Both the position numbers and the translations under genes were made by a program. A stretch of DNA of 64,000 nucleotides from Luteolibacter sp. Y139 (GTDB taxonomy: Bacteria; Verrucomicrobiota; Verrucomicrobiia; Verrucomicrobiales; Akkermansiaceae): positions 868,001-932,000 of the forward strand of contig NZ_JBBUKT010000001.1 of NCBI RefSeq assembly GCF_038066715.1. The letters run 5' to 3'. Position 1 is the first letter of the stretch; every line of letters starts with the position of its first letter. This document shows, piece by piece, positions 1 through 64,000 of this stretch. The notes under the pieces are model-generated. The model saw only the letters and a program-made list of their open reading frames with translations, did no database searches and had not been told where the DNA came from.

Positions 1-94
1 CGTTCCCACTGATTGGGAAAGTATTCCATGTCGTTCCATGGTTAAAACACGGTTGAAACTTGGCCGGGCCTAACTTCGTCTCTAGACAACTTCC

Positions 95-865
95 ATGCCC
101 GCCTCCCACCAGCCATTTCGCCTCGACGGTCGCGTCGCCTGGGTCACCGGATCCAGCCGCGGCCTCGGACGTGTGATTGCCGAGACTCTCGCCGCTGCCG
201 GTGCCAAGACCGTCGTCAATTGCTTCGCCAGCCGCGACCAAGGCGAGGCCGTGGTGGCCGGCATCCTCGCCGCGGGTGGCGAGGCAATGCTCGTGGCGGG
301 CGATGCCATGAACGAAACTGAGATCGACCGCATGGCCGGAGAGATCGAAAGCGAGTTCGGACCGGTCGACATCGTGGTCGCCAATGCCACGCCCTTCCAG
401 CCCATGAAGGAACTGGAAGACTACACCTGGGAGGAACACCAATCGATGGTGGACGCCTTCATCAAGAGCCCCTTCTTGCTCGCCAAGAGGCTGCTGCCCT
501 CGATGAAGGACCGCCGCACCGGCCGCATCATCAACATCACCAGCGAGGTCTTCCACGCCGGCATGCCGAAATTCAGCGCCTACGTCGCGGCCAAGGGCGG
601 CCAGATTGGCTGGAGCCGCTCGATGGCCAACGAACTCGCGCCGCACGGCATCACCGTGAACACCGTCGCCCCCGGCTGGATCCCCGTGGAGCGCCACGAC
701 GACGTGCCGGAAAGCGACAAGGCCGGCTACCTCGCCACCGTCCCGATGGAACGCTGGGGAAAGCCCTCGGACATCGCCCACGCGGTCACCTTTTTCGCCT
801 CCGAGGAAGCCTCTTTCCTCACCGGTCAGACGCTCGTCGTGAACGGCGGACGCACGCTCTGGTGA
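95..865 (+). CDS. SDR family oxidoreductase (FabG-like)
   Basis: A 256-residue classical short-chain dehydrogenase/reductase. The nucleotide-binding motif TGSSRGLG is at residues 18-25, and the catalytic Ser150, Tyr163 and Lys167 (YVAAK) are all in place. The C-terminal LTGQTLVVNGG is the usual ending of FabG-like enzymes. It would reduce or oxidise a keto/hydroxy substrate with NAD(P)(H) in the cytoplasm. The substrate cannot be read from sequence. VANAT replaces the common NNAG motif. It stands alone, with the tRNA gene about 90 bases downstream. A 6-bp hairpin (870-885) lies just after the stop. The family is secure; a true FabG role is not, because no fatty-acid genes are nearby. Confidence 0.9.
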   Translation: MPASHQPFRLDGRVAWVTGSSRGLGRVIAETLAAAGAKTVVNCFASRDQGEAVVAGILAAGGEAMLVAGDAMNETEIDRMAGEIESEFGPVDIVVANATPFQPMKELEDYTWEEHQSMVDAFIKSPFLLAKRLLPSMKDRRTGRIINITSEVFHAGMPKFSAYVAAKGGQIGWSRSMANELAPHGITVNTVAPGWIPVERHDDVPESDKAGYLATVPMERWGKPSDIAHAVTFFASEEASFLTGQTLVVNGGRTLW

Positions 866-954
866 AGAACTTCGGTGCCCCGAAGAACATTGCGGATTTT
901 CCCTTGCCAAAGGCCGGGCAGCCCCATAGTTCTTCGCCCCCCGCCGATACAAAT

Positions 955-1040
955 GGGTAGGTGCCCGAGTGGCTAAAGGGGGCAGACTGTAAATCTGCTG
1001 GCTTACGCCTACGCTGGTTCGAATCCAGCCCTACCCACCA
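955..1040 (+). tRNA. tRNA-Tyr (GUA)
   Basis: A complete class II tRNA. The 7-bp acceptor stem GGGTAGG/CCTACCC is followed by discriminator A and an encoded CCA. The anticodon stem GCAGA/TCTGC encloses loop CTGTAAA, with anticodon GTA at 989-991. A long variable arm, as expected for bacterial tRNA-Tyr, and a T-arm with GGTTCGAATCC are present. Length is 86 bases. Confidence 0.97.
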
Positions 1041-1058
1041 TCCTCTCTCTGAGAGGAT
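1040..1058 (+). terminator. Hairpin just after tRNA-Tyr
   Basis: An 8-bp perfect stem (ATCCTCTC/GAGAGGAT, 3-base loop) begins at the last base of the tRNA. There is no T-run, so it may be a processing or termination structure rather than a canonical intrinsic terminator. Confidence 0.4.
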
Positions 1059-1233
1059 CATGCGTATCTCTTGCCCAAGTCGGACGAGGTCGCGGATGCC
1101 AGCACGATGCGCTTTTCCGTGCGGTTCTCCCTTTCCCGCATCAACTGCCCTCTCGCATCCACTGGCGAACGAGCAGGAGCATCGCTTTCCAGCAACTCCT
1201 GTTGGGGCCGACCTCCCGGCCGTACAACAAATT

Positions 1234-1258
1234 GGACGGGCTTCAACGAAGCCCGTCC
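1234..1258 (-). terminator. Perfect 11-bp hairpin downstream of the HU gene
   Basis: GGACGGGCTTC and its exact complement are separated by 3 bases. On the minus strand it is followed only by AATTTGTTG, so the T-tract is weak. It lies about 65 bases beyond the HU-like stop and could also stop plus-strand transcription from the tRNA. A second palindrome (GGGCCACGATCGTGGCCC, 1289-1306) sits closer to the HU stop. Confidence 0.45.
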
Positions 1259-1322
1259 ATGAATTGATCTCAAAGAGATGCATGCCACGGGCCACGATCG
1301 TGGCCCATCGCCTTCAGGCTTC

Positions 1323-1652
1323 TCAGAGCACCATGTCCTTGAGCGCCTTGAGCGGGCGCACCTTGACGGCGGTGGAAGCAGGCTTGGCCTTGAACATGAC
1401 TTCTTCCTTGGTGAAAGGATTGATGCCCTTGCGAGCCTTCACGGCAGGCTTCTTGACCGTCGAGATCTTCAGCAGGCCGGGAAGGACGAACTCACCCACG
1501 CCGCGCTTGTCGAGGTGGCCACCGATGATGGCACCGAGACCGTCGATCACCGAACCCACTTGCTTGCGGGTGAGACCGGTTTCAGCAGCGATCTGATCGA
1601 GGATTTGCGTCTTCGAGTACTTGTCTTTGATGGGAGCTTGCTTCTTAGCCAT
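1323..1652 (-). CDS. HU/IHF-family DNA-binding protein
   Basis: A 109-residue basic protein with the HU fold: N-terminal helices (KYSKTQILDQIAAETGL, VGSVIDGLGAIIGGHL), a beta region (GEFVLPGLLKISTVKKPAVKARKGINPFT) and a lysine-rich C-terminal tail. It should bind and bend DNA as a nucleoid protein. It is somewhat longer than the usual 90 residues. The N-terminus carries an extra lysine-rich MAKKQAPIKDK segment, and the tail resembles the HU-like variants of Chlamydiae and Verrucomicrobia. I chose the ATG at 1652, where the conserved helix begins shortly after; the open frame runs further upstream without homology. Monocistronic. Confidence 0.88.
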   Translation of the reverse strand: MAKKQAPIKDKYSKTQILDQIAAETGLTRKQVGSVIDGLGAIIGGHLDKRGVGEFVLPGLLKISTVKKPAVKARKGINPFTKEEVMFKAKPASTAVKVRPLKALKDMVL

Positions 1653-1811
1653 GCACGAGGCGTGAACGATCTTGCCCGTCGCGTCAAGGCTTTGAAGGAC
1701 AGGAGCATACTCTAAGTGAGGTGCGGCGAATCCGTCTCCGTACAAGAAAAAAGAAGACTGCCATTTTTTAAAAAAACAAAGCCCATCCGCTTGCCATCAA
1801 GGCGCGGTAAA

Positions 1812-1826
1812 ATGAGCAGCGCTCAT
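1812..1826 (-). terminator. Intrinsic terminator of the sulfate-transport operon
   Basis: Stem ATGAGC/GCTCAT with a 3-base loop, followed on the minus strand by TTTTACC. It lies 44 bases beyond the cysA stop. The stem is short, but the position and T-tract fit. Confidence 0.5.
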
Positions 1827-1869
1827 ACCTGTTTCCGTTTCACTTCCCCTAGCTCGCCGGGGAGCAGCT

Positions 1870-2889
1870 TCACGGCGAATGAGTGGTCGGATCTGCCTTC
1901 TGAGCCTTGGCCGAAGGCTTCGGCTCCGGGAAACGCAGGCCGACGATGTCGCCGTTCTCCAAGGCCATCTCATCGACCTGCTCGCGGGTCGCCCAGACTT
2001 CGATCTCACGGCGACTGCCGCTCTCGGGCACCACACTCAGCCGGGCGAAGGGACCGGCGACGAAAAGATGGCTGACCCGGCCGGCCACGCTCACGCCCTC
2101 TTCGGCGGCGAACTTCAGCTCGATCTCGTGCGGGCGGACATAGCGACCGTCATCGAGCTTGTTCACCTCGCCTAGAAACTCATAGACGAAAGAGGTACGA
2201 GGTTCATCGTAGATCCCCTGCGGCACGCCGGTCTGTTCGATACGGGCGTTCCGCATGACCACGACCTGGTCGGCGAGTTCCAGCGCTTCTTCCTGGTCGT
2301 GGGTGACAAACAGCGTCGTCAGTCCGATTTCATCGTGGAACTGGCGCAGCCAGCGGCGCAGATCCTTGCGCACCTGGGCATCAAGCGCGCCGAAGGGCTC
2401 ATCAAGCAATAGCACCTTCGGCCGGATGGCCAATGCACGGGCAAGCGCGACGCGTTGGCGTTGACCACCGGAGAGCTCGTGCGGGCGACGCTTGTCGAGA
2501 CCATCGAGCTTCACGAGGTGAAGCAGTTCCTTCACCCGCGAATCGATCTCGCTCTTCGCGGGACGCTTCGATCCGGGCAGCACGGTGAGGCCGAAAGCGA
2601 TATTGTCCGCCACGGTCATGTGCTTGAAGAGCGCGTAGTGCTGGAAGACAAAACCGACGCCGCGCTTGCCCGCTGGCACGTCCGTCACGTCCTCGCCGTG
2701 GAAGAGCACGCGACCGCTGCCAGCGTCGGCGTATTCAAGTCCCGCAACGATGCGCAGCAAGGTCGTCTTGCCCGAACCCGAAGGGCCTAACAGGGCCGTC
2801 AACGAGCCGTCAGGAATTTCGAGCGAGACATCATCGAGCGCCGTGTAGCTACCGAAAGTCTTGTGGATGGACTGGATCGAGACGGACAT
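1870..2889 (-). CDS. cysA: Sulfate/thiosulfate ABC transporter ATPase CysA
   Basis: A 339-residue ABC ATPase that powers sulfate/thiosulfate uptake with CysT and CysW. The Walker A motif GPSGSGKT is at residues 35-42, followed by the Q-loop ([13 protein letters not shown]), the signature [15 protein letters not shown], Walker B LLLDEP and the switch histidine in FVTHDQEEA. The C-terminal region (RPHEIEL onward) is the TOBE-like domain usual in CysA. It is the last gene of a minus-strand operon, 36 bases after cysW, with a terminator-like hairpin downstream. Family and role are strongly supported by motifs and context. Confidence 0.95.
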
Positions 2890-2925
2890 GGGAAGAGGCG
2901 GAAAGCTGGAAGAGCGAAAAAAGGG

Positions 2926-3765
2926 TCAGTGCCTGCCTTTGGCGGAGTGACCGGTGAAATGTTCGACGGCGGTTTTCAGGCCCAGCGTGAGGAGGGCGAG
3001 CAACGCCAGCAACGCGGCACAGGCGAAGGCGGCGCTGAAGTGATACTCATTGTAGAGCACCTCCACGTGCAGCGGCAGCGTGTTGGTCTTGCCGCGGATG
3101 TGGCCGGAGACAACCGAGACCGCGCCGAATTCACCCATGGCGCGTGCGTTGCAAAGCAGCACACCATAGAGCAGACCCCACTTGATATTGGGCACGGTCA
3201 CGCGACGGAAGATCTGCCAACCGGTCGCACCAAGCGTAACCGCGGCTTCTTCCTGATCGCTGCCCTGGCTTTCCATCAGCGGGATCAACTCGCGGGCGAC
3301 GAAGGGAAAGGTGACGAACACCGTGGCGAGCACGATGCCCGGCAGGGCGAAGATGATCTGGATGTCGTTCTCCTGGAGGAACGGCCCGAACCAACCGCGC
3401 GCGCCGAACATCAGCACGAACACAAGACCCGCGATGACCGGCGACACCGCGAACGGCAAATCGATCAGCGCGAGCAGGAACGAGCGGCCCTTGAAGCGGA
3501 ATTTGGTAATCAGCCATGCAGCGGATACACCGAAAACCGTATTGAGCGGCACGGCGATGAAGGCCGCAATCAGCGTGAGCTTGATGGCGGACAGCGCGGC
3601 ATCGTCGGTGAGCGCTTTCACAAGCACATCCGCGCCACGGCGGAAGGCCTCGATGAACACCGCGGCCAGCGGCAGCAGCAGGAACAGCGAGAGGATGACG
3701 AAGGCGACGCCGATGAGCAGCCAGCGGACCGGGGCAGATTCAGTGGTGACGGAACGATAGGCCAT
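2926..3765 (-). CDS. cysW: Sulfate ABC transporter permease CysW
   Basis: A 279-residue inner-membrane permease with about six hydrophobic helices. The first is [19 protein letters not shown]. The EAA-type loop that contacts the ATPase appears as [23 protein letters not shown], and [15 protein letters not shown] matches the CysW signature. It starts 4 bases after the cysT stop, so the two are probably translated in a coupled way. It forms the heterodimeric channel with CysT. Confidence 0.95.
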
Positions 3766-3769
3766 CGGT

Positions 3770-4588
3770 TCAGCGGGTCTGCCAGTTCAGGCGACGTTGA
3801 AGAAGATTGATGAGGAAGAGCAGCCCGAAGGAAACAATCAGCATGCCGGACGCGATGACCGCGGCAGCCTCATACTTGAATTGCTCCAGCTGTTTCACGA
3901 TGAGCAGCGGCAGGATCTCCGTCTTCATCGGCAAGTTGCCCGAGATGAAAATGACCGAACCGTATTCACCGATGGCGCGCGCGAATGCCAGCGTGAAGCC
4001 GGTGATCAGCGCGGGCACCAGCATCGGGAAAATCACCCGGCGGAACGTGGTCCAGCGACCCGCACCAAGACTCGCTGAGGCTTCTTCCAACTCATGTCCC
4101 AGATCCTCCATGACCGGCTGCACGGTGCGGACCACGAAAGGAAAGCCGATGAAGGTCAGAGCGATGAAAACGCCGATCGGCGTGTAGGCGCTCTTGATGC
4201 CCCACTCGAACAGGATCTTCCCGATCCAGCCATTCGGCGCGTAGATCTGGGTGAGCGTGATGCCCGCCACGGCGGTGGGCAGCGCGAAAGGAAGATCCAC
4301 GATCGCATCGAGGAGCTTCCTTCCGGGAAATTCATACCGCACCAGCACCCACGAGACCAGCAGGCCGAAGACCACGCTGACGGAGGCGGCGGCCGCACTG
4401 GCCCCAAAGGTCAGCCGGGCGGCGGCCAGCGTCCGGGGAGAGGTCAGGATCGACCACCACTCGGCAGGACCCAAACCGGCCGCCTTGATGAACAAGGCGG
4501 CCAGCGGGATGAGGATGATGCCGCTCAGCCAGAAGATGGTGATGCCCATCGAAAGGCCGAAGCCGGGAATAACGCGTTGCTTCGCCAT
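3770..4588 (-). CDS. cysT: Sulfate ABC transporter permease CysT (CysU)
   Basis: A 272-residue permease with six predicted membrane helices. The EAA loop reads [24 protein letters not shown], followed by [16 protein letters not shown], typical of CysT/CysU. It pairs with CysW. A 99-base gap separates it from the upstream binding-protein gene. This gap holds a repeated GTTTTCAG and a CTC/GAG hairpin on the coding strand, which could set the ratio of binding protein to permease. Confidence 0.95.
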
Positions 4589-4687
4589 TAAGTATTCAGC
4601 TCTCAGTTGGGAGTTTTTAGCAGGGGCACCCGGTCGTCTGGCTGCTTTTCGCTGAAAACTCGATTCTGAAAACCCGCAAACTGCGTC

Positions 4688-5710
4688 TTATTTCTTCCCG
4701 TAGGCTTGGTCGAAGGTTCCCCCGTCGTCAAAGTGGGTCTTCTGTGCCTTGGCCCAGCCACCGAAGTCCTTGTCCACGGTGACCAGCGGGATGCTCGGCA
4801 GCTTGCTGCTGAACTTGGCGAGAATCTCCGCCTTGCGGGGGCGGTAGAAGTTCTGGCCGGCCAGCTCCTGGGCTTCATCCGTGTAGAGGAATTCCAGGTA
4901 GGCCTTGGCCGCTGCAGCGTTGCCGTGCTTCTCCGCATTCTTTTCCACCACCGCCACCGGAGGCTCCGCGAGGATACTCAGCGAGGGGTAGATGATCTCG
5001 GTCTGACCCGGGAACTGCTTCTCAATGAGATACGCCTCGTTTTCCCACGACAGGAAGACGTCACCGATCTTATTCTGCGCGAAGGTATTCGTCGCGGCGC
5101 GGGCACCGGTGTCGAGGATCGGCACGTTCTTGAAGAGCTTGGTGATGTAATCCAGCACCTTCGCCTGGTCGCCGCCGTATTGCTTCTCCGCCCATGCCCA
5201 AGCCGCCAGGTAGTTCCAGCGGGCGCCGCCCGAAGTCTTTGGATCCGGCGTGATCACCTGCGTGCCATCCTTGATGAGATCAGGCCAGTCCTTGACACCC
5301 TTGGGGTTTCCCTTGCGGACCACGAAGACGATCGTGGAGGTATAGGGCGAGCTATTGTCCGGCAATTTCGTCTGCCAGTTATCCGGAAGCAGCTTGGCCT
5401 TGTTGGCGATGACATCGATGTCACCAGCGAGCGCCAGAGTCACGACATCCGCCGGCTGGCCATCAATGACGGCGCGCGCCTGCTTGCCGGAGCCTCCGTG
5501 CGATTGCACGATCTTAATCTTACCCTTGCCATCAGCCTCCCACTTCTTCGTGAAGGCGGCATTCACCGCTTCGTAGAATTCGCGGGTCGGGTCATAGGAG
5601 ACATTCTGGAGTTCGATTTCGCCGCCAGCGGAGGCTCCTCCTTTGCTCTTGCAACCCGGCAGCACCAGCAGGGAGGCTAGGGCGAGCGGAATAAAGTATC
5701 GTGCTTTCAT
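4688..5710 (-). CDS. Sulfate-binding lipoprotein, copy 1
   Basis: A 340-residue sulfate/thiosulfate-binding protein (Sbp/CysP family). It begins with a lipoprotein signal, [20 protein letters not shown], whose LPGC lipobox predicts a membrane-anchored form rather than the soluble periplasmic form of Proteobacteria. Family hallmarks: [55 protein letters not shown] and SWENEAYL. It captures sulfate for CysTWA. It lies 20 bases downstream of a close paralogue of the same length. The two are similar along their whole length, so a recent tandem duplication is the simplest origin. Confidence 0.93.
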
Positions 5711-5730
5711 GGTTTCAGTATCGGTGAGGG

Positions 5731-6753
5731 TTATCGTGTGTAGATCTGGTCGAAAACGCCGCCGTCGGCAAAGTGAGTTTGCTGGGCCTTCGGCCAGCCG
5801 CCGAAGTGGTCGATGGTGACGAGTTCGATTTTCGGGAATGTGGCGGCGTACTTTGCCGCAGCCTGCGGGTCGCGGGGACGGTAGAAATGCTTGCCGGCGA
5901 GATCCTGTCCCTCCGGCGTGTAGAGAAACTCAAGATAGGCCTTCGCCGCCTCGGTGCTGCCCTTTTTTGCGGCGGTTTTTTCAACCACTGCCACGGGGGG
6001 CTCTGCGAGGATACTCAATGACGGATAGACGATCTCGGTTTCTCCCGGGAACTGTTTCGAAATCAGATGGGCCTCGTTCTCCCATGAGAGGAGCACGTCG
6101 CCGATCTTGTTTTGTGCGAAGGTCGTGGTGGAGCCGCGCGCGCCGGAGTCGAGCACCGGCACGTTATGGTAGAGCTTGGCGATGAATTCGCGGGCGGCCT
6201 TTTGGTCACCGCCGTTTTGCTTCTCCGCCCATGCCCAGCCGGCGAGGTAGGTCCAGCGCGGGGCTCCGCCGGTTTTCGGGTCGGGAGTGATGACTCCCAC
6301 TCCGTCCTTCACCAGATCACCCCAATCCTTGATCCCCTTCGGGTTGCCCTTGCGGACGACGAAGACGATCGTGGAAGTATAGGGCGAACTGTTGTTCGGG
6401 AGCTTGGTTTGCCAGTCCGTGGGAAGCAGACCGGTCTGCTTCGCGATCATGTCGATATCGAGCGAGAGCGCGAGCGTCACGACATCCGCCGGCTGGCCAT
6501 CGATGACGGCCCGCGCCTGCTTGCCCGAGCCGCCGTGAGACTGGGTGATCTTGATCTCACCCTTGCCTTCCGCGGCCCACTTCTTTGCGAAGGCCACATT
6601 GACCTCCTCGTAGAACTCGCGGGTCGGATCGTAGGAAACGTTCTGAAGCTCGATGGCTGCCGCGCCGGAACCGTGCTGCTGGCTCTTTTCCTTGCATCCC
6701 GGCAGAGCGATGAGCGCTGCGAGGAGGGCGGGAATCAATGCGTGCGATTTCAT
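5731..6753 (-). CDS. Sulfate-binding lipoprotein, copy 2
   Basis: Also 340 residues, starting at the ATG at 6753, which gives the lipoprotein signal [20 protein letters not shown]; upstream in-frame starts only add non-homologous sequence. It shares [66 protein letters not shown] and FYRP with copy 1. Differences cluster in the N-terminus after the lipobox (SQQHGSG), around residues 95-110 and in the C-terminal third. The two may differ in affinity or in ligand (sulfate versus thiosulfate). It follows the porin gene by 37 bases. Confidence 0.92.
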
Positions 6754-6790
6754 TGTTGGAGAAAGGGGGTTCCGGCGAGCAGCTCGCACT

Positions 6791-8011
6791 TCAGAAGTAG
6801 AAGCGGACGCCTGTGAGGAAGGTGGTGCCTTCGTAGTCGCCACCATTGCCGCCGCCATCGAGCTTGGCGTATTCGGCACCGGCCATGAGCTTCAGCTTGT
6901 CGCCGTAGATGAAGTACTGCGCGCCTAGATAGAATGCCTGGTAACGATCGCCACGACCGCCGCCGGTGAGATTCGGCGCCTCGCTTTCATAGCGGGTCTG
7001 GCGGATCACACTGTCGGGACCATCGCCATCGGTGTAGCTGTAGCGCGCGACAAGCTGCAGGCGCTTCGGGATGATATCGTACATCGGCTGGATGAAGAAG
7101 CCGAAGACGTCCCCGTCCTTGCCTTCGCCACCGGAGCCATTGAAGCCTTCCACCACCAGCGCCCATGGTCCCTGCTCAGCCCAGAAGGTGGCGGACACGA
7201 GGTCATCGTAGCGGGTGAAGAGATGGTCGTCCTTGTCGTGATCGCTGTGGATCCAATCCAAGCGGAAGTCCGCCTTCTCCCAGCCGAAGCACGCCTTGGC
7301 ATCGTAGCCGACACCGGCACCGTAGCTGTAGGCACCACCGAACTTGCCGAACTCCTTGTCGCTATCGTTCGAATAACCGCCCACCTGCCAGGTGAAGTCC
7401 CCCACCCTGCCCTCAGCCGTGAGCCCGAGCATACGGTTCACGCGGAGCTGGTTGAAGACCTGCGAGCTATCGAAAGTCTGCTGCAGGTCACTCGACTGGA
7501 GCCAGTCGAAATAGCCGATCAGCGGCTTCATGTGACCAGCGGTCAGCGTGAAGTTCTTGTTCGGCTTCCACCGGACGTAGGCGTCCTCGAGGCCATTGTA
7601 GAAGGGATCGAAATTGTCCGTGCTCTGGAAGGTCGCGCGGACTTCCAGGGTCTTCTCAAACATCTTCGCATCGAAGCCGAAGCGGAAGCGGCGATCCTCC
7701 CATGCATCGGCATCCCCTTGATCGGAATCCACCCAATAATATTGCCCTTGGTATTTCCCGATCAGCTTGAACTCTTCCAGCAGCGGATTCTTGTCGTTCT
7801 TGTAGAGGACAAAATTGCTCCACAGCTTGTCGAACGTCGCCGTCTCTTCCGCGGAAGGTTCGCTGAAGGGAGAGAAGTCGAAGGCAAGGCTGGTCGAGGG
7901 CAAGGCCAGGAAGCCCGCCGCGGCCAGCAGCAGAGTCTTCGGTGATTGGGGTGCACGGGCAGCGACGGAGATCATCCGCACTCCCGGGGTTCGGGTGGTG
8001 TTGGTTTTCAT
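6791..8011 (-). CDS. Outer-membrane porin, OprO/OprP (phosphate-selective) family
   Basis: A 406-residue protein with a signal peptide (hydrophobic segment [19 protein letters not shown]) and alternating beta-strand sequence ending in Phe, as expected for an outer-membrane barrel. [39 protein letters not shown] and [20 protein letters not shown] match the OprO/P porin style. Being the first gene of the sulfate transporter operon, it probably lets sulfate or related anions cross the outer membrane; that substrate is inferred from context. The family name reflects phosphate-selective homologues. Confidence 0.82.
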
Positions 8012-8047
8012 GGTATCGGGAAATGGCTCCTATGGGGAGGCTCGGTG

Positions 8048-8061
8048 CCCCTGGTAAGGGG
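8048..8061 (-). promoter_or_regulatory. CCCCT/AGGGG leader hairpin upstream of the porin operon
   Basis: Coding-strand AACCCCTTACCAGGGG forms a 5-bp stem with a 4-base loop, about 40 bases before the porin start. Similar hairpins occur upstream of two other operons in this window (15633-15645 plus strand, 54910-54923 minus strand). Function unknown. Confidence 0.35.
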
Positions 8062-8221
8062 TTGCGGGACTCGGGGAGCTGCCGCGCAGGCAAAAAAAGA
8101 GACCATCGATGAGGAATGCGGGAACGGGACGGGGATGCGCATCGAGGCGCTCTCACCGCTTTTGGGTCCGTTCGCCGAGTTCCTCCGGTGGTCCGGTTGG
8201 GTCTCTGGATCAGGAAACGTG

Positions 8222-8242
8222 GCGGGTTCGGATGGAACCCGC
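8222..8242 (-). terminator. Hairpin after yezD
   Basis: Perfect 8-bp stem GCGGGTTC/GAACCCGC with a 5-base loop, 30 bases beyond the yezD-like stop on the minus strand. No T-tract follows. It may end the Rrf2-yezD transcript or act as an attenuator before the porin operon. The remaining sequence between 8012 and 8271 shows no gene. Confidence 0.4.
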
Positions 8243-8271
8243 GATGTGGAGGGAAATGGGGTTACTTCAGT

Positions 8272-8475
8272 TTAAGAAGCCGAGCCAGGCTCGTCGGATT
8301 TGGCCGGGAAGCGGGTCTTTTCAAGACTCTCGACCTGGGTCACGCGTCCTTCGTGGACGATGATCTGGACGGAGCCGAAGCGCAGGTCTTCGACCTTCTT
8401 TCTCACGACCTCCAGCCAGTCGGCTGATAGGGCGGCGGTGTCCGTTTTCGGACGGTCATTTGCTTTGGTGCTCAT
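8272..8475 (-). CDS. YezD family small protein (DUF2292)
   Basis: A 67-residue protein with the DUF2292 core WLEVVRKKVEDLRFGSVQIIVHEGRVTQVESLEKTRF. Family members are small proteins often found beside sulfate-assimilation or CymR-regulated genes; their biochemical function is not established. The gene overlaps the end of the Rrf2 regulator by 20 bases, so the two are almost certainly co-expressed and translationally coupled. Its place next to the sulfate transporter operon fits the family's usual context. Confidence 0.85.
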   Translation of the reverse strand: MSTKANDRPKTDTAALSADWLEVVRKKVEDLRFGSVQIIVHEGRVTQVESLEKTRFPAKSDEPGSAS

Positions 8476-9040
8476 CGCTCGGGGCGGTCACAAGTTGGGA
8501 AAGTCCTTGGAGGAATCCGTCCGCGGGGTTGGCTTTGCCGCGGGCGGGGGTGGCGCTGTTCTTCACGCCGGGGTGAGTGGAGAATGGTGGAGCGATGCCG
8601 TCGCGGCGCATCTTGCGCAGCGTGACTTCCACCACTTGGGCGAGGGTGTAGCGGTCGAGGATGTTGGCGATGGCGTTGCGCACGTCGATCATCAGCATCC
8701 GCAGGCCGCAGTGGTCCTCATCCGGGCAGGTGCAGCGCTGGTAGGCGAATTCACTGGCGCAGCAGATGGGAGCCAGACGGCCGTCCATCAGGCGAACCAG
8801 ATCGCCGATGCGGATCTTGTCGGCTGCAGTGGCGAGCGTGTAGCCGCCCAGCTTGCCGCGCTTGGTTTCGACGATCCCTGCTTCACGGAGCTCCTGGAGG
8901 ATGCGCTCGATGAATTTCAGGGGCAGCCGGTTTGCATCCGCGAGTTCGACACCAGACACGACCGGCAGCCCCATTTCAGTGGCAATACCCAGATGGATGG
9001 TGGCGCGCAGAGCATACTCGGCTTTCTTGGAAAGGTGCAT
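8456..9040 (-). CDS. Rrf2 family transcriptional regulator with cysteine cluster
   Basis: A 194-residue winged-helix regulator. The N-terminal LSKKAEYALRATIHLG, the recognition region PLKFIERILQELREAGIVETKRGKLGGYTLA and the wing are typical of Rrf2/IscR/CymR. Cysteines lie at residues 93, 94, 103, 105 and 111, the region where IscR and NsrR bind an Fe-S cluster, so a redox or sulfur-status sensor is plausible. Its C-terminal 40 residues are low in conservation. Upstream of sulfate-uptake genes, it most likely controls them in response to cysteine, O-acetylserine or cluster status; the target genes are inferred from position. Confidence 0.88.
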   Translation of the reverse strand: MHLSKKAEYALRATIHLGIATEMGLPVVSGVELADANRLPLKFIERILQELREAGIVETKRGKLGGYTLATAADKIRIGDLVRLMDGRLAPICCASEFAYQRCTCPDEDHCGLRMLMIDVRNAIANILDRYTLAQVVEVTLRKMRRDGIAPPFSTHPGVKNSATPARGKANPADGFLQGLSQLVTAPSDEHQSK

Positions 9041-9057
9041 CGGCGAATGTGGAGTTG

Positions 9058-9129
9058 AGAGTAGGAATTAAATGCGGGTGGTCAAGAGGGTTTTTGAAAT
9101 TCGTCATAACCACTTGTTTTAAAGTAAGT
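9058..9129 (-). promoter_or_regulatory. Candidate promoter and operator of the Rrf2 gene
   Basis: On the minus strand TTGACC (9080-9085) and TACTCT (9058-9063) are 16 bases apart, a plausible -35/-10 pair 18-45 bases before the start. Upstream, 9112-9129 is an imperfect dyad, ACTTgtTTTAAAgtAAGT on the plus strand (14 of 18 bases symmetric), with size and AT content suitable for an Rrf2 dimer. This is pattern reading only. Confidence 0.35.
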
Positions 9130-9204
9130 TAATGAAAGATCCCACTCTTTCCCGCCACAGAATAGTCCCGAAATCCCCTTGGGACCAAGGAATCTTTTCC
9201 GGCC

Positions 9205-9229
9205 AAAACCCCCGCCCAGTGGGGGTTTT
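9205..9229 (-). terminator. Intrinsic terminator of the encapsulin-cysteine operon
   Basis: AAAACCCCC (9205-9213) and GGGGGTTTT (9221-9229) form a 9-bp stem with a 7-base loop. The A/T ends provide T-tracts on both strands, so it can work in both directions. It lies 62 bases beyond the cysK stop. Confidence 0.75.
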
Positions 9230-9290
9230 ACCCGGGTATTGCCGGATCAGGATTGGACGCAGGAATCAGGAACCGCAATCAGCCCCGATT

Positions 9291-10307
9291 TCACGCGGAA
9301 TTCCGCTCAAATGCCGCTTCCACCGAAAGCCCCGGATCCAGTCCGTTTTCCAGCAGCCACTCGCCATTGAAGAGCTTCGACTGGTACTTCGCCCCGGAGT
9401 CGCACAGGATGGTCGCGATCGTCAGGCCCGGACCATGATCGAGGGCATACTTCACCGCTCCCGCGACATTGATCCCGCTGGAAAGCCCCAGGAACAGGCC
9501 TTCCTCGCGGAGAAGCTGATAAACCACCGACAGCGCTGTCTGGTCGTCGACGCGGTAGGCCTTGTCCACGGTGATGTCCTCAAGGTTCCTCGTCACGCGG
9601 CCTTGCCCGATGCCTTCGGCAAATGAGTCGCCGTCATCGTTGTCGAGGTTGCCATGGGTGAACCACGACCACATCGCCGCGCCGTAGGGATCCGCGCAAA
9701 CAACCGTCACCTCCGGGTTCTTCTCCTTCAGGAAGAGCGAGGTGCCAGCCAGCGTGCCGCCGGTGCCGACGGCCGCCACAAAGGCATCCACCGTGCCAGC
9801 CGTCTGCTCCCAGATCTCCGGCCCGGTCGTCTCGTAGTGAGCCTGGCGGTTGGCGGTATTGTCGAATTGGTTCGCCCAAAACCACCCGCGTTCCTCCGCC
9901 ATGCGACGGGCGATGTGGTTGTAGTTGTCCGGGTCGCTGTAAGGCTTGGCCGGCACGGGAATGACCTCCGCTCCCAAGGTGCGAAGATACTGGAGCTTCT
10001 CCGGCGATTGGGTCTCGGGAATAATGATGACCGTCTGGTAGCCGCGTGCATGACCGATGACCGTGAGACCGATCCCGGTATTCCCTGCTGTCCCCTCGAT
10101 GATCGTGCTGCCCGGCTTCAGCACGCCGCGCTTCTCCGCATCCGTAATGAGACCATAAGCGGCGCGGTCCTTCACCGAGCCGCCCGGGTTCATGAACTCC
10201 GCCTTGCCGAGAATCTCGCAGCCGGTGAGTTCCGAGAGTTTGTTGAGGCGGATCAGCGGCGTCTTGCCGACGTGCGAATCGACGGCGTGGTACTGGGGGC
10301 GACTCAT
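9291..10307 (-). CDS. cysK: Cysteine synthase A
   Basis: A 338-residue PLP enzyme that converts O-acetylserine and sulfide to cysteine. The PLP lysine is Lys46 in NPGGSVKDRAA. TAGNTG (73-78) is the substrate loop, and GTGGTLAG is the phosphate-binding loop. The C-terminal region ILCDSGAKYQSKLFN also fits this family. It starts 18 bases after the serine acetyltransferase stop and is the last gene of the operon. The pairing places acetylserine production and use together. It is slightly longer than E. coli CysK, with insertions around the PYSDPDNYNHIARRM segment, and resembles the CysK/CBS-like group found in many Gram-negatives. Confidence 0.93.
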   Translation of the reverse strand: MSRPQYHAVDSHVGKTPLIRLNKLSELTGCEILGKAEFMNPGGSVKDRAAYGLITDAEKRGVLKPGSTIIEGTAGNTGIGLTVIGHARGYQTVIIIPETQSPEKLQYLRTLGAEVIPVPAKPYSDPDNYNHIARRMAEERGWFWANQFDNTANRQAHYETTGPEIWEQTAGTVDAFVAAVGTGGTLAGTSLFLKEKNPEVTVVCADPYGAAMWSWFTHGNLDNDDGDSFAEGIGQGRVTRNLEDITVDKAYRVDDQTALSVVYQLLREEGLFLGLSSGINVAGAVKYALDHGPGLTIATILCDSGAKYQSKLFNGEWLLENGLDPGLSVEAAFERNSA

Positions 10308-10325
10308 GGTAACAAGTTGGCAGGT

Positions 10326-11309
10326 TCAGATGGACCAGAGCAAGTCCGCTTGATCCCGGCCGCGACCTTTGCGTCCGGGCTTGGTCTTGATGCTGAGGTT
10401 CTTTTCCTCGTAGATGACCAGCGAGTTCGCCGGGATGCTATGCATCAGGAAGACGTTCGCGCCGATCGTTGAATTCTCGCCGATGATCGTGTCCCCGCCG
10501 AGGATGGTCGAGTTCGGGTAGATCGTGACGTTGTCGCCGAGATTCGGATGGCGCTTGAGGCCTTTCACGACGTTGCCGTCTTCGTCTTTGATGAATGTGC
10601 GCGTGCCAAGTGTGACGCCGTGGTAGATTTTGCAGTGATTGCCGATGTAGCAGGTTTCCCCGATGACCACGCCAGTGCCGTGATCGATGAAGAAATGCGA
10701 GCCGATGCTGGCACCGGGATGGATGTCGATTCCCGTTCGCGAGTGCGCCCACTCCGTCATCATTCGCGGAATGATGGGGGCACCGGCACGATAGAGCCGG
10801 TGAGCCAAACGTTGGATCGCGATCGCCTCGATGAAAGGATAGGAGAGAATGACCTCCTCGCGGCTGCGTGCCGATGGATCATTCGCATAGGCGGCCTCGA
10901 TGTCCGTGCGCAGCACCTCGCGCACGATGTGCAAGGCGCGGCAGAATTTTTGCATGATCGGCGGCGTCTTGCCGGTCGGCACATTGGGATTGCCGACGCG
11001 GACGCTCTTCCTCACCTGGTCTTCCAGCCGCGAGATGACGTCCCAGAGCCTGCGTGCGGTCAGTTCGGCGAGCGTGCCATTCGGGACCACATCGGTATCA
11101 AGGAAGCCTGGAAACAAGAGCTTGAGCAAATCTTCGCAGACCTCGCCCACGCTGTTCTTCGAGGGCAGGTTGAGCGCCTCGGCATTGTTCCAACCGCCAA
11201 AGCGTTCGTACGAAGCAAGCAGCTTCGGCACATATTCGCCGTAAGGAATCTCGAACGGGGAATTGCCGGTGGTTTCGAACTTCGAAACGGAAAGGGAAGA
11301 GTCACTCAT
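10326..11309 (-). CDS. Serine O-acetyltransferase (EpsC type)
   Basis: A 327-residue acetyltransferase making O-acetylserine. The C-terminal half shows the left-handed beta-helix hexapeptide repeats (GIDIHPGASIGSHFFIDHGTGVVIGE, CYIGNHCKIYHGVTLG) with the catalytic His region. The N-terminal half is the helical domain of the long EpsC-like serine acetyltransferases. I chose the ATG at 11309: it gives a 4-base ATGA overlap with the rhodanese stop, indicating translational coupling, and the homology begins shortly after. Serine acetyltransferase is a recurring companion of family 2A encapsulins, and cysK follows directly. Confidence 0.92.
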   Translation of the reverse strand: MSDSSLSVSKFETTGNSPFEIPYGEYVPKLLASYERFGGWNNAEALNLPSKNSVGEVCEDLLKLLFPGFLDTDVVPNGTLAELTARRLWDVISRLEDQVRKSVRVGNPNVPTGKTPPIMQKFCRALHIVREVLRTDIEAAYANDPSARSREEVILSYPFIEAIAIQRLAHRLYRAGAPIIPRMMTEWAHSRTGIDIHPGASIGSHFFIDHGTGVVIGETCYIGNHCKIYHGVTLGTRTFIKDEDGNVVKGLKRHPNLGDNVTIYPNSTILGGDTIIGENSTIGANVFLMHSIPANSLVIYEEKNLSIKTKPGRKGRGRDQADLLWSI

Positions 11310-11842
11310 GAGGAGGAACGCTGGTTCCACGGAGCCTTCGCAATGAGCAGGCCCATGCCGCACCAGTCGGTGATGCCGGCGAAGATAAGGCCCGCACCAA
11401 CGAAGCCGGACAGGCCGAAAAATCCGCGATGTACGAACCACCCAAGCAAGACTCCGGTCAGGACCAGTGCCCCGGCAGCGATGCGAACCTGCCGCTCCAA
11501 CGAGATGACCTTGGTTTGCCCGCGAGTGACAGGAAGATTCGCCTGGACCCACGCCTGCGTCCCGCCTTCAACGACCACGGCATTCTCATAGCCTGCGGCT
11601 TGGAACTGGTCGGCAGCCTTTTGCGCGCGTGCTCCGGAGTGACAGAGGATGTAGATCGGCTCCTGGGAAGACAGCTCACCATTCTCGATCCGCCGCTTCG
11701 GAGCGAGTGCATCCAGCGGAACGTTGCGGGCTTCCGGCACATGGACTTCGCCGAACTCCAGCGGAGTCCTGACGTCGATGACCGTTAGAGAGGAATCCTG
11801 ATCAAGCAGGCGCTTCAGGTCGGTGGGAGCGATTTGGCTCAT
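11306..11842 (-). CDS. Rhodanese domain protein with C-terminal membrane hairpin (YgaP-like)
   Basis: 178 residues. The single rhodanese domain (1-105) has active-site Cys67 in CHSGAR. Two membrane helices follow (about 120-157), the arrangement of E. coli YgaP (rhodanese plus DUF2892). It would carry sulfur as a persulfide at the inner membrane. Its stop overlaps the serine acetyltransferase start. Rhodaneses are frequent partners in family 2A encapsulin clusters, which fits a sulfur-relay role between desulfurase and acceptors; the actual donor and acceptor are unknown. Confidence 0.88.
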   Translation of the reverse strand: MSQIAPTDLKRLLDQDSSLTVIDVRTPLEFGEVHVPEARNVPLDALAPKRRIENGELSSQEPIYILCHSGARAQKAADQFQAAGYENAVVVEGGTQAWVQANLPVTRGQTKVISLERQVRIAAGALVLTGVLLGWFVHRGFFGLSGFVGAGLIFAGITDWCGMGLLIAKAPWNQRSSS

Positions 11843-11861
11843 GATGGCAAATGGGGAGCGT

Positions 11862-12332
11862 TCAGGATCGGAGGGTGGCGATGAGACGGAGCGGATGCTT
11901 CAGCAAATCGATGGCGTCAAGAACGCTGGTCGTAAAGACGTCGGCACTCCGGATTGCGGCACCCGAGGCTCCCTCCTTCTGAATCACGGCGATTCCCAGC
12001 GCGGCAGCTTCCAGCATCAGGCGGTCATTGCGCCCGTTGCCAATGGCGACCACACGGTCCGCCCCTAGATCGCGGACATACTCGAGCTTGGTTTCCGCCT
12101 GTGCTTCGCCTGGAATGATCGTCAGCGAGACAGGCAGTCCCTCGAGTTGCAAGGCGGCAAGGCCATGCGTATCCGCCGTGAGGACATGGAGCTTGAAGCT
12201 TTTCGCCAGGCACCGGAGATCCTCGCGGACACCGAGATGGATGGCACCATCCATCGCGAGCGTCCCGTTGTAATCCATGACAAGGTGCTCCAGCGTCAGC
12301 CGGTCGAATCCGGGAATGTCGATCTCGATCAT
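11862..12332 (-). CDS. Soluble P-type-ATPase-like HAD family protein
   Basis: A 156-residue HAD-fold protein of the type annotated as soluble P-type ATPase (COG4087). Motif I is DYNGT (residues 20-24), P-type-like rather than the DxDxT of ordinary HAD phosphatases. Motif IV is GNGRND, close to the GDGxND of P-type ATPases. There are no membrane helices. It may be a small phosphatase or a phospho-sensing protein; the substrate is unknown. I chose the ATG at 12332 over a TTG nine bases upstream. It sits inside the operon, 19 bases after the desulfurase and 19 before the rhodanese, so it should be co-expressed with the nanocompartment. Confidence 0.8.
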   Translation of the reverse strand: MIEIDIPGFDRLTLEHLVMDYNGTLAMDGAIHLGVREDLRCLAKSFKLHVLTADTHGLAALQLEGLPVSLTIIPGEAQAETKLEYVRDLGADRVVAIGNGRNDRLMLEAAALGIAVIQKEGASGAAIRSADVFTTSVLDAIDLLKHPLRLIATLRS

Positions 12333-12351
12333 CTCTACCAAGGGTGATTTT

Positions 12352-14139
12352 TCAGCGCCTCACGATGCCATGCAGCGCGTGGATGAGTGCATCCACATCG
12401 GCGCGATTGTTATAGAACGCAAGCGACGGGCGGATGGTGCCCTCCACGCCGAAGTGCCGCACTGCAGGCATGGCGCAGTGATGGCCGGCACGGACGGCGA
12501 TACCCTGACGATCGAGTTCCTTCGCAATGCGGTCATTCGGAATGCCGGGCACCACGAAGCCGAAGACGCTCGCCTTGTTCACCGCGGAGCCGATCTGCCG
12601 GACGCCGTGCACCGAACGCAATGCGTCCTCCGCATACTCGAGAAGCGAGTGCTCATACGCAGCCAGCGCCGGGATGCCGAGGCCGATGAGGTAATCGATC
12701 GCCGCCCCGAGGCCGACAACGCCCGCGATGTCCGGGGTGCCCGCCTCGAATTTTTCCGGCGGCGCATTGTAGATCGTCTTCTCGAAGGTCACATCCTTGA
12801 TCATGTGTCCCCCGCCCTGCCATGGCGGCATCGCCTCGAGCAGGTGTGACTTCCCGTAGAGCGCGCCGATTCCCGTGGGACCGAAGACCTTGTGCCCGGA
12901 AAAGACGAAGAAGTCCGCATCCAGCGCCGTCACGTTGATCGGGAAATGCGGCGTCGACTGCGCACCATCGACCAGCACCGGGATCCCGCGCGAATGAGCC
13001 ATCGCGATGATCTCCTCGATCGGATTCACGGTACCCAAGGCGTTCGACACATGGGTGACGGAAACGATCTTGGTTCGGTCGGTCAGCAGACTCGGCAGCG
13101 AATCTAACAAAAGCTCGCCGCGATCGTTGATCGGGATCACCCGCAAGCTCGCTCCAACCTGACTCGCGAGCAACTGCCACGGCACGATGTTCGCATGGTG
13201 TTCAAGCTGGCTGACGAGGATCTCGTCGCCCTGGCCGATGTTTTGATGCCCCCAGCTCTGCGCAACGAGGTTGATCGCCTCGGTGGTGCCACGCACGAAT
13301 ACGATTTCCTTCGCGTCCGCTGCACCGAGGAACTGCCTGACCTTTTCACGACCTCCTTCGAAGAGTTCGGTGGAACGTGCTGCGAGGGTATGTGCCGCTC
13401 GATGGATGTTCGAATTGTCACGCGAGTAGAAGCGCGAGGTCGCATCGATGACCGACTGCGGCTTGTGCGTCGTCGCGGCATTGTCGAGCCACACCAGCGT
13501 GCTTCCGTTCACGTGCTGCTGGAGCGCCGGGAAGTCCTTGCGAACGCCATCGATATTGAACTCCGGCAGCCCCGCAAGCGGCGAAGGCTGCGTGCCGAGG
13601 GATGCGAGGCGCAGGCCCGGCAGGTCCTTCAGAAAATAAAAGTCCGGCTCCAGCGATTCGGCACCTTTTCCCGGCAGGCCGTGGTGATGCGGCGCCTTCG
13701 CCGGTGCCGGCGAGACCCGCGAACCGAGACCCTGGGTGTAGAACGATGGCTCGCCGAACTCATGCGAGGCATGGTCGCCCGGCCGATGCGTGCCGGTCGG
13801 CGGCTCATCACTCTTCGCGACCGGCTCCGGCTCCGCGCCTACCACCGTGGGATGCACGGGCGGAGCGGAAGCCGATGAAGCATGCGGAAAACCGCCGGAA
13901 AGCGAGATATCCCGTCCGCCATTCGAGGGACCGGATGATCCCAGCGGGCTCGACAACGGCACATCCGCCGGCAGGCCCGCGACGGTGTGCGGAACCGAGA
14001 CCGGCACGGACGGCACCTGGGATTCCGCCGCGGATCCGGAAAAGAACTCATTGGCCAGCCGGGAGACCAGCGCCGTCCCGAAGTCATCGGCTCCGAGATC
14101 CACCGGCAGAGCCGCTGACTCAAGCCGTGGGATAGACAT
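12352..14139 (-). CDS. Family 2A encapsulin cargo cysteine desulfurase (SufS-like)
   Basis: A 595-residue protein in two parts. Residues 1-193 are a Pro/Ser/Gly/Ala-rich, probably disordered extension with two related short motifs, EPSFYTQG (130-137) and EPDFYFLKDLPGL (164-176). From residue 194 it is a group II cysteine desulfurase. PLP lysine Lys417 lies in SGHKVFGPTG and the catalytic Cys555 in RAGHHCAMP. It removes sulfur from cysteine as persulfide. The extension has the composition and place of the encapsulation domain of family 2A cargo. I chose the ATG at 14139, which overlaps the shell gene by 20 bases; an earlier in-frame ATG would intrude further. Confidence 0.92.
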   Translation of the reverse strand: MSIPRLESAALPVDLGADDFGTALVSRLANEFFSGSAAESQVPSVPVSVPHTVAGLPADVPLSSPLGSSGPSNGGRDISLSGGFPHASSASAPPVHPTVVGAEPEPVAKSDEPPTGTHRPGDHASHEFGEPSFYTQGLGSRVSPAPAKAPHHHGLPGKGAESLEPDFYFLKDLPGLRLASLGTQPSPLAGLPEFNIDGVRKDFPALQQHVNGSTLVWLDNAATTHKPQSVIDATSRFYSRDNSNIHRAAHTLAARSTELFEGGREKVRQFLGAADAKEIVFVRGTTEAINLVAQSWGHQNIGQGDEILVSQLEHHANIVPWQLLASQVGASLRVIPINDRGELLLDSLPSLLTDRTKIVSVTHVSNALGTVNPIEEIIAMAHSRGIPVLVDGAQSTPHFPINVTALDADFFVFSGHKVFGPTGIGALYGKSHLLEAMPPWQGGGHMIKDVTFEKTIYNAPPEKFEAGTPDIAGVVGLGAAIDYLIGLGIPALAAYEHSLLEYAEDALRSVHGVRQIGSAVNKASVFGFVVPGIPNDRIAKELDRQGIAVRAGHHCAMPAVRHFGVEGTIRPSLAFYNNRADVDALIHALHGIVRR

Positions 14140-15064
14140 ATTCGTGGTAGTTGCCGATCGAGACGTCTTCGAGAACAGCCAGCGCATCCTCACCCAGCTT
14201 CGCGAGCGAGAAGTAGCGCGTCACCAGGTGCGAGGCGATGGAGTGCTCATTCGTGCCCATGTAGCGCACCGACAGACCTGGCTCGATCTCGCCGGCCACG
14301 CCCGCCTTCTGCAGGCCCACTACGCCGCGTTGCTTCTCACCCACGCGCAGCAGCAGGATGCTCGTCTTGCCATCCTTGATCGGAAGCTTGTCGCTCGGGA
14401 TGAGCGGAATGCCCCGCCACGTGATGAAGGGCGAACCGAACAGCGTCACGGTTGGCGGTGGAACGCCACGGCGCGTCGCTTCACGGCCGAAGGCGGCAAC
14501 CGCCTTGGGATGCGCGAGGAAGAAAGCCGGCTTCTTCCAAACCAGGCTGATCAGTTCGTCGAAATCGTCAGGCGTCGGCGGACCCTTGCGGGTCTTGATG
14601 CGCTGGGCGGGATTGACCGAGTTCAGCAGGCCGAATTTCGGATGATTCACCAGCTCGTGCTCCTCGCGCTCCTTCACCGCTTCCACCGTCAGGCGGACCT
14701 GCTCGCGGAGCTGGTCGATCGCATTGCTATAGAGGTCGGTGATGCGGGTGTGGGTGCGAAGTACGGTCTGGATCGTACTAAGGTGATACTCGCGGGGGTC
14801 CTGCTCATAATCGATGAAATCGGTTGGCAGTTCCGGCTCGCCATCGTCCACGGTGAGCAGGTCGACGGTGACACCCTCGGAGTTCTGCTTCACGCGGTTG
14901 ACGCGATACACTCCACCATCGACATCCACCCACGGAAGCAGGAGATGCAGCCAGCGTGGCGTGATTTCATCCCATTGTGGCGGGGTGACGGTGGCGGTGG
15001 CCAGATTGCGCGCGGCTTCGGCGCTGACGCTGAGACGGACGGGAAGATCGACGGGATCGGGCAT
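14120..15064 (-). CDS. Family 2A encapsulin shell protein (SrpI-like)
   Basis: A 314-residue shell protein. ITPRWLHLLLPWVDVDGGVYRVNRV, IDYEQDPREYHLSTIQTVLRTHTRITDLYSN, FFLAHPKAVAAFGREATRRGVPPPTV and ITWRGIPLIPSDKLPIKDGKTSILLLRVGEKQRGVVGL match, from memory, the SrpI protein of Synechococcus over nearly its full length. The fold is HK97-phage-like; many copies form a nanocompartment. It has no catalytic site. First gene of the operon, with the cargo desulfurase directly after it. I chose the ATG at 15064, which puts the start near the conserved N-terminal arm. No Shine-Dalgarno sequence is visible. Confidence 0.93.
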   Translation of the reverse strand: MPDPVDLPVRLSVSAEAARNLATATVTPPQWDEITPRWLHLLLPWVDVDGGVYRVNRVKQNSEGVTVDLLTVDDGEPELPTDFIDYEQDPREYHLSTIQTVLRTHTRITDLYSNAIDQLREQVRLTVEAVKEREEHELVNHPKFGLLNSVNPAQRIKTRKGPPTPDDFDELISLVWKKPAFFLAHPKAVAAFGREATRRGVPPPTVTLFGSPFITWRGIPLIPSDKLPIKDGKTSILLLRVGEKQRGVVGLQKAGVAGEIEPGLSVRYMGTNEHSIASHLVTRYFSLAKLGEDALAVLEDVSIGNYHEYVYPTA

Positions 15065-15304
15065 GATGATGCGGGGAGAGGTGTTGCTAGAAAAGGAGAC
15101 GCGGCCGCGCGAAATTCGCGGGACCATGGCGCGAACCTCCGGAAACCGGTCGGCTCGCTTGGTAAGGGAAGGCTTGGCCGCCCGTGGACGGATGCGGCTC
15201 GCTGCCTTGCTTCGCCTCCAAGAGTTTGGTCGGCGGCCCTTCCGCCTGTGATCGCCGTGTATCCTCGTGGACTCTCCGGCTCTCGCGAAAGGGGTTGCAC
15301 GGGT

Positions 15305-15333
15305 AGCTCAGTAGAGCGGGGTTCCTTTGTCAA
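15305..15333 (-). promoter_or_regulatory. Possible promoter of the encapsulin operon
   Basis: A perfect TTGACA (-35 consensus) lies on the minus strand at 15328-15333. No good -10 box stands at 17 bases; TACTGA sits at 14. The stretch overlaps GCTCAGTAGAGC, a short hairpin. It lies about 265 bases before the shell start, so a long leader would result. Low confidence. The rest of 15065-15570 holds no gene I can support. Confidence 0.3.
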
Positions 15334-15578
15334 CGCCTTGCGCCTTCTTATTCCTACTTTTTGACAGAAATGACACTTCGGAGCGATCCCGCGACGGGCC
15401 TTCTCCGGAGGAAGCCAACGTGGGCCAATTCGGAAAACCAGCGTTCATTCCTTATAGAATAAAGGAAATCCACGGCACCGATTGTAAAATCGCTTATTCC
15501 TCTCCGCCACCGCGCCACTCCAAATCCAACTTTCGCAAAAAACTTCTTGAACTCCCACCACTCAGTCGGCATTAGTCC

Positions 15579-15611
15579 GTCCGTCAGCCGCAAGCAGGCC
15601 TCCTGACGGAC
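15579..15611. repeat. 9-bp inverted repeat in the intergenic region
   Basis: GTCCGTCAG (15579-15587) and CTGACGGAC (15603-15611) can pair around a 15-base loop. No T-tract on either side. It lies between the divergently transcribed encapsulin and LamG operons and just before the structured region below. Could be a terminator, attenuator or protein site. Confidence 0.35.
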
Positions 15612-15621
15612 TTCCTGCAAG

Positions 15622-15709
15622 CGATTCGGCCACCCCTAGCAGGGGAGCATGTTGGCATGGTGCCGCAATTTGCGGGACGGGATGAGGCCCCGACCGTAGC
15701 GGCGAATCG
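15622..15709 (+). ncRNA. Candidate structured leader RNA upstream of the LamG operon
   Basis: A closing stem CGATTCG/CGAATCG (15622-15628 with 15703-15709) encloses a CCCCT/AGGGG hairpin (15633-15645), a CCGCA/TGCGG hairpin (15663-15675) and an ACGG/CCGT stem (15677-15697). The arrangement looks like a multi-branched RNA. It matches no riboswitch class I recognise. Part of it resembles a segment upstream of the secretion locus (54883-54924, minus strand). It could be an untranslated leader far upstream of the LamG start; no promoter was identified. The stretch 15710-16070 shows no supported gene. Confidence 0.3.
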
Positions 15710-16070
15710 AAACACACTCTCCTGCACGAACGATGAAATCTTTTCCGACGCCACCTGTTAGCCGAGCCGCATCCTCCTTCGAGGCATCGGCTGCCTGCTG
15801 CTGTTGTTGATAGGCGCTGTCGCGATTTTCCGGTGATCCATCGGATGGATTCGCGGTCGACCGGCGATGTTTTGGGTTTCATCGCCAGTTGATCGCTTCG
15901 AAGCCACGGCGGGCTCGGGTTTCTTGGGTTCTCTCGAGCCCGCCGTGGTAGTCCACCGAAGGACAACCGATTGAGCGACAGCTCGCGCCTTTCTCGCGAT
16001 CCCGGGTCTTCTCCGGACCTCTTCATCTCCTGCATCCAGGCCTTTTTTTGGCCAAAACCGATTCCTTACC

Positions 16071-16241
16071 ATGTTACTCTACAAACTTCATTTTCTCACT
16101 CCGGGCGAATCGACACGCCGCGCCCTCAGCGCGCGGCTCGTCGCTGGTGCCCGGCCCGACGCCTTCGTGGCGCGCGTCCGCTCCCCCCATCAACCGGACG
16201 CCACCGGCGTGCCTGCCAAGCGCGACCCCAAACTCCCCTGA
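16071..16241 (+). CDS. Possible small leader ORF (56 residues)
   Basis: An ATG-started open frame of 56 codons that ends 20 bases before the LamG protein start. It begins MLLYKLHFLTPGESTRRAL and is rich in Arg and Pro. No recognisable domain or signal. It may be a leader peptide or chance; the high-GC sequence makes open frames common. Confidence 0.2.
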   Translation: MLLYKLHFLTPGESTRRALSARLVAGARPDAFVARVRSPHQPDATGVPAKRDPKLP

Positions 16242-16260
16242 CCTCCAACCCTCTCTTTTC

Positions 16261-19200
16261 ATGTACCCCACGCAACAAAACCGCAGTCTTCGCCTCGCCA
16301 TCCTCGCCGCTGGCCTCGGCACGAGCCTTTCCAATGGAGCCATCCTCGTCAGCCTCGATCCATCGACGGCCCTCTACGACAGCAATATCAAAGGCATCGT
16401 AAATGACGGCGGCACCGCTGGCAGCCAGTCCGGTATTCCGGTCCTCGGAGATACCGAGCACGTGAAGGGCCTCACCTTCAATATCGCCTTTACCCCGACA
16501 GCTGCCGACCTCGATCGCGCCGTGCCGGCCGATGCACGCACGGTGCTGCTGATTGAGATTGGCGGCACCTCGAATGGCTTCGGCCTCTATCTCATCGATG
16601 GCGTGCCGACCGTCCTGTCGAAGCAAGGCTCGAATGATGCAACGCTGCCCGCTTCACTCAACGACACCTCACTCAATGCGATCGCGGTGCAGAGCCCGAT
16701 CGGCAAGCTGAACGCGGGCACTGCTTACACCTTCTCCGCATCATGGAATCACCTCGGCACTTTGGAGCTGAAGGTTCAACCGGACGGTGGCAGCGCGGTG
16801 GTCTCTTCCCACGCGATCTCCGGCACGCCCGGCAACTGGTCCGGAAACGACACGCTCTCGGTCAAAACAATCTCGGCGGCGAACGCCGGCGGCCTGGCAG
16901 GAAACAACGCCGGCAACGTCTTCGGCCCGCCCTTCGACGTTAACAATGCCTTCAGCTTCGCCGGTTCCGTGAGCCGGGCCTTGTTCTGGAACGCCTCCTC
17001 CGTCACGCCGCCGGTAGCTACGGCACCCGTCGTACTTGGCTTCGAGGCAACCTCCCTCCCCTCCACGGGCAAGGTCCGGCTTCATTGGCGGGTCACTGAA
17101 GGCGGTGCACCCGCGGCTACCAACCTCGTGATCAAGTCCGGTGAAACCATTATCCATACGCCCTCCACGTTGGAGAACTTCGCCGACGTGAACGCAAGCG
17201 GAGCGACGAACTTCACGATCAGCGCCACCAATGCCACCGGCACGACCACGAAGAACTCGAGCGTCGCGGCGGATACTGCCTTCTCCGCAGAGGTTCGCGC
17301 AGATTCGCCTGTCGCTTGGTTCCGTTTCAATGATCAAGCTGGATCATCCCTCATCGCCGACTCCGCTGAAAATGCCGCGCCCCACGATGGCCGGATCTTT
17401 GGCCAACCGGTGAGCGGCAGCAGCGGCTTCGTCGATGGTGCCGCACTCTTCGACGGTGGCAGCGGCATCATTTCGAATACCATCCTCGACCCTGCCAATC
17501 TCACTTCCGGCTTCACCGTGGAAGCCGTCATCCGCCGGGCTCCGGGAGTAATCGGAGCGAACCCGGTGGTCTTGGCGCAACGCGGCACGACTGGACGCTT
17601 CCATCTCACCTCATCTGCCGACGGCAAGCTGCTCACCGACATCGGTGGCGGCGAAGTAAAGCACTCCGACGGCAAGCTTCACGACAATCAGTGGGCTCAC
17701 GTCGCCGTGGTGGTAGATCGGCTGCACACGGAGGTGCGCTGGTACATCGATGGTGTCCTCGCCGGCTCCAGCGCCGACGGATTGAATCCCGACGGAACCA
17801 CCTTCAATCCCAACTTCACCGTCGAGTCCGCAACTGGCGAGTGGATCATCGGCCTGGGTAAAGCGCTCACCGGAAACTACTGGAAGGGCAACATCGACGA
17901 GATCGCCGTTTATGACCGCGTGCTCGACGATCCGAATGGCGACGCGGACCGGTCCGACTCACGCGTTGATGAACACCGCAATGCATGGTGGAGCGAAACC
18001 ACCGGCCTGCTCGATTTCAGCGCGTCCAAGACTACGGTCAACTCCGGCGATCCCGTCCAGCTCATCACCAAGGTGGGACCAGACATCACCTCCGTCACGA
18101 TCGACCATGGCGTCGGCACCGTGCCCCTGGTGAACGGCACCGCGACCATCACGGTTAACCCCGCGGTCACCACGACCTATCAGGTCACCGCAACCGGCCC
18201 CGGTGGCAACGTCACGAGCAGCGTGAGCGTGACCGCCCTGCAATACCAGGCACCGATCGTCAAAGGCTTCGCCGTCACCAAGCTCGGCACGCCCGGCCAG
18301 GTGCGCCTGCATTGGAAAGTCTCCCAAGGTGAAGCCACGAATCCGACCACGCTGTCAATCAAAGCAGGCGCGACCGAACTTCACGTCCCCACTGCACTCC
18401 AGGGCTTCGCGGATGTCGACGCCGGTTCAGCCAACGCCTTCACCCTCACAGCGGTCAACGCCACCGGCACCACCAACGCCAATACCGCTCTCGATGCCGA
18501 GAACAACTTCTCCGCGGCAGTCCGGGCGGATGCGCCTGTCGCATGGTACCGCTTCAATGAGCCAGCGGGCACTGAACTCTTCGTAGACTCCGCCGACAAC
18601 GGCGCACCGCATAATGGCCGCGCCACCGGCACCCCGGTGAGCGGCGTGGCAGGCGTCGTGGACGGTGCCATCTCGCTCGATGCGAACGGCGGCGTGGTCA
18701 CCGATCTGATCCTCAACCCCGGCCAACTCGATCCCGGCTTCACTATCGAAACCGTGGTGCGCCGCGATGCCGCCATCAACACGTTGAACCGCGCCATCGT
18801 TAGCCAAGCGGATCTCAACGGCACCGGCCGCGTGCTGCTGTCCCTCTCCGACGCCAATGGCACGCCTCGCACCTATCTCGGTCAAGGCGTGCGCAAGGAT
18901 GCGGACGCCAACGTGGCAGCGGAAACGTGGGCCCACCTCGCGGTCGTGGTCGATGCACTGCACACTGAAGTGCGCTGGTATCTCGACGGCCAGCTGGTCG
19001 GATCCACCAAGGACGGCACCAATCCCGACGGCAGCACCTTCGATCCGAACTTCATCTTCGAAGCCTCGGAAGGCGCATGGAACATCGGCGTGCAGAAGAC
19101 ACTCACCGCCGACCTGTGGCGTGGCGAGATTGATGAGGTCGCCATCTATAACACCCTTCTCGATGACCCCGATGCAGATGGTGACAAGGCCGACTCCCAC

Positions 19201-19710
19201 ATCGCTGCCCACCGCGCAGCGTGGTGGAGCGAAACGTCCGGCATCATCCAGCTCAGCACTGCCGCAGCCTCCATCAATCCCGGTCAATCCACCGATCTGA
19301 CGATCAAGGTGGGCCCCGATATCACCTCGGCGAGCATCGACCACGGCATCGGCAATGTCCCGTTGGTGAATGGCAATGCGATCGTTCCCCTCAATCCCAC
19401 CGCCACTACGACCTATACGATCACTTTCAGCGGTCCCGGTGGCACCTTCACGCAGACCGTCACAGTCACCGTGGCCGACCCTGCGCCGCCGGCCATCACC
19501 TCCAGCTCGATCCAAGGTGGCAATTTCGTCCTGAACTTCACCGGCGCTCCTTCGAAGACTTACGCCGTCCGCGGATCCGCCACGCTGGCGACCTTCAATG
19601 AAGACCTGGGCACGGTGACCACCAATGCCAGCGGCGCAGGCACCGTGACCATTCCGATCACGCCGGGTGCCACCGCAGCCCGCTTCTTCCGCATCGAGGA
19701 GCTCCCGTGA
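16261..19710 (+). CDS. Secreted LamG-repeat protein
   Basis: A 1149-residue secreted protein. The signal peptide MYPTQQNRSLRLAILAAGLG leads into a domain beginning AILVSLDPSTALYD. Two tandem modules of about 409 residues follow (from residues 255 and 664). Each has a short linker domain (VRLHWKVSQG type), a LamG/concanavalin-like domain (VAWYRFNEPAG, EVRWYLDGQLVGS, GEIDEVAIYNTLLDD) and an Ig-like piece (TVTVADP). The C-terminus (TYAVRGSATL onward, ending FFRIEELP) resembles a sorting or anchoring module common in Verrucomicrobia. It may bind carbohydrate at the surface. First gene of the operon; Verru_Chthon A begins 22 bases later. Confidence 0.8.
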   Translation: MYPTQQNRSLRLAILAAGLGTSLSNGAILVSLDPSTALYDSNIKGIVNDGGTAGSQSGIPVLGDTEHVKGLTFNIAFTPTAADLDRAVPADARTVLLIEIGGTSNGFGLYLIDGVPTVLSKQGSNDATLPASLNDTSLNAIAVQSPIGKLNAGTAYTFSASWNHLGTLELKVQPDGGSAVVSSHAISGTPGNWSGNDTLSVKTISAANAGGLAGNNAGNVFGPPFDVNNAFSFAGSVSRALFWNASSVTPPVATAPVVLGFEATSLPSTGKVRLHWRVTEGGAPAATNLVIKSGETIIHTPSTLENFADVNASGATNFTISATNATGTTTKNSSVAADTAFSAEVRADSPVAWFRFNDQAGSSLIADSAENAAPHDGRIFGQPVSGSSGFVDGAALFDGGSGIISNTILDPANLTSGFTVEAVIRRAPGVIGANPVVLAQRGTTGRFHLTSSADGKLLTDIGGGEVKHSDGKLHDNQWAHVAVVVDRLHTEVRWYIDGVLAGSSADGLNPDGTTFNPNFTVESATGEWIIGLGKALTGNYWKGNIDEIAVYDRVLDDPNGDADRSDSRVDEHRNAWWSETTGLLDFSASKTTVNSGDPVQLITKVGPDITSVTIDHGVGTVPLVNGTATITVNPAVTTTYQVTATGPGGNVTSSVSVTALQYQAPIVKGFAVTKLGTPGQVRLHWKVSQGEATNPTTLSIKAGATELHVPTALQGFADVDAGSANAFTLTAVNATGTTNANTALDAENNFSAAVRADAPVAWYRFNEPAGTELFVDSADNGAPHNGRATGTPVSGVAGVVDGAISLDANGGVVTDLILNPGQLDPGFTIETVVRRDAAINTLNRAIVSQADLNGTGRVLLSLSDANGTPRTYLGQGVRKDADANVAAETWAHLAVVVDALHTEVRWYLDGQLVGSTKDGTNPDGSTFDPNFIFEASEGAWNIGVQKTLTADLWRGEIDEVAIYNTLLDDPDADGDKADSHIAAHRAAWWSETSGIIQLSTAAASINPGQSTDLTIKVGPDITSASIDHGIGNVPLVNGNAIVPLNPTATTTYTITFSGPGGTFTQTVTVTVADPAPPAITSSSIQGGNFVLNFTGAPSKTYAVRGSATLATFNEDLGTVTTNASGAGTVTIPITPGATAARFFRIEELP
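17023..18249 (+). repeat. Internal repeat 1 of the LamG protein
   Basis: First copy of a 1227-base coding duplication (409 residues). Copies share VAW(F/Y)RFN, EVRWY(I/L)DG, KVGPDITS and (S/T)IDHG(V/I)G motifs, with many substitutions, so the duplication is not very recent. Confidence 0.75.
18250..19482 (+). repeat. Internal repeat 2 of the LamG protein
   Basis: Second copy, beginning at the equivalent APIVKGF position and ending at the boundary with the C-terminal module. Aligns with 17023-18249 along its length. Confidence 0.75.
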
Positions 19711-19732
19711 GCCCATCCGTTTCCAATTCGAC

Positions 19733-22700
19733 ATGACTTCGCCTCTTCCAAGACCGTCCGCCGAAAAGGGCTTTGCCCTCGTGGTGTCGATGATGCTGCT
19801 CGTGCTCCTGCTCGTGCTGGCGGTCGGACTGCTCTCGCTGTCCACGATCAGCCTGCGAGCCTCCTCCCACGATGTCCTGCTTCAGCAGGCCCGTGCGAAT
19901 GCCCGCCTCGCCCTGCAGCTCGCCATCGGCGAGTTGCAGGCGAGCGCTGGCCCGGACCAGCGCGTCACCGCTACCGCCGCGGTGCATGACAAGGGCAAGC
20001 AGCCGCATCTCACCGGCGTGTGGGACGGCTGGAAGTGGAAGGGCGAAGGCAGCGCACCGGACTGGAAGAAGGAGAAGAGCGATCGTTTCCGTGGTTGGCT
20101 GATCTCCTCGCCCGACCCGCAGCGGACGGGCGAGGAGACCTACGTTGAGCAAGAGCCTGACAGCGAAAGCATCAAGCTCATCGGCGGCGACGATGATGTG
20201 AAGGCTGAGCTGGTGGGTGTAGAAGGCTCACAGGACCAGCGCTTCGCCTGGGGAGTCTTCGACGAATCCCAAAAAGCATCCATCTCGCTGCCGCACGATG
20301 ATGCCAAGTCCTTCGCCGACTCCTATGACCGCAACGGTTCCGCCGCCGGACTCGGCTTCAAAGCCGTGAAGAAATGGGAGACGCTGGCCGACGAAAAGAC
20401 GGAAACCACAAAGCTTGTCACCACCGGACAAGCCCGCCTCGCCGGACTTGAAAAAAAGGATGCCAGCTTCCACGACCTGACCACCGGCAGCCTCGGACTC
20501 CTCACCAATTCCGCAGACGGAGGTTGGCAACAGGATCTCTCCCGCCTGTTCGATGCACCCGCGCTACCCACCGAGTTTGCGTCGCGCTTTCTCTACTCCG
20601 GCCAGAACAGCCCGCTGGTCCCGCTGCCGGGCCGCTTCACTGGTGCGAACCCGCTGCCCAGCCCCGATCCATCGTGGTCATTGCTGCATTCGCACTATCG
20701 CTCCTTCACCAAGCTTTCCAACAATGCGATCGATGCCTCCGTTTCCTCCGTGACGGCACGACCCACCGCGAGCACCGCGGCCTCGCAATTGCTGCGCCAC
20801 AAGGCCTTCAGCGAACAACAGCTCGCCCCGATCATCGCCAAGGCCCAGTTCGTCTTCAGCCTCGCCTTCGGGTACAATGGGGAAACCCTGGACAACATGT
20901 GGGCCGATGGCAGCGCCCGCAAGACACCCGTCAACCAACGCGACGAATACATCACCTGGCTCGTCATCGATCCCGTCATCACGCTGTGGAATCCCTACAA
21001 CGTGCCGATGCGCTTCACCGGCGCACGGGTCGAGCTCTACCGCATCCCCCTCGCCTTCCGGATCTATAAGAACGGCCAGCTCATCAACACCGAGTACACG
21101 AAGCTGACCAATGCCCACACGGTGGAAGACTTCAAGACCCGCCAGGCACGTTTCTATCGCCTGAACATCTTGCCTGAGGACGGCGCGGACGAGCGCATTC
21201 TCGAACCGGGTGAACATGTCGTATTTACCGCGCACAATCACAAAATGCACGGCGGGCATGACTACAACCTGACGGGTGTCACGCTTCGTCCCGGTTTTCA
21301 CCCGCCTGCCGGAAATGCCAGCGATCTCGAAGTCGGTGGCGTCACCACACAGAACATCTTCGTAAACTCGAACGGCGTCTCTTCCGGCAAGGACTACGGC
21401 AAGACCGTCCGCACCATCGCCGTGAAGGGCGGTGACCGCATCCAGCTTGAAGTAAAGGCGGAGCGCGCGGGCATCGACAACTTCAAGGAAACCGGCGGCA
21501 AGGAAGTGACCGGCTTCCTCAAATACTACCTCGGCGGCGGCAATGTCTCGCGTCTGTTAGGCGGCGTGGAACTCGACTACGGCGACCGCGAAGGCGAACT
21601 GCTGCAGTACTACCCAAAGGAAGATCTGCCGACCATCGTGGTCAATCCCGACATCCCGAAGGGCAGCACCGCTGGCCTCAATCCCGCCCGCCATGCCCTG
21701 CGCTTCAAGGAGCCCTTCCTCATCGCATCCTTCCAGGAAAAAACCGAGCGCGACTCGCGCTTCCCCTCTCGCTCGTGGATCAACAACGCACCGGTGAACC
21801 TCTACGCTTCCGAGGGCATCGATCAGACCGAGGACTTCTCACATCACCAGTATGAAATGAAGTGGGAAGTCATGACCGACTGGCCGCCGAACAGCCCCAC
21901 GATCGAGATCAGCAATACCAACAATCGCGGCTACGGCGGTCCCGGAATTTACGCGCAGAGCGGCTCCGAGTTCGCCACCTTCGCCAGCCTGCCGCTCGGC
22001 CCCGCGCACTCGCTGGCGCAGCTCCGCCACGCGCCGCTCAATGCCGGCGGTCAGCTCCCGCTCACCAGCCAGGTCGTTGCAAACTCCTTCGCGCCACCAC
22101 TGCTTGAAAATGGCAAGGTGAGATCGAGCGCAGGCAGCCGCACTTACCTCGACCACTCGTATCTGGCGAACAATGCCCTGTTCGATTCCTGGTTCCTTTC
22201 CAGTGTCGCGAATCATCCGGCACTTCCCGGAGCCGCAGCACGGACACCGGAGGACTTGCTCGAAAGCTTCTTCACGGAAAGCAAGCCACTGCCGAACCGG
22301 CGCTTCCTACCCTACGCCGGTGGCGAGGAGAAGGACGATCTGATCCAGCGTCTCTCAGGCTCGAACGAAGCCTATCGGGAAATCGCCGCTCACCTTCTGA
22401 TCGATGCACCGTTCAACGTGAACTCGACCAGCGTCTCGGCCTGGCAAGCGCTGCTCGCCTCGAACTTCGGTGCGTCAGTGCCGCTCATCGATGACGGCTC
22501 GCTGAAGCTTCACGATGGTGAAGGCCTACCCGTATCGCGCCACTCGCACGTTGACGCGGGCGACTATGAATCCGCCGGTTCCGGCATCGATGCGGACCAC
22601 GCGAAGTGGAATGGCTATCGTCGCCTGACCGAAGAACAGATCGAGAAGCTTGCCAAGGAGATCGTCACCGAGGTCAAGCAGCGTGGCCCGTTCACGTCGC

Positions 22701-23122
22701 TTGCCGAGTTCGTGAACCGCCGGCCGGGTGGCGGCGACCTCGCCCGCAGCGGAGCCCTGCAAGCCGCACTCGAGCACGCGGGGCTCAATGACGCCGTGCT
22801 CGATGCCACCCACAACCTCGATGGCAACGGCAACACCGCCGACGGCGCTCCTGCCGTAATCAATCAAGGCGACCTCCTCACACCACTCGCTCCCCAACTC
22901 GTCGTCCGCGGCGATACCTTCCGCATCCGCACCTATGGCGAGGCCGCCGACGGCCACGGCTCGAAGGTCCGCGCCTGGGCCGAGGCCGTCGTCCAGCGCG
23001 TGCCGGAGTTCGTCGATCCCACGGACAAAGCCACTGCCGCCCCATCTTCCATCATCAACCAAACCTTTGGCCGCCGCTTCGAGCTCGTCTCGTTCCGCTG
23101 GCTGAAGCCCGAGGAAATCTAA
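19733..23122 (+). CDS. Verru_Chthon cassette protein A
   Basis: A 1129-residue protein starting with a type IV pilin-like N-terminus: charged leader MTSPLPRPSAEKG, then GFALVVSMMLLVLLLVLAVGLLSLSTISLRASS. The K-G/F junction is a plausible prepilin-peptidase site, as in PilX/GspK minor pilins. The long globular part contains LDPSYL-type motifs and a C-terminal helical domain (TEEQIEKLAKEIVTEVKQRGPFTSLAEFVNRR) that resembles GspK/PilX helix-hairpin modules. It matches, from memory, the TIGR02600 family of Verrucomicrobia. No cassette protein B, C or D follows here. I chose the ATG at 19733. Probably displayed on or through a pilus-like apparatus; function unknown. Confidence 0.82.
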   Translation: MTSPLPRPSAEKGFALVVSMMLLVLLLVLAVGLLSLSTISLRASSHDVLLQQARANARLALQLAIGELQASAGPDQRVTATAAVHDKGKQPHLTGVWDGWKWKGEGSAPDWKKEKSDRFRGWLISSPDPQRTGEETYVEQEPDSESIKLIGGDDDVKAELVGVEGSQDQRFAWGVFDESQKASISLPHDDAKSFADSYDRNGSAAGLGFKAVKKWETLADEKTETTKLVTTGQARLAGLEKKDASFHDLTTGSLGLLTNSADGGWQQDLSRLFDAPALPTEFASRFLYSGQNSPLVPLPGRFTGANPLPSPDPSWSLLHSHYRSFTKLSNNAIDASVSSVTARPTASTAASQLLRHKAFSEQQLAPIIAKAQFVFSLAFGYNGETLDNMWADGSARKTPVNQRDEYITWLVIDPVITLWNPYNVPMRFTGARVELYRIPLAFRIYKNGQLINTEYTKLTNAHTVEDFKTRQARFYRLNILPEDGADERILEPGEHVVFTAHNHKMHGGHDYNLTGVTLRPGFHPPAGNASDLEVGGVTTQNIFVNSNGVSSGKDYGKTVRTIAVKGGDRIQLEVKAERAGIDNFKETGGKEVTGFLKYYLGGGNVSRLLGGVELDYGDREGELLQYYPKEDLPTIVVNPDIPKGSTAGLNPARHALRFKEPFLIASFQEKTERDSRFPSRSWINNAPVNLYASEGIDQTEDFSHHQYEMKWEVMTDWPPNSPTIEISNTNNRGYGGPGIYAQSGSEFATFASLPLGPAHSLAQLRHAPLNAGGQLPLTSQVVANSFAPPLLENGKVRSSAGSRTYLDHSYLANNALFDSWFLSSVANHPALPGAAARTPEDLLESFFTESKPLPNRRFLPYAGGEEKDDLIQRLSGSNEAYREIAAHLLIDAPFNVNSTSVSAWQALLASNFGASVPLIDDGSLKLHDGEGLPVSRHSHVDAGDYESAGSGIDADHAKWNGYRRLTEEQIEKLAKEIVTEVKQRGPFTSLAEFVNRRPGGGDLARSGALQAALEHAGLNDAVLDATHNLDGNGNTADGAPAVINQGDLLTPLAPQLVVRGDTFRIRTYGEAADGHGSKVRAWAEAVVQRVPEFVDPTDKATAAPSSIINQTFGRRFELVSFRWLKPEEI

Positions 23123-23140
23123 CACCCACTCACACACGCC

Positions 23141-23830
23141 ATGAAACACATCGCCGTCCTCATCGCCCTAGCCTCATCACTCCATGCAGCTCCGGAAACC
23201 CGGAGCATCCAGGCATCCTTCTACTGCTTCCAGTATGCCCCGGGCATCCAGTCGATCGAAGTGCCCGATGGCGCAGCCGGCCAGTCGATCCGCCTCTCCA
23301 CCGCGAACATCACGCCTGCCGTGAACTTGGCACTCACCGGTAGTGACGCGCTCGTCTTCACCAGCGGTGACAAGACCAAGCCCGCAGCCCGCGTGACGAT
23401 TCCCGGCGAACTTAGCAAGGCACTCATCGTCCTGATTCCAGCTCCCGCCGGCAGCCCGGAGCCTTACCGCGGCTTCGCCCTCGACTATGCCCGTGATCGC
23501 TTCCCGCTCGGCACCTACCGGCTGGTGAATGTCTCGAAGCACCCGGTGCGCGGTGCGATCGGACGCAGCTACGCCGAGGTAAGCCCCGGCGGCGTCGCCG
23601 GCATCGAACTTCAAGGCGATGAAGGCGCAACTCAAGGGCTCAAATTCGAGTTCAATGAAAAGGGCAAGTGGAACCGGCTCACCGAATCCCGTGCCGCTGT
23701 CCGTCGTGATCGCCGTTGGTTGGTCTGCGTCTATCAGGACCCATCAACCCAGCGCATCAACCTGCGCAGCATTCCGGACCGCGACTATCCCGTCACCGCT
23801 CCGACCGCGACAGCCTCCATTGCCGAATGA
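23141..23830 (+). CDS. Secreted protein of unknown function
   Basis: A 229-residue protein with a short signal peptide (MKHIAVLIALASSLHA). The body is beta-rich: SIQASFYCFQYAPGIQSIEV, RVTIPGELSKALIVLIPAP, RLVNVSKHPVRGAIG and LVCVYQDPSTQRINLRSIPD. No enzyme motif is visible. It starts 18 bases after the Verru_Chthon A stop, and its own stop overlaps the sulfatase start (ATGA). It is presumably a partner of the cassette protein; I cannot assign a role. Confidence 0.75.
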   Translation: MKHIAVLIALASSLHAAPETRSIQASFYCFQYAPGIQSIEVPDGAAGQSIRLSTANITPAVNLALTGSDALVFTSGDKTKPAARVTIPGELSKALIVLIPAPAGSPEPYRGFALDYARDRFPLGTYRLVNVSKHPVRGAIGRSYAEVSPGGVAGIELQGDEGATQGLKFEFNEKGKWNRLTESRAAVRRDRRWLVCVYQDPSTQRINLRSIPDRDYPVTAPTATASIAE

Positions 23831-25701
23831 AACTCTCTCCAACATTCACTACCATGAAATCGAACTACATGCTGCTCGGCCTGCTGGCCGCCCTCGCCCT
23901 TCCCGCTCACGCGGAGCGGAAGCCGAATATCCTCCTCATCGTGGCCGATGACCTCGGCTGGGGCGAGCTCACCTCGCAGGGTTTCACCAAGGACATCCCC
24001 ACGCCGAACATCGACAGCATCTCGGCGAATGGCATCCGCTTCACCAATGGCTACGTCAGCGGCCCCTATTGCAGCCCGACCCGTGCCGGCCTTCTTACCG
24101 GCCGCTACCAGCAGCGCTTCGGCCACGAGTTCAATCCGGGGCCGCCGACTGAGGCGAATCAGGCCGTGGGGCTTTCACTGCAGGAAACGACGATCGGCAA
24201 TCGCCTCAAGTCCGCTGGCTACGCCACCGGTTGGTTCGGGAAGTCGCACCTCGGCAGTGCGCCCGAGTTCCATCCGCAGAAGCGTGGCTTTGATGAGTTC
24301 TACGGATTCCTCGGCGGAGCTCACAGCTACGTGAATACCGGGCAAGGACCAAACGGCATCTTCCACGGCACCGAGCAGGTGAAGGATCCCGGCTATCTCA
24401 CCGAGGCCTTTGCACGCGAAGCCGCGTCCTTCATCGAGAAGAAGAAGGATGAGCAGTGGTTCGTTTACCTGCCGTTCAATGCGGTTCACGCGCCCCTGGA
24501 GACGCTCGAGAAGTACGAGAGTCGCTTTACTTCGATCTCCGATCCGAAGCGCCGCAAGTTCGCCGCGCTTCTGTCGGCGCTCGATGACTCCGTCGGCACC
24601 GTGCTAAACAAGGTCCGCGATCTGAAGCTGGAAGAAGACACGCTCGTCTATTTCATCAGCGACAACGGCGGCCCCACCCCTTCGACGACCTCCGGCAACG
24701 GATCGCTGAAAGGCTACAAGGCTCAGACCTCCGAGGGCGGCATCCGCGTGCCCTTCGCCATCCAGTGGAAAGGCAAGATCCCTGCCGGCAGAGTGGACGA
24801 TCGTCCCGTTATCCAGCTCGATCTTCTCCCGACCACCCTCGCTGCCGCCGGCGTGGAAGTCGATCCCGGGTGGAAGCTCGATGGCGTAAACCTGCTGCCC
24901 TACATTAAGGACGGCAAGACCGAGGCACCGCATGAAACCCTCTTCTGGCGCTTCGGCCAGCAGATCGCCGTCCGCAAGGGCGACTGGAAGCTGGTGAAGT
25001 CCGTTGCCGATGAGAATGCACGGGGTGGAGCGGGAGCCGCCAGCACCGAAGGCGCGAAGCTCTATAATCTCGCCAACGACATCGGTGAGAAGAACGACCT
25101 CGCCGCCAATCATCCCGAAAAGGTGAAGGAACTCTCCGATGCCTGGAACGCATGGAATTCCACATTGGTCGATCCGAAGTGGACGCCCGGTGCCGGCCCT
25201 CGTCGCAATGCCAACCGTGGTGAGCAGGTCACCAGCAATGCCTCGCACACTGGGCCATGGAAATCCGGCGACGTATTGGCCGGCCAAGACTCGCCCCAGA
25301 TCGAAGGCAAGGGCTTCACCGTCGCCGCAGAGATCGATGGTGACGCCAAGGACGGTGTGATCGTCGCCCAAGGAGGGAACGCTCGCGGCTACGCCCTGCA
25401 CCTCGCTGAAGGCAAGTTGGTCTTCTCGACGCGCAACGGCGGCGAACTGTCCTCGGTTGTTGCCACCGAAGCTTTGGCCACTGGCAGTCACAAGGTGCAA
25501 GCCGCGGTCGATGCGGCCGGCCAAGTGAAGCTCAGTGTGGACGGCAAGCAAGTCGGAGAAGGCAAGCTCGCCAGCTTGATTGAGCGCCGTCCCGGCGAAG
25601 GCCTCACCGTAGGCAACGACGGCGGTGCTCCGGTCGGCGAATATGCCGCTCCGCACACCTTCAGTGGCAAGGTCGCCAATGTCACGGTGACCACTCTCTA
25701 A
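23827..25701 (+). CDS. Secreted sulfatase (arylsulfatase / GalNAc-6-sulfatase type) with C-terminal lectin-like domain
   Basis: A 624-residue type I sulfatase that hydrolyses sulfate esters. The formylglycine motif is C82-S-P-T-R86 in YCSPTRAG. Metal-binding residues are in ILLIVADDLGWGE, and WFGKSHLG carries the conserved lysine and histidine. The active-site Cys must be converted to formylglycine by an enzyme not seen here. Residues from about 480 form a LamG-like domain (GFTVAAEIDGDAKDGVIVAQGG, VKLSVDGKQVG) that probably binds glycan. The signal peptide is MLLGLLAALALPAHA. Start at 23827 overlaps the upstream stop; 23854 is an alternative. It likely attacks sulfated polysaccharide. Confidence 0.9.
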   Translation: MKLSPTFTTMKSNYMLLGLLAALALPAHAERKPNILLIVADDLGWGELTSQGFTKDIPTPNIDSISANGIRFTNGYVSGPYCSPTRAGLLTGRYQQRFGHEFNPGPPTEANQAVGLSLQETTIGNRLKSAGYATGWFGKSHLGSAPEFHPQKRGFDEFYGFLGGAHSYVNTGQGPNGIFHGTEQVKDPGYLTEAFAREAASFIEKKKDEQWFVYLPFNAVHAPLETLEKYESRFTSISDPKRRKFAALLSALDDSVGTVLNKVRDLKLEEDTLVYFISDNGGPTPSTTSGNGSLKGYKAQTSEGGIRVPFAIQWKGKIPAGRVDDRPVIQLDLLPTTLAAAGVEVDPGWKLDGVNLLPYIKDGKTEAPHETLFWRFGQQIAVRKGDWKLVKSVADENARGGAGAASTEGAKLYNLANDIGEKNDLAANHPEKVKELSDAWNAWNSTLVDPKWTPGAGPRRNANRGEQVTSNASHTGPWKSGDVLAGQDSPQIEGKGFTVAAEIDGDAKDGVIVAQGGNARGYALHLAEGKLVFSTRNGGELSSVVATEALATGSHKVQAAVDAAGQVKLSVDGKQVGEGKLASLIERRPGEGLTVGNDGGAPVGEYAAPHTFSGKVANVTVTTL

Positions 25702-25721
25702 CCGCCGGTGGCGGCTAAGAA

Positions 25722-25757
25722 GGGCGCGGTCCGCACCGGTCTCCGCGGACCGCGCCC
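25722..25757 (+). terminator. Strong hairpin between sulfatase and PSD1 genes
   Basis: A 13-bp perfect GC-rich stem (GGGCGCGGTCCGC with its complement) and a 10-base loop, followed by AATTTT. It lies 20 bases after the sulfatase stop and about 80 bases before the next start. It probably ends most transcripts there or reduces expression of the two downstream genes. Confidence 0.7.
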
Positions 25758-25836
25758 AATTTTCCCGGCCCTCCGCCTTCTGAAAAGGCGGCTCCTGCGT
25801 GAGCTGTGCCCTGATCCCAACAACTCTCTTCATCTC

Positions 25837-28422
25837 ATGCCCCGTCGACTTCTTGTTTGGTTGCCGCTGCTGGCCACCTCCCATCTTTCCGCAGAAAGCA
25901 CGCCCGATCCCGCGAAGCTCGAGTTCTTCGAGAAACGTGTGCGTCCGATCCTGTCGGAGAATTGCTACGGTTGCCACTCCGCCGACACCAAGGCCGCAGG
26001 CGACCTGCGTGTGGACGACCTCAATGGCTTGCTTGCCGGCGGCAACAACGGACCCGCGGTCGTGCCCGGCGACCCGGAGAAAAGCCTGCTTATCCAGCGT
26101 ATTGTCCACACGGAGAAACGTCTGCTGATGCCGAAGGAAAGCGATCCGCTCAGTGAGACCCAGATTGCCGATCTTAAAACCTGGATCTCCGATGGCGCGG
26201 CATGGCCGGTGGAAGCACTCCCGAGCGACTCCGGCAAGACCGCCGCGAAGTACGATAATCTCCGTAAAACGCACTGGGCGTGGCAACCGCTGTCGCGACC
26301 GGCCACGCCGGCAGTCAGCGATCCCTCGTGGCCGAAAGGAGAGATCGACCATTTCATCCTGGCCAAGCTTGAAGCGGAGAAGCTGCCACCGGTCAGCGAT
26401 GCCGATCCCGCGACATTACTGCGGCGGCTGACCTTCGACCTCACGGGCTTGCCTCCATCGCCCGAAGCCATTGAAGCCTTCGTTCGCGATCCTTCACCGC
26501 AAGCGTACGAGAAGGAGGTTGATCGCTTGCTCGCCTCGTCTTCCTTCGGCGAGCGCTGGGGCCGCCATTGGCTGGATGTCGCCCGCTACGGCGAATCCAC
26601 CGGACCATCGAGAAACATCCCCTACCCTCACGCGTGGAAGTATCGTGACTACGTCCTCGATGCTGTGAATCGCGATGTGCCTTTCGATCGCTTCCTGCAG
26701 GAGCAGATCGCCGGTGACCTCCTGCCCGCAAGCACCGCCGAGGAGAAGGATCGCCTGCTAACAGCCACCGGCTTTCTCGCACTGGGAGTCAAGGACGTGA
26801 ACCAACGCTTCAAGGTCCGCTTCCAGATGGACAATGTGGACGAGAAAATCGACACCGTCACCCGCTCGGTGCTGGGCCTCACGGTGAGTTGCGCTCGTTG
26901 CCACGATCACAAGTTCGATCCCGTCCCGACCACCGACTACTACTCGCTCGCTGGCATCTTCACCTCGACCGAAGACGGCGCGGGCGTGCGCAACAAGATG
27001 GGCGGCAATGGCCTGGACTACTATGATTCCAGGAATCTGATCCGGCTTTCCACCGAAGTGCCACCACCACCTGCCGAAGAGGTGGCTGCCTTGGAAGCGA
27101 AGGTAGCCGAGGCAAAGAAGGCATGGGATGGGATTCGCGGAACTCCAGAGGGCCTGAAGCCAGGCAAGAACGGCCAGCCTACCCAGCGCCCCTTCCGACT
27201 TCGCTACGAACGCGCCCAAACAGAACTCCTCGCGCTCACCGACCCGGCTGCTCGCGGCTACGCGGTTCACGGCGTGCGCGATGCGGAGAAAGTCGCCGAC
27301 ACCAATGTCCGCATCCGCGGCGAAGCGGAACGCCTGGGACCGACGGTGCCGCGCGGCTTCCTCACGGCCTTCGAGGTGCCCGGAGCACCGCCGGTAAATA
27401 CGGGACAAAGCGGACGCCTCGAACTCGCGAAGTGGCTGACCAGTCCCGGCAATCCGCTCACACCGCGGGTCATCGTGAACCGCGCGTGGTATCACCTCTT
27501 CGGCCAGGGCCTTGTCACGACGGTGGATAACTTCGGCACCACCGGTGATCGCCCGTCACATCCGGAATTGCTCGACTACCTCGCCTCACGCTTCGTCTCG
27601 GAAGGATGGTCCACGAAGAAACTGGTTCGCACGCTCGTCTTGAGCCGCGCCTATCAGCTCGGTTCGGATGCCCCGGAAGGTCATCGCCTGAAGGATCCCT
27701 CGAACCGCCTCATCTGGCGTCACACGCCGCGACGCATGGCGACTGAGGAAATCCGCGATGCGATCCTCGCCTCCAACGGCCGCCTCCTCGATCATCCGAA
27801 GGAAGACCCCGCGGTGAACAAGCTCCGCATGGTCGAGATCCGCGACAATGGCCCGGAAGCGAAAGGCGTCTATGACCAGGCGGACCGCGAGTTGGGCCGC
27901 AGCGTCTACCTGCCAGCGCTCCGCGGCATGATCCCGAAGTCGCTCGATGCATTCGATCCTGTGTCGCAAACGCTGGTCACGGGACAGCGCGATGCGACCA
28001 CGGTGCCGGGTCAAGCCCTGTTCTTCCTGAACTCGTCCTTCGTCCGGAGCCAAGCCTTGAGCTTCGCCGAATTGCTGGCCGCGAATTCTCAAACCGTGCG
28101 GGACAGGGTTCGCGTGCTTCACCTCAAAATCCTCGGCCGGCCGGCCTCCGAATCGGAAGTGGCGCGAGCCGTGGATTTCATCGAGCACTTCGAGAAAGGA
28201 TGGTCGAGTTCATCACCCGAGACGGAGTCGCCGGAGGCTGAGCTCGCCGAGAATACCGGGGGCACCACTTCGGACAATGGCGCCGCCAATCCCGATGACA
28301 TCCCTCGCAACGACCTCACGGCTGTCACCACCGCCATTGAAGCGAAGGACGCCGGAACCGCCTCGTGGATGAACTACATCCAAGCCCTCTACGCCTCCGC
28401 CGAGTTCCGTTTCATCCGCTGA
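25837..28422 (+). CDS. PSD1 family protein: cytochrome c-like domain with DUF1549 and DUF1553
   Basis: An 861-residue secreted protein. The signal peptide MPRRLLVWLPLLATSHLSAE is followed by a cytochrome c-like domain with C43-YG-C46-H47 (CxxCH haem site). DUF1549 follows (WGRHWLDVARYGESTG, DRFLQEQIAGDLLP, with a second CxxCH in CARCHDHKFDPVPTTDYY). DUF1553 comes last (PRVIVNRAWYHLFGQGLVTTVDNFG, TPRRMATEEIRDAILA, FFLNSSF). Such proteins are abundant in Planctomycetes and Verrucomicrobia and usually precede DUF1501 genes, as here. The role is not established; a part in polysaccharide degradation or redox chemistry is inferred from contexts with sulfatases. I chose the ATG at 25837. Confidence 0.9.
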   Translation: MPRRLLVWLPLLATSHLSAESTPDPAKLEFFEKRVRPILSENCYGCHSADTKAAGDLRVDDLNGLLAGGNNGPAVVPGDPEKSLLIQRIVHTEKRLLMPKESDPLSETQIADLKTWISDGAAWPVEALPSDSGKTAAKYDNLRKTHWAWQPLSRPATPAVSDPSWPKGEIDHFILAKLEAEKLPPVSDADPATLLRRLTFDLTGLPPSPEAIEAFVRDPSPQAYEKEVDRLLASSSFGERWGRHWLDVARYGESTGPSRNIPYPHAWKYRDYVLDAVNRDVPFDRFLQEQIAGDLLPASTAEEKDRLLTATGFLALGVKDVNQRFKVRFQMDNVDEKIDTVTRSVLGLTVSCARCHDHKFDPVPTTDYYSLAGIFTSTEDGAGVRNKMGGNGLDYYDSRNLIRLSTEVPPPPAEEVAALEAKVAEAKKAWDGIRGTPEGLKPGKNGQPTQRPFRLRYERAQTELLALTDPAARGYAVHGVRDAEKVADTNVRIRGEAERLGPTVPRGFLTAFEVPGAPPVNTGQSGRLELAKWLTSPGNPLTPRVIVNRAWYHLFGQGLVTTVDNFGTTGDRPSHPELLDYLASRFVSEGWSTKKLVRTLVLSRAYQLGSDAPEGHRLKDPSNRLIWRHTPRRMATEEIRDAILASNGRLLDHPKEDPAVNKLRMVEIRDNGPEAKGVYDQADRELGRSVYLPALRGMIPKSLDAFDPVSQTLVTGQRDATTVPGQALFFLNSSFVRSQALSFAELLAANSQTVRDRVRVLHLKILGRPASESEVARAVDFIEHFEKGWSSSSPETESPEAELAENTGGTTSDNGAANPDDIPRNDLTAVTTAIEAKDAGTASWMNYIQALYASAEFRFIR

Positions 28423-28440
28423 ATCCATTTTGAAAACACC

Positions 28441-29781
28441 ATGATTCCCTACTCACGCCGCTCCATCCTCAAGTCCGCCGGCGCGGGCTTCGCCCACCTT
28501 GCGCTCGCCGGTTTGTTAGGCCAGCAGCGCCTTGCCGCCAATCCCCTGCTGCCGAAGCTCCCGCACTTCACCCCACGGGCGAAGAAGATCATCTTCATCT
28601 TCATGGAGGGAGCGATGTCCGGCATCGATACTTTCGACTACAAGCCCGAGGTCCAGAACAACGACGGCAAGACCGGCCCCGGCGGCGGCCGGGTCACCGC
28701 CTCCAAGTTCAAGTTCAAGCAGTACGGCGAAACCGGCTCGTGGTTCTCCGAGCTGCTGCCGAATATAGCCGGCCACGCGGATAAGTTCTGCTGGCTCCGC
28801 GGCCTGCACACCGACACGCCTGCTCATCCGCAGGCCGTGGTGCAGCTCCACACCGGCAGCGCGAATGCCGCACTCACCCGCCCGAGCATGGGCGCGTGGC
28901 TGCTCTACGGCCTAGGCACGGACAATCAGGATCTGCCCGGCTACATCACCATCAATCCCTCGCCGAACTTTGGCGGCGCGGTGAACTACGGCAGCGCCTT
29001 TCTTCCCGCGCACTTCCAAGGCACGCGTATCACAGACAGCGGCTTCCTCGCCAACCTCAAGGCTGCCGAGCAAGGCCGGCTCCAGCGCCAGCAACTCGAC
29101 CTGGTGCAATCCATGAACCGGGACTATGCGGCAACCAAGGGTGCACCCGATCCTGTCGACGGCATCATCGCCTCCTACGAACTCGGCTTCCGCATGCAAG
29201 ACAAGGTGCCGGAGCTGCTCGACATCTCGAAGGAGCCCGAGCACGTGCAGAAAGCCTATGGTATCCAGGACGGCCCTGGTGGAGCCTTCGCGCGGCAATG
29301 CCTCATGGCCCGGCGCCTCAGCGAGGCCGGCGTGCGCTTCGTCGAAATTTGCCAGCCCGGATGGGATCACCACAACAACCTGCACAAGGGACTCATCGAG
29401 CGCTGCGGCAACGTCGATCAGCCGACCTCGGCACTCCTCGCCGATCTGGAGCAACGCGGCCTGTTGGAAGACACGCTCGTTTTGTTCGGATCGGAGTTCG
29501 GCCGCTTGCCGATGGCGCAGGGCCAGGATGGCCGTGATCACAATATCACCGGCTACTCGATGTTCCTCGCAGGCGCTGGCGTGAAGGCAGGATACACCCA
29601 CGGCTCCACCGACGAGTTCGGAGTCAAGGCCACCGAAGGCCGCATGCACACGAATGACCTGCATGCCACCCTGCTCGCGCTGATGGGCCTCGACCACGAA
29701 CAGCTCACCTACCCCTACGGCGGCCGCGACTTCCGCCTCACCGACGTGGCTGGCAAAGTGGCCACCGAGATTTTCGCCTGA
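28441..29781 (+). CDS. DUF1501 domain protein with Tat signal
   Basis: A 446-residue protein exported folded by the Tat system: twin arginines R6-R7 in YSRRSILKSAGAGF, then a hydrophobic stretch. It has a sulfatase/phosphatase-like fold typical of DUF1501: IFIFMEGAMSGIDTFDYKPE, WFSELLPNIAGHADKFC, GWDHHNNLHKG, LVLFGSEFGRLPMAQGQDGRDHN. It starts 18 bases after the PSD1 stop. PSD1 and DUF1501 genes form one of the most conserved pairs in this phylum, and their products probably act together in the periplasm. Biochemical function is unknown. Confidence 0.9.
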   Translation: MIPYSRRSILKSAGAGFAHLALAGLLGQQRLAANPLLPKLPHFTPRAKKIIFIFMEGAMSGIDTFDYKPEVQNNDGKTGPGGGRVTASKFKFKQYGETGSWFSELLPNIAGHADKFCWLRGLHTDTPAHPQAVVQLHTGSANAALTRPSMGAWLLYGLGTDNQDLPGYITINPSPNFGGAVNYGSAFLPAHFQGTRITDSGFLANLKAAEQGRLQRQQLDLVQSMNRDYAATKGAPDPVDGIIASYELGFRMQDKVPELLDISKEPEHVQKAYGIQDGPGGAFARQCLMARRLSEAGVRFVEICQPGWDHHNNLHKGLIERCGNVDQPTSALLADLEQRGLLEDTLVLFGSEFGRLPMAQGQDGRDHNITGYSMFLAGAGVKAGYTHGSTDEFGVKATEGRMHTNDLHATLLALMGLDHEQLTYPYGGRDFRLTDVAGKVATEIFA

Positions 29782-29823
29782 GCCCTTCCGTGGTAGGTTG
29801 TGGTCATCACCGGACAAAAAAAG

Positions 29824-29854
29824 ACCAGGGGTGCCTCGCTCAGGCACCCCTGGT
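29824..29854 (+). terminator. Strong bidirectional intrinsic terminator
   Basis: A 13-bp perfect stem (ACCAGGGGTGCCT and its complement), loop of 5 bases, then TCTTTTTAT. A run of seven A residues (29817-29823 region) precedes it, giving a T-tract for the minus strand as well. It separates the plus-strand secreted-protein operon from the convergent FAD protein gene. Confidence 0.93.
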
Positions 29855-29885
29855 TCTTTTTATGCATCCACAACCAAGGAAAGTT

Positions 29886-31271
29886 TCAGACGGCAACCGC
29901 GACAGGCGAGCTGGCTTCCAGCTCGTTCACCAGCCGCGCTGCCAATGCTGCGGTATGCAGGCGGAGCTCTGGCACCGCGGTCGCTTCGTAGTAGCGGGCG
30001 CGCAGCATCGGGCCGGTGACATACAGCCATTCCAGCGGAAAGCCATTGCGGCCAATCGCGCGGTAGTTGGGATGAATTTCCGCACCGAGGCGGAATTCAT
30101 CCGGCACCAGGAAGCCGCGGCGCAGGAGATTGGTGATCAGTGGCTGCTTGATCGTGGTGATGTCGCGTGCCGGTCCAGTGGCATCGATGATGTGATCCGC
30201 GTCCAGCCAGCGCGTGACCGCGGCACGATTCCGAGGCGCAAGGCCCAAACGCAGGCGCCCATCCTTGTTCTCCACCGAAACGATGGTGCCACGTTTCAGG
30301 TCCAGCTTGCCCTCATCGATGAGGGTCTGAAAGGCATGGAAAGTGGCCGGTGCGCACTGGTGGCGATGCACCTCCCAGAAGGGGCTGACGAAGCGCAGGA
30401 ATTTGCGGCGATCCTTTGAGGACATCTCTTGCCACAACGACGGCGTCGCCGGCCGCAGTGCCGCAAACACGTCGCGCCAATCGCCACCTTCCGCGATATG
30501 GGAAGCAAGCGCCCGGCGGAACAGCCGCAGGCTCCGCCGCAGGTCCGAGTCCGGAAGATCATCGAGTTCCGGCGGCAGCACCGGCGACGCATTTTCATGA
30601 GGACGCGGCAGCAGGCCATTGCGGGAGATCGCATGAATCGCTGCCGGCGTGCCGCGACGCTCAAGCTCGAGCACCGCATCAATCATCGTGAGCCCGGTGC
30701 CGATCACGAGCACCGTTTCGCCCGCCTTCACCTTGTCGAAGCTCGAGGTCTTGCGGGCTGGCAAGGTATGCTGCGCCCAGATCGAACCATCGAAGGCCGA
30801 GCCTTGATTGCCGGTGGCAAGCACCACCCGCGAACACATCAGCGCCGTCTGATCCTTCAAGGTCAGCACCGCCACGCTGCTGCCCGGGTTCGTCTGCACA
30901 TCGATGACCGCGCGATGATCGACGCGCAGGTTGGGACAGTGCTTCTGAGTCTCTTCCAGACAGTGCTTGATGTAGTCGCCGTAAATGCGGCGCGGCAGGA
31001 AATCCTCCGGCGAAACATGGTCACCGAGCACTCGGCGGGCGAATTTGAGAAAGTGATCCGGCTCATCCTGATACCCGCTCATCCGTCGCGCGGGGATATT
31101 GAGCAGCGCATGCGGATCATCGCGACGATAGGCAAGTCCCGGTCCCGCGTCACCGCTCTCCTCAAACAGGATCACGGGACGATCCGGCAGACGCAGCGCG
31201 AGATGAATGGCAGTGAAGGTGCCGCTGAAGCCGCCTCCGATGACGGCCACTGGGGTTTGAATATGGCTCAC
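29886..31271 (-). CDS. FAD/NAD(P)-binding protein (COG4529-like)
   Basis: A 461-residue flavoprotein. The N-terminal dinucleotide fold PVAVIGGGFSGTFTAIHLA and the second glycine-rich site TVLVIGTGLTMIDAVLELE show FAD and NAD(P) binding. ARRMSGYQDEPDHFLKFARRVLG and the closing segment (PLEWLYVTGPMLRARYYEATAVPELRLHTAALA) match the HcaR/COG4529 group of uncharacterised NAD(P)-dependent oxidoreductases. The GTG at 31271 is the best start: homology begins immediately. The gene follows the 31361-32095 gene by about 90 bases. Substrate unknown; some relatives occur with flavin-linked hydroxylation or siderophore genes. Confidence 0.8.
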   Translation of the reverse strand: MSHIQTPVAVIGGGFSGTFTAIHLALRLPDRPVILFEESGDAGPGLAYRRDDPHALLNIPARRMSGYQDEPDHFLKFARRVLGDHVSPEDFLPRRIYGDYIKHCLEETQKHCPNLRVDHRAVIDVQTNPGSSVAVLTLKDQTALMCSRVVLATGNQGSAFDGSIWAQHTLPARKTSSFDKVKAGETVLVIGTGLTMIDAVLELERRGTPAAIHAISRNGLLPRPHENASPVLPPELDDLPDSDLRRSLRLFRRALASHIAEGGDWRDVFAALRPATPSLWQEMSSKDRRKFLRFVSPFWEVHRHQCAPATFHAFQTLIDEGKLDLKRGTIVSVENKDGRLRLGLAPRNRAAVTRWLDADHIIDATGPARDITTIKQPLITNLLRRGFLVPDEFRLGAEIHPNYRAIGRNGFPLEWLYVTGPMLRARYYEATAVPELRLHTAALAARLVNELEASSPVAVAV

Positions 31272-31360
31272 AGCAATAAAAGTAGTTAATCTGATAGAGT
31301 ATTCCGTGAAAAAGCTGCCGGCGATCCCGAGAGACAGCCGGCAGCTATCCGTTCCACAGC

Positions 31361-32095
31361 TCAAGGAAAGATTCGGGCCAGCGTACGTGCGCGGCGGGTG
31401 ATGCGGGTCTGCGTCTGGAGCAGCCGGACCAGGAAGCGAGCCACCGCATGGATCGAGCGCGGGTCGCTCCAATCCGAGGGCACAGTCAAGCGGAGTTGCC
31501 AACGCTCATCGGGTTCGACCGGCGTCACATTGATCGCCGTCGGCACCGCGATGCGGCCGCGGATCGCGGGGATGATCACGCTCACGGTTTCCAGCGCCTG
31601 ATAGATCGCCGGAGGAATCTCGCCGGAGAGGGAGAACTCCTTCACATCAGCCGATTCGATCTCAATCAAGCCATGCGAGGCCTGGTTCTTGAATTGCCCC
31701 GCCAGATGGCCCAGCAGGTCCCACTCTTCATGGCTTGGCGCGTCTTCGTCGAGCTCCAGTGCCACCGGATTCGCCACCGGCAACAGCCGCAGGATCGCAT
31801 TTCCCGCCACCTTCGGATGCTGGGTCAGGATCTCGATGAATTGCAGCAGCACTTGGGAGGCGAGCTGCGAGGTCGGCGTGTTCCAGCCGATGAGACCCAC
31901 TACCGGCCGGTCCTCCCGCTCGTGCCCGGGGCCGACGTGGGTGAAGACGGGCGCGCCATACTTGAAGCCGAGGTAGTAGAGAGGAAAGTCAATCCTGCCC
32001 GTGAGGTGCTCGGAGAATTCGCAATGCTCCACGTATCCTTGGACGAGGTTCCGCAGATTCTTGCGCAGGTCGGGATGCAAGGTCGTGATGTGCAT
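31361..32095 (-). CDS. Protein of unknown function, possibly M14/AstE-like
   Basis: A 244-residue cytoplasmic protein. The segment PVVGLIGWNTPTSQLASQVLLQFIEIL, then ILRLLPVANPVALEL, resembles the core of zinc carboxypeptidase/succinylglutamate desuccinylase-like proteins. I do not see the full set of His/Glu zinc ligands, so catalysis is doubtful. The C-terminal half (VIIPAIRGRIAVPTAINVTPVEPDERWQLRLTVP) is unassigned. An upstream in-frame GTG at 32119 is an alternative start. It precedes the FAD protein gene and may be co-transcribed with it. Confidence 0.55.
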   Translation of the reverse strand: MHITTLHPDLRKNLRNLVQGYVEHCEFSEHLTGRIDFPLYYLGFKYGAPVFTHVGPGHEREDRPVVGLIGWNTPTSQLASQVLLQFIEILTQHPKVAGNAILRLLPVANPVALELDEDAPSHEEWDLLGHLAGQFKNQASHGLIEIESADVKEFSLSGEIPPAIYQALETVSVIIPAIRGRIAVPTAINVTPVEPDERWQLRLTVPSDWSDPRSIHAVARFLVRLLQTQTRITRRARTLARIFP

Positions 32096-32223
32096 GGTTC
32101 GGTAGGTTTTGGTTTTCACGGCGCCGGCCGAATGCCCGAACGCATCTCCTACTTAATGGTGTATTTTAATACGTCGAGGAAAAATTCCCGAAAATCGCCC
32201 ATGAAACGATCCCCTCCAAGGCG

Positions 32224-35200
32224 CTACGGCGCGGCCTTTTCCTTGTCCTTCTCGTCTTCTTCCTCGTCGTCGGAGTAACCAAGGACCTCGACCGTCACCA
32301 CGGCTTCGATCTCTTCCATGGTCGGTTCGGTCACCGGAGCCGGCGTGTTCGATTGCGGCGTGGCAGCGCCATCTCCCGCAGCTGCGGCTGCAGTCGATGC
32401 ATTCGTGACCGTGGAAACGCTCGGCGCGGATGGAGCGGCGGGAGCTCCGGCGCTTGTGCCTCCCACGGCGATGTTGCCTGCGTTCAGCACTTGGGCCGCG
32501 GCGATGTTTAGATTGCCGGAGACGCGAATGCCAGCGTCGCCAGCATCGACCGTGCCTTCCGGTGCCACCAGGTCCACGTCACCGAGCGGCACACCCGCCA
32601 CCGTCGCCAAGGCACCAATGCCACCACCCGTCGCAAGACCAGCGAGGTCCGTCTGCACGGCGGCACTCTGTGGATCGATCAGCACGCGCGTGGGCGGCGC
32701 AGAGGTGACAGTCTTCGATGACGAACCGGCCGCGATGTCGCCCTTTGTGGACCAGATGACCTGATCGCCGCCGCGCAGCGTGAAGATACGACCGATGCCG
32801 ATGTTCACGTCGTTGTTGGCGAAGGTGTAGATGTCTCCACCGCTTTCCGTGATGATTCCCGGAGGCGACTGCGGATTCCCGATCGCCGTGTTCGCGAGCG
32901 TCAGGCCACCGCCCGGCGTGAGCAGATTGATCGCGCCACCGCGGGTGGTACGGATGCTGCGTCCGCGCGTGAGGATGTCACCGGGTGCGGGTTCATCACC
33001 CATGAGCACCTTGATCGCTTCGAGCGCGGTATCGTAGTTGCCATTCTCCGCATAGTGGCGACCCGCATCGCGGAGGATCAAATAGAATACCCCGAGCGCA
33101 AGACGGGCTTTGTCTTCCTCATTGAGCGTCGCGAAGTCCACACCGGGAGCAAGCTCCTTGAGATACGCCGCACCTTCCGGCGTCGTGACATACTTCGTGA
33201 TGAAGGCGTCGAAATCGAGCGAGCTGTTAGCCAGTGAGGTCGAATCCTTCACTCCGGCTCCGATGATCAAATTCGCACCCGTGGCAGACAGTGCGGGATT
33301 GCGCGCATTCCCGATGCTCGTGATTCCCGCAGCCGTGCCATCGGCAAGCTCCGCCCCGGTGCCGAGGTCAAGCGTGCGGCCCGCGAGCACCTGCAATGTG
33401 CCCGGCCCGGCGATCTGGATGTCACCGCCATTCGCAGGGCTGTCGTTGTTCACCACGTTGCCCGTGGCATTCGCCAGCAGACGCAGCAGCGAATTCAAAT
33501 TCGAGGGGATGATGTCGCGACCCGCAGCCACCACGCTGGTATCGGTGGCACGGACGTTTTGCAGGTAGAGTGACACGTCGGTGATATCGCGACCCGCATA
33601 GATCAACGTCTCCTTCGGCGAGAACAGCGTGAGGCCGGAAATATCGCCCTCACCCGCATACAGGCGGACCGGCTCGTCGTCATCCTCATGCAGCAAGCCG
33701 GCATCGTGAAGCGCCTGCTTGACCTGCAAGATGGCCTGCGCCCCTTGAGTCGCGCCCGTCTCACGGAACAGCTTGTTGACGAAGTCCAGGAAGCCGTTGC
33801 GAGTCGAGCGAGCCAGGCTCTGGTCGAGGCCAACCAGCGCGGTGTAACCGAAGGGCGAAGTGACACCCGGGATCGAGTCGGGGTCCGCGTCGGAGACGTT
33901 GATCTTCGAGCTACCCCACGAGGTGCTGGTGCCATTGAAGGTCACGCGGCCATTCCGCTGAAGGCCGTTGATCGCTCCGCCGGCCAGCAGCTCGAGGTTG
34001 CCGGTGGCCGAGGGGAACAGCGTCAGGTTACCGGCGAGATTGATGTCGCTGTTGAAGGACGTCACATCAAGCGTCGGCGGCAGCAGCGAAACGAGCGTGC
34101 TGAAAGGAGCCGCCGAAGTCTCCGCCAGCCGCAGCCATGGCTGATAATAGGACGCCGAGGCAGGCGTGGTGCGCAGGATCTGCTCCCGGTCGATCCACGC
34201 GAAGAGGATATTCGTGGAGCTGCCGGCTCCGGCAACCGGAAGCGTCGTGTTCTCGCGCAGCGTGACCGAGCCGCCAACGGAGGAAACACTCACGCTGCTG
34301 TCCGGCGAGTAGGTGCTGAAGTAGGACTTCTGCCAGTAGGTGTTGTTGATGCCGGGCGGCAACAGGAAGGGATTCGCAACCGGGCCTAACAGCAGGTCGC
34401 CGAGCGCGGTGACGTCGAAATCGCCCTTGCCAAGGAACAGCGTGGTCGGCAGCCACGTGCTCGAGTCGAAGGTATTGGCAGCGCCGGTCAGCTGCGGGAT
34501 GGACGGCGAGCGCGTCGAGTTCGTGACGATGCTTCCTCCGGCATCCAGCGTGCCGTGGCCGCGCTCCACGTAGTAGACGCCGGCATCGATGTTATTTCCC
34601 GCGCGGACCAGCAGATCGCCGCCGCCGAGCTCAACGAGCTTGGCTGCATTCGGTGTGCCCTTCGGCATGCGCGCATTGGTCGGGATGACCGCATCGACAT
34701 TGTTGACGTTGTGCCCTGCAACGAGACTCACATCACCCCCTCCGAGCGCGCCAATACCTTGGAAGAAGTTGCTAAAATCAACCCACCACGTGGTCGAGGC
34801 GGTATCGCCGAAGCGCGAGGTGCCGAATTGGCCCGTCACCGGATCAACGTAGCCGCGGCGATAGAGCCAGTTGTTGGGAAGCTCCCGCTGCGAGTCCGCG
34901 ATGACCACGTTCTGGTTCGTGCGGGTGATGTGCTCGATATCGAGCCCCGCGAAGATCGAGACATCGCCACCGGCCATCGTATACTGCGCCGGATAAGACG
35001 GGCTCTGCTGGTTCGCGCCCAACGTGACGCTGCCGCCGGTCTGATCCAGGATCGGCACGTCAAAGGTGCCTCCCATCGTCGGATCGGCCACCACTGTGCC
35101 GGCCGTGTAGATCGTCGCGAACTGGTTCAGGAGCTGCACGCTGCGGCCTGCGCGGACGTCGATGTCGCCGGTGCCGGTGCGGATCACTTGGAAGCGGTTG

Positions 35201-38200
35201 CCCACCGCCAGCGCGGTCGTCGCGCTGTTGCCCGGGTTGTTGTTGGAACCGTTGCTGTTGGAGAAGTTGTTGGTGTTGTTCTTGCCGAGCAGCAGCGAGC
35301 CGGTGTTGGCGGCGAGCGCTTCGAGCGCCTTGGTCTTCCCGTAGTCCGCGGCGCCGAGGTCCGCGCCGGAAATGAAACGATAGGAATAGCTGCGGGTGTT
35401 CACCGGCAACAGCGCATTATCCCCGAGCAAGATCGAGTTGTAGGCGCTGGAGACAAAGCCATCGCTGATCGCATTGTTCAGCGTGATGTTTCCCGCGGCA
35501 CGCAGCGTGAGCACGCCGGCTGCGCTCTTGGCGCCAAAACGGTAGCTCGCGAGGTTCCAGTCGGAAGTATTGGTGGAGGTGCTCGTGCCTAGCGTCAGGT
35601 TGCCGGTGCGATGGATGATCTCTGCTCCGGGAGCGAGCACCAGGATCGAGGCAAGGCCCGGATTGTGCGCAAGCAGGCGGTTGGTGATCGAGGTGTAGGC
35701 GGCGCTCGCGTTGCCAGCGGTGCCGAGGAAGCTTTCGCCGTCCGTCTTGATCTGGCTCTGGATCGCGGTGGTGATCGTGCCCGTGGTGCTGGTGAGATCG
35801 TAGATCTTGTAACCTTCGACGAGAATCGAGGACGCACCGGTGACGGTGGAGTCCAGCGCAGTCACTGCCACATCACCCGCGAGCTGCGGCGCGCGAAGGT
35901 GCAGCTTTCCGGTGAACTTGCCCTGCGCGGCGCTATTCGCGCTGTTGGAAGCGACCGATAGATCGATCGACGAGCCACTGCGCAAGTCGAGAGCCCCGGT
36001 GCCCGCCACGCCATCGCGCGAAGTCCCGGCCTCGAGCGTGATCGCACCGCCCTTGCCAGCGCTGCTGAAATCATCGCCGGAGGCATCGAGCTTCGAGCCC
36101 GAAAGAAGCGTGACGCCTCCATTCGCCGAGAGACGGATGCTGCCGCCGGTGGCTCCGGAGGCATCGACCGTGCCGGTGACATTGATACTTCCCTGGTCGG
36201 CAGAGAGCAGGAAGTCACGAGCCACCGAAACTCCGTCCAGCGTCACACTGCCATTCCGCACGCGGAACTCCTGAGCATTCGTGAACGAAGCCTGGCTCAA
36301 GCGAGACGCGAGCGCCGCAAGCGAAGGAAGAGCCGAGGTGTCGAGCGAGAAGCTGCCGTCATTTCCCCCTTGTCCTCCGCTTCCCAGCAAAGTGCCCGCA
36401 AGCGTAAACGAGCCGGCCGGATTCGAAATCGCAAGCAAGCCCGCATTCCCTCCACCCGGATTCGCAGAGAGATCCAGCGTCGCGGGCTGCGCGACCACCA
36501 CATTGCCAGCATCGGCGCTCAGGCGGATGCTGCCGGCGGACGAATAGCGGATCGCATCCCCGAACACCTTCCGATCCCCCGAAACATCGAGCGTGCCCGT
36601 GACCGTGACATCGCCGGTCGTGGCACGTAGCGCAAGATTGCCACTCTTCAACAACACCTCGCTGCCTGCCGTGATCGAGGCGCCCGTCAAGGTGAGAGTG
36701 GACCCCGGACCGCCTGCCAGCAAACCTCCAGCCGGCGTGCCACTCGTGGTGGAGGTCAGCACCAGATTCTCGCCCGCAGTGATCGTGCGCACGGCTCCGG
36801 CCGCACCGGTCAGACGCGGCGTATCGAGCGTGAGCCCGGCCTGAGCGGAGAGCCCGCCCGTTCCTTCACCGAGAATTCCCCGTGTCGCGGCAAGCCGCAC
36901 GTTTGTATACTGGTTCAGCGCGATCTGGTTGCTTCCCAGACGAATCGTTCCGGCAGAAATCTCCAGCGTACCGGAGGCCGTGCCCGGCGTGGTCGCGACG
37001 GAGGCATTCGGATTCTGCAGCAATACGTCATTGGCGACCAAGCGGGCGGTGCCGGCGCCTTGGCCAATGCCCCGGATCTCAGAAGCACCGAGTGTGAGAT
37101 TCTTCAACGAGGATGACCCGAATTGCCCCGCCCCATACAAATCGATCGACGAATAGCTCAGCAGGCCGAGCGATGCGGCAGAACCAAAGGTCGTCAGGAA
37201 GTCATTGTCCAGCACCAGGCTTCCCCCGGCCGGTGCCGCAAGCGCGGGATCCAGCATCACGCTGATCCGCCCGGCACCGAAGGTGTAGGTATTCGCCGTG
37301 AGCGAGGCATTCGGATCCAGCGAAAGCCGCGCGGAGGAATCCAGGAAGATCCCGCCGCCGGTGATGCTCGCACCCGCACCAATCGAAAGCAGCGGAGTGG
37401 TCGAAGTGGTCGTGCCGCTGCGAAGTACGGTGGCCGTAGGATTTCCCGAGACGCGGACCAGCGCCCCATCACCCGTGATCCGCAGCGTGTCGGCGCTGGA
37501 CTTGGCATCGCCTGTCGAGGCCAGTTCCGCACCCGGCGCGAGCACCAGTTCATTCTTCGCTGCCAGGATCAAGTCCTCCGCGCCGAGTGGTGCTCCGTCA
37601 TTGTCCACCGTGATCTTGCCACTGGAAACGGTGACCGTGGTCGTGCCATCGGTGCCGCGTGTGCGCGTGCCTCCGATGAGCAAGCTCTCCGCGCCGAAGG
37701 CATTCAGTGCTGCCGAGTCGAGTGTGATCGAGCCTGCGCCGCCCGTGGTGGTGCCATTCGAAATGAAAGTGTCGAGCTGCGTGCTAATGTCGATCGAGGC
37801 ACCGCGCCCGCCGCCGATCGATTGCGAGGCAACCGTGCCGGCGAGGTCCATCGACTGCGTGGCCTGGAAGCGCAGGTAGCCGGAATCCGTTGGCAGCACC
37901 GGCACCGGCGCATTGAGCGTAGCCGCACTCCGCTTGATGAAGGTATTCGCGAAGAAATCGAAGTACTGCGCGCGCTGGCGAACCACTTTCGAAGATGCGA
38001 CCTCGAAGCGCGTCGTAACGGTCGGCAGTGTCCGCTCATCATTCAGCGAATTGTAGCGATAGCCATTCACCACGCTCGCGCCGCCGGGAACCTCCAGCGT
38101 GCCATAGCCGCCGGCATTGCTGGCCGTGACCAACACCGCATCCGGCAGGAGCGCATAGCGTGCGGGCAGCAAGGTATACCAACCGGCAGCAAGCGTCTTG

Positions 38201-41200
38201 CTGCCTTGCAGATAGACACGGTCACCGACCGAGAGCGTGGAGTTCGTGTAGCCCGAAGCTCCCTCGATCAGGTTCGATTCCGAAGTGGAGTTGTTATAGG
38301 CGGCATACGGCGCGTAGTCAGCACCGTACGAAGGAATCACCGCGAAGCTATTGGAGTTCGCCAGGATATCGACCGGCCCGCCGAGACCGGAAACCCACCG
38401 GTCCGCATAGAGATCACCACCACCGCGCAGATCGATCGTCGAGCCGGCCTCCTGCGTGATATTCCCACCGGAAAGCGTGATCGACTTCTCCGGCAACCCA
38501 CCCGCCGTGATGTCAACGCCACGCGGATCGATCCACACGGTTCCATCCGGACTGTAGCCATAAGGAAGCACTAGCCCCTTGCCCGTCACCGGATCAACGC
38601 CGGAAACCGAGGTGATGCTGCCGGACTCCAGCGTGAGATCCGTGGTGACCGGGAACGGCTTCGCTCCGCCCGTGAACCAGTCGCGCGGCGCAGTGCCGGT
38701 GCCATCCCAACCCAGCGTGATCGTGCCAAAAGGTGCCCTCAGGACACCGCCCTGATGAATCGTCGACGCATAAATCCCGAGCTTGCCACCCGCGGAATAC
38801 GGCAGGCTTCGCGTGCCCGACGACTCGATGGTGATCGAGCCCTTCTTGGCACCCGAGGCATTCTGGTAGTCGTAGGCGATCAGGTTGAACTCGCTCGCCG
38901 TGGTCGGATAAATTTGGCCTGCATGAATGGTGAGATCACCGGCCATGACGAAGGTGCCATTGCCACGCACGTCGCCATTGTTCGCGATGAGATTCGTGCG
39001 ACCTGTCCCTTGCAGACTCAGGCTACCCACGTCGATGTGGCCCGCATCGATGTCCAGGGTCCCGCTGCCATAGGTCGCGGGAATGACAAAGGGAGCACCG
39101 TTAAGAACGATTGGGCTCGTCTCCTCCGTTGGCAATTGCGGGGGACGGAAAGCCATGCCCAGCGACACCGCGCCCGCCTTCACGGTCAGCGCGGAGTCAT
39201 TGAAGAGAATTCCTTGGTTCGCGAGGCTGACATGCCCGCGCGCGTCGATGGCTACCGTCCCGCTCGTCTTGATCACGCCGCCGAGGGTGAGCGAATCGAA
39301 GCCACCATTCTGGAACGAATCCACCGCGAAGAACCCGTGCCCGGAACCAAGCGTGCCAGTGACCGCCTGCCCGATCGGATTGTTGGAAAGCGATCTCGCA
39401 ATGACCGGGCCCGACTGCGTGACCGTCAACGTGACATCGGAAGGCGATGGGACCTCAGCAGGGCTGTAGAAGCGATTCGACGAAACAGTGAGCGTCCCGC
39501 CGGTCGCGGAAGTACCGCCAGCATTTCCCTTCAAGGTAGCATCCGAAAGCAGGAACTGGCCTCCCGTGAGCATGATGGACCCTGCATTGCTATCCACCTG
39601 CACCGGCACCGTCTGCTGGACGCGCGGCCGGTTCGTCAGGCCGGTATTCGGGAGCGAGGCGACCGGCGTGGTGGTAAATGCGGGATCCACATCAAGGACG
39701 CCGCTCGCGCCGGAGACATCCAGCACCGCGCCTGCTGCTGCGACGAGGTTACCGGAAACGCTGATGCTTCCACCACCCAGCACACTGCCGATGCGACGCC
39801 CATAGGCATCCGGTTTCAGAACCACCGTGCCCGCGGTGGAGAGCACGCTATGTGATCCCAGGAAAGTTGTAGTGACCGCTTGATTCGGATCGCCGAAAAC
39901 GTTGCCCGAGTTGGAGCTCCCGGAAATGCGAATGCTGCCCGCGGGAGCAAGGATTGACCCGAGCACCGTGGCGGTGCTGCCCCTCACTTCCACCGATGCA
40001 CCTGGATCCGTGCGAATCACCGAGCCCTCGCCGATGACCACATCTCCACGATTCAGCAAGAAGCCGGTGGCAGCATCGCGCACGCCATCGGAGGTAAAGC
40101 TCAGGCTCACTGCCTGGCGCTCGGAGACATCCGGATCACGGCCGTAAACTTCGGAGTATTCGCCGATCTGAAGTCCACCGCCGGAAGCATTCGCCACCAC
40201 CGCCAGACGCTTGGCAACTGGCGTGAGGATCGTGTCCGGGGCCACGCTGACCGCCGTGAGGCCGGGGCCGCCCAGCCCTTGGATATTGAACTTCGTGAAG
40301 CCACCTTCGCTGAAGAACGAAGGATCGAGGTGATAGACGCCGGCCGGAGCTGTGGCACCTCCGACTTGAATCGCTCCTGCCTGCAGCGTGAGCGTCCCAC
40401 CCTTCGCCCCGGAGATGCCGCGCAGCGTGCCACCGAGGTGCAAGGTTCCGCCGAGATTCGAGCTGATGTTCGGATCCTTGCCGGTCAGGATGGAGACCGA
40501 TCCGGCATTGCCGTAGTGCCCCTTCCCGTCCGAGTTCATCGCATAGCCGCCGGACACATCCACCAGGCTGCCAGCTCCGAGGTCCGCCGAATAGGCCTCG
40601 ATACGGATGCTCCCGCCGTCGCGAATCGCCGGCGTCGAGTAGGATGCGGCATAGCGGTCATCGGTGACAAGTCCCGCCGCGCTCAGCGTCGCGCCTTCGG
40701 CCAAGGTGAAGATACCGCGCCCCGCCCTCACCGACGGGACCACCGGCGGATTCTGCGACAGCCCGACCGCGGCATCGTAGGGAGAAGCATTCAGCGCCGT
40801 GAAGGACAGCGATCCACCCGCCGCGGTTACGTTGCCCAGGATGTTGATGTTGGACGCCGTTAGCGAAATCGATCCACCCGGCGAGGTCGTCAGGTGCTGG
40901 CCCTCCGCGACCGTGATGGTGCCATTTTCATTCGTGACCACCAGATTCCCAAAGCCACTCGAGGTGAGCAGATCGGGCGAGAGGAAGACGTCGTTCTTGC
41001 GCGCCTCGGAGATACCCGCGGCATTGCCATTGGCATCCAGCGAGAAGTCCGCCACGTCCTCCTGCTCCACACCTTCCTTGAAAACGATATCGAGCCCGTC
41101 CGGATACGTGATGAAGTAATTCGGCGCGAGATTTTCCCGTCCCCGGAAATGCAGCGCCAGCGTCGCGGCATCCGGCAGAGAGCTCGAGCCGGATTCATTA

Positions 41201-43377
41201 CGGATCTGGTTCGCTCCCGCCACGGTGTTCCCGCGCAAGGATCCATCGAGCACGATCGACGGTGCGGTGATCGTGACCGACCCGGCATTTGCACCCTGCG
41301 TGTAGCTTTCCTGATAGCGCGTGCCAGCCGGTGCGAGGGCACGGTTGAAATTCTCCACCACCCCCCACTTCGAATGCACCACCGACGAACTGCCGGTATA
41401 GATTCCTGAATACACCTGGTCCGGTGTGGCTTGGGAGATATCGACAATCTGGCCATTGCTGACCACCCGCGTGGTCGCCACGGTGCCGCCTTGGAAATTC
41501 GTCCAGCCACCGGAGACATCGATGATCGAGCCTTCGCGCACAACCGCAGCATCGCCCGCGGAAATCGTGAGCGAGCCGCCTGCCGTAGTGAGCTGGGCGA
41601 CATCGCGCTGCACCAGTCCGAGATAACCGATGAGATCCGCGAGCGGCGTGCCCACCCACTCGCGTCCCTCATAAGTGCCGGTCTGGCCGAGATCCACCAC
41701 GATCGTCTCTCCACGTAATTCGCCATCGCGTTGGACGGGAGCCACCGAAAGCTCCGAACCACGCAACTCAAGCTCGATGATATTCTGCAGCACCGAGGCC
41801 GTCGCATCGGTCGTGCCTGCGAGATTGATCACCGCACCATGGTCGATGAACACCTGCCCGCCGGTAGAGACAAAGGTCGAGGTCGGCAGCGTTGCAGAAT
41901 CGAGGAACGCCCACGTGCCCGCTTGGATCGATGCCTTCGCATTCGGCGCGAGGATGATGGATCCCTCGGCCTGATGGATGTTCTTTCCCTGGAGATTGAT
42001 CTGCGAGCGCAGTGCCAGCTCGGTGCCGATCGAAGTCGCCGTGCTCGTGGTCTCTGGCAAAATGCGGATCACGCTGTCCTCGCCAAGCGTGATGTTCCCG
42101 GTGGACTTCCAGGCGAAGGCAGAGCCGGTATTCGGGTTCGAAGCCACAAAGCCGGGATTGCTCACCGCGTCGTAGTTCGCCAGCAGATCAACCCGACCAT
42201 TGAGCGAAACCGAGGTCGTGCTGTCGATCGCACCATTATGCGCGATGGTCTTGCCGGTCAGCAGCGCGCTGCCACGCGCGATCTCGATCAGGCCATTGTT
42301 TGTCACTGTGCCCGCATACGGCGCAAGCGCCGAGGCCGGGTCGACCACCGCACCGACGTACACGTCGAGTCCTCGCAGCGACGGATCCGCCGAATTGTGC
42401 GCGACCACCCCGACCTGCAAGCCGGCGGCAAGAATGACCTGTCCCGAGGGTGAGGTCAGCGTGCCGTTGTTCGTGACATTGGCCCCGGCCAGAAAGATTC
42501 GGCCACCATTCCCATCCGCACTGACCGCCGTCTTGATCTGCGCGCCTGCCTGGACCGTGATGTCACCGATCGGTCCTTGCCCAAGTCCATTGAAGAGGAA
42601 AGCTTGGCTGGGATTGTTCAGCAATCCATTGGCGACCAACTCATCATTGATCGGCAATGCGGAAACGGTGAGCGCGCCGGTGTTCACCTGGCTGGAGCCA
42701 CCGAAGATGATACCATTCCGATTGATGACGTAGACCTGTCCCTGCGCCTTGATGGAACCGAGGATTTGTGTCGGATTTCCCGTCGGATCGTTGACCTTGT
42801 TGAAGGCGATCCACTGGTTTGCGCTCGATCCCGCCGCGGACTGGTCAAAGGTCAGCGTGGTATTCTTGCCAACGTTGAACGTCTCCCAATTCAGCAGTGC
42901 CTGTTGGGCCGTCTGCTTGATGGTCACGGTCGTCTCGCTGCCATTCGTCGTCTGCGTGGGCAATTCCGCTCCCTGCCACCATGAAGCATCCGTCCCCACA
43001 TGGCTATCCACCTTCAAGCCCCCGCTGCCGAGCCCATTCGGCACGTTCGGCAAGGGCGCTCCCGTGGTCGGATGATTGCCGAGATTGTTCGCGCCGCCGA
43101 TCGCATTGTTGCGCGCGGCAAGCTGCATCGCGCGCACCGCGGCAATCGCCTGGGTCGTCCGCGCAAGCGAGTCCTGCGCATTCGTCCGCGCCTGATTCGT
43201 CACCGAGGGCGTGGTGCCACCCGAGGGCGTTGCATTCGCCTGCGGCGGCGCAGCTCCGCCATTGCCACCGCCACGCAAGATGTCCGCATTCGCCTGAGAC
43301 ATGAGCACCGACATGCCCAAGGTCATGCGAAAGGCGGTGTTCAGAAGCGAAGTGCGCAGGGTGTGGTCGGTGATCAT
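32224..43377 (-). CDS. Giant two-partner secretion exoprotein (filamentous haemagglutinin / DUF3739 family)
   Basis: A 3717-residue protein. The signal peptide is near residues 1-32 (ending ANA). The TPS secretion domain (about 100-300) contains WETFNVGKNTTLTFDQ and INRNGIIFGG, the equivalent of the NPNGI box. The central region is a very long beta-helix of short repeats (GSITLDSAAL, TVSAGK-like). The C-terminal part has the DUF3739-type sequence GGDLLVRAGNNIDAGVYYVE and LVAPEGTVDAGDAGIRVSGN. The end is acidic/lysine-rich (SDDEEEDEKDKEKAAP). It is secreted by the TpsB encoded about 8.4 kb upstream in the same locus, then displayed or released at the surface. Likely adhesive or structural; last gene of the operon. 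Confidence 0.93.
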   Translation of the reverse strand: MITDHTLRTSLLNTAFRMTLGMSVLMSQANADILRGGGNGGAAPPQANATPSGGTTPSVTNQARTNAQDSLARTTQAIAAVRAMQLAARNNAIGGANNLGNHPTTGAPLPNVPNGLGSGGLKVDSHVGTDASWWQGAELPTQTTNGSETTVTIKQTAQQALLNWETFNVGKNTTLTFDQSAAGSSANQWIAFNKVNDPTGNPTQILGSIKAQGQVYVINRNGIIFGGSSQVNTGALTVSALPINDELVANGLLNNPSQAFLFNGLGQGPIGDITVQAGAQIKTAVSADGNGGRIFLAGANVTNNGTLTSPSGQVILAAGLQVGVVAHNSADPSLRGLDVYVGAVVDPASALAPYAGTVTNNGLIEIARGSALLTGKTIAHNGAIDSTTSVSLNGRVDLLANYDAVSNPGFVASNPNTGSAFAWKSTGNITLGEDSVIRILPETTSTATSIGTELALRSQINLQGKNIHQAEGSIILAPNAKASIQAGTWAFLDSATLPTSTFVSTGGQVFIDHGAVINLAGTTDATASVLQNIIELELRGSELSVAPVQRDGELRGETIVVDLGQTGTYEGREWVGTPLADLIGYLGLVQRDVAQLTTAGGSLTISAGDAAVVREGSIIDVSGGWTNFQGGTVATTRVVSNGQIVDISQATPDQVYSGIYTGSSSVVHSKWGVVENFNRALAPAGTRYQESYTQGANAGSVTITAPSIVLDGSLRGNTVAGANQIRNESGSSSLPDAATLALHFRGRENLAPNYFITYPDGLDIVFKEGVEQEDVADFSLDANGNAAGISEARKNDVFLSPDLLTSSGFGNLVVTNENGTITVAEGQHLTTSPGGSISLTASNINILGNVTAAGGSLSFTALNASPYDAAVGLSQNPPVVPSVRAGRGIFTLAEGATLSAAGLVTDDRYAASYSTPAIRDGGSIRIEAYSADLGAGSLVDVSGGYAMNSDGKGHYGNAGSVSILTGKDPNISSNLGGTLHLGGTLRGISGAKGGTLTLQAGAIQVGGATAPAGVYHLDPSFFSEGGFTKFNIQGLGGPGLTAVSVAPDTILTPVAKRLAVVANASGGGLQIGEYSEVYGRDPDVSERQAVSLSFTSDGVRDAATGFLLNRGDVVIGEGSVIRTDPGASVEVRGSTATVLGSILAPAGSIRISGSSNSGNVFGDPNQAVTTTFLGSHSVLSTAGTVVLKPDAYGRRIGSVLGGGSISVSGNLVAAAGAVLDVSGASGVLDVDPAFTTTPVASLPNTGLTNRPRVQQTVPVQVDSNAGSIMLTGGQFLLSDATLKGNAGGTSATGGTLTVSSNRFYSPAEVPSPSDVTLTVTQSGPVIARSLSNNPIGQAVTGTLGSGHGFFAVDSFQNGGFDSLTLGGVIKTSGTVAIDARGHVSLANQGILFNDSALTVKAGAVSLGMAFRPPQLPTEETSPIVLNGAPFVIPATYGSGTLDIDAGHIDVGSLSLQGTGRTNLIANNGDVRGNGTFVMAGDLTIHAGQIYPTTASEFNLIAYDYQNASGAKKGSITIESSGTRSLPYSAGGKLGIYASTIHQGGVLRAPFGTITLGWDGTGTAPRDWFTGGAKPFPVTTDLTLESGSITSVSGVDPVTGKGLVLPYGYSPDGTVWIDPRGVDITAGGLPEKSITLSGGNITQEAGSTIDLRGGGDLYADRWVSGLGGPVDILANSNSFAVIPSYGADYAPYAAYNNSTSESNLIEGASGYTNSTLSVGDRVYLQGSKTLAAGWYTLLPARYALLPDAVLVTASNAGGYGTLEVPGGASVVNGYRYNSLNDERTLPTVTTRFEVASSKVVRQRAQYFDFFANTFIKRSAATLNAPVPVLPTDSGYLRFQATQSMDLAGTVASQSIGGGRGASIDISTQLDTFISNGTTTGGAGSITLDSAALNAFGAESLLIGGTRTRGTDGTTTVTVSSGKITVDNDGAPLGAEDLILAAKNELVLAPGAELASTGDAKSSADTLRITGDGALVRVSGNPTATVLRSGTTTSTTPLLSIGAGASITGGGIFLDSSARLSLDPNASLTANTYTFGAGRISVMLDPALAAPAGGSLVLDNDFLTTFGSAASLGLLSYSSIDLYGAGQFGSSSLKNLTLGASEIRGIGQGAGTARLVANDVLLQNPNASVATTPGTASGTLEISAGTIRLGSNQIALNQYTNVRLAATRGILGEGTGGLSAQAGLTLDTPRLTGAAGAVRTITAGENLVLTSTTSGTPAGGLLAGGPGSTLTLTGASITAGSEVLLKSGNLALRATTGDVTVTGTLDVSGDRKVFGDAIRYSSAGSIRLSADAGNVVVAQPATLDLSANPGGGNAGLLAISNPAGSFTLAGTLLGSGGQGGNDGSFSLDTSALPSLAALASRLSQASFTNAQEFRVRNGSVTLDGVSVARDFLLSADQGSINVTGTVDASGATGGSIRLSANGGVTLLSGSKLDASGDDFSSAGKGGAITLEAGTSRDGVAGTGALDLRSGSSIDLSVASNSANSAAQGKFTGKLHLRAPQLAGDVAVTALDSTVTGASSILVEGYKIYDLTSTTGTITTAIQSQIKTDGESFLGTAGNASAAYTSITNRLLAHNPGLASILVLAPGAEIIHRTGNLTLGTSTSTNTSDWNLASYRFGAKSAAGVLTLRAAGNITLNNAISDGFVSSAYNSILLGDNALLPVNTRSYSYRFISGADLGAADYGKTKALEALAANTGSLLLGKNNTNNFSNSNGSNNNPGNSATTALAVGNRFQVIRTGTGDIDVRAGRSVQLLNQFATIYTAGTVVADPTMGGTFDVPILDQTGGSVTLGANQQSPSYPAQYTMAGGDVSIFAGLDIEHITRTNQNVVIADSQRELPNNWLYRRGYVDPVTGQFGTSRFGDTASTTWWVDFSNFFQGIGALGGGDVSLVAGHNVNNVDAVIPTNARMPKGTPNAAKLVELGGGDLLVRAGNNIDAGVYYVERGHGTLDAGGSIVTNSTRSPSIPQLTGAANTFDSSTWLPTTLFLGKGDFDVTALGDLLLGPVANPFLLPPGINNTYWQKSYFSTYSPDSSVSVSSVGGSVTLRENTTLPVAGAGSSTNILFAWIDREQILRTTPASASYYQPWLRLAETSAAPFSTLVSLLPPTLDVTSFNSDINLAGNLTLFPSATGNLELLAGGAINGLQRNGRVTFNGTSTSWGSSKINVSDADPDSIPGVTSPFGYTALVGLDQSLARSTRNGFLDFVNKLFRETGATQGAQAILQVKQALHDAGLLHEDDDEPVRLYAGEGDISGLTLFSPKETLIYAGRDITDVSLYLQNVRATDTSVVAAGRDIIPSNLNSLLRLLANATGNVVNNDSPANGGDIQIAGPGTLQVLAGRTLDLGTGAELADGTAAGITSIGNARNPALSATGANLIIGAGVKDSTSLANSSLDFDAFITKYVTTPEGAAYLKELAPGVDFATLNEEDKARLALGVFYLILRDAGRHYAENGNYDTALEAIKVLMGDEPAPGDILTRGRSIRTTRGGAINLLTPGGGLTLANTAIGNPQSPPGIITESGGDIYTFANNDVNIGIGRIFTLRGGDQVIWSTKGDIAAGSSSKTVTSAPPTRVLIDPQSAAVQTDLAGLATGGGIGALATVAGVPLGDVDLVAPEGTVDAGDAGIRVSGNLNIAAAQVLNAGNIAVGGTSAGAPAAPSAPSVSTVTNASTAAAAAGDGAATPQSNTPAPVTEPTMEEIEAVVTVEVLGYSDDEEEDEKDKEKAAP

Positions 43378-43423
43378 GGCAGCAGTTCTATCATTGTGAA
43401 ACGATCCATCGTCCCGGGCCGGG

Positions 43424-44302
43424 TTACTTCCCTAGGATCTTCGCGAGCTCGATTTCGTTAATCGCGAGAGGGTGATCTTTCAATAGCTTGGCGAGATATT
43501 CCTGACGGTTCAGGCGGGCGCGTTCTGCACGGAGTTGCACGGTCAATTGATCGCGCACCTGATCCAGCGTTGCGGTGTGCGCTTCCTTGGAATCGAGCAC
43601 CTTGAGGATGTGCCAGCCATCGTCCAGCTTCACTGGCTCGGACACTGTGCCTGCTGCGAGCTTCGGCAGCTTTTCGCGAATGCCGGGCTGAACCTGCTCT
43701 TCGGCGATCCAGCCGATCTCCCCTCCTTTTGCCTTGCTTGCAGCTTCGTCGCTTTCGGCAGTCGCAATCGCGGCGAAGTCAGCATTCTTCTCCTTCAGCT
43801 TCTTGGACACCGCGTCGAGCTTCGCCTTGGCCTTGTCGGTTGCCGCCTTGTCAGCATCCTTCGGCAGCGCGACAAACACCTGCGCGAGGCGATACGACTT
43901 CGGCACCTGCAGCGACGGCTTGGCCGCCTCGTAAGCCGTTTGGAGATCACTCTCCGTCGGAAAATCCGCGGGCACCTTCGAGGACTTCTCCAGGAAGCTC
44001 TCAGTCAAAGCGGACTCGCGGGCACGCACCAGCTTCGCGACGACATCGGGCTCCTGATCCCATTTCTGCGCCAACGCCTCCTTCAGCACCAAGCGCTGGA
44101 TCAGCAGGGCGCGGACATACTGACCAAGCGCCGCCGGATCCTTTGCAAGGACCGCATCCTGGCCGGCTTCAAGGCCCGCGATGGCCTCGCGGATCTCCTC
44201 AGTTTTGAGTTCAATATCGCCGATCTTCCCAAGCGGGACGGTTTCGGCATGGAGGGCCGCGGAGGTGGCGGCGGCAATGAGTGTGAGCAATCGGAGTTTC
44301 AT
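43424..44302 (-). CDS. Periplasmic peptidylprolyl isomerase (parvulin/SurA type)
   Basis: A 292-residue exported protein with signal MKLRLLTLIAAATSAALHA. The N-terminal helical region (LVLKEALAQKWDQEP) is SurA-N-like. The rotamase domain follows (SYRLAQVFVALP, NADFAAIATAESDEAASKAKGGEIGWIAEEQVQPGI, PVKLDDGWHILKVLDSKE). It should help unfolded outer-membrane or secreted proteins cross the periplasm. Directly upstream of the giant exoprotein and 18 bases after the coiled-coil gene, so a chaperone for the exoprotein is the natural guess. The Pseudomonas pdt locus also contains, as I recall, a PPIase gene. Confidence 0.9.
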   Translation of the reverse strand: MKLRLLTLIAAATSAALHAETVPLGKIGDIELKTEEIREAIAGLEAGQDAVLAKDPAALGQYVRALLIQRLVLKEALAQKWDQEPDVVAKLVRARESALTESFLEKSSKVPADFPTESDLQTAYEAAKPSLQVPKSYRLAQVFVALPKDADKAATDKAKAKLDAVSKKLKEKNADFAAIATAESDEAASKAKGGEIGWIAEEQVQPGIREKLPKLAAGTVSEPVKLDDGWHILKVLDSKEAHTATLDQVRDQLTVQLRAERARLNRQEYLAKLLKDHPLAINEIELAKILGK

Positions 44303-44320
44303 GATGTTCTCGTGGTCGAG

Positions 44321-44956
44321 TTACGGTTTCTTGGGTGCGGCAAGGCGCTGGTCGAGAATCCGGTCCTGATAGCCTTGGACGTGGTTCTCGATCTCAACGC
44401 GGGCGTTGCCGATAAAAGGTTCTTTCGCAGCGAGCGACTTCCCGAGCGCATAGTTCTTGTAGCGGTCAAGGATCTCGTTCGAGACATTGAAGAGCGCGAT
44501 GTTCTTCCGCTCGCGGTCGGCGACGGTGTTCTTCAAGGACACCACTTCACCGGCCAGCTTCTCGCGTTCTCCATCGCCCTTCTTCGCTGCGGCAGCGGCC
44601 GTCTGATAGGCAGCCTTCCACTTGTCGAGCGCGGCGATGTAGTCGGCTAAGCGCTTTTCGCGTTCGGCTAGGCGATTGCTGAGCGTGGCGATGTTCTTCT
44701 CCGACGATGCCTTGTCCTCGTTCGACTGCTTGGCGAGCGCGGCATTCCGCTTCTCCAGGTCAGCAACCTTGGCTTCCAGCGCCTTCGCCTTCTGCTCGGC
44801 GGCAATCGACGCGGCCTGGGCGGTCGCGGTTTCGCCCTGCGCCGTCCGGAGTTGCAGCGTTGTGTTTTTCAAGGCCTCGCGCAACCGGGCACCATCGTCC
44901 TCTTGCGCGATCGCGGAAATCGGGATCAGCAAGGCAATTAGAAGGAGTGCTTTCAT
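44321..44956 (-). CDS. Exported coiled-coil protein
   Basis: A 211-residue protein with signal peptide MKALLLIALLIPISAIAQ. The mature part is mostly coiled coil rich in Ala, Glu, Lys and Gln (AAEQKAKALEAKVADLEKRNAALAKQ; LSNRLAEREKRLADYIAALDKW), about residues 20-165, then DRYKNYALGKSLAAKEP. It is unlike any enzyme. I chose the ATG at 44956, which directly follows the porin stop (2-base gap). It may act as a periplasmic scaffold between TonB/Exb components or as a chaperone. No homologue with known function recognised. Confidence 0.8.
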   Translation of the reverse strand: MKALLLIALLIPISAIAQEDDGARLREALKNTTLQLRTAQGETATAQAASIAAEQKAKALEAKVADLEKRNAALAKQSNEDKASSEKNIATLSNRLAEREKRLADYIAALDKWKAAYQTAAAAAKKGDGEREKLAGEVVSLKNTVADRERKNIALFNVSNEILDRYKNYALGKSLAAKEPFIGNARVEIENHVQGYQDRILDQRLAAPKKP

Positions 44957-44958
44957 GA

Positions 44959-46779
44959 TCAGAACTTGGCGTTGATGTCGAATTGCAGTGTGTCCGTGCT
45001 CAGCGGCGGGCCGGAGACCTCGTCCGAACTCATCCACTTCACGCCGACCCGCACATTGGGAGAAACCGCCACGGCACCGCCCAGGGTGAAGCCCTGCACG
45101 TTGGTTCCGCCGCCGCCAAAGTCGGAGTCCGTGAAGCCGTCCACGACGGCATCCGACTCGACATAGCGGTAGCCGATTCCTGCGATCCAATCGCCCTTCT
45201 TGTCCATCGCGGTCTTGCCGAATTGGAACATCGTATTCCAAGCCATGTCGCCGCCATCGAAGGTGCCCGTGCCCGCACCGATGCGGTTGTTCACGGCCTT
45301 CGGCGCGATGTCATTCGCATCGAACGCGAGGTTCTTCAGGAATTCCCCGGTCAGCGCGAACTTCACCGGATCATACGCATCGTATTCGAGGCGTCCGGTC
45401 AGCGTCAGCACTTGGAAAGGCGTCGCGAGACCGTAGTACTGCCACTGGTTCGTGGTTCCGAAGCCGTTGGCCGCGGTCGGGATGATATTGCGCAGCGCCA
45501 TGTAGGTATTGCCGCGCTGGGCGAAGGATGGGCGGGTCGCATCGGTATTCCCCGCATCGTTTGGCCCCAGCGGCACGAATGGCGTCGAAAGCTCGCCCTC
45601 GATATTCTGGAAGTCATACCACGCCACGCCAAACTTCGCCTTCAGGTGATCATCGATCTTCCAATCGATTCCGACCTGAGCGCCATACAGCCACTTGTCC
45701 TGGCTCTCGAACTTGGACGGCTGGTTCGACGCAAAGTTGAGATCGGTATTGTAGACCGGGAACAAGCCCGCGGCACCGAATACGGTCACTCGATCGCTCG
45801 CCCTCGCTTTGCCACGCAAGGCGAGGCCATCGAAGCCGAGATCATCGTCCCACATCACCTCGGTGTTGAAGAACGGATTGTCGAAGCGACCCAGCACCGC
45901 CGACAACTCATAGTCATCAGTCTTGATTGCGTCGTAGGCGATGAAGGCGCGGTCGAGCCAGATCTGATACTTTGAGAAATTGCCGCCTGAGCCGCCGAGC
46001 GACTGGTTCGGCGAGACCGGAGAATTGCTATCGCCCGTCGCTACTCGCAAGCCACCGGTGAAGCCGTCGCCGAGCATGAGGTCTGCCCCGATTCGCGCAC
46101 GCAGGCGGGCGCGGTTGCGATCCTGGTCGACGTTATACTGCGGCGAAAACAACGTGCCAGACGTATCGAAGGGCGCACCGGTATTGATCGCGTTGAAGTT
46201 CGGGAAGGCACCAGTGTTGTCGTTACCATTGCCGAAGAAAATCGATTCATAGCGACCGCGGATGTCGCCGAAGGGGCGGATGCGCGAGGTCCAGTCTGGA
46301 GACTTGTAGGCTCCCCAGTTTTCCTCGTGTGCCTCGGCCATCAGCTCCTGCTTGATCTCATCGCGGATGCCATTGCGCACGGTCTGCGGCACATAGTTCA
46401 CGCTCACCTCGCCTTCCTGCCGCGGCGGTGCAGCGGGAGCAGCAGCCGCCTGCGCGGCTTGCGTCGCCTTTGCCTCGGACTCCGCCTGTTCGATCAAGGC
46501 GAGCCCCTCCTCCTGAGTGATCTGGCCCTTCTTCACCAGCAGCACAACGAGGTTCACCGCCATGTTCGGTGACGGTGGCGGCAAGGCTTGCGGTGCCGGT
46601 TGCGGTGGAAGTTCAGGCGCTCCGATGTTCGGATCGAAAACGTGGTTATACTGCTCCTGCGAGGTCGGCGTCGTGACCGGCGGAAGATCCGGCGGTTCCT
46701 CAGCGCGGGTGATCGCAGCTCCCGCGAGGGTTGCGGCGACCGTCGCAAGGATCGGGCGATAAGCGTGCTTGGTGGGCAT
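44959..46779 (-). CDS. Outer-membrane putative porin
   Basis: A 606-residue protein with signal peptide (ILATVAATLAGAAITRA). After a proline-rich stretch comes VVLLVKKGQITQEEGLALIEQAE, a helical domain common before barrels of the Porin_5-like family. The rest is beta-barrel sequence (GDIRGRYESIFFG, RLRARIGADLMLGDGFTGGLRVATGDSN, ELSAVLGRFDNPFF) ending in Phe. It lies between the coiled-coil gene and tonB. In TonB-energised systems the outer-membrane partner is usually a TonB-dependent receptor, which this is not; no plug domain or TonB box was found. Confidence 0.85.
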   Translation of the reverse strand: MPTKHAYRPILATVAATLAGAAITRAEEPPDLPPVTTPTSQEQYNHVFDPNIGAPELPPQPAPQALPPPSPNMAVNLVVLLVKKGQITQEEGLALIEQAESEAKATQAAQAAAAPAAPPRQEGEVSVNYVPQTVRNGIRDEIKQELMAEAHEENWGAYKSPDWTSRIRPFGDIRGRYESIFFGNGNDNTGAFPNFNAINTGAPFDTSGTLFSPQYNVDQDRNRARLRARIGADLMLGDGFTGGLRVATGDSNSPVSPNQSLGGSGGNFSKYQIWLDRAFIAYDAIKTDDYELSAVLGRFDNPFFNTEVMWDDDLGFDGLALRGKARASDRVTVFGAAGLFPVYNTDLNFASNQPSKFESQDKWLYGAQVGIDWKIDDHLKAKFGVAWYDFQNIEGELSTPFVPLGPNDAGNTDATRPSFAQRGNTYMALRNIIPTAANGFGTTNQWQYYGLATPFQVLTLTGRLEYDAYDPVKFALTGEFLKNLAFDANDIAPKAVNNRIGAGTGTFDGGDMAWNTMFQFGKTAMDKKGDWIAGIGYRYVESDAVVDGFTDSDFGGGGTNVQGFTLGGAVAVSPNVRVGVKWMSSDEVSGPPLSTDTLQFDINAKF

Positions 46780-46807
46780 GGCGGTTACTTGAAAAAGAAA
46801 GGAAGGA

Positions 46808-47497
46808 TCAGGCGCGCGGCTTCACGCTCTTGGCCCGGGTTTTGACGACGCCGGGCTTGCCGCTTGGCGGGGGCTGCGGAAACAGGACGCCGACGAAATC
46901 GTTGGAAAGGATGCGGTCGATCGACGGATCGCCGGTCGATGGCTCGGGAGTGATCGCGAGGACGCGCCCCTCCGCGCTCACTCGCACGTTAAGCGTCACA
47001 TTGTAGGTCGCATTCTTGAGCGTTGGATGGCGCTTCAGTTCCGATTCCAAAGTGGTGCTCACTCCACGAAGGAACGCCGCACGGGCGCTACCCGTGCCGC
47101 CACCTCCTCCGCCTCCGCCGGGACGACCATTGCCCCGGTTGGAAAGATTGAAGTCGCCTGATCCATTGCCAGTGACGCCAGTCCCCAGCCCCTCATCAGG
47201 CGGGCTTTCCGGACCTGGTTGCTCCGGCTCGGCTTGCTCGGGAGGCTGTTCCACCAAGTCCTCGGGCTCTGGTTCCGGAGCCTTCTCAGGCTCGGGCGGC
47301 TGCTGGGGCGGAGGCAAAGGTTGTGGAGGAAGCGGCGTGATCGCCACGATCTCCGGCGGCTTGGGCTTCTTCTTGGCAGGTGTCGACGGACTCATCACCA
47401 CCCAGGTCGTCGCGCCTCCAAACACGGCCGCCACGAACAGCGAGCCGATGACGTAGCGCTTCACCCGGCCTTCAGTCTGAAGATAGTTGGCACTCAT
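46808..47497 (-). CDS. TonB family energy transducer
   Basis: A 229-residue protein with an N-terminal membrane anchor (VIGSLFVAAVFGGATTWVVM) and a long Pro/Glu-rich spacer (PPQPLPPPQQPPEPEKAPEPEPED). A Gly-rich region (RPGGGGGGGGTG) leads to a C-terminal TonB-like domain (ATYNVTLNVRVSAEGRVLAITPEPSTGDPSIDRIL). It would link the proton-motive force harvested by ExbB/ExbD to an outer-membrane component. Its start overlaps the stop of the downstream exbD by four bases. TonB is expected to contact either the TpsB barrel or the porin; which one is unknown. Confidence 0.9.
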   Translation of the reverse strand: MSANYLQTEGRVKRYVIGSLFVAAVFGGATTWVVMSPSTPAKKKPKPPEIVAITPLPPQPLPPPQQPPEPEKAPEPEPEDLVEQPPEQAEPEQPGPESPPDEGLGTGVTGNGSGDFNLSNRGNGRPGGGGGGGGTGSARAAFLRGVSTTLESELKRHPTLKNATYNVTLNVRVSAEGRVLAITPEPSTGDPSIDRILSNDFVGVLFPQPPPSGKPGVVKTRAKSVKPRA

Positions 47498-47904
47498 GAC
47501 TTTGCAGGTTGGGTGGCGAGACCGATCTTGGTGATCTTCAGCCGTGCGAGGACATCGAGGACACCCATGATCACCTCGTATTGGGTGGCGCGGTTGCCGC
47601 GAACCACGGCGGGAAGATCAGGAGTGGTGGACTTCAAGGAAGCCAGGCGGCGCTCCAGCTCGCCGAGCGTGACCGGCTCGCGGTTCAGCTCGATCTTGCC
47701 ATTGTCATCGATGAGGATGGCCTGGACCTTCGGTGCGTTCGGATTCGCCGCAGCGGGACTCTTGCTGGCACTGGGAAGCTGCACCTTCATCCCCTTCACC
47801 GCGGCCGTGGTCATGATGATGAAGATCAACAGCAGCACCAGGTAGAGATCCACCATCGGCGTGACGTTGATGTCGTCGTAGTCTTTTCCGTCTCCGGCTT
47901 GCAT
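47494..47904 (-). CDS. ExbD/TolR family protein, copy 1
   Basis: A 136-residue protein with one N-terminal membrane helix carrying the conserved aspartate in TPMVDLYLVLLLIFIIMTTAAVKGM. The periplasmic domain (DDNGKIELNREPVTLGELERRLASL, VVRGNRATQYEVIMGVLDVLARLKITKIGLAT) matches ExbD. Part of the proton channel with ExbB. The stop overlaps the tonB start. The second ExbD lies 8 bases upstream in the transcript. Confidence 0.94.
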   Translation of the reverse strand: MQAGDGKDYDDINVTPMVDLYLVLLLIFIIMTTAAVKGMKVQLPSASKSPAAANPNAPKVQAILIDDNGKIELNREPVTLGELERRLASLKSTTPDLPAVVRGNRATQYEVIMGVLDVLARLKITKIGLATQPAKS

Positions 47905-47912
47905 GGCTGGAT

Positions 47913-48311
47913 TCAGTTGGATCCCTCGGCAGCGAGGCCGATGTTATCGATGCCCACGCGCCCGAGCACTTCGAGCACGTCCATCACTCCTTGGTATTGG
48001 CTCTTGCGGTCGCCACGGATGACGACCGGCAGGTCCTTGGTCGTGGCCTTCAGCTTGCCGAGCTTGGATTCCAGCTCGGCGAGGCTCACGGGATAGGTAT
48101 TGAGGGCGATCTTGCCCTGGGTATTCACGGTGATGGCCTGCATCTTCCGCTGCGACAGATCCATCGCCGCCGCCGACTTCGGCAACTGCACCTTCATCCC
48201 CTGCACGCCTGCGGTCGTAAGGATGATGAAGATCAACAGCAGCACCAGGTAGAGGTCCACCATCGGCGTGACGTTGATGTCGTCGTAGGACTTGTCGTCG
48301 GCGGAAGCCAT
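47913..48311 (-). CDS. ExbD/TolR family protein, copy 2
   Basis: A 132-residue paralogue of copy 1 with TPMVDLYLVLLLIFIILTTAGVQGM and VVIRGDRKSQYQGVMDVLEVLGRVGIDNIGLA. The two probably form a heteromeric ExbD pair, as inferred for other systems with two ExbD genes. It begins 3 bases after the ExbB fusion stop. Confidence 0.94.
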   Translation of the reverse strand: MASADDKSYDDINVTPMVDLYLVLLLIFIILTTAGVQGMKVQLPKSAAAMDLSQRKMQAITVNTQGKIALNTYPVSLAELESKLGKLKATTKDLPVVIRGDRKSQYQGVMDVLEVLGRVGIDNIGLAAEGSN

Positions 48312-48314
48312 GGG

Positions 48315-50141
48315 TCAGGCGGCCTTGTCGTTGTTGGTAGGCGCGTAGGGTGAAGACTCCCCCGCTGGCGGATAAAACTCGGCCATCTTCGCGACGAACT
48401 CGTCGATGAAGACGTGCATGTCGCTCGTGGTCTCCTTGATGCGACTGTTCAGGTAGCTATAGATGAACAGCGCGGGAATCGCGACGACCAGGCCGGCCAC
48501 GGTGGCGAGCAAGGCGGAGGCAATGCCTGGCGCGATCGAGTTCACATCCACTTCGCCACTCTTCGAGATGATGGCGAAGGTGATCATCACCCCGACCACC
48601 GTGCCAAGCAGGCCGACATAAGGACCACCGGCGATACTGATCGTCAGATACACGAGTCCTTTCGTCAGGCGATGGGTTTCGCGGACCAGACCGCGATCAA
48701 GCGCGGCCCGCACCGCTTGAATCGAGCGCCCGGAAAGACCCTTCGTGCGATCCTTGTCGCGGTCCAGGCGATGCCGGATTTCCTTCGAGCCGATGTGATA
48801 AATTTGATAAAGCGGCGAGCTCTTGATCAGGTTGCGGGTGCGGTCGTCAGCACCTCCTTCCAATGACTCGATCCCGGCAGGATCATTGTGATCCAAGGCC
48901 GTTAGATCCGCCGAAAGTTCTTCCCACTGCTGGAGGAAGGCTCGCGTCCCCTTCTGAACCGTATTGAGGTAATTGAACTTCTGGAATGCGACGGTCCAGC
49001 CGACCACGATCATGATCACGCAGACACCGATGGCGATCCAGCCGTCGAACATCATGTTCTTCGCGATGTCGCCGAAGAGCATCATGTGCTCCAGCGCATT
49101 GCTGTGACCACCGCCACCTTCGCCGCCCTCCACTTCGCCCAGGGTGACAGTGCGCTGCCCCGCATCCGTGCCACCCTGACTGATCGCGGCAAACTTCACC
49201 CAATCGGCAGAACGCGCGCCTTTCGAGATCTCAAGCTCATCGATTTCCCCAACGAAACGAGAACCGGCTTCAGCACCACCAATCGTCAGCGGACCATCGA
49301 GCACTGGCAAGGCCGCAACCAACTGGCTGACCGGCTCGCCATTCACAAACAGCGACACCTTTCCGGCCTCGGCCGTCACTGCGAGATGAGTCCAGCTTGC
49401 CGGGGCCACCGGTTGGCCCGGCGTGCTCCGTTGCCCGCCCACGGTCACGACCGGCACGCCCTGATCGAGCGCGATGCGAAAATCACCCCGGCGGAAGATC
49501 TCCGCGCCAGCCTGTAAGGCATTCGGCTTCACCCACGCCGACCATGTGAAACCACCACCGAAGTCCAGCGAAGGAGAAGCCACCACAGTCACCGGATCCG
49601 CGCCGAGCAAACGCGCTCCGCTACCGATGATCGCACCTTCGGATGTGGTCAGCGCGATGCTGCCGTTGTTGCCATTCGCAGTGGCATCCGCGGGCGCAGC
49701 ACCGCGGTCGGCGAAGTGCCAGACCAGCGCTTCATCATGGACATCAGTCGTCTTTGCCGCGGGCACTGCGGAAGGATTCGCGGCACCGTAGTAAAGATTC
49801 ACCGTGGTGTTGCCCGCAGCCAGCGATGGCACCTTCACCCAGATGAATCCGCCATCGACCATTCCATCGAACTTCTCGATCTCGTGCGGAAGCACCGTGC
49901 CGTCATCCGTAACAAAGCGCAGGTCGCTGCCATCCGTGGCTGCATGAGCGAATTGGAAATTGCCCTCGTGCAGACGAACCAGCACCGCAGCATTCTCGAC
50001 CGGCCCGGAGAGCTTCGCGGCGTCCGCGCCGGTGTTAATCGTGATCTTCTGGCGATGGGTCCAGTCCTTGTTCCACCAGCCTTCAGCGGCGTGAAGCGGA
50101 GCGAGGAGCAAGAGGGAGGCGATGACGTGACGTGCGATCAT
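48315..50141 (-). CDS. ExbB/TolQ proton channel fused to N-terminal DUF2341 and LamG-like domains
   Basis: A 608-residue fusion. The signal peptide MIARHVIASLLLLAPLHA leads to DUF2341 (WWNKDWTHRQKITINTGADAA, ITFDDGTVLPHEIEKFDG-type, NTTVNLYYGAANP). A LamG-like domain follows (GGFTWSAWVKPNALQAG, SLFVNGEPVSQLVA, FVGEIDELEISKGARSADWV). The C-terminal ExbB part has three membrane helices (GWIAIGVCVIMIVVGWTVAF, GGPYVGLLGTVVGVMITFAI, SALLATVAGLVVAIPALFIYSYL). The N-terminal domains would lie in the periplasm. This joins a sensor- or substrate-binding-like module to the proton channel. I chose the ATG at 50141. It starts 11 bases after the TpsB stop. Confidence 0.9.
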   Translation of the reverse strand: MIARHVIASLLLLAPLHAAEGWWNKDWTHRQKITINTGADAAKLSGPVENAAVLVRLHEGNFQFAHAATDGSDLRFVTDDGTVLPHEIEKFDGMVDGGFIWVKVPSLAAGNTTVNLYYGAANPSAVPAAKTTDVHDEALVWHFADRGAAPADATANGNNGSIALTTSEGAIIGSGARLLGADPVTVVASPSLDFGGGFTWSAWVKPNALQAGAEIFRRGDFRIALDQGVPVVTVGGQRSTPGQPVAPASWTHLAVTAEAGKVSLFVNGEPVSQLVAALPVLDGPLTIGGAEAGSRFVGEIDELEISKGARSADWVKFAAISQGGTDAGQRTVTLGEVEGGEGGGGHSNALEHMMLFGDIAKNMMFDGWIAIGVCVIMIVVGWTVAFQKFNYLNTVQKGTRAFLQQWEELSADLTALDHNDPAGIESLEGGADDRTRNLIKSSPLYQIYHIGSKEIRHRLDRDKDRTKGLSGRSIQAVRAALDRGLVRETHRLTKGLVYLTISIAGGPYVGLLGTVVGVMITFAIISKSGEVDVNSIAPGIASALLATVAGLVVAIPALFIYSYLNSRIKETTSDMHVFIDEFVAKMAEFYPPAGESSPYAPTNNDKAA

Positions 50142-50152
50142 GGTCAGGTTTG

Positions 50153-51754
50153 TTAGAATTCGGCCCAGCCGCGGAAGGTGACGCGGACCTCGCCGGACTC
50201 GGCGTCGGTCTGGTTCGTGAGGGGCACGGCGATATCGAGCGAGCCGTTGTAGTGGTCGCGCAGGCGGAGGCGCGTGCCCACTCCGGCGCTGAAGAAATTG
50301 TAGAAGGACTTCTGCGAGGGCAGCGGCTTCAGCACCGTGAGCGTGCCGCCATCGACGAAGGCATGGAGGCGCCACTCGTCGGCCTGGTTCCCCTTGTCAT
50401 CCCTCTTTCCGATGAAGGAGCGAGTGCGATACTCAGCCGTGCCAAAGAGGCCATTGTCGCCCAGCGCGGTCGCTTCCAGGTAGCCGCGCGCATTGCCGAG
50501 ACCGCCGCCGCTCAGTTGCTCGCTGTTGATCAGCGGCTGGCTGGAAAGCTGGCCCTGCACCTTGCCAAAAAGCTGCGAGCCATTCTCCAGATCGTGCGTG
50601 TGGGAAACATCACCGCGCAGGTAGATGAAGCTGCCATCGGCCTGGTAACGCTTGTTGTCGAACTCCCGCGCATCGCCGCCCATGCCGCGAAGATGGAGGT
50701 TCAGCGAGAGGTTCGCCTGGGTGAATGAGTTCTTGTGAACCCAGTTCGCCCCGTAATTCGCACTGATCGGATAATACTCGATCGGCGTGTTGGTAGGAAC
50801 GCCGGCGGTGGTCAGATCCTCGTCAAAGGACTTCCAATCCATGCCGAGCGAAAAAGTCTGATAGAGGGTGTCAGTCCGAGGCAGATCGAAGAGGGCACGC
50901 AGCCCGATGATCTCCCCGCGACCCGCCACAGCAGCACCGCCCAGGGTAGAAATGTCGCTGTCCTGCTTGGTCGCCTGCAGCATCAGGCTGACACCGTCCG
51001 AGACACGCGCCATGTAGTAGCCCGAGTAGACCAGCGCATCATCCGGATTCTCCGGCGCAATCTGTAAATCCAGCCCGAGGGTGTGACCGCGCTGGAACAT
51101 GTTCCCATAGCTGATCGAGGCATTCAGTCGCGATTGCGTCGTGTTCGGACTGTAGCGATTGTTCACCTCCAGCGAGCCGTGCAGCGGAGACTCGTCCTCG
51201 ACCTCAAGGTCCACGTCATAGGTGCCGGGCTCGGCACCCGGCCGGAGCTGCGGCTTCACGGTGCGGTCCGGCAGGCGGTTCAGGGCGACAAGCTCCGCCT
51301 TCACCTTCTCGAAATCCGGCACATTGCCCTCAGCGAGCGACGGGATCTCCTCCTTGATCTTGCTCGGCAAATGATAGCGCGCTCCTGTCACGCGCAGCCT
51401 GCCGATCGTTCCCTCCGTCACCTGCAAGCGGATGATGCCCGAACGCGGATCCTGCGATGGAATCTGCACCGTCACCGTTTGATAGCCCTTGTCGCGATAG
51501 GTCTTCTCCAGAGAGGCACGCGCGCTTTCCACATCCGCCGCCGTGCGGCCCGGACCGAGGAAGGGATACACCGCATCTTCAATCTCCAGCGCCGACAGCA
51601 GCTTCGATCCCTGCACGCGATACTCGCGGACGAGCAAAGTCTGCTGCTGAGCGAGCGCCGGAAGCATCCCAGCGACAGCAAGCGAGATTCCCAGCACGAC
51701 CACACGGGCCGGCCGGGAAAGGCGCGGGGGGAAAAATGACGGGGACGTTTTCAC
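50153..51754 (-). CDS. Two-partner secretion transporter TpsB (ShlB/FhaC family)
   Basis: A 533-residue outer-membrane Omp85-superfamily transporter. The signal peptide is in VVVLGISLAVAGMLPALA. Two POTRA domains occupy about residues 40-190 (EYRVQGSKLLSALEIEDAVYPFLG, SARASLEKTYRDKGYQTVTVQIP, GIIRLQVTEGTIGRLRVTGARY). The barrel domain has LHGSLEVNNRYSPNTTQSRLNASISYGNMF and the motif LSGGGLGNARGYLE of loop 6. It exports the giant haemagglutinin-like exoprotein. The only start I see is GTG at 51754. Confidence 0.94.
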   Translation of the reverse strand: MKTSPSFFPPRLSRPARVVVLGISLAVAGMLPALAQQQTLLVREYRVQGSKLLSALEIEDAVYPFLGPGRTAADVESARASLEKTYRDKGYQTVTVQIPSQDPRSGIIRLQVTEGTIGRLRVTGARYHLPSKIKEEIPSLAEGNVPDFEKVKAELVALNRLPDRTVKPQLRPGAEPGTYDVDLEVEDESPLHGSLEVNNRYSPNTTQSRLNASISYGNMFQRGHTLGLDLQIAPENPDDALVYSGYYMARVSDGVSLMLQATKQDSDISTLGGAAVAGRGEIIGLRALFDLPRTDTLYQTFSLGMDWKSFDEDLTTAGVPTNTPIEYYPISANYGANWVHKNSFTQANLSLNLHLRGMGGDAREFDNKRYQADGSFIYLRGDVSHTHDLENGSQLFGKVQGQLSSQPLINSEQLSGGGLGNARGYLEATALGDNGLFGTAEYRTRSFIGKRDDKGNQADEWRLHAFVDGGTLTVLKPLPSQKSFYNFFSAGVGTRLRLRDHYNGSLDIAVPLTNQTDAESGEVRVTFRGWAEF

Positions 51755-51849
51755 AATGGGCTGTCTCGATGCTGCCCCGAGGTCGGAAGAACTTCCTGCT
51801 CGCGGGTAAGATGGGACAAATAGGTGGTCCTTGCGGACCGCGGAAAATA

Positions 51850-51869
51850 CCGGGGGAGGAAAACCCCGG
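51850..51869 (-). terminator. Hairpin between PstS-like gene and TpsB
   Basis: CCGGGG/CCCCGG stem with an 8-base loop; on the minus strand it is followed by TATTTTCC. It lies about 60 bases beyond the PstS-like stop, so partial termination may lower expression of the secretion genes relative to the two leading genes. A second small hairpin (GGTCC/GGACC) lies at 51826-51839. Confidence 0.45.
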
Positions 51870-51927
51870 GAACGTCCGCGCTAGGAAGAGGTGCAGCGCG
51901 GTCCGGTCCCGGGGCATCAGATAAGGA

Positions 51928-53400
51928 TCAGTCTGTTGGCAGGGTGCCGGCGTAAACCGTGCCGCCATCGGCCAGGCGGTAAACCTTCAAGCTGGAGTCC
52001 AACGCGACGCCTTGCTGCGAAGCGACGACCGTCTTGATCTTGTTGGCAAGGGCTTCCACAAACGCGGCGCGGAATCCGGCCGGGTCTCCGGAGACGTCGA
52101 CCACGCCCGAGAAGGTGCCTTGGCCGTCCAAGGGCTGCGGCACGACGATGCGGTTGTAAACCCAAAGCGTGTAGCGGCCGCTCTGCACGTTCGCCACGGT
52201 GTTATCGATGCCATTGAACTTGAGCGCGACGCCTTTGCTATTGGCCGGACGGGCAAGCCCCTGGCCATTGCCGAGGATCGTCGCATCCGCGTCGCCGGGC
52301 GTCACGTAGCCGACATACCAGCCAGCGGTCGCATTCGAGTCCGCCGCCTTGTAGGCAGTATCCGCGAGTGTGCGGGTCAGGGCGGTGGCCAGGTTGGCAC
52401 CACTGGTGTGACCACCGGAGGAGGTGATGCCGGACCACGTTTCGGTTGGCCAGTTGGCGTGGGAATAGACCTTGCCGCCAATCACCGAACTACCGATCTG
52501 ATACGAATTGTCGGCATTGTAGGAAGGGTTCGCAATCCAGTTTCCGGAGGCCGCCGGGGATTCAATCAGCGGCGCATTTCCAGTTCCACCCGCGGTGAGC
52601 GGCTCGGTGGCAGACTTGTAGGCATATTGATCACCAAGACCGCTGCGGCCGATTTCAAGCTGGGCGGCAAAGCGTTGACCTGCATCGGTGTTGCGGCCGA
52701 GGGCATAGATCCACTTGTGCTCGTCACCATTGGTCCAGTTACCCGTGAAGAACGAGAGCGGCAGCGCGCCGGCATCATACAGCTGCTTCGCCTGCTGGCT
52801 GGTGATGTTGTCGATCGGAATGCCAGGGCTGCCATAGAAGCCGAGCTGCGAGATGCCCACCGGCACTTCCTTGATCGTCGAGTACTGCAGGCCATTGTAT
52901 TCGCCGTTGAAGGGCGAGGTGGTCTGGAAGTTCGTCGACAAGCCGAAGTCCACCTTGTGCAAGGCGAACTGGTTCGTGTCGGAGACGGTGAGCAGGTTCG
53001 ATGGCACGGTCGTCGTTCCTTGGCCGTTGGTCACGTCATAGCGCACCTGCACCGTCGAGTTGGCCACGGCGGCGATACCGGAAAGGGCGCCGGCGAAGTT
53101 CGTCTTGATGATGACGTTGTGACCGTTCCAAGTGCCATTCCACGTGCCGAAATTCGACTGGCGGAAGGTATTGTCCGTTCCCGTGTAGCTGCCATCGGGA
53201 TTCAGCGTGCCGGAGGTTGCGGGGAAGCGTCCGCTCGTTCCTTGGTAGCTCCAGCTGGTAAGCAGGCGGGAGATGGCGACCTGCGTCGCATTGCGGTCAC
53301 CGTTCGAAGCGGAGAAGTAAATGGTGATGGGATCGGCACTGACGGTGAGGATCGAGGCCAGGCTGGCGAAACCAAGGAGGGCGGATTGGGAAAGTTTCAT
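51928..53400 (-). CDS. PstS-like secreted substrate-binding-type protein
   Basis: A 490-residue exported protein (signal MKLSQSALLGFASLASILTVSA). The mature sequence opens PITIYFSASNGDRNATQVAI and contains NVTIIKTNF-like, VPVGISQLGFYGSPGIPIDNITSQQAKQLYDAG, YALGRNTDAGQRFAAQLEIG and GRYTLWVYNRIVV, an order of motifs that resembles phosphate-binding PstS. Sequence similarity to PstS is distant and I have not verified it. It is transcribed before tpsB and, with the next gene, heads the secretion locus. If the PstS relation holds, it fits a link to phosphate limitation. Confidence 0.55.
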   Translation of the reverse strand: MKLSQSALLGFASLASILTVSADPITIYFSASNGDRNATQVAISRLLTSWSYQGTSGRFPATSGTLNPDGSYTGTDNTFRQSNFGTWNGTWNGHNVIIKTNFAGALSGIAAVANSTVQVRYDVTNGQGTTTVPSNLLTVSDTNQFALHKVDFGLSTNFQTTSPFNGEYNGLQYSTIKEVPVGISQLGFYGSPGIPIDNITSQQAKQLYDAGALPLSFFTGNWTNGDEHKWIYALGRNTDAGQRFAAQLEIGRSGLGDQYAYKSATEPLTAGGTGNAPLIESPAASGNWIANPSYNADNSYQIGSSVIGGKVYSHANWPTETWSGITSSGGHTSGANLATALTRTLADTAYKAADSNATAGWYVGYVTPGDADATILGNGQGLARPANSKGVALKFNGIDNTVANVQSGRYTLWVYNRIVVPQPLDGQGTFSGVVDVSGDPAGFRAAFVEALANKIKTVVASQQGVALDSSLKVYRLADGGTVYAGTLPTD

Positions 53401-53450
53401 ATCAGCGGAAAATTTTTGTTAGAGAATCGATTGAACGGAATGGGGAGGAA

Positions 53451-54560
53451 TCAGGGATTGGTCACGCTGGCGCGGTAGAAGCCGTGCGGCAGGGCGACGC
53501 GGGCAGGATCGGTATCGACCCAGTTGAGCGGCGTGGCACCAGCTCCCGAAAGGTGCACGTAGACTTCTTGCCAAGCGCCCGACAGGTTGGCGCTGTATTC
53601 GATGGTGTACTTCCGCGAAGCGATCGTCGGAAAACCGAAGGTCCGTGAAGTCCCAGGCACCACCACCGGAGCCGGGATTTTGAAGAACGACGTGGGATTG
53701 TTCGGATCGGTTCCAGCAAGCGCCTCATCGCCATTGTTGAAGCCGTCGTGATCGTCGTCCGCCAGGGGATTGGTGCCTGCACGGGTGAAGCTCACGACGC
53801 CGGACGTGGTGATGGAGAAGTAGCCGAGATAAGTCACCGTTCCGGGATCGGAGAGCGAAGCTCCTGCAATCTTCCGGTGGACGTAGAGATCGAGCGCCGA
53901 AGTGGCCGCGCCGGTGGCGAAGCTCTTTTCGACCGATGAGGTCCAAACGCCGAAGTCCGGACGACCTTCCGAAGCGACCTGCCAGCGGTAGCTGATATTT
54001 CCGTCCACCGAGGCCAACTGGAAGCCCCCGCGGGAGTTCGAAGCGGAGCCTGAGACACCCACGGTCGAGGTCAGCACGTTGTAGCCACTGACGATGACTG
54101 AACCGATCTCACTGGAGGCCGTATTCTGGACCGCACCGGTACGGGCACCCCATGGGGTGCTCTGCTGGGCGATCGAGGGACGCGGCCGAGTGATGTAAAC
54201 GGCATCGTTGTCGTTGGCGTTCCGGGTGAAGCCGGCCCAGACGACCTGGCTGCGTTCGTACCAATGCTTCAGCGTCTGGGTTTCTTCGTCGAATAGATCG
54301 AAGGCATCGAGATCGCCGCCGAGAGCGCCGATGGTCGCGACCGCAGTGGTGGAGTTGGCGGCAGCAGACTCGAACTGGGAAACCGCTCCCACGTTCACGA
54401 GGTAAGAGCCGATGGAGGAGTTCGAGGTATCCCGGAAGGCAAGCAGCACGTTGCCCTGCGCCGCCTGGACGACTTGGGCCGCGTTCGCCACCGGGGCGAG
54501 AATCCCGGCAACCAGCGCCGGGACCGCAAAGTGGAGAAGATTTGGAAAGGCGAATTTCAT
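53451..54560 (-). CDS. Secreted protein with calcium-type repeat and Verrucomicrobia C-terminal module
   Basis: A 369-residue exported protein (signal ends ANAAQ). The N-terminal part (VLLAFRDTSNSSIGSYLVNVGAVSQF) resembles the start of PEP-CTERM-like secreted proteins. A thrombospondin type 3-like calcium repeat sits at DDDHDGFNNGDEALAGTDPNNPTS. The C-terminus (KYTIEYSANLSGAWQEV, ending GFYRASVTNP) resembles the C-terminal module of the LamG protein at 16261. It starts the locus; the leader upstream is about 500 bases long. No enzyme motif is seen. It may be a surface protein or a client of the same export route. Confidence 0.65.
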   Translation of the reverse strand: MKFAFPNLLHFAVPALVAGILAPVANAAQVVQAAQGNVLLAFRDTSNSSIGSYLVNVGAVSQFESAAANSTTAVATIGALGGDLDAFDLFDEETQTLKHWYERSQVVWAGFTRNANDNDAVYITRPRPSIAQQSTPWGARTGAVQNTASSEIGSVIVSGYNVLTSTVGVSGSASNSRGGFQLASVDGNISYRWQVASEGRPDFGVWTSSVEKSFATGAATSALDLYVHRKIAGASLSDPGTVTYLGYFSITTSGVVSFTRAGTNPLADDDHDGFNNGDEALAGTDPNNPTSFFKIPAPVVVPGTSRTFGFPTIASRKYTIEYSANLSGAWQEVYVHLSGAGATPLNWVDTDPARVALPHGFYRASVTNP

Positions 54561-55067
54561 GGTATAGAATAGAAGCGGAGAGAATGACTCACGAGGGGAG
54601 CCGAGCCGGACGGGCTCAGACGAGGGACCATCGTCAACGACAGCCCGGCAGAAGCGGGCACCAGATGACGAATGCGCGAGGACTCAGCGACAACAGGAGG
54701 CCGCGAAAAGGGCGACACGACCGGACCGCGAGGAGGAGAGCTTGGGATGGTTCATGCTTGGAATCGTTGGTTCAGCGGGGTTTCCAAGACGCTTTCAGAC
54801 CCCAACCGGGCGACGAACGACGTCGGACGGGAGGATAAAATGTCTCGGCTTGGCTTCAGGAACTCCGGACTCCGCGGTTGAACGGTCATCCATTCCCGAA
54901 ATGCTGGCTCCCCTGGAAAGGGGTCACCGTCGATTCCCATCGCCCTCGGTGCGGGTAAACGGGGCGGCCTGACGACCGCGGGCGGAATTCATACCACTAG
55001 GGGTGGGTTTGCAAGGCCTTTTTTCGGAGCGGTGCGATTTGCCGCCCATACCCTCCTGCCCGCAGGC
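54561..55067 (-). other. Long non-coding leader/intergenic region
   Basis: About 500 bases without a supported gene between the secretion locus and the upstream hypothetical gene. It holds a 5-bp hairpin (54603-54617), the CCCCT/AGGGG hairpin element on the minus strand (54883-54924) and a CCAC/GTGG hairpin (54994-55006). Promoters were not clear. The length suits a regulated leader for a large operon. Confidence 0.4.
54883..54924 (-). promoter_or_regulatory. Shared hairpin element upstream of the secretion locus
   Basis: Read on the minus strand it starts ACCCCTTTCCAGGGGAGCC, then ATTTCGGGAATGGATGACCG. The plus-strand element at 15632-15696 begins ACCCCTAGCAGGGGAGC and continues ATTTGCGGGACGGGATGA. 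The order and several identical blocks suggest a common leader element. Function is unknown. Confidence 0.35.
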
Positions 55068-55643
55068 TCATTTGACCCCGAACGCGGCCAGCACATCGGC
55101 CGCCGCCTTTGCGCCCAGAAGCTTCCCGGCACGCTCGCGATGGGTCTCCCCTTCCTTGCCCGGCTCGATCCGCTTCTGCTCCAGCTTCGCGACCACGGCT
55201 GGCACCTTCTCCGCATCGTCGGTGGCACTCCGCGTCAGACGACGGACACAGGTCTTGCCGTCGAAATAGTAACGATCCTCCGTCCGGGTATCGACGGTCT
55301 TGGGTTTCTCATCTGTCGAATCCGGGTGGAATCTCCAGTAGCTCGTCACCACATAGACGAAGAAAAGCGCCCCATCCTTGAAGTAGTACTGCTCGTCGAT
55401 CCCGACGTGCTCGCCTCCGTAGGAGACGACGAGGGTCTGCCAGCCGCCGTCAAAATCACGGACGGTGAGATCACCACTCATGGGCTCGCTCTCCGCTTCG
55501 AAGGCGATCTTCCGCTCGGTGGCTGCCTTGGATTTCTGGACGGTGTCGTACCACTTCCGGATTTCCGCCACCCGCTCGTCCGGGCCGGCAAAAGCGGTGG
55601 CAGCGAGACCAAGGACAACGAGAAACGTCAAGCACCCCTTCAT
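55068..55643 (-). CDS. Exported protein of unknown function
   Basis: A 191-residue protein. The ATG at 55643 gives a signal peptide (MKGCLTFLVVLGLAATAFAG); sequence upstream is not homologous to anything I recognise. The mature part (YDTVQKSKAATERKIAFEAES, WQTLVVSYGGEHVGIDEQYYFKDGALFFVYVVTSYWRFHPD, EDRYYFDGKTCVRRL) has no known motif. It follows the short aldehyde dehydrogenase gene by about 40 bases and may be its co-transcribed neighbour. Confidence 0.7.
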   Translation of the reverse strand: MKGCLTFLVVLGLAATAFAGPDERVAEIRKWYDTVQKSKAATERKIAFEAESEPMSGDLTVRDFDGGWQTLVVSYGGEHVGIDEQYYFKDGALFFVYVVTSYWRFHPDSTDEKPKTVDTRTEDRYYFDGKTCVRRLTRSATDDAEKVPAVVAKLEQKRIEPGKEGETHRERAGKLLGAKAAADVLAAFGVK

Positions 55644-55683
55644 GAGGAGAATATGGACACCTCTTCGCCAGACGGCAACCGCC

Positions 55684-56514
55684 TCACGAGCCAATCGGAT
55701 GCCACACGGTCTTCGCCTCCACGAAGTCGCGGATGGCGTAGGGACTGTCGTGCTTGTCGGAATACCAGTCGCTCTTCAGGTCGTGGAGCTTCACCCGCTT
55801 CACACTTTCGGCAGCGCCCTGCTGCAGAGTGACAGCCTCCGCCTGCGATGCCACCGCCGCAACCGCGCGCAGGTGCTCGTGGGTGGCAAAGGTGGAAAGC
55901 ATGTCCTTCCGCTCCCCGGTGAGCAGATTGACCACGCCGCCCGGGAGGTCACTGGTCGCGAGCATCTCGCCGAGCAAGATGGAGGCGTAAGGCGCAGACT
56001 GCGAAGCAAGCGCCACGACGCTGTTGCCACCGGTGATGGCGGGCAGGATCAAAGTCATCAGCGCGAGCAAAGGCGCTTCCTCGGGTGCGAGAATGCCGAC
56101 CACGCCCATCGACTCGGTGACCGTAAAATTGAAATGAGGACTCGCGACCGGATTCACGCTGCCAAGGACCTGCTCGTATTTGTCGGCCCACCCGGCGAAG
56201 TGGACGATGCGGTCAATGGTTGCGCGGACTTCCTTCTCGCTGGTGACCTCTGCCATCTCTGGCGCACGGGCTTCCAGCATCTCCGCGAGGCGATAAAGGA
56301 TCTGCGCGCGATTGTAGGGCGTGCGCTTCGCCCAGCCGGCACCGGCCTTGGCGGCGGCTTCCACGGCATTGCGCAGGTCCTTCTTCGTGCAGCGTGGCAC
56401 GTTGGCGAAGAATTCGCCCGAGCTACTGCGGATTTCGTATACGCGCCCGGACTCGGAGCGGATGAAGGCGCCGCCGACGTAGCACTTGGGGGTCTTGGTG
56501 ATTTTCAAAGCCAT
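55684..56514 (-). CDS. Short aldehyde dehydrogenase-like protein lacking the catalytic half
   Basis: A 276-residue protein similar to the N-terminal NAD-binding part of aldehyde dehydrogenases (YVGGAFIRSESGRVYEI, VRATIDRIVHFAGWADKYEQVLGSVNP, MGVVGILAPEEAPLLALMTLILPAITGGNSVVAL). The region with the active-site Cys and Glu is absent, replaced by a short tail. It is not obviously a frameshift remnant: the reading frame is clean, and it follows the full-length dehydrogenase gene by 34 bases. Similar tandem pairs with DeoC occur elsewhere, as I recall. It may be a partner subunit. Confidence 0.8.
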   Translation of the reverse strand: MALKITKTPKCYVGGAFIRSESGRVYEIRSSSGEFFANVPRCTKKDLRNAVEAAAKAGAGWAKRTPYNRAQILYRLAEMLEARAPEMAEVTSEKEVRATIDRIVHFAGWADKYEQVLGSVNPVASPHFNFTVTESMGVVGILAPEEAPLLALMTLILPAITGGNSVVALASQSAPYASILLGEMLATSDLPGGVVNLLTGERKDMLSTFATHEHLRAVAAVASQAEAVTLQQGAAESVKRVKLHDLKSDWYSDKHDSPYAIRDFVEAKTVWHPIGS

Positions 56515-56548
56515 GGGTCCAAGAAGTCTTATAGTTTCTAGGTGTGGT

Positions 56549-58027
56549 TCAGCCTAGCTGCGCGTAGTCCAGCAGCCCCTGCTTGCCGCCCTCGCGGCCG
56601 AAGCCGCTCTGCTTGTAGCCGCCGAAGGGGCTGCTCGGGTCGAACTTGTTGTAGGTATTCGCCCACACCACACCGGCCTTCAGTTCGCTCGCCATCTTGA
56701 GGATGCGGCTGCCCTTGTCGGTCCATACACCGGCACTGAGGCCGAAGGGCGTATTGTTGGCTTTCTCGATCGCTTCCTCCGGTGTGCGGAAGGTGAGAAT
56801 GGAAAGCACCGGCCCGAAGATCTCTTCCCGGGCGATGCGGTGGCTCTGCGTCACATTGGTGAACAGCGACGGCGGGAAATAGAAGCCCCTCCCAGGCAGC
56901 TTGCAGACAGGCTGGTGCAGCTCCGCACCTTCCTTCACCCCACTGGCAACGAGACTCTTGATCTTGGCGAGTTGCTCGGCCGAGTTGATCGCGCCGACGT
57001 CGGTGTTCTTGTCGAGCGGATCGCCGACGCGCAGAACCTGCAGGCGGCGCTTGAGCTTCGCCAGGACAAGCTCAGCCACGCTCTCCTGCACGAGCAAGCG
57101 CGAGCCGGCACAGCAGACGTGTCCCTGGTTAAAGAAGATGCCATTGACGATACCCTCCACCGCCTGATCGAGCGGAGCGTCCTCGAACACAATGTTCGCC
57201 GCCTTGCCACCAAGCTCCAGCGTGAGCTTCTTGCCGGTCCCGGCGAGCGCACGCTGGATGATCTTGCCGACCTCGGTCGACCCCGTGAAAGCGATCTTGG
57301 CGGCAGTCGGGTGGTTGACCACCGCGGCCCCGGTTTCACCCGCGCCAGTGACGATATTGACCACGCCCGGCGGAAGCCCGGCCTGTTGGAGAATCGTGGC
57401 AAACTTGAGCGCGGTGATCGAGGTGGTCTCGGCCGGCTTGAGCACCACCGTGTTCCCGGTCGCAAGCGCCGGCGCGATCTTCCACGCCAGCATCAGCAGC
57501 GGGAAATTCCACGGAATGACCTGCCCGATTACCCCCAGCGGCAACAACGTGCGGCCCGGAGTGACGTAGCTGAGTTTGTCCGCCCAACCGGCGTGATAGA
57601 AGAAATGCGCCGCCGCCATCGGCAGATCGAAGTCGCGCGACTCCTTGATCGGCTTGCCACCGTCGAGGGTTTCGGCCACCGCGAACTCGCGCGCACGGTC
57701 TTGCAACAGGCGGGCAATGCGGAACAGATACTTGCCGCGCTCCTTGCCCGGCAACTTCGACCACGCGGGAAACGCCTTTGCCGCCGCCGCATAGGCGGCA
57801 TCGACATCAGCAGCATTGGCCAGCGCGATCTCGCTCAGTTTTTCTCCATTCCGTGGCGCGATTGTATCAAAATACTTCTTCGACTTCGGCGCGGTGAACT
57901 TGCCGTCGATGAAAAGACCGTAGCGAGCGTCGAGGAATGGCTCCGCGGACTCGGGCGCAGGATCGTATTCCCAAAGATCGCCGAACAGGAGTTCGCGGGG
58001 GCGGGCGGGAGCTTTCTTGGCGGGCAT
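56549..58027 (-). CDS. Aldehyde dehydrogenase
   Basis: A 492-residue NAD(P)-dependent aldehyde dehydrogenase with all key residues: Asn173 in PWNFP, Glu271 in LELGG, Cys305 in GHVCCAGSR, and the C-terminal SPFGGYKQSGFGREGG. Near deoC, it most likely oxidises the acetaldehyde released by deoxyribose-phosphate cleavage. I chose the ATG at 58027; an in-frame TTG lies twelve bases upstream. The short dehydrogenase-like gene follows. Confidence 0.93.
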   Translation of the reverse strand: MPAKKAPARPRELLFGDLWEYDPAPESAEPFLDARYGLFIDGKFTAPKSKKYFDTIAPRNGEKLSEIALANAADVDAAYAAAAKAFPAWSKLPGKERGKYLFRIARLLQDRAREFAVAETLDGGKPIKESRDFDLPMAAAHFFYHAGWADKLSYVTPGRTLLPLGVIGQVIPWNFPLLMLAWKIAPALATGNTVVLKPAETTSITALKFATILQQAGLPPGVVNIVTGAGETGAAVVNHPTAAKIAFTGSTEVGKIIQRALAGTGKKLTLELGGKAANIVFEDAPLDQAVEGIVNGIFFNQGHVCCAGSRLLVQESVAELVLAKLKRRLQVLRVGDPLDKNTDVGAINSAEQLAKIKSLVASGVKEGAELHQPVCKLPGRGFYFPPSLFTNVTQSHRIAREEIFGPVLSILTFRTPEEAIEKANNTPFGLSAGVWTDKGSRILKMASELKAGVVWANTYNKFDPSSPFGGYKQSGFGREGGKQGLLDYAQLG

Positions 58028-58064
58028 GGTAGGGAGCAAATAGGTCAGGCAACAAGCGAGCCAA

Positions 58065-58451
58065 CTACTGTTGGGATTTGATCAACTCAAACGCATCGCA
58101 GACTTCTCCTCCGGACACTCCTTCGTAGTTGCGGTGGCCGTCTGCATCGACACTGTAGTTTCCCGTCGGCTCGGCAGGACAGGACACCGGTGCTGAGCCC
58201 AGAGATCCCGGTGAAGAACACGCCGCCGCAGACAGAGCCACCGCCGTCGCGGCAAGCGGCATGATCCGGATCGACCCACAAATGCGGCCATGCTTGCGCT
58301 GCAAGGCGATCACGTCATCGATCGAGCAATCGGTCAGGTCGAACACCTCCTTGCTGCATTTGCTGCAAAAGACTCCGTTCGCCGATGGCGCCATCGCCGT
58401 GAAGTCCATGGGACACTTGAACGAGAAATGCTTGTCCGTGATTTTCTTCAT
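58065..58451 (-). CDS. Small cysteine-rich protein with zinc-ribbon-like motif
   Basis: A 128-residue protein with an N-terminal cysteine motif (FCSKCSKEVFDLTDCS) preceded by FKCPMDF, suggesting a metal-binding knuckle. A hydrophobic stretch with lipobox-like SAAAC follows (IMPLAATAVALSAAACSSPGS), then a Cys-containing tail. Proteins with this FCxxCxKxVxD motif are common in Bacteroidetes and Planctomycetes, with no known function. Possibly membrane-anchored with the cysteine module in the cytoplasm. It lies between deoC and the dehydrogenase gene. Confidence 0.75.
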   Translation of the reverse strand: MKKITDKHFSFKCPMDFTAMAPSANGVFCSKCSKEVFDLTDCSIDDVIALQRKHGRICGSIRIMPLAATAVALSAAACSSPGSLGSAPVSCPAEPTGNYSVDADGHRNYEGVSGGEVCDAFELIKSQQ

Positions 58452-58466
58452 TCGCTTGAATCGCGT

Positions 58467-59390
58467 TTAGTAGCCCGAGGAATCATCGCTGAACGTGTAG
58501 GGAGCTTGGTAAGCTCCAGTCCGCTGCGTCTCCAACTGCCGCAGCAGGTCATTCAAAAGCGAGGAAGCACCGAAGCGGTAGCGCGCGTTGTTCAGCCACG
58601 CGTCCCCGAGCGTCTCCTTCACTGCAATCAGAAATTGCAGCGCCTGCTTCGCCGTACGAATGCCACCTGCGGGCTTCATCGCAATCTCCGTGCCGGTGGC
58701 CAGGTAGAAGTCGCGGATCGCCTCAATCATCACCTGGTTGTTGCCGAGCGTGGCATTGGCATTGGTCTTGCCCGTGGAGGTCTTGATAAAATCGCCTCGC
58801 CGCAGCACACGCATCGCCAGGAAGGAGGCAGCGCGGATGTTGTCGTAGGTTTCCAGCTCGCTGGTCTCCAGGATCACCTTGAGCGTGGCCTCGCCGCAGG
58901 CTTCCACGACTTGCGAAATTTCATCCTGCACCAGCGCCAGCTCGCCTTCGAGAAAAGCGCCGCGGTTGATCACCATGTCGATCTCATCCGCCCCATCGAG
59001 GACGGCCTGACGAACTTCAGCGAGCCGCGTTTTCAAGGGCGCTTGGCCGGACGGGAAAGCGGTCGCCACGCTGGCGATCTTCACCCCGCTGCCTTTCACA
59101 TGCTTCGCCGCATGCTTCACCATCGACGGGTAAACGCAGACCGCAGCGACTCGCGGGACATCGCCCTCATGCGGAGAAAGCGCCTTCTGGCAGAGCGAGG
59201 CAACCTTCCCCGGCGTGTCCTTCCCCTCAAGCGTCGTCAGATCGACCATCGACGCCGCCAGCTTCAGGCCGAAGACCTTCGAGCCCTTCTTGATCGAGCG
59301 GGTGGTGTATTTGGCGACCCGCTCTTCGACACCAACGGCATCGACAGGTCCGATCTCATCCAACAGGCGACGCAGGGCCGGGGCGGTCAT
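58467..59390 (-). CDS. deoC: Deoxyribose-phosphate aldolase
   Basis: A 307-residue class I aldolase. The Schiff-base lysine Lys203 is in FIKTSTG, with Asp138 in EIDMV and Lys171 in LKVILE nearby, matching the E. coli DeoC active site. MKPAGGIRT closes the barrel. It splits deoxyribose 5-phosphate to glyceraldehyde 3-phosphate and acetaldehyde, for salvage of DNA-derived sugars. Longer than E. coli DeoC (259 residues) at both ends, as in many non-proteobacterial forms. The adjacent aldehyde dehydrogenases can dispose of the acetaldehyde. Confidence 0.94.
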   Translation of the reverse strand: MTAPALRRLLDEIGPVDAVGVEERVAKYTTRSIKKGSKVFGLKLAASMVDLTTLEGKDTPGKVASLCQKALSPHEGDVPRVAAVCVYPSMVKHAAKHVKGSGVKIASVATAFPSGQAPLKTRLAEVRQAVLDGADEIDMVINRGAFLEGELALVQDEISQVVEACGEATLKVILETSELETYDNIRAASFLAMRVLRRGDFIKTSTGKTNANATLGNNQVMIEAIRDFYLATGTEIAMKPAGGIRTAKQALQFLIAVKETLGDAWLNNARYRFGASSLLNDLLRQLETQRTGAYQAPYTFSDDSSGY

Positions 59391-59448
59391 CGGAGGAAAT
59401 CTCCAACAAACGACGCCGGACGTCGAACCTCGAATGAAGATTGTTGCG

Positions 59449-60246
59449 TTAGAGCGAGACCCGCTGGATCCGCCCCGGCGAGCGGGAAAGGAACCGCCGG
59501 GAGAGATCCTCGAATTGGTCCGAAAGGTCGGTCAGGTGGATTTGCAGCGATCCCGGGTCCGTCTTCTCCGAAACCAGATCCAACTCGGTCAGACGGGATT
59601 TCACCAGCTCCGAGCAGGTCGTGGCCGAATCGACCAGCCGCACCCCGTCCGGCAAAAACGCCTTCAGCACCGGGATCAGCAGCGGGTAGTGCGTGCAGGC
59701 CAGCATCAGCGTGTCGATCCCGCGGTCGAGCATCGGGTCCAGATAAGTGTGCAGCGCGGCATGGGTGGAGGGATGGTCCAGCCAGTCCTCCTCCACCAGC
59801 GGCACCAGCAGCGGAGCCGGGGTCGCATGGATGATCAGGCCCGTCCGCCGCAGGGCGAGCGCATGCTGGTAGGCGTGCGACCGCACCGTGCCCCGGGTGG
59901 CGATAATCCCGATCCGCTGCGCCCCCGGATCCGCCAGCACCGCCTCCACGCCGGGCTCGATCACCCCGATAATCGGGATCTGGTAGCGCTCCATCAGCGA
60001 CGGTAGCGCATGGGCAGTGGCGGTATTGCACGCTACGACCACCATTTTCACCCCTTGATCCAGCAGGAACCGGACGTCCTCGTGGGCGAATTGGCGGATC
60101 GTTTCCGGGCTTTTCGACCCATACGGAACACGGGCTGTGTCGCCGAGATACACGATGTCCTCGGCGGGCAAAAGCTGCTGCACGGCACGCACGACGGTCA
60201 GCCCGCCGACGCCAGAATCAAAGAAGCCCAACGGGGCATTACGCAT
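59449..60246 (-). CDS. murI: Glutamate racemase
   Basis: A 265-residue cofactor-independent racemase producing D-glutamate for peptidoglycan. Both catalytic cysteines are present, Cys73 in VVACNTATA and Cys183 in LACTHYPLL, with Asp10-Ser11 in FFDSGVGGL. Its presence indicates a peptidoglycan wall. It is upstream of deoC by 58 bases and divergent from the halogenase-like gene; an 85-base intergenic region separates the two starts. Confidence 0.95.
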   Translation of the reverse strand: MRNAPLGFFDSGVGGLTVVRAVQQLLPAEDIVYLGDTARVPYGSKSPETIRQFAHEDVRFLLDQGVKMVVVACNTATAHALPSLMERYQIPIIGVIEPGVEAVLADPGAQRIGIIATRGTVRSHAYQHALALRRTGLIIHATPAPLLVPLVEEDWLDHPSTHAALHTYLDPMLDRGIDTLMLACTHYPLLIPVLKAFLPDGVRLVDSATTCSELVKSRLTELDLVSEKTDPGSLQIHLTDLSDQFEDLSRRFLSRSPGRIQRVSL

Positions 60247-60331
60247 GGCCGGGAGGAAAGACGGGAAAACCGATGTCGGGAAGCGGAAAGAGGGCGTTGC
60301 GCGTCGGGGGAAGGCCGGTTAATCAGGGCGC

Positions 60332-61633
60332 GTGAACGGAAAGATCGAAGTGGCGATCGTAGGCAGCGGACCAGCCGGCTGCACCTTGGCGGCCTTGCTC
60401 GCGCTCAGGGGCATCCGCGCCCTGGTATTTGACGACGACAAGCGCCCGGAGCTGCTGGTCGGCGAATCCCTGCTGCCCACAGTCATCCAGCTGATGCGCC
60501 GCCTCGGCATCGAGGACCGGGTGAAGCAATTTTCGCAGCACAAGCCCGGCGTCGGCTTCCTTTCCCGCGACGGCAGCCGCCTCGATTTCTTTTTCCCGCA
60601 GAAGGCGATCAAGGGGATGCCCAACTACGCCTACAACATTCCCCGCCCCGAGTACGACAACCTGCTCCGTACCCGCGCCGAGGAGCTCGGTGTGACCTTC
60701 GTGAAAGGCCGCGCCCAGCTCGAACGCGGGACCGATGGCCGGGAAATCCAGCTCACCGCCGACTGTCTGGCCTCCGTGCCCGAACTCGGCGGCGTGCATC
60801 CCAAGCTGCTGGTCGACTCCACCGGCCGGGCACGCTCATTTGCCAAGATCCTCGACATCGGCGCCAAGCGGGGAAACCGCAATGACGTCGCCTACTTCGC
60901 CCATTTCGAGAATTTCGACGTGGAGGCGATGAAGGAAGGCCAGGTCGTCATCACCACCCTCAATCACGGCTGGAGCTGGCGCATCCCCCTCCCCGGCCGC
61001 CTCTCGGTCGGTGTGGTGGTGAACAAAGCATCACTCAAGGGTCACGGCGACACGCCGGAAGAACGACTGGAGTCGATCATCGACCAGGAACCCCTCCTCG
61101 CCGCCGCCGGAAAAGGCCGCCGCCGTGTCACCCCGGTGATGACCTATACCAATTATCAGCTGATCTCCAACCGCGGCCACGGCCCCGGCTGGGTGGCAAC
61201 CGGCGATGCCTTCGGCTTCGTCGATCCGATGCTCTCGCCCGGCCTGTTCATGGCCATGCATTCTGCGGACCTCATCGACCGGCACGCCTTCTCTCAAGGA
61301 GCCGGCATACTCGACCAGCCAGCCAAGCTCGCGAAGGCCTTCGACAAGGTCTTCGCCGAGCTGCAGGACTGGCACGAAGCATGGGCTGAACTCATCGAGT
61401 ATTTCTACGATGGCCGGATGTACGCCCTTCATTCCGCGGGCGTGCAGCTGTCGGAGAAATACGGTGAAGCCGCCTTGCCAAGGCTGATGGAGCGCCATCT
61501 CACCACGCAGATCACCCGCCTGCTCTCCGGCGTGGCAACACGCAGTCGCTACGGACGGAGCTTGCTGAAGTTCTCTCTCAAGCACCTCGTCTGGGACGTG
61601 GAGCCGGCAGAAGCTTACGCGATCCGCGGGTAG
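60332..61633 (+). CDS. FAD-dependent oxidoreductase of the flavin-dependent halogenase family
   Basis: A 433-residue flavoprotein. The FAD fold EVAIVGSGPAGCTLAALLALRG and GESLLPTVIQLMRRLG match the tryptophan-halogenase superfamily. GWSWRIPLPGRLSVGVVVN contains the WxWxIP motif associated with halogenases, and WVATGDAFGFVDPMLSPG is the second FAD-contact block. I do not see a clear equivalent of the catalytic lysine, so halogenation is unproven; hydroxylation or another flavin reaction is possible. GTG start. It stands alone between murI and bioA, with no secondary-metabolite genes near it. Confidence 0.85.
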   Translation: MNGKIEVAIVGSGPAGCTLAALLALRGIRALVFDDDKRPELLVGESLLPTVIQLMRRLGIEDRVKQFSQHKPGVGFLSRDGSRLDFFFPQKAIKGMPNYAYNIPRPEYDNLLRTRAEELGVTFVKGRAQLERGTDGREIQLTADCLASVPELGGVHPKLLVDSTGRARSFAKILDIGAKRGNRNDVAYFAHFENFDVEAMKEGQVVITTLNHGWSWRIPLPGRLSVGVVVNKASLKGHGDTPEERLESIIDQEPLLAAAGKGRRRVTPVMTYTNYQLISNRGHGPGWVATGDAFGFVDPMLSPGLFMAMHSADLIDRHAFSQGAGILDQPAKLAKAFDKVFAELQDWHEAWAELIEYFYDGRMYALHSAGVQLSEKYGEAALPRLMERHLTTQITRLLSGVATRSRYGRSLLKFSLKHLVWDVEPAEAYAIRG

Positions 61634-61636
61634 CAA

Positions 61637-62881
61637 CTACCCCGCCGCCAGCGCGATGGCGCGAACCGCCAAGCGTAATTCATCCTCCGTGATGCAAAGC
61701 GGCGGCATCAGCACGATCGTGTCACGGATCGGCCGCGTGAGCAGGCCGTGCTCGCGTGCGGCTAGACAAACCTGAGCACCGCCGTCGTCCACTTCGATCC
61801 CGGCAACAAAGCCGCACTGGCGCACCGCCCGAACCTTCGAACTGGTCGCTTTCAATTCCTCCAGCAGCTCCACCACCAAGGCAATCTTCGGCTGCAGACG
61901 CTCCAAGGTCTTCTCATCCTCGAACACATCGAGGCTCGCCAGCGCCACCGCACACCCCAGCGGATTCGCCGTGTAACTATGTCCATAGTAGAAGACGCGG
62001 TCAGCTTCGCCCAGGAAGGCTTCATACACTGCTGCAGTCGTCAGCGTCGCCGCCATCGGCATATAGCCGCCGGTCAGCCCTTTCGCGAGGCACAGGAAAT
62101 CCGGGATCACCTCCTCATGCTGGCACGCGAACATTTTCCCCGTGCGCCCGAAGCCGGTCATCACTTCGTCCAGCATCAGGTGGACATCCTGGGCATCACA
62201 CCATTCTCGCAGCTCCCGCAGCATGCCAGCCGGCCACGGACACATCTCGTTCACCCCTTGGATCAGCGGCTCGATCACTACGGCTGCCGAGTCCTTGATC
62301 GTTTCCGCGGGCAAGTGACGCAACGCTTCCATCCCGGAGACAAATGTCACCGGCGCACCATGGCGGCGGAAGCGCTCATGAAAGCGTGATACACCACCGA
62401 GCGATGCCGCGCCCATGGTATCGCCGTGGTAGGCCTGATCGAAAGCGATGAATCCCATCCGCTCCGGCTCGCCCGTCTGCTGGCGATACTGGATCGCCAT
62501 TTTCATCGCACACTCGATCGCCGTGGAGCCGTCGTCGGAAAAGAACACGCGCTCCAGCGTGCCAGTCGGGAAGAAACCACACAGCCGCTCCGCCAGTTCG
62601 CTCGCCCGCGGATTGGCGAAACCGAGATAAGACGTGTGGGACACCTCACCGAGCTGGCGGACGATCGCCGCATTCAGCACCGGATGGTTGTGGCCATGGA
62701 TGTTCGTCCAGATGGAGGAATTCCCGTCGAGATACTTGCGCCCTTCCGAGTCCCACAGCCATGCGCCCTCGCCGCGCACGAGCACCAGCGGCTCGCCCTC
62801 CACCCACGTTTGTTGGGGCGTGAAAGGATGCCAGCAGTGCTTCTTGTCGGCCTCGATCCAGCGTCGGGTGTCGTCGCGCAT
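61637..62881 (-). CDS. bioA: Adenosylmethionine-8-amino-7-oxononanoate aminotransferase
   Basis: A 414-residue fold type I PLP transaminase. The PLP lysine lies in FLCLAKGLTGGYMPMAATL and the start has WHPFTPQQTW, diagnostic for BioA. It converts KAPA to DAPA in biotin synthesis. Other biotin genes are not in the window. I chose the ATG at 62881; a TTG lies 21 bases upstream. Its stop is only 3 bases from the halogenase-like stop on the opposite strand. Confidence 0.94.
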   Translation of the reverse strand: MRDDTRRWIEADKKHCWHPFTPQQTWVEGEPLVLVRGEGAWLWDSEGRKYLDGNSSIWTNIHGHNHPVLNAAIVRQLGEVSHTSYLGFANPRASELAERLCGFFPTGTLERVFFSDDGSTAIECAMKMAIQYRQQTGEPERMGFIAFDQAYHGDTMGAASLGGVSRFHERFRRHGAPVTFVSGMEALRHLPAETIKDSAAVVIEPLIQGVNEMCPWPAGMLRELREWCDAQDVHLMLDEVMTGFGRTGKMFACQHEEVIPDFLCLAKGLTGGYMPMAATLTTAAVYEAFLGEADRVFYYGHSYTANPLGCAVALASLDVFEDEKTLERLQPKIALVVELLEELKATSSKVRAVRQCGFVAGIEVDDGGAQVCLAAREHGLLTRPIRDTIVLMPPLCITEDELRLAVRAIALAAG

Positions 62882-63094
62882 CGCCGCCAGTTTCGGGCGC
62901 AAATGACCGGCTGGAAAGCAAAGTTCGGGACCTACGCGATCATGGAATATCGAAAACCAGGGGAGCGTGCGAATCTGTCCACGTTCGGCAACGAACCAGT
63001 TCGGAAAAAGATCTCCCTCTCTGCGGGCGATCGGCGACTCCCAGGGACGGCGACCCCTAGGATGGATGCCGGTCGCCCGCTGTGTTTTCCGGGG

Positions 63095-63943
63095 TCACGT
63101 CTTGAAATCCCGCAGCCGGAACGCCGTGTAGCCAATCAAGAACAGCGTGGCATTCAAGCCGAAGAGGAAAACGTAGCTCCCCGCCAGCTTCGGCCACGAG
63201 ATCACACTCTCCAGCAGGTAGACCCACGAGCTCATCCGCCACGTGACGAAGTACTGCTCGTACGGTTTGAAGAACGGAAACTCCTGCAGGACCATGTCCA
63301 CGAACAGAATGCTCAGAGCCATGATGGTCGCCGCGGCAGGCTTCATCTTGAAGCAGGAGAACATGAAGGCGATCGACGACAGCGTGATCATGCTCAACCC
63401 GATTCCCACCGCCGAAAGCCCAATCCTCCCAATCCCCTCTCCCCACGTGGGAAAGGCCGAGAACACCTTCATCTTGTAGTTCCACACGAAAAGCCCGCCA
63501 TCCCAGCCAAGCGCTGCCACTGACATGGCGTATCCGGTGACCCCCACGAAGAGCACGAAGGTCATCGTATAGATCGACACTGCGCAATACTTCAGCAGCA
63601 GGATGCGCAGCCGCGAAACGGGCCGAGCGAGAACGAGCCGCAAATTCCCATCCTCCGACTCCTTGGCGACGATGTCCCCCGCCACCAAAGCGAAGTAAAT
63701 CGAACCGAGCAGGAACATGCTCAGCCCCATCACCATATAGGTCACGGTCAGCGAACTGTAGTAGCTATCGAAGCCGAAGCCATTCCGCTCAATGAGTTCG
63801 CGCATGCTCCGCTGGCTGCCTTCCAACTTGAAGACGAACAGGATGATCGCCTCCATCACGAGAAAGACCCCATACCCGAGATACGTCCTCGGGCGCCCGA
63901 AAAGCTTGGAAAGTTCGCCGCGGAGCTGACGGAGAAAATTCAT
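63095..63943 (-). CDS. ABC-2 type transporter permease
   Basis: A 282-residue membrane protein with six helices (TYLGYGVFLVMEAIILFVF, MGLSMFLLGSIYFALVAGDIV, TMTFVLFVGVTGYAM, IGLSMITLSSIAFMFSCF and others). The sequence AGDIVAKESEDGNLRLVLARPVSRLRILLLKY is typical of ABC-2 permeases of the NatB/NosY kind. Its start overlaps the stop of the upstream ATPase (ATGA). Exported substrate unknown. Confidence 0.88.
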   Translation of the reverse strand: MNFLRQLRGELSKLFGRPRTYLGYGVFLVMEAIILFVFKLEGSQRSMRELIERNGFGFDSYYSSLTVTYMVMGLSMFLLGSIYFALVAGDIVAKESEDGNLRLVLARPVSRLRILLLKYCAVSIYTMTFVLFVGVTGYAMSVAALGWDGGLFVWNYKMKVFSAFPTWGEGIGRIGLSAVGIGLSMITLSSIAFMFSCFKMKPAAATIMALSILFVDMVLQEFPFFKPYEQYFVTWRMSSWVYLLESVISWPKLAGSYVFLFGLNATLFLIGYTAFRLRDFKT

Positions 63944-64000
63944 GTGCCGGAGCGGTTCATCGTGATTTCCAAATACAAATCCTCCAGAGACCGGCGCACC
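63940..64000 (-). CDS. ABC transporter ATPase, C-terminal end only (cut by window)
   Basis: The last 19 codons run in from the window edge, reading ...VRRSLEDLYLEITMNRSGT. SLEDLYLEIT is the usual ending of export ABC ATPases. The stop overlaps the permease start by 4 bases. The rest of the gene lies beyond position 64000. Confidence 0.75.
   Translation of the reverse strand, partial: VRRSLEDLYLEITMNRSGT

Follow-up and report, generated by a model that had tools for sequence, protein, structure and literature searches.

Encapsulins of family 2A that are encoded beside a cysteine desulfurase form a group that has been linked to sulfur. In Synechococcus, the shell protein SrpI rises upon sulfate starvation, and knock-outs show no growth defect (PMC8049743). 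Desulfurase encapsulins are cited as being involved in sulfur storage in a further report (PMC12407261), and according to PMC8346489 serine O-acetyltransferases and rhodaneses rank highest among the accessory genes enriched in family 2A desulfurase operons. The operon described here is a further member of this published kind, and its new part is a small leader hairpin. An element held in common with sulfate uptake would place the compartment in a defined sulfur regulon, and the hairpin would be a direct handle on both operons.

The window, the whole 64,000-nucleotide stretch of Luteolibacter sp. Y139 DNA that was analysed, carries six minus-strand genes running from 15064 to 9291, with neighbours that overlap or lie at most 25 bases apart, as read from the window sequence and its open reading frames (Table 1). 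The desulfurase start overlaps the end of the shell gene by 20 bases, and the rhodanese and serine acetyltransferase genes share 4 bases. The preliminary description had named the same six products, from shell to cysteine synthase, and had placed them correctly. Its downstream limit of 9291 also holds, whereas the unit needs extension upstream to approximately 15333 to take in the leader and a TTGACA hexamer, a putative promoter element. The identical gene order recurs in loci L003, L004 and L159-L162 (L163 is the L003 genome again), and the arrangement is therefore not a chance one. The terminator-like stem at the operon end was recognized by eye and is absent from the output of the promoter scan. 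That the serine acetyltransferase, cysteine synthase and desulfurase might be the sole copies in the genome was considered and rejected, as the genome holds further matches.

Table 1. Coordinates of the encapsulin operon, its leader and the neighbouring sulfate-uptake genes in the window
Feature	Position	Strand	Basis
TTGACA, -35-like hexamer, ~90 bases before hairpin copy 1	15328..15333	-	Sequence; putative promoter
Leader hairpin copy 1, GCC-GA-CC(N8)GG-A-GGC	15211..15237	-	R1 29.4 bits, R2 27.5 bits; in training set of both
Leader hairpin copy 2 (tandem)	15132..15157	-	R1 19.0 bits, R2 21.9 bits; in neither training set
Family 2A encapsulin shell protein	14120..15064	-	ATG 15064; NCBIfam NF041162, Pfam PF19307, PDB 8t6r/6x8m
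SufS-type cysteine desulfurase, predicted cargo	12352..14139	-	ATG 14139; TIGR01979, NF041166; N-terminal extension ~190 residues
RLANEFFS, matching the LARLANEFFS motif of encapsulated desulfurases	14038..14061	-	Sequence; motif described in PMC8049743
HAD-fold protein with DYNGT motif	11862..12332	-	Pfam Hydrolase_3, homologs, invariant motifs, structure model
Rhodanese domain and YgaP-like transmembrane domain	11306..11842	-	PF00581 and PF11127 above cut-off
Serine O-acetyltransferase (EpsC/CysE type), C-terminal Ile	10326..11309	-	NF041874, TIGR01172
Cysteine synthase A	9291..10307	-	NF007989 503.9 bits (cut-off 387)
Terminator-like stem CCCCC-N7-GGGGG then TTTT, operon end	9205..9229	-	By eye
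Rrf2-family regulator	8456..9040	-	PF02082 109.7 bits; TIGR00738 101.3 bits (cut-off 73.3)
Hairpin copy 3, before porin/sulfate-binding genes	8178..8204	-	R1 15.6 bits (weak alone); R2 27.0 bits, in R2 training set
Porin_O_P-type outer-membrane porin	6791..8011	-	PF07396 41 bits (cut-off 20.9)
Sulfate-binding protein, first copy (ORF limits)	5731..6879	-	TIGR00971 421.2 bits (cut-off 155.5)
Second sulfate-binding protein	4688..5710	-	ORF; by eye similar to first copy; served as search query
Sulfate ABC permease CysT	3770..4588	-	TIGR02139 394.1 bits (cut-off 246.1)

Judged by its sequence, the shell protein is a family 2A encapsulin. The 314-residue protein scores 468.2 bits against the NCBIfam family 2A model NF041162 (cut-off 380) and 350.9 bits against the Pfam SrpI-like family PF19307 (cut-off 22.8), which bears out the earlier assignment to the SrpI-like shells of family 2A. 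It also passes the family 2B model (450.9 bits over 400; best stretch, residues 62-303), and the Pfam search found SrpI-like as its sole domain and no cNMP-binding domain, the feature on which 2A and 2B are distinguished. The best solved relatives, 8t6r and 6x8m, align over residues 9-311. Of these, 8t6r is the closest (403 bits) and reportedly comes from a study of a sulfur-storing family 2A system. The predicted structure of the shell itself is too poor for a fold search (pLDDT 50.6), and an HK97 fold is thus predicted from the strong homology to the two solved shells. The protein would be expected to assemble into particles, and a reading as a phage capsid remnant is rejected by the curated encapsulin models and by the conservation of the operon. 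The genome search returned a single SrpI-like gene. Among related loci, shell genes with one apparent internal TGA were considered as cases of selenocysteine or read-through, and this was rejected for L161, L162 and L169, in each of which the TGA follows YHEYV and is the ordinary stop of the gene. The shell gene of G055 is frameshifted.

The desulfurase scores 540.3 bits against the SufS model TIGR01979 (cut-off 475.1), with the SufS domain at residues 199-592, and contains a RAGHHCAMP loop. Against the NCBIfam family 2A cargo model NF041166 it reaches 759.8 bits and misses the cut-off of 800; because the matched stretch covers residues 154-590, the variable N-terminus probably accounts for the shortfall. 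RLANEFFS occupies residues 27-34, within the long N-terminal extension, and the enzyme may be loaded into the shell through this tail. Together, the curated models and the relatives support the earlier view of a family 2A shell with a desulfurase cargo and a link to sulfur. The homologous shell, the adjacent desulfurase with an N-terminal extension and RLANEFFS, and the sulfur link are all features of SrpI/CyD of Synechococcus elongatus PCC 7942 (PMC8049743; 6x8m/6x8t). Unlike that system, the second motif is degenerate here (EPDFYFLKD for ASPYYFLDG), the operon has six genes that include a HAD protein, a membrane rhodanese, a serine acetyltransferase and CysK, and the leader carries a hairpin in common with sulfate uptake.

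The HAD protein matches Pfam Hydrolase_3 (22.5 bits; cut-off 20.9) and reaches no NCBIfam cut-off, and its structure model (pLDDT 93.7) has AQ2171 and KdsC/YrbI as the nearest solved folds. A role as a serine-phosphate phosphatase feeding the serine acetyltransferase is unsupported, given these nearest folds and weak SerB matches; the DxN motif, invariant across 31 aligned HAD sequences, also counts against it. That the protein is specific to encapsulins is true in part only. Within the order, the eight genomes with a full-length HAD match (8/8) fall among the 16 of 240 genomes that have a shell. The family is nevertheless widespread (7784 of 8000 scored candidates match), and in the phylum sample (n = 387) a HAD gene occurs without a shell in G560 and G581, as a fragment in G100, and far from the shell gene in G307. 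The HAD protein is an optional member of such operons. The serine acetyltransferase scores 152.6 bits against NF041874, over the cut-off of 150, and 158.7 bits against TIGR01172, under 210.65. The complete cysteine-making module pointed out in the preliminary description is present in the unit, although it is not new as a kind, given the serine O-acetyltransferases and rhodaneses that PMC8346489 lists as accessories; the regulated store or relay of sulfur read from it was an interpretation. The operons catalogued there have the serine acetyltransferase and rhodanese in common with the window operon, and the portion of the text available names neither a HAD member nor a leader RNA.

Upstream of the coordinates first assigned to the unit, and missing from that account, lies the conserved hairpin that ties the encapsulin operon to sulfate uptake. 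The hairpin was first spotted by eye upstream of shell genes, and is found in 29 of 52 shell upstream regions scanned, counting four copies placed by hand (L020, L029, L033 and L038); the 23 regions that lack it include L008, L012 and L166, and it is present in 0 of 6 from Nitrospira. TTGACA occurs in 23 of the 52 scanned regions, and a promoter scan returned no useful site and did not list the window hexamer. In an ungapped alignment of 26 shell-leader copies (A3), 92.9% of cells are paired against 83.9 +/- 1.4 after shuffling, and covariation is 0.363 against 0.184 +/- 0.027, a value reached by 0 of 500 shuffles. From a longer alignment of all 29, RNAalifold predicts this hairpin and no other, and across 46 distinct copies (alignment A5) G-U pairs number 31 vs 8 A-C mismatches. 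Pairing is therefore kept through compensatory and G-U changes, above the level of shuffles. Within the Luteolibacter genome itself the inner pairs vary as units, AA/UU in copy 1 and GG/CC in copies 2 and 3.

A search with model R1, trained on shell leaders only, carries the hairpin beyond shell genes. Over 57 loci (972 kb) it gave 46 matches of at least 20 bits. Of these, 25 belong to the training set (one from a duplicate genome) and one is the leader of another shell gene (L009); the remaining 20 stand elsewhere, ahead of genes for porin-type barrels, Sbp, serine acetyltransferase, carbonic anhydrase and other products. By comparison, 847 kb of Methylobacterium and Nitrospira encapsulin loci gave two. 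Covariation among 24 non-shell copies is 0.440 against 0.178 +/- 0.033 shuffled, pair counts that lean to structure because the copies were selected with a paired model, and the first pair of the outer stem is broken in 7 of 23. Some copies are also related to one another, L008/L012 and L167/L170 being close relatives and several copies being tandem. The training set of model R2 includes window copy 3 and other Rrf2-porin copies, and R1 is accordingly the sole naive test. In a class search, 51 of 286 genomes had an R2 match at E <= 0.003, against roughly one predicted by E, which is itself a rough guide, and R2 added a shell locus outside the earlier set (L276, 26.3 bits). Of its 25 matches of at least 28 bits, 24 were viewed with more of the surrounding sequence, and 22 of these fall within or next to sulfate or cysteine clusters; two of the 22 are G021, which is training locus L012 again, and leaving them aside the count is 20 of 22 examined. 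Among the 22, G478 and G346 are linked solely through Rrf2 and a cysteine-synthase-like gene, and G494:15528 sits after a sulfate operon. Below 28 bits the class matches are mixed, with no Sbp match in 15 of 20 fetched loci.

In the window, copy 3 stands between the Rrf2 regulator and the sulfate porin, Sbp and CysT genes. With R1 its E value is 2.84 genome-wide, and it is convincing only through its position and through R2, a model trained on it. Counterparts in the same position score 28.7-29.9 bits with R1 in L002, L008 and L012, and R2 finds another in the same-genus genome G114. Rfam yielded no sulfur-related riboswitch or leader at E <= 1 in 3000-17000, and for the shell leader at E <= 10 two unrelated chance matches and no family; no description of the hairpin was found in the literature searched. 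Like the sulfur riboswitches and leaders of Rfam (SAM, SAH and others) it occupies a 5' leader position before sulfur genes, and unlike them it is a single small hairpin, often in tandem. By appearance it is a previously undescribed class of RNA in a single bacterial class.

Since the same hairpin precedes sulfate-uptake genes in many relatives, uptake and shell are likely to be switched together, and we consider it probable that the six-gene operon, with its shell, predicted SufS cargo, HAD protein, membrane rhodanese, serine acetyltransferase and cysteine synthase, is co-switched with sulfate uptake by this common element. When sulfur is scarce, the encapsulin operon would be expressed along with the sulfate porin, the sulfate-binding proteins and the ABC transporter. 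Cysteine made from sulfide through serine acetyltransferase and cysteine synthase would pass into the shell; there the desulfurase would remove its sulfur and hold it in protein-bound or elemental form, and the membrane rhodanese may then collect the sulfur and hand it on. The hairpin, present once or twice in a leader, would act at the RNA level by binding a signal of sulfur state, either a protein or a small molecule. The fuller reading is put forward tentatively, with prospects a little short of even: in it, the 27-base hairpin, frequently in tandem and marked by its asymmetric GA/A loop, would represent a new cis-regulatory RNA class of Verrucomicrobia. Such an RNA would respond to sulfur status by turning on the operon of the outer-membrane sulfate porin and ABC transporter together with a sulfur-storing encapsulin, making the latter a riboregulated sulfur organelle.

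The main rival, which we regard as unlikely, treats the element as an operator in DNA for the CymR-like Rrf2 regulator encoded next to it, with the encapsulin operon placed in the same sulfur regulon by ordinary repression. CymR-type Rrf2 proteins regulate cysteine genes in Bacillus, the Rrf2 gene lies beside sulfate and cysteine genes in both settings, Rrf2 operators are similar in size to the element, and the CCGG-N4-CCGG core is palindromic. An Rrf2 match is also present in 19 of 30 loci, usually a short way upstream of the hairpin, although the window Rrf2 protein reaches no equivalog cut-off (CymR model, 65.9 bits under 195). The element here is nevertheless RNA-like: it lies on the same strand as Sbp in all 22 Sbp-bearing loci of the 30, its pairing spans the asymmetric GA/A gap, G-U pairs far outnumber A-C mismatches, and its inner pairs change as units within one genome, a pattern not expected for a protein that reads sequence. 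In the window, moreover, TTGACA precedes the element by ~90 bases. As a further candidate operator, a GTAGGAAT-like sequence noted by eye in the window, ahead of both the shell and Rrf2 genes, was considered and dropped; of 16 shell upstream regions, L160 alone has it.

Less probable again is a ribosome-read attenuator, in which the GGARG of the hairpin would serve for ribosome binding to a short leader frame with cysteine codons, and ribosomes that stall there when cysteine is low would control the shell gene. Short frames reading like MKTKVYSCRVVSR do follow GGAAG in several subdivision-3 leaders (L018, L021 and L029, translated by eye), but stops interrupt the frame in L024 and L026, it is not seen in the window, and the sulfate-porin copies mostly lie 17-70 bases before the gene itself. 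It is more doubtful still that this is an ordinary family 2A operon whose common leader sequence reflects recent shared descent or chance. Its gene content agrees with published operons (PMC8346489), the 27-base motif is short and GC-rich, and weaker matches are frequent inside genes; against this stand the copies that the shell-only model finds at unrelated genes, the compensating changes, and the spread of the hairpin through the class.

The preliminary description placed here a family 2A encapsulin shell gene followed by genes for a desulfurase, a HAD-fold protein (HAD), a rhodanese, a serine acetyltransferase and a cysteine synthase. This gene set and its position are borne out, with all six genes on the minus strand and each covered by a curated model, the HAD only barely (Pfam Hydrolase_3, 22.5 against a cut-off of 20.9). 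The shell, described as SrpI-like along its length, passed the profile check against the family 2A model (468.2 vs 380), and the solved shells 8t6r and 6x8m are homologous to it over almost its whole length. The desulfurase had been read as cargo with a long N-terminus. It is of the SufS type (540.3, cut-off 475.1), and retains the RAGHHCAMP loop. Its N-terminal extension, some 190 residues long, contains RLANEFFS (residues 27-34), a motif of encapsulated desulfurases according to the available part of PMC8049743; a second motif is kept in part only. That reading holds for the enzyme type and its extension, but the NCBIfam cargo model, at 759.8, falls slightly below its cut-off of 800. The predicted structure of the HAD is confident (pLDDT 93.7), its closest folds are AQ2171 and the KdsC/YrbI phosphatases, and DxNGT is invariant among 31 aligned sequences.

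Measured against published operons, the window operon is a new member of an already described kind. The available part of PMC8346489 catalogues family 2A desulfurase operons, 1281 of them across 12 phyla; the accessory genes most enriched there encode serine O-acetyltransferase and rhodanese, both present in the window operon. For the SrpI system of Synechococcus elongatus PCC 7942, the accessible text describes induction by sulfate starvation, loading of the desulfurase via its N-terminus, and knock-outs without a growth defect (PMC8049743). The locus described in the available part of PMC13274419, which mentions both encapsulin and "Verrucomicrobi", is a bacterial microcompartment.

A shell search of genome contigs returned 326 relatives. 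Among the best 80 of these, which were used, the nearest shells (89-90%) belong to a Verrucomicrobiaceae MAG, Haloferula sp. BvORR071 and an Akkermansiaceae MAG. The six-gene order is identical in loci L003 (genome G151) and L004 and in genomes G097, G114, G154 and G232; in the remaining neighbourhoods the HAD is absent or the gene order differs. The shell occurs in 16 of 240 genomes of the order; eight of the 240 have a full-length match to the HAD, and every one of the eight is a shell carrier. In a phylum sample of 387 genomes, the shell is found in 15 and the HAD (E <= 1e-8) in 8, five of the latter with a shell, which in one of the five (G307) lies far from the HAD. Genome G100, which has no shell match, retains the serine acetyltransferase, the rhodanese and the C-terminal half of a truncated HAD (L155:8314-9968). 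This locus looks like a remnant of the operon after loss of shell and desulfurase, and G100 would then be a natural knock-out of the compartment. A frameshift splits the shell gene at L170:9500-10440 (G055), by assembly error or decay, and one verrucomicrobial genome has two shell genes in tandem (L136/L145, G551:C593).

In the sequences read upstream of the shell genes, GCCGACC-N7-GGAGGC recurs, at a distance of some 115-260 bases from the shell start. This hairpin is present in 29 of 52 upstream regions scanned (four, in L020, L029, L033 and L038, placed by hand) and in none of the six Nitrospira regions among them. Leaving out L007, L009 and L162, whose loop lengths differ, and moving L164 and L165 by 8 bases by hand gave a gap-free alignment of 26 copies (A3). 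Under the structure ...(((..((((....)))).)))..., 92.9% of its cells are paired, both sides change in four of seven pairs, and covariation is 0.363 vs 0.184 +/- 0.027 in shuffles, which overstate the significance because the sequences are related and anchored on the conserved CC and GG. With the structure slid, pairing is at most 51.1% and covariation at most 0.179. On a longer alignment that takes in all 29, this hairpin is the only structure predicted by RNAalifold.

Searching outside the shell leaders is independent of this kinship and anchoring problem. A model trained on the 26 A3 copies only (R1) gave 46 matches of at least 20 bits in 57 loci: 25 training copies (L163 duplicating L003), one untrained shell leader (L009) and 20 elsewhere. 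The latter represent fewer independent events, given the close kinship within the pairs L008/L012 and L167/L170 and the tandem arrangement of some copies. They precede genes for sulfate-binding protein (Sbp), outer-membrane barrels and others listed in the table, and further copies precede other genes; weaker ones precede a sulfatase (L028, 18.5 bits) and a rhodanese (L038, 19.4 bits). Covariation in 24 non-shell copies, four of them below 20 bits and picked for position, is 0.440 vs 0.178 +/- 0.033, with a bias towards structure from the paired model that found them. As a control, R1 was run on encapsulin loci of Methylobacterium and Nitrospira (847 kb) and gave two matches of at least 20 bits (29.1 and 20.3), the better of which (L079) resembles coding sequence by eye.

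Features of the window and of related loci
Feature	Location	Strand	Remark
Six-gene operon	15064 to 9291	minus	shell, desulfurase, HAD, rhodanese, serine acetyltransferase, cysteine synthase; neighbours overlap or <=25 bases apart
Hairpin copy 1	15211-15237		shell leader
Hairpin copy 2	15132-15157		shell leader
Hairpin copy 3	8178-8204		between Rrf2 regulator gene and porin, ~170 bases upstream of porin start
TTGACA	15333-15328		upstream of shell leader
Two similar Sbp genes	4688-6879		adjoining
R1 copies before Sbp	L018, L167, L170		
R1 copies before outer-membrane barrels	L002, L005, L008, L012		L002 of alginate-export type
R1 copy before serine acetyltransferase	L026		
R1 copies before DUF3034 proteins	L042, L043		
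Carbonic anhydrase-like genes	L012:17540-18136, L008:16243-16839		behind hairpin, in sulfur clusters
~110-residue family	L018:606-926, L028:1474-1806, L032:16653-17000		no Pfam match; directly behind hairpin; candidate new sulfur gene

Within the Luteolibacter genome, R1 gave 30 matches at E <= 10, three of them the window copies. Among 17 of the other 27 that were inspected, 13 overlap ORFs of at least 90 residues, four (L181, L184, L186, L191) lie outside such ORFs, and no sulfur gene was recognised behind any. The R1 score of copy 3 (15.6 bits, E 2.84 genome-wide) is insufficient alone and is backed by its position, a same-genus copy in G114 and 27.0 bits with R2, a later model whose 47 training copies include copies 1 and 3 of the window along with other Rrf2-porin copies. 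Judging from the TTGACA, transcription would start around 15295, making the leader some 230 bases long.

Across 286 genomes of the class, R2 matched 51 at E <= 0.003 (62 matches), and wider regions were inspected at 30 places picked by score or following ORF and at 21 further ones. Matches of at least 28 bits number 25; with G343 left out, 22 of the 24 inspected lie in or adjoin sulfate/cysteine gene clusters, the exceptions being G143:C60 and G667, and the count is 20 of 22 without G021, which is training locus L012 again (2 matches). Among the 22, the only link for G478 and G346 is through Rrf2 and a gene resembling cysteine synthase, and G494:15528 follows a sulfate operon. Rrf2 usually comes first, followed in order by the hairpin, the porin, Sbp, the sulfate permease CysT and CysW; Rrf2 was matched in 19 and Sbp in 22 of the first 30 wider loci. 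Below 28 bits the matches are mixed, 15 of 20 further loci lacking an Sbp match and several matches falling within genes. By Pfam, 20 downstream proteins comprise ten Porin_O_P, two Sbp-type solute-binding proteins, one each of encapsulin shell, OprB, alginate-export barrel, DUF3034, TonB receptor and prepilin-like protein, and two without a match. Prepilin-like proteins stand behind strong copies near sulfate genes in L192, L193 and L203 (Pfam run on L192 only).

The palindromic core and the frequently adjoining Rrf2 gene would suit a DNA operator, yet the hairpin lies on the Sbp strand in 22 of 22 loci, including L268 and L269, where it stands between Sbp and CysT, and its pairing spans an asymmetric GA/A gap. 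G-U and A-C are equivalent in duplex DNA, whereas the hairpin copies hold 31 G-U cells against 8 A-C cells; moreover, inner pairs are swapped as units between the window copies (AA/UU vs GG/CC). Action as an RNA is accordingly favoured, though not overwhelmingly. Rfam gave no match beyond chance, and no description of the hairpin was found by title among the matches listed for encapsulin-riboswitch, verrucomicrobial sulfur riboswitches and structured-RNA surveys, a scope mostly outside the subscription literature. The available text of PMC11109978, PMC8632094 and PMC2864571, searched for Verrucomicrobia, sulfate and porin, yielded only an unrelated Streptomyces STAS motif.

Most likely, the encapsulin and sulfate-uptake operons respond to one sulfur signal. 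Serine acetyltransferase and cysteine synthase would make cysteine as substrate for the encapsulated desulfurase, and the shell may hold the sulfur, later handing it to the membrane rhodanese. Filling at cysteine excess and emptying in starvation would avoid a futile cycle.

In subdivision-3 shell leaders (L018:9815-9880 (+), L021, L029 and others), a short ORF resembling MKTKVYSCRVVSR follows the GGAAG of the hairpin and may represent either a cysteine leader peptide or an additional hairpin. Stops interrupt it in L024 and L026, and a weaker HSCR echo is seen in L019, L025 and L031.
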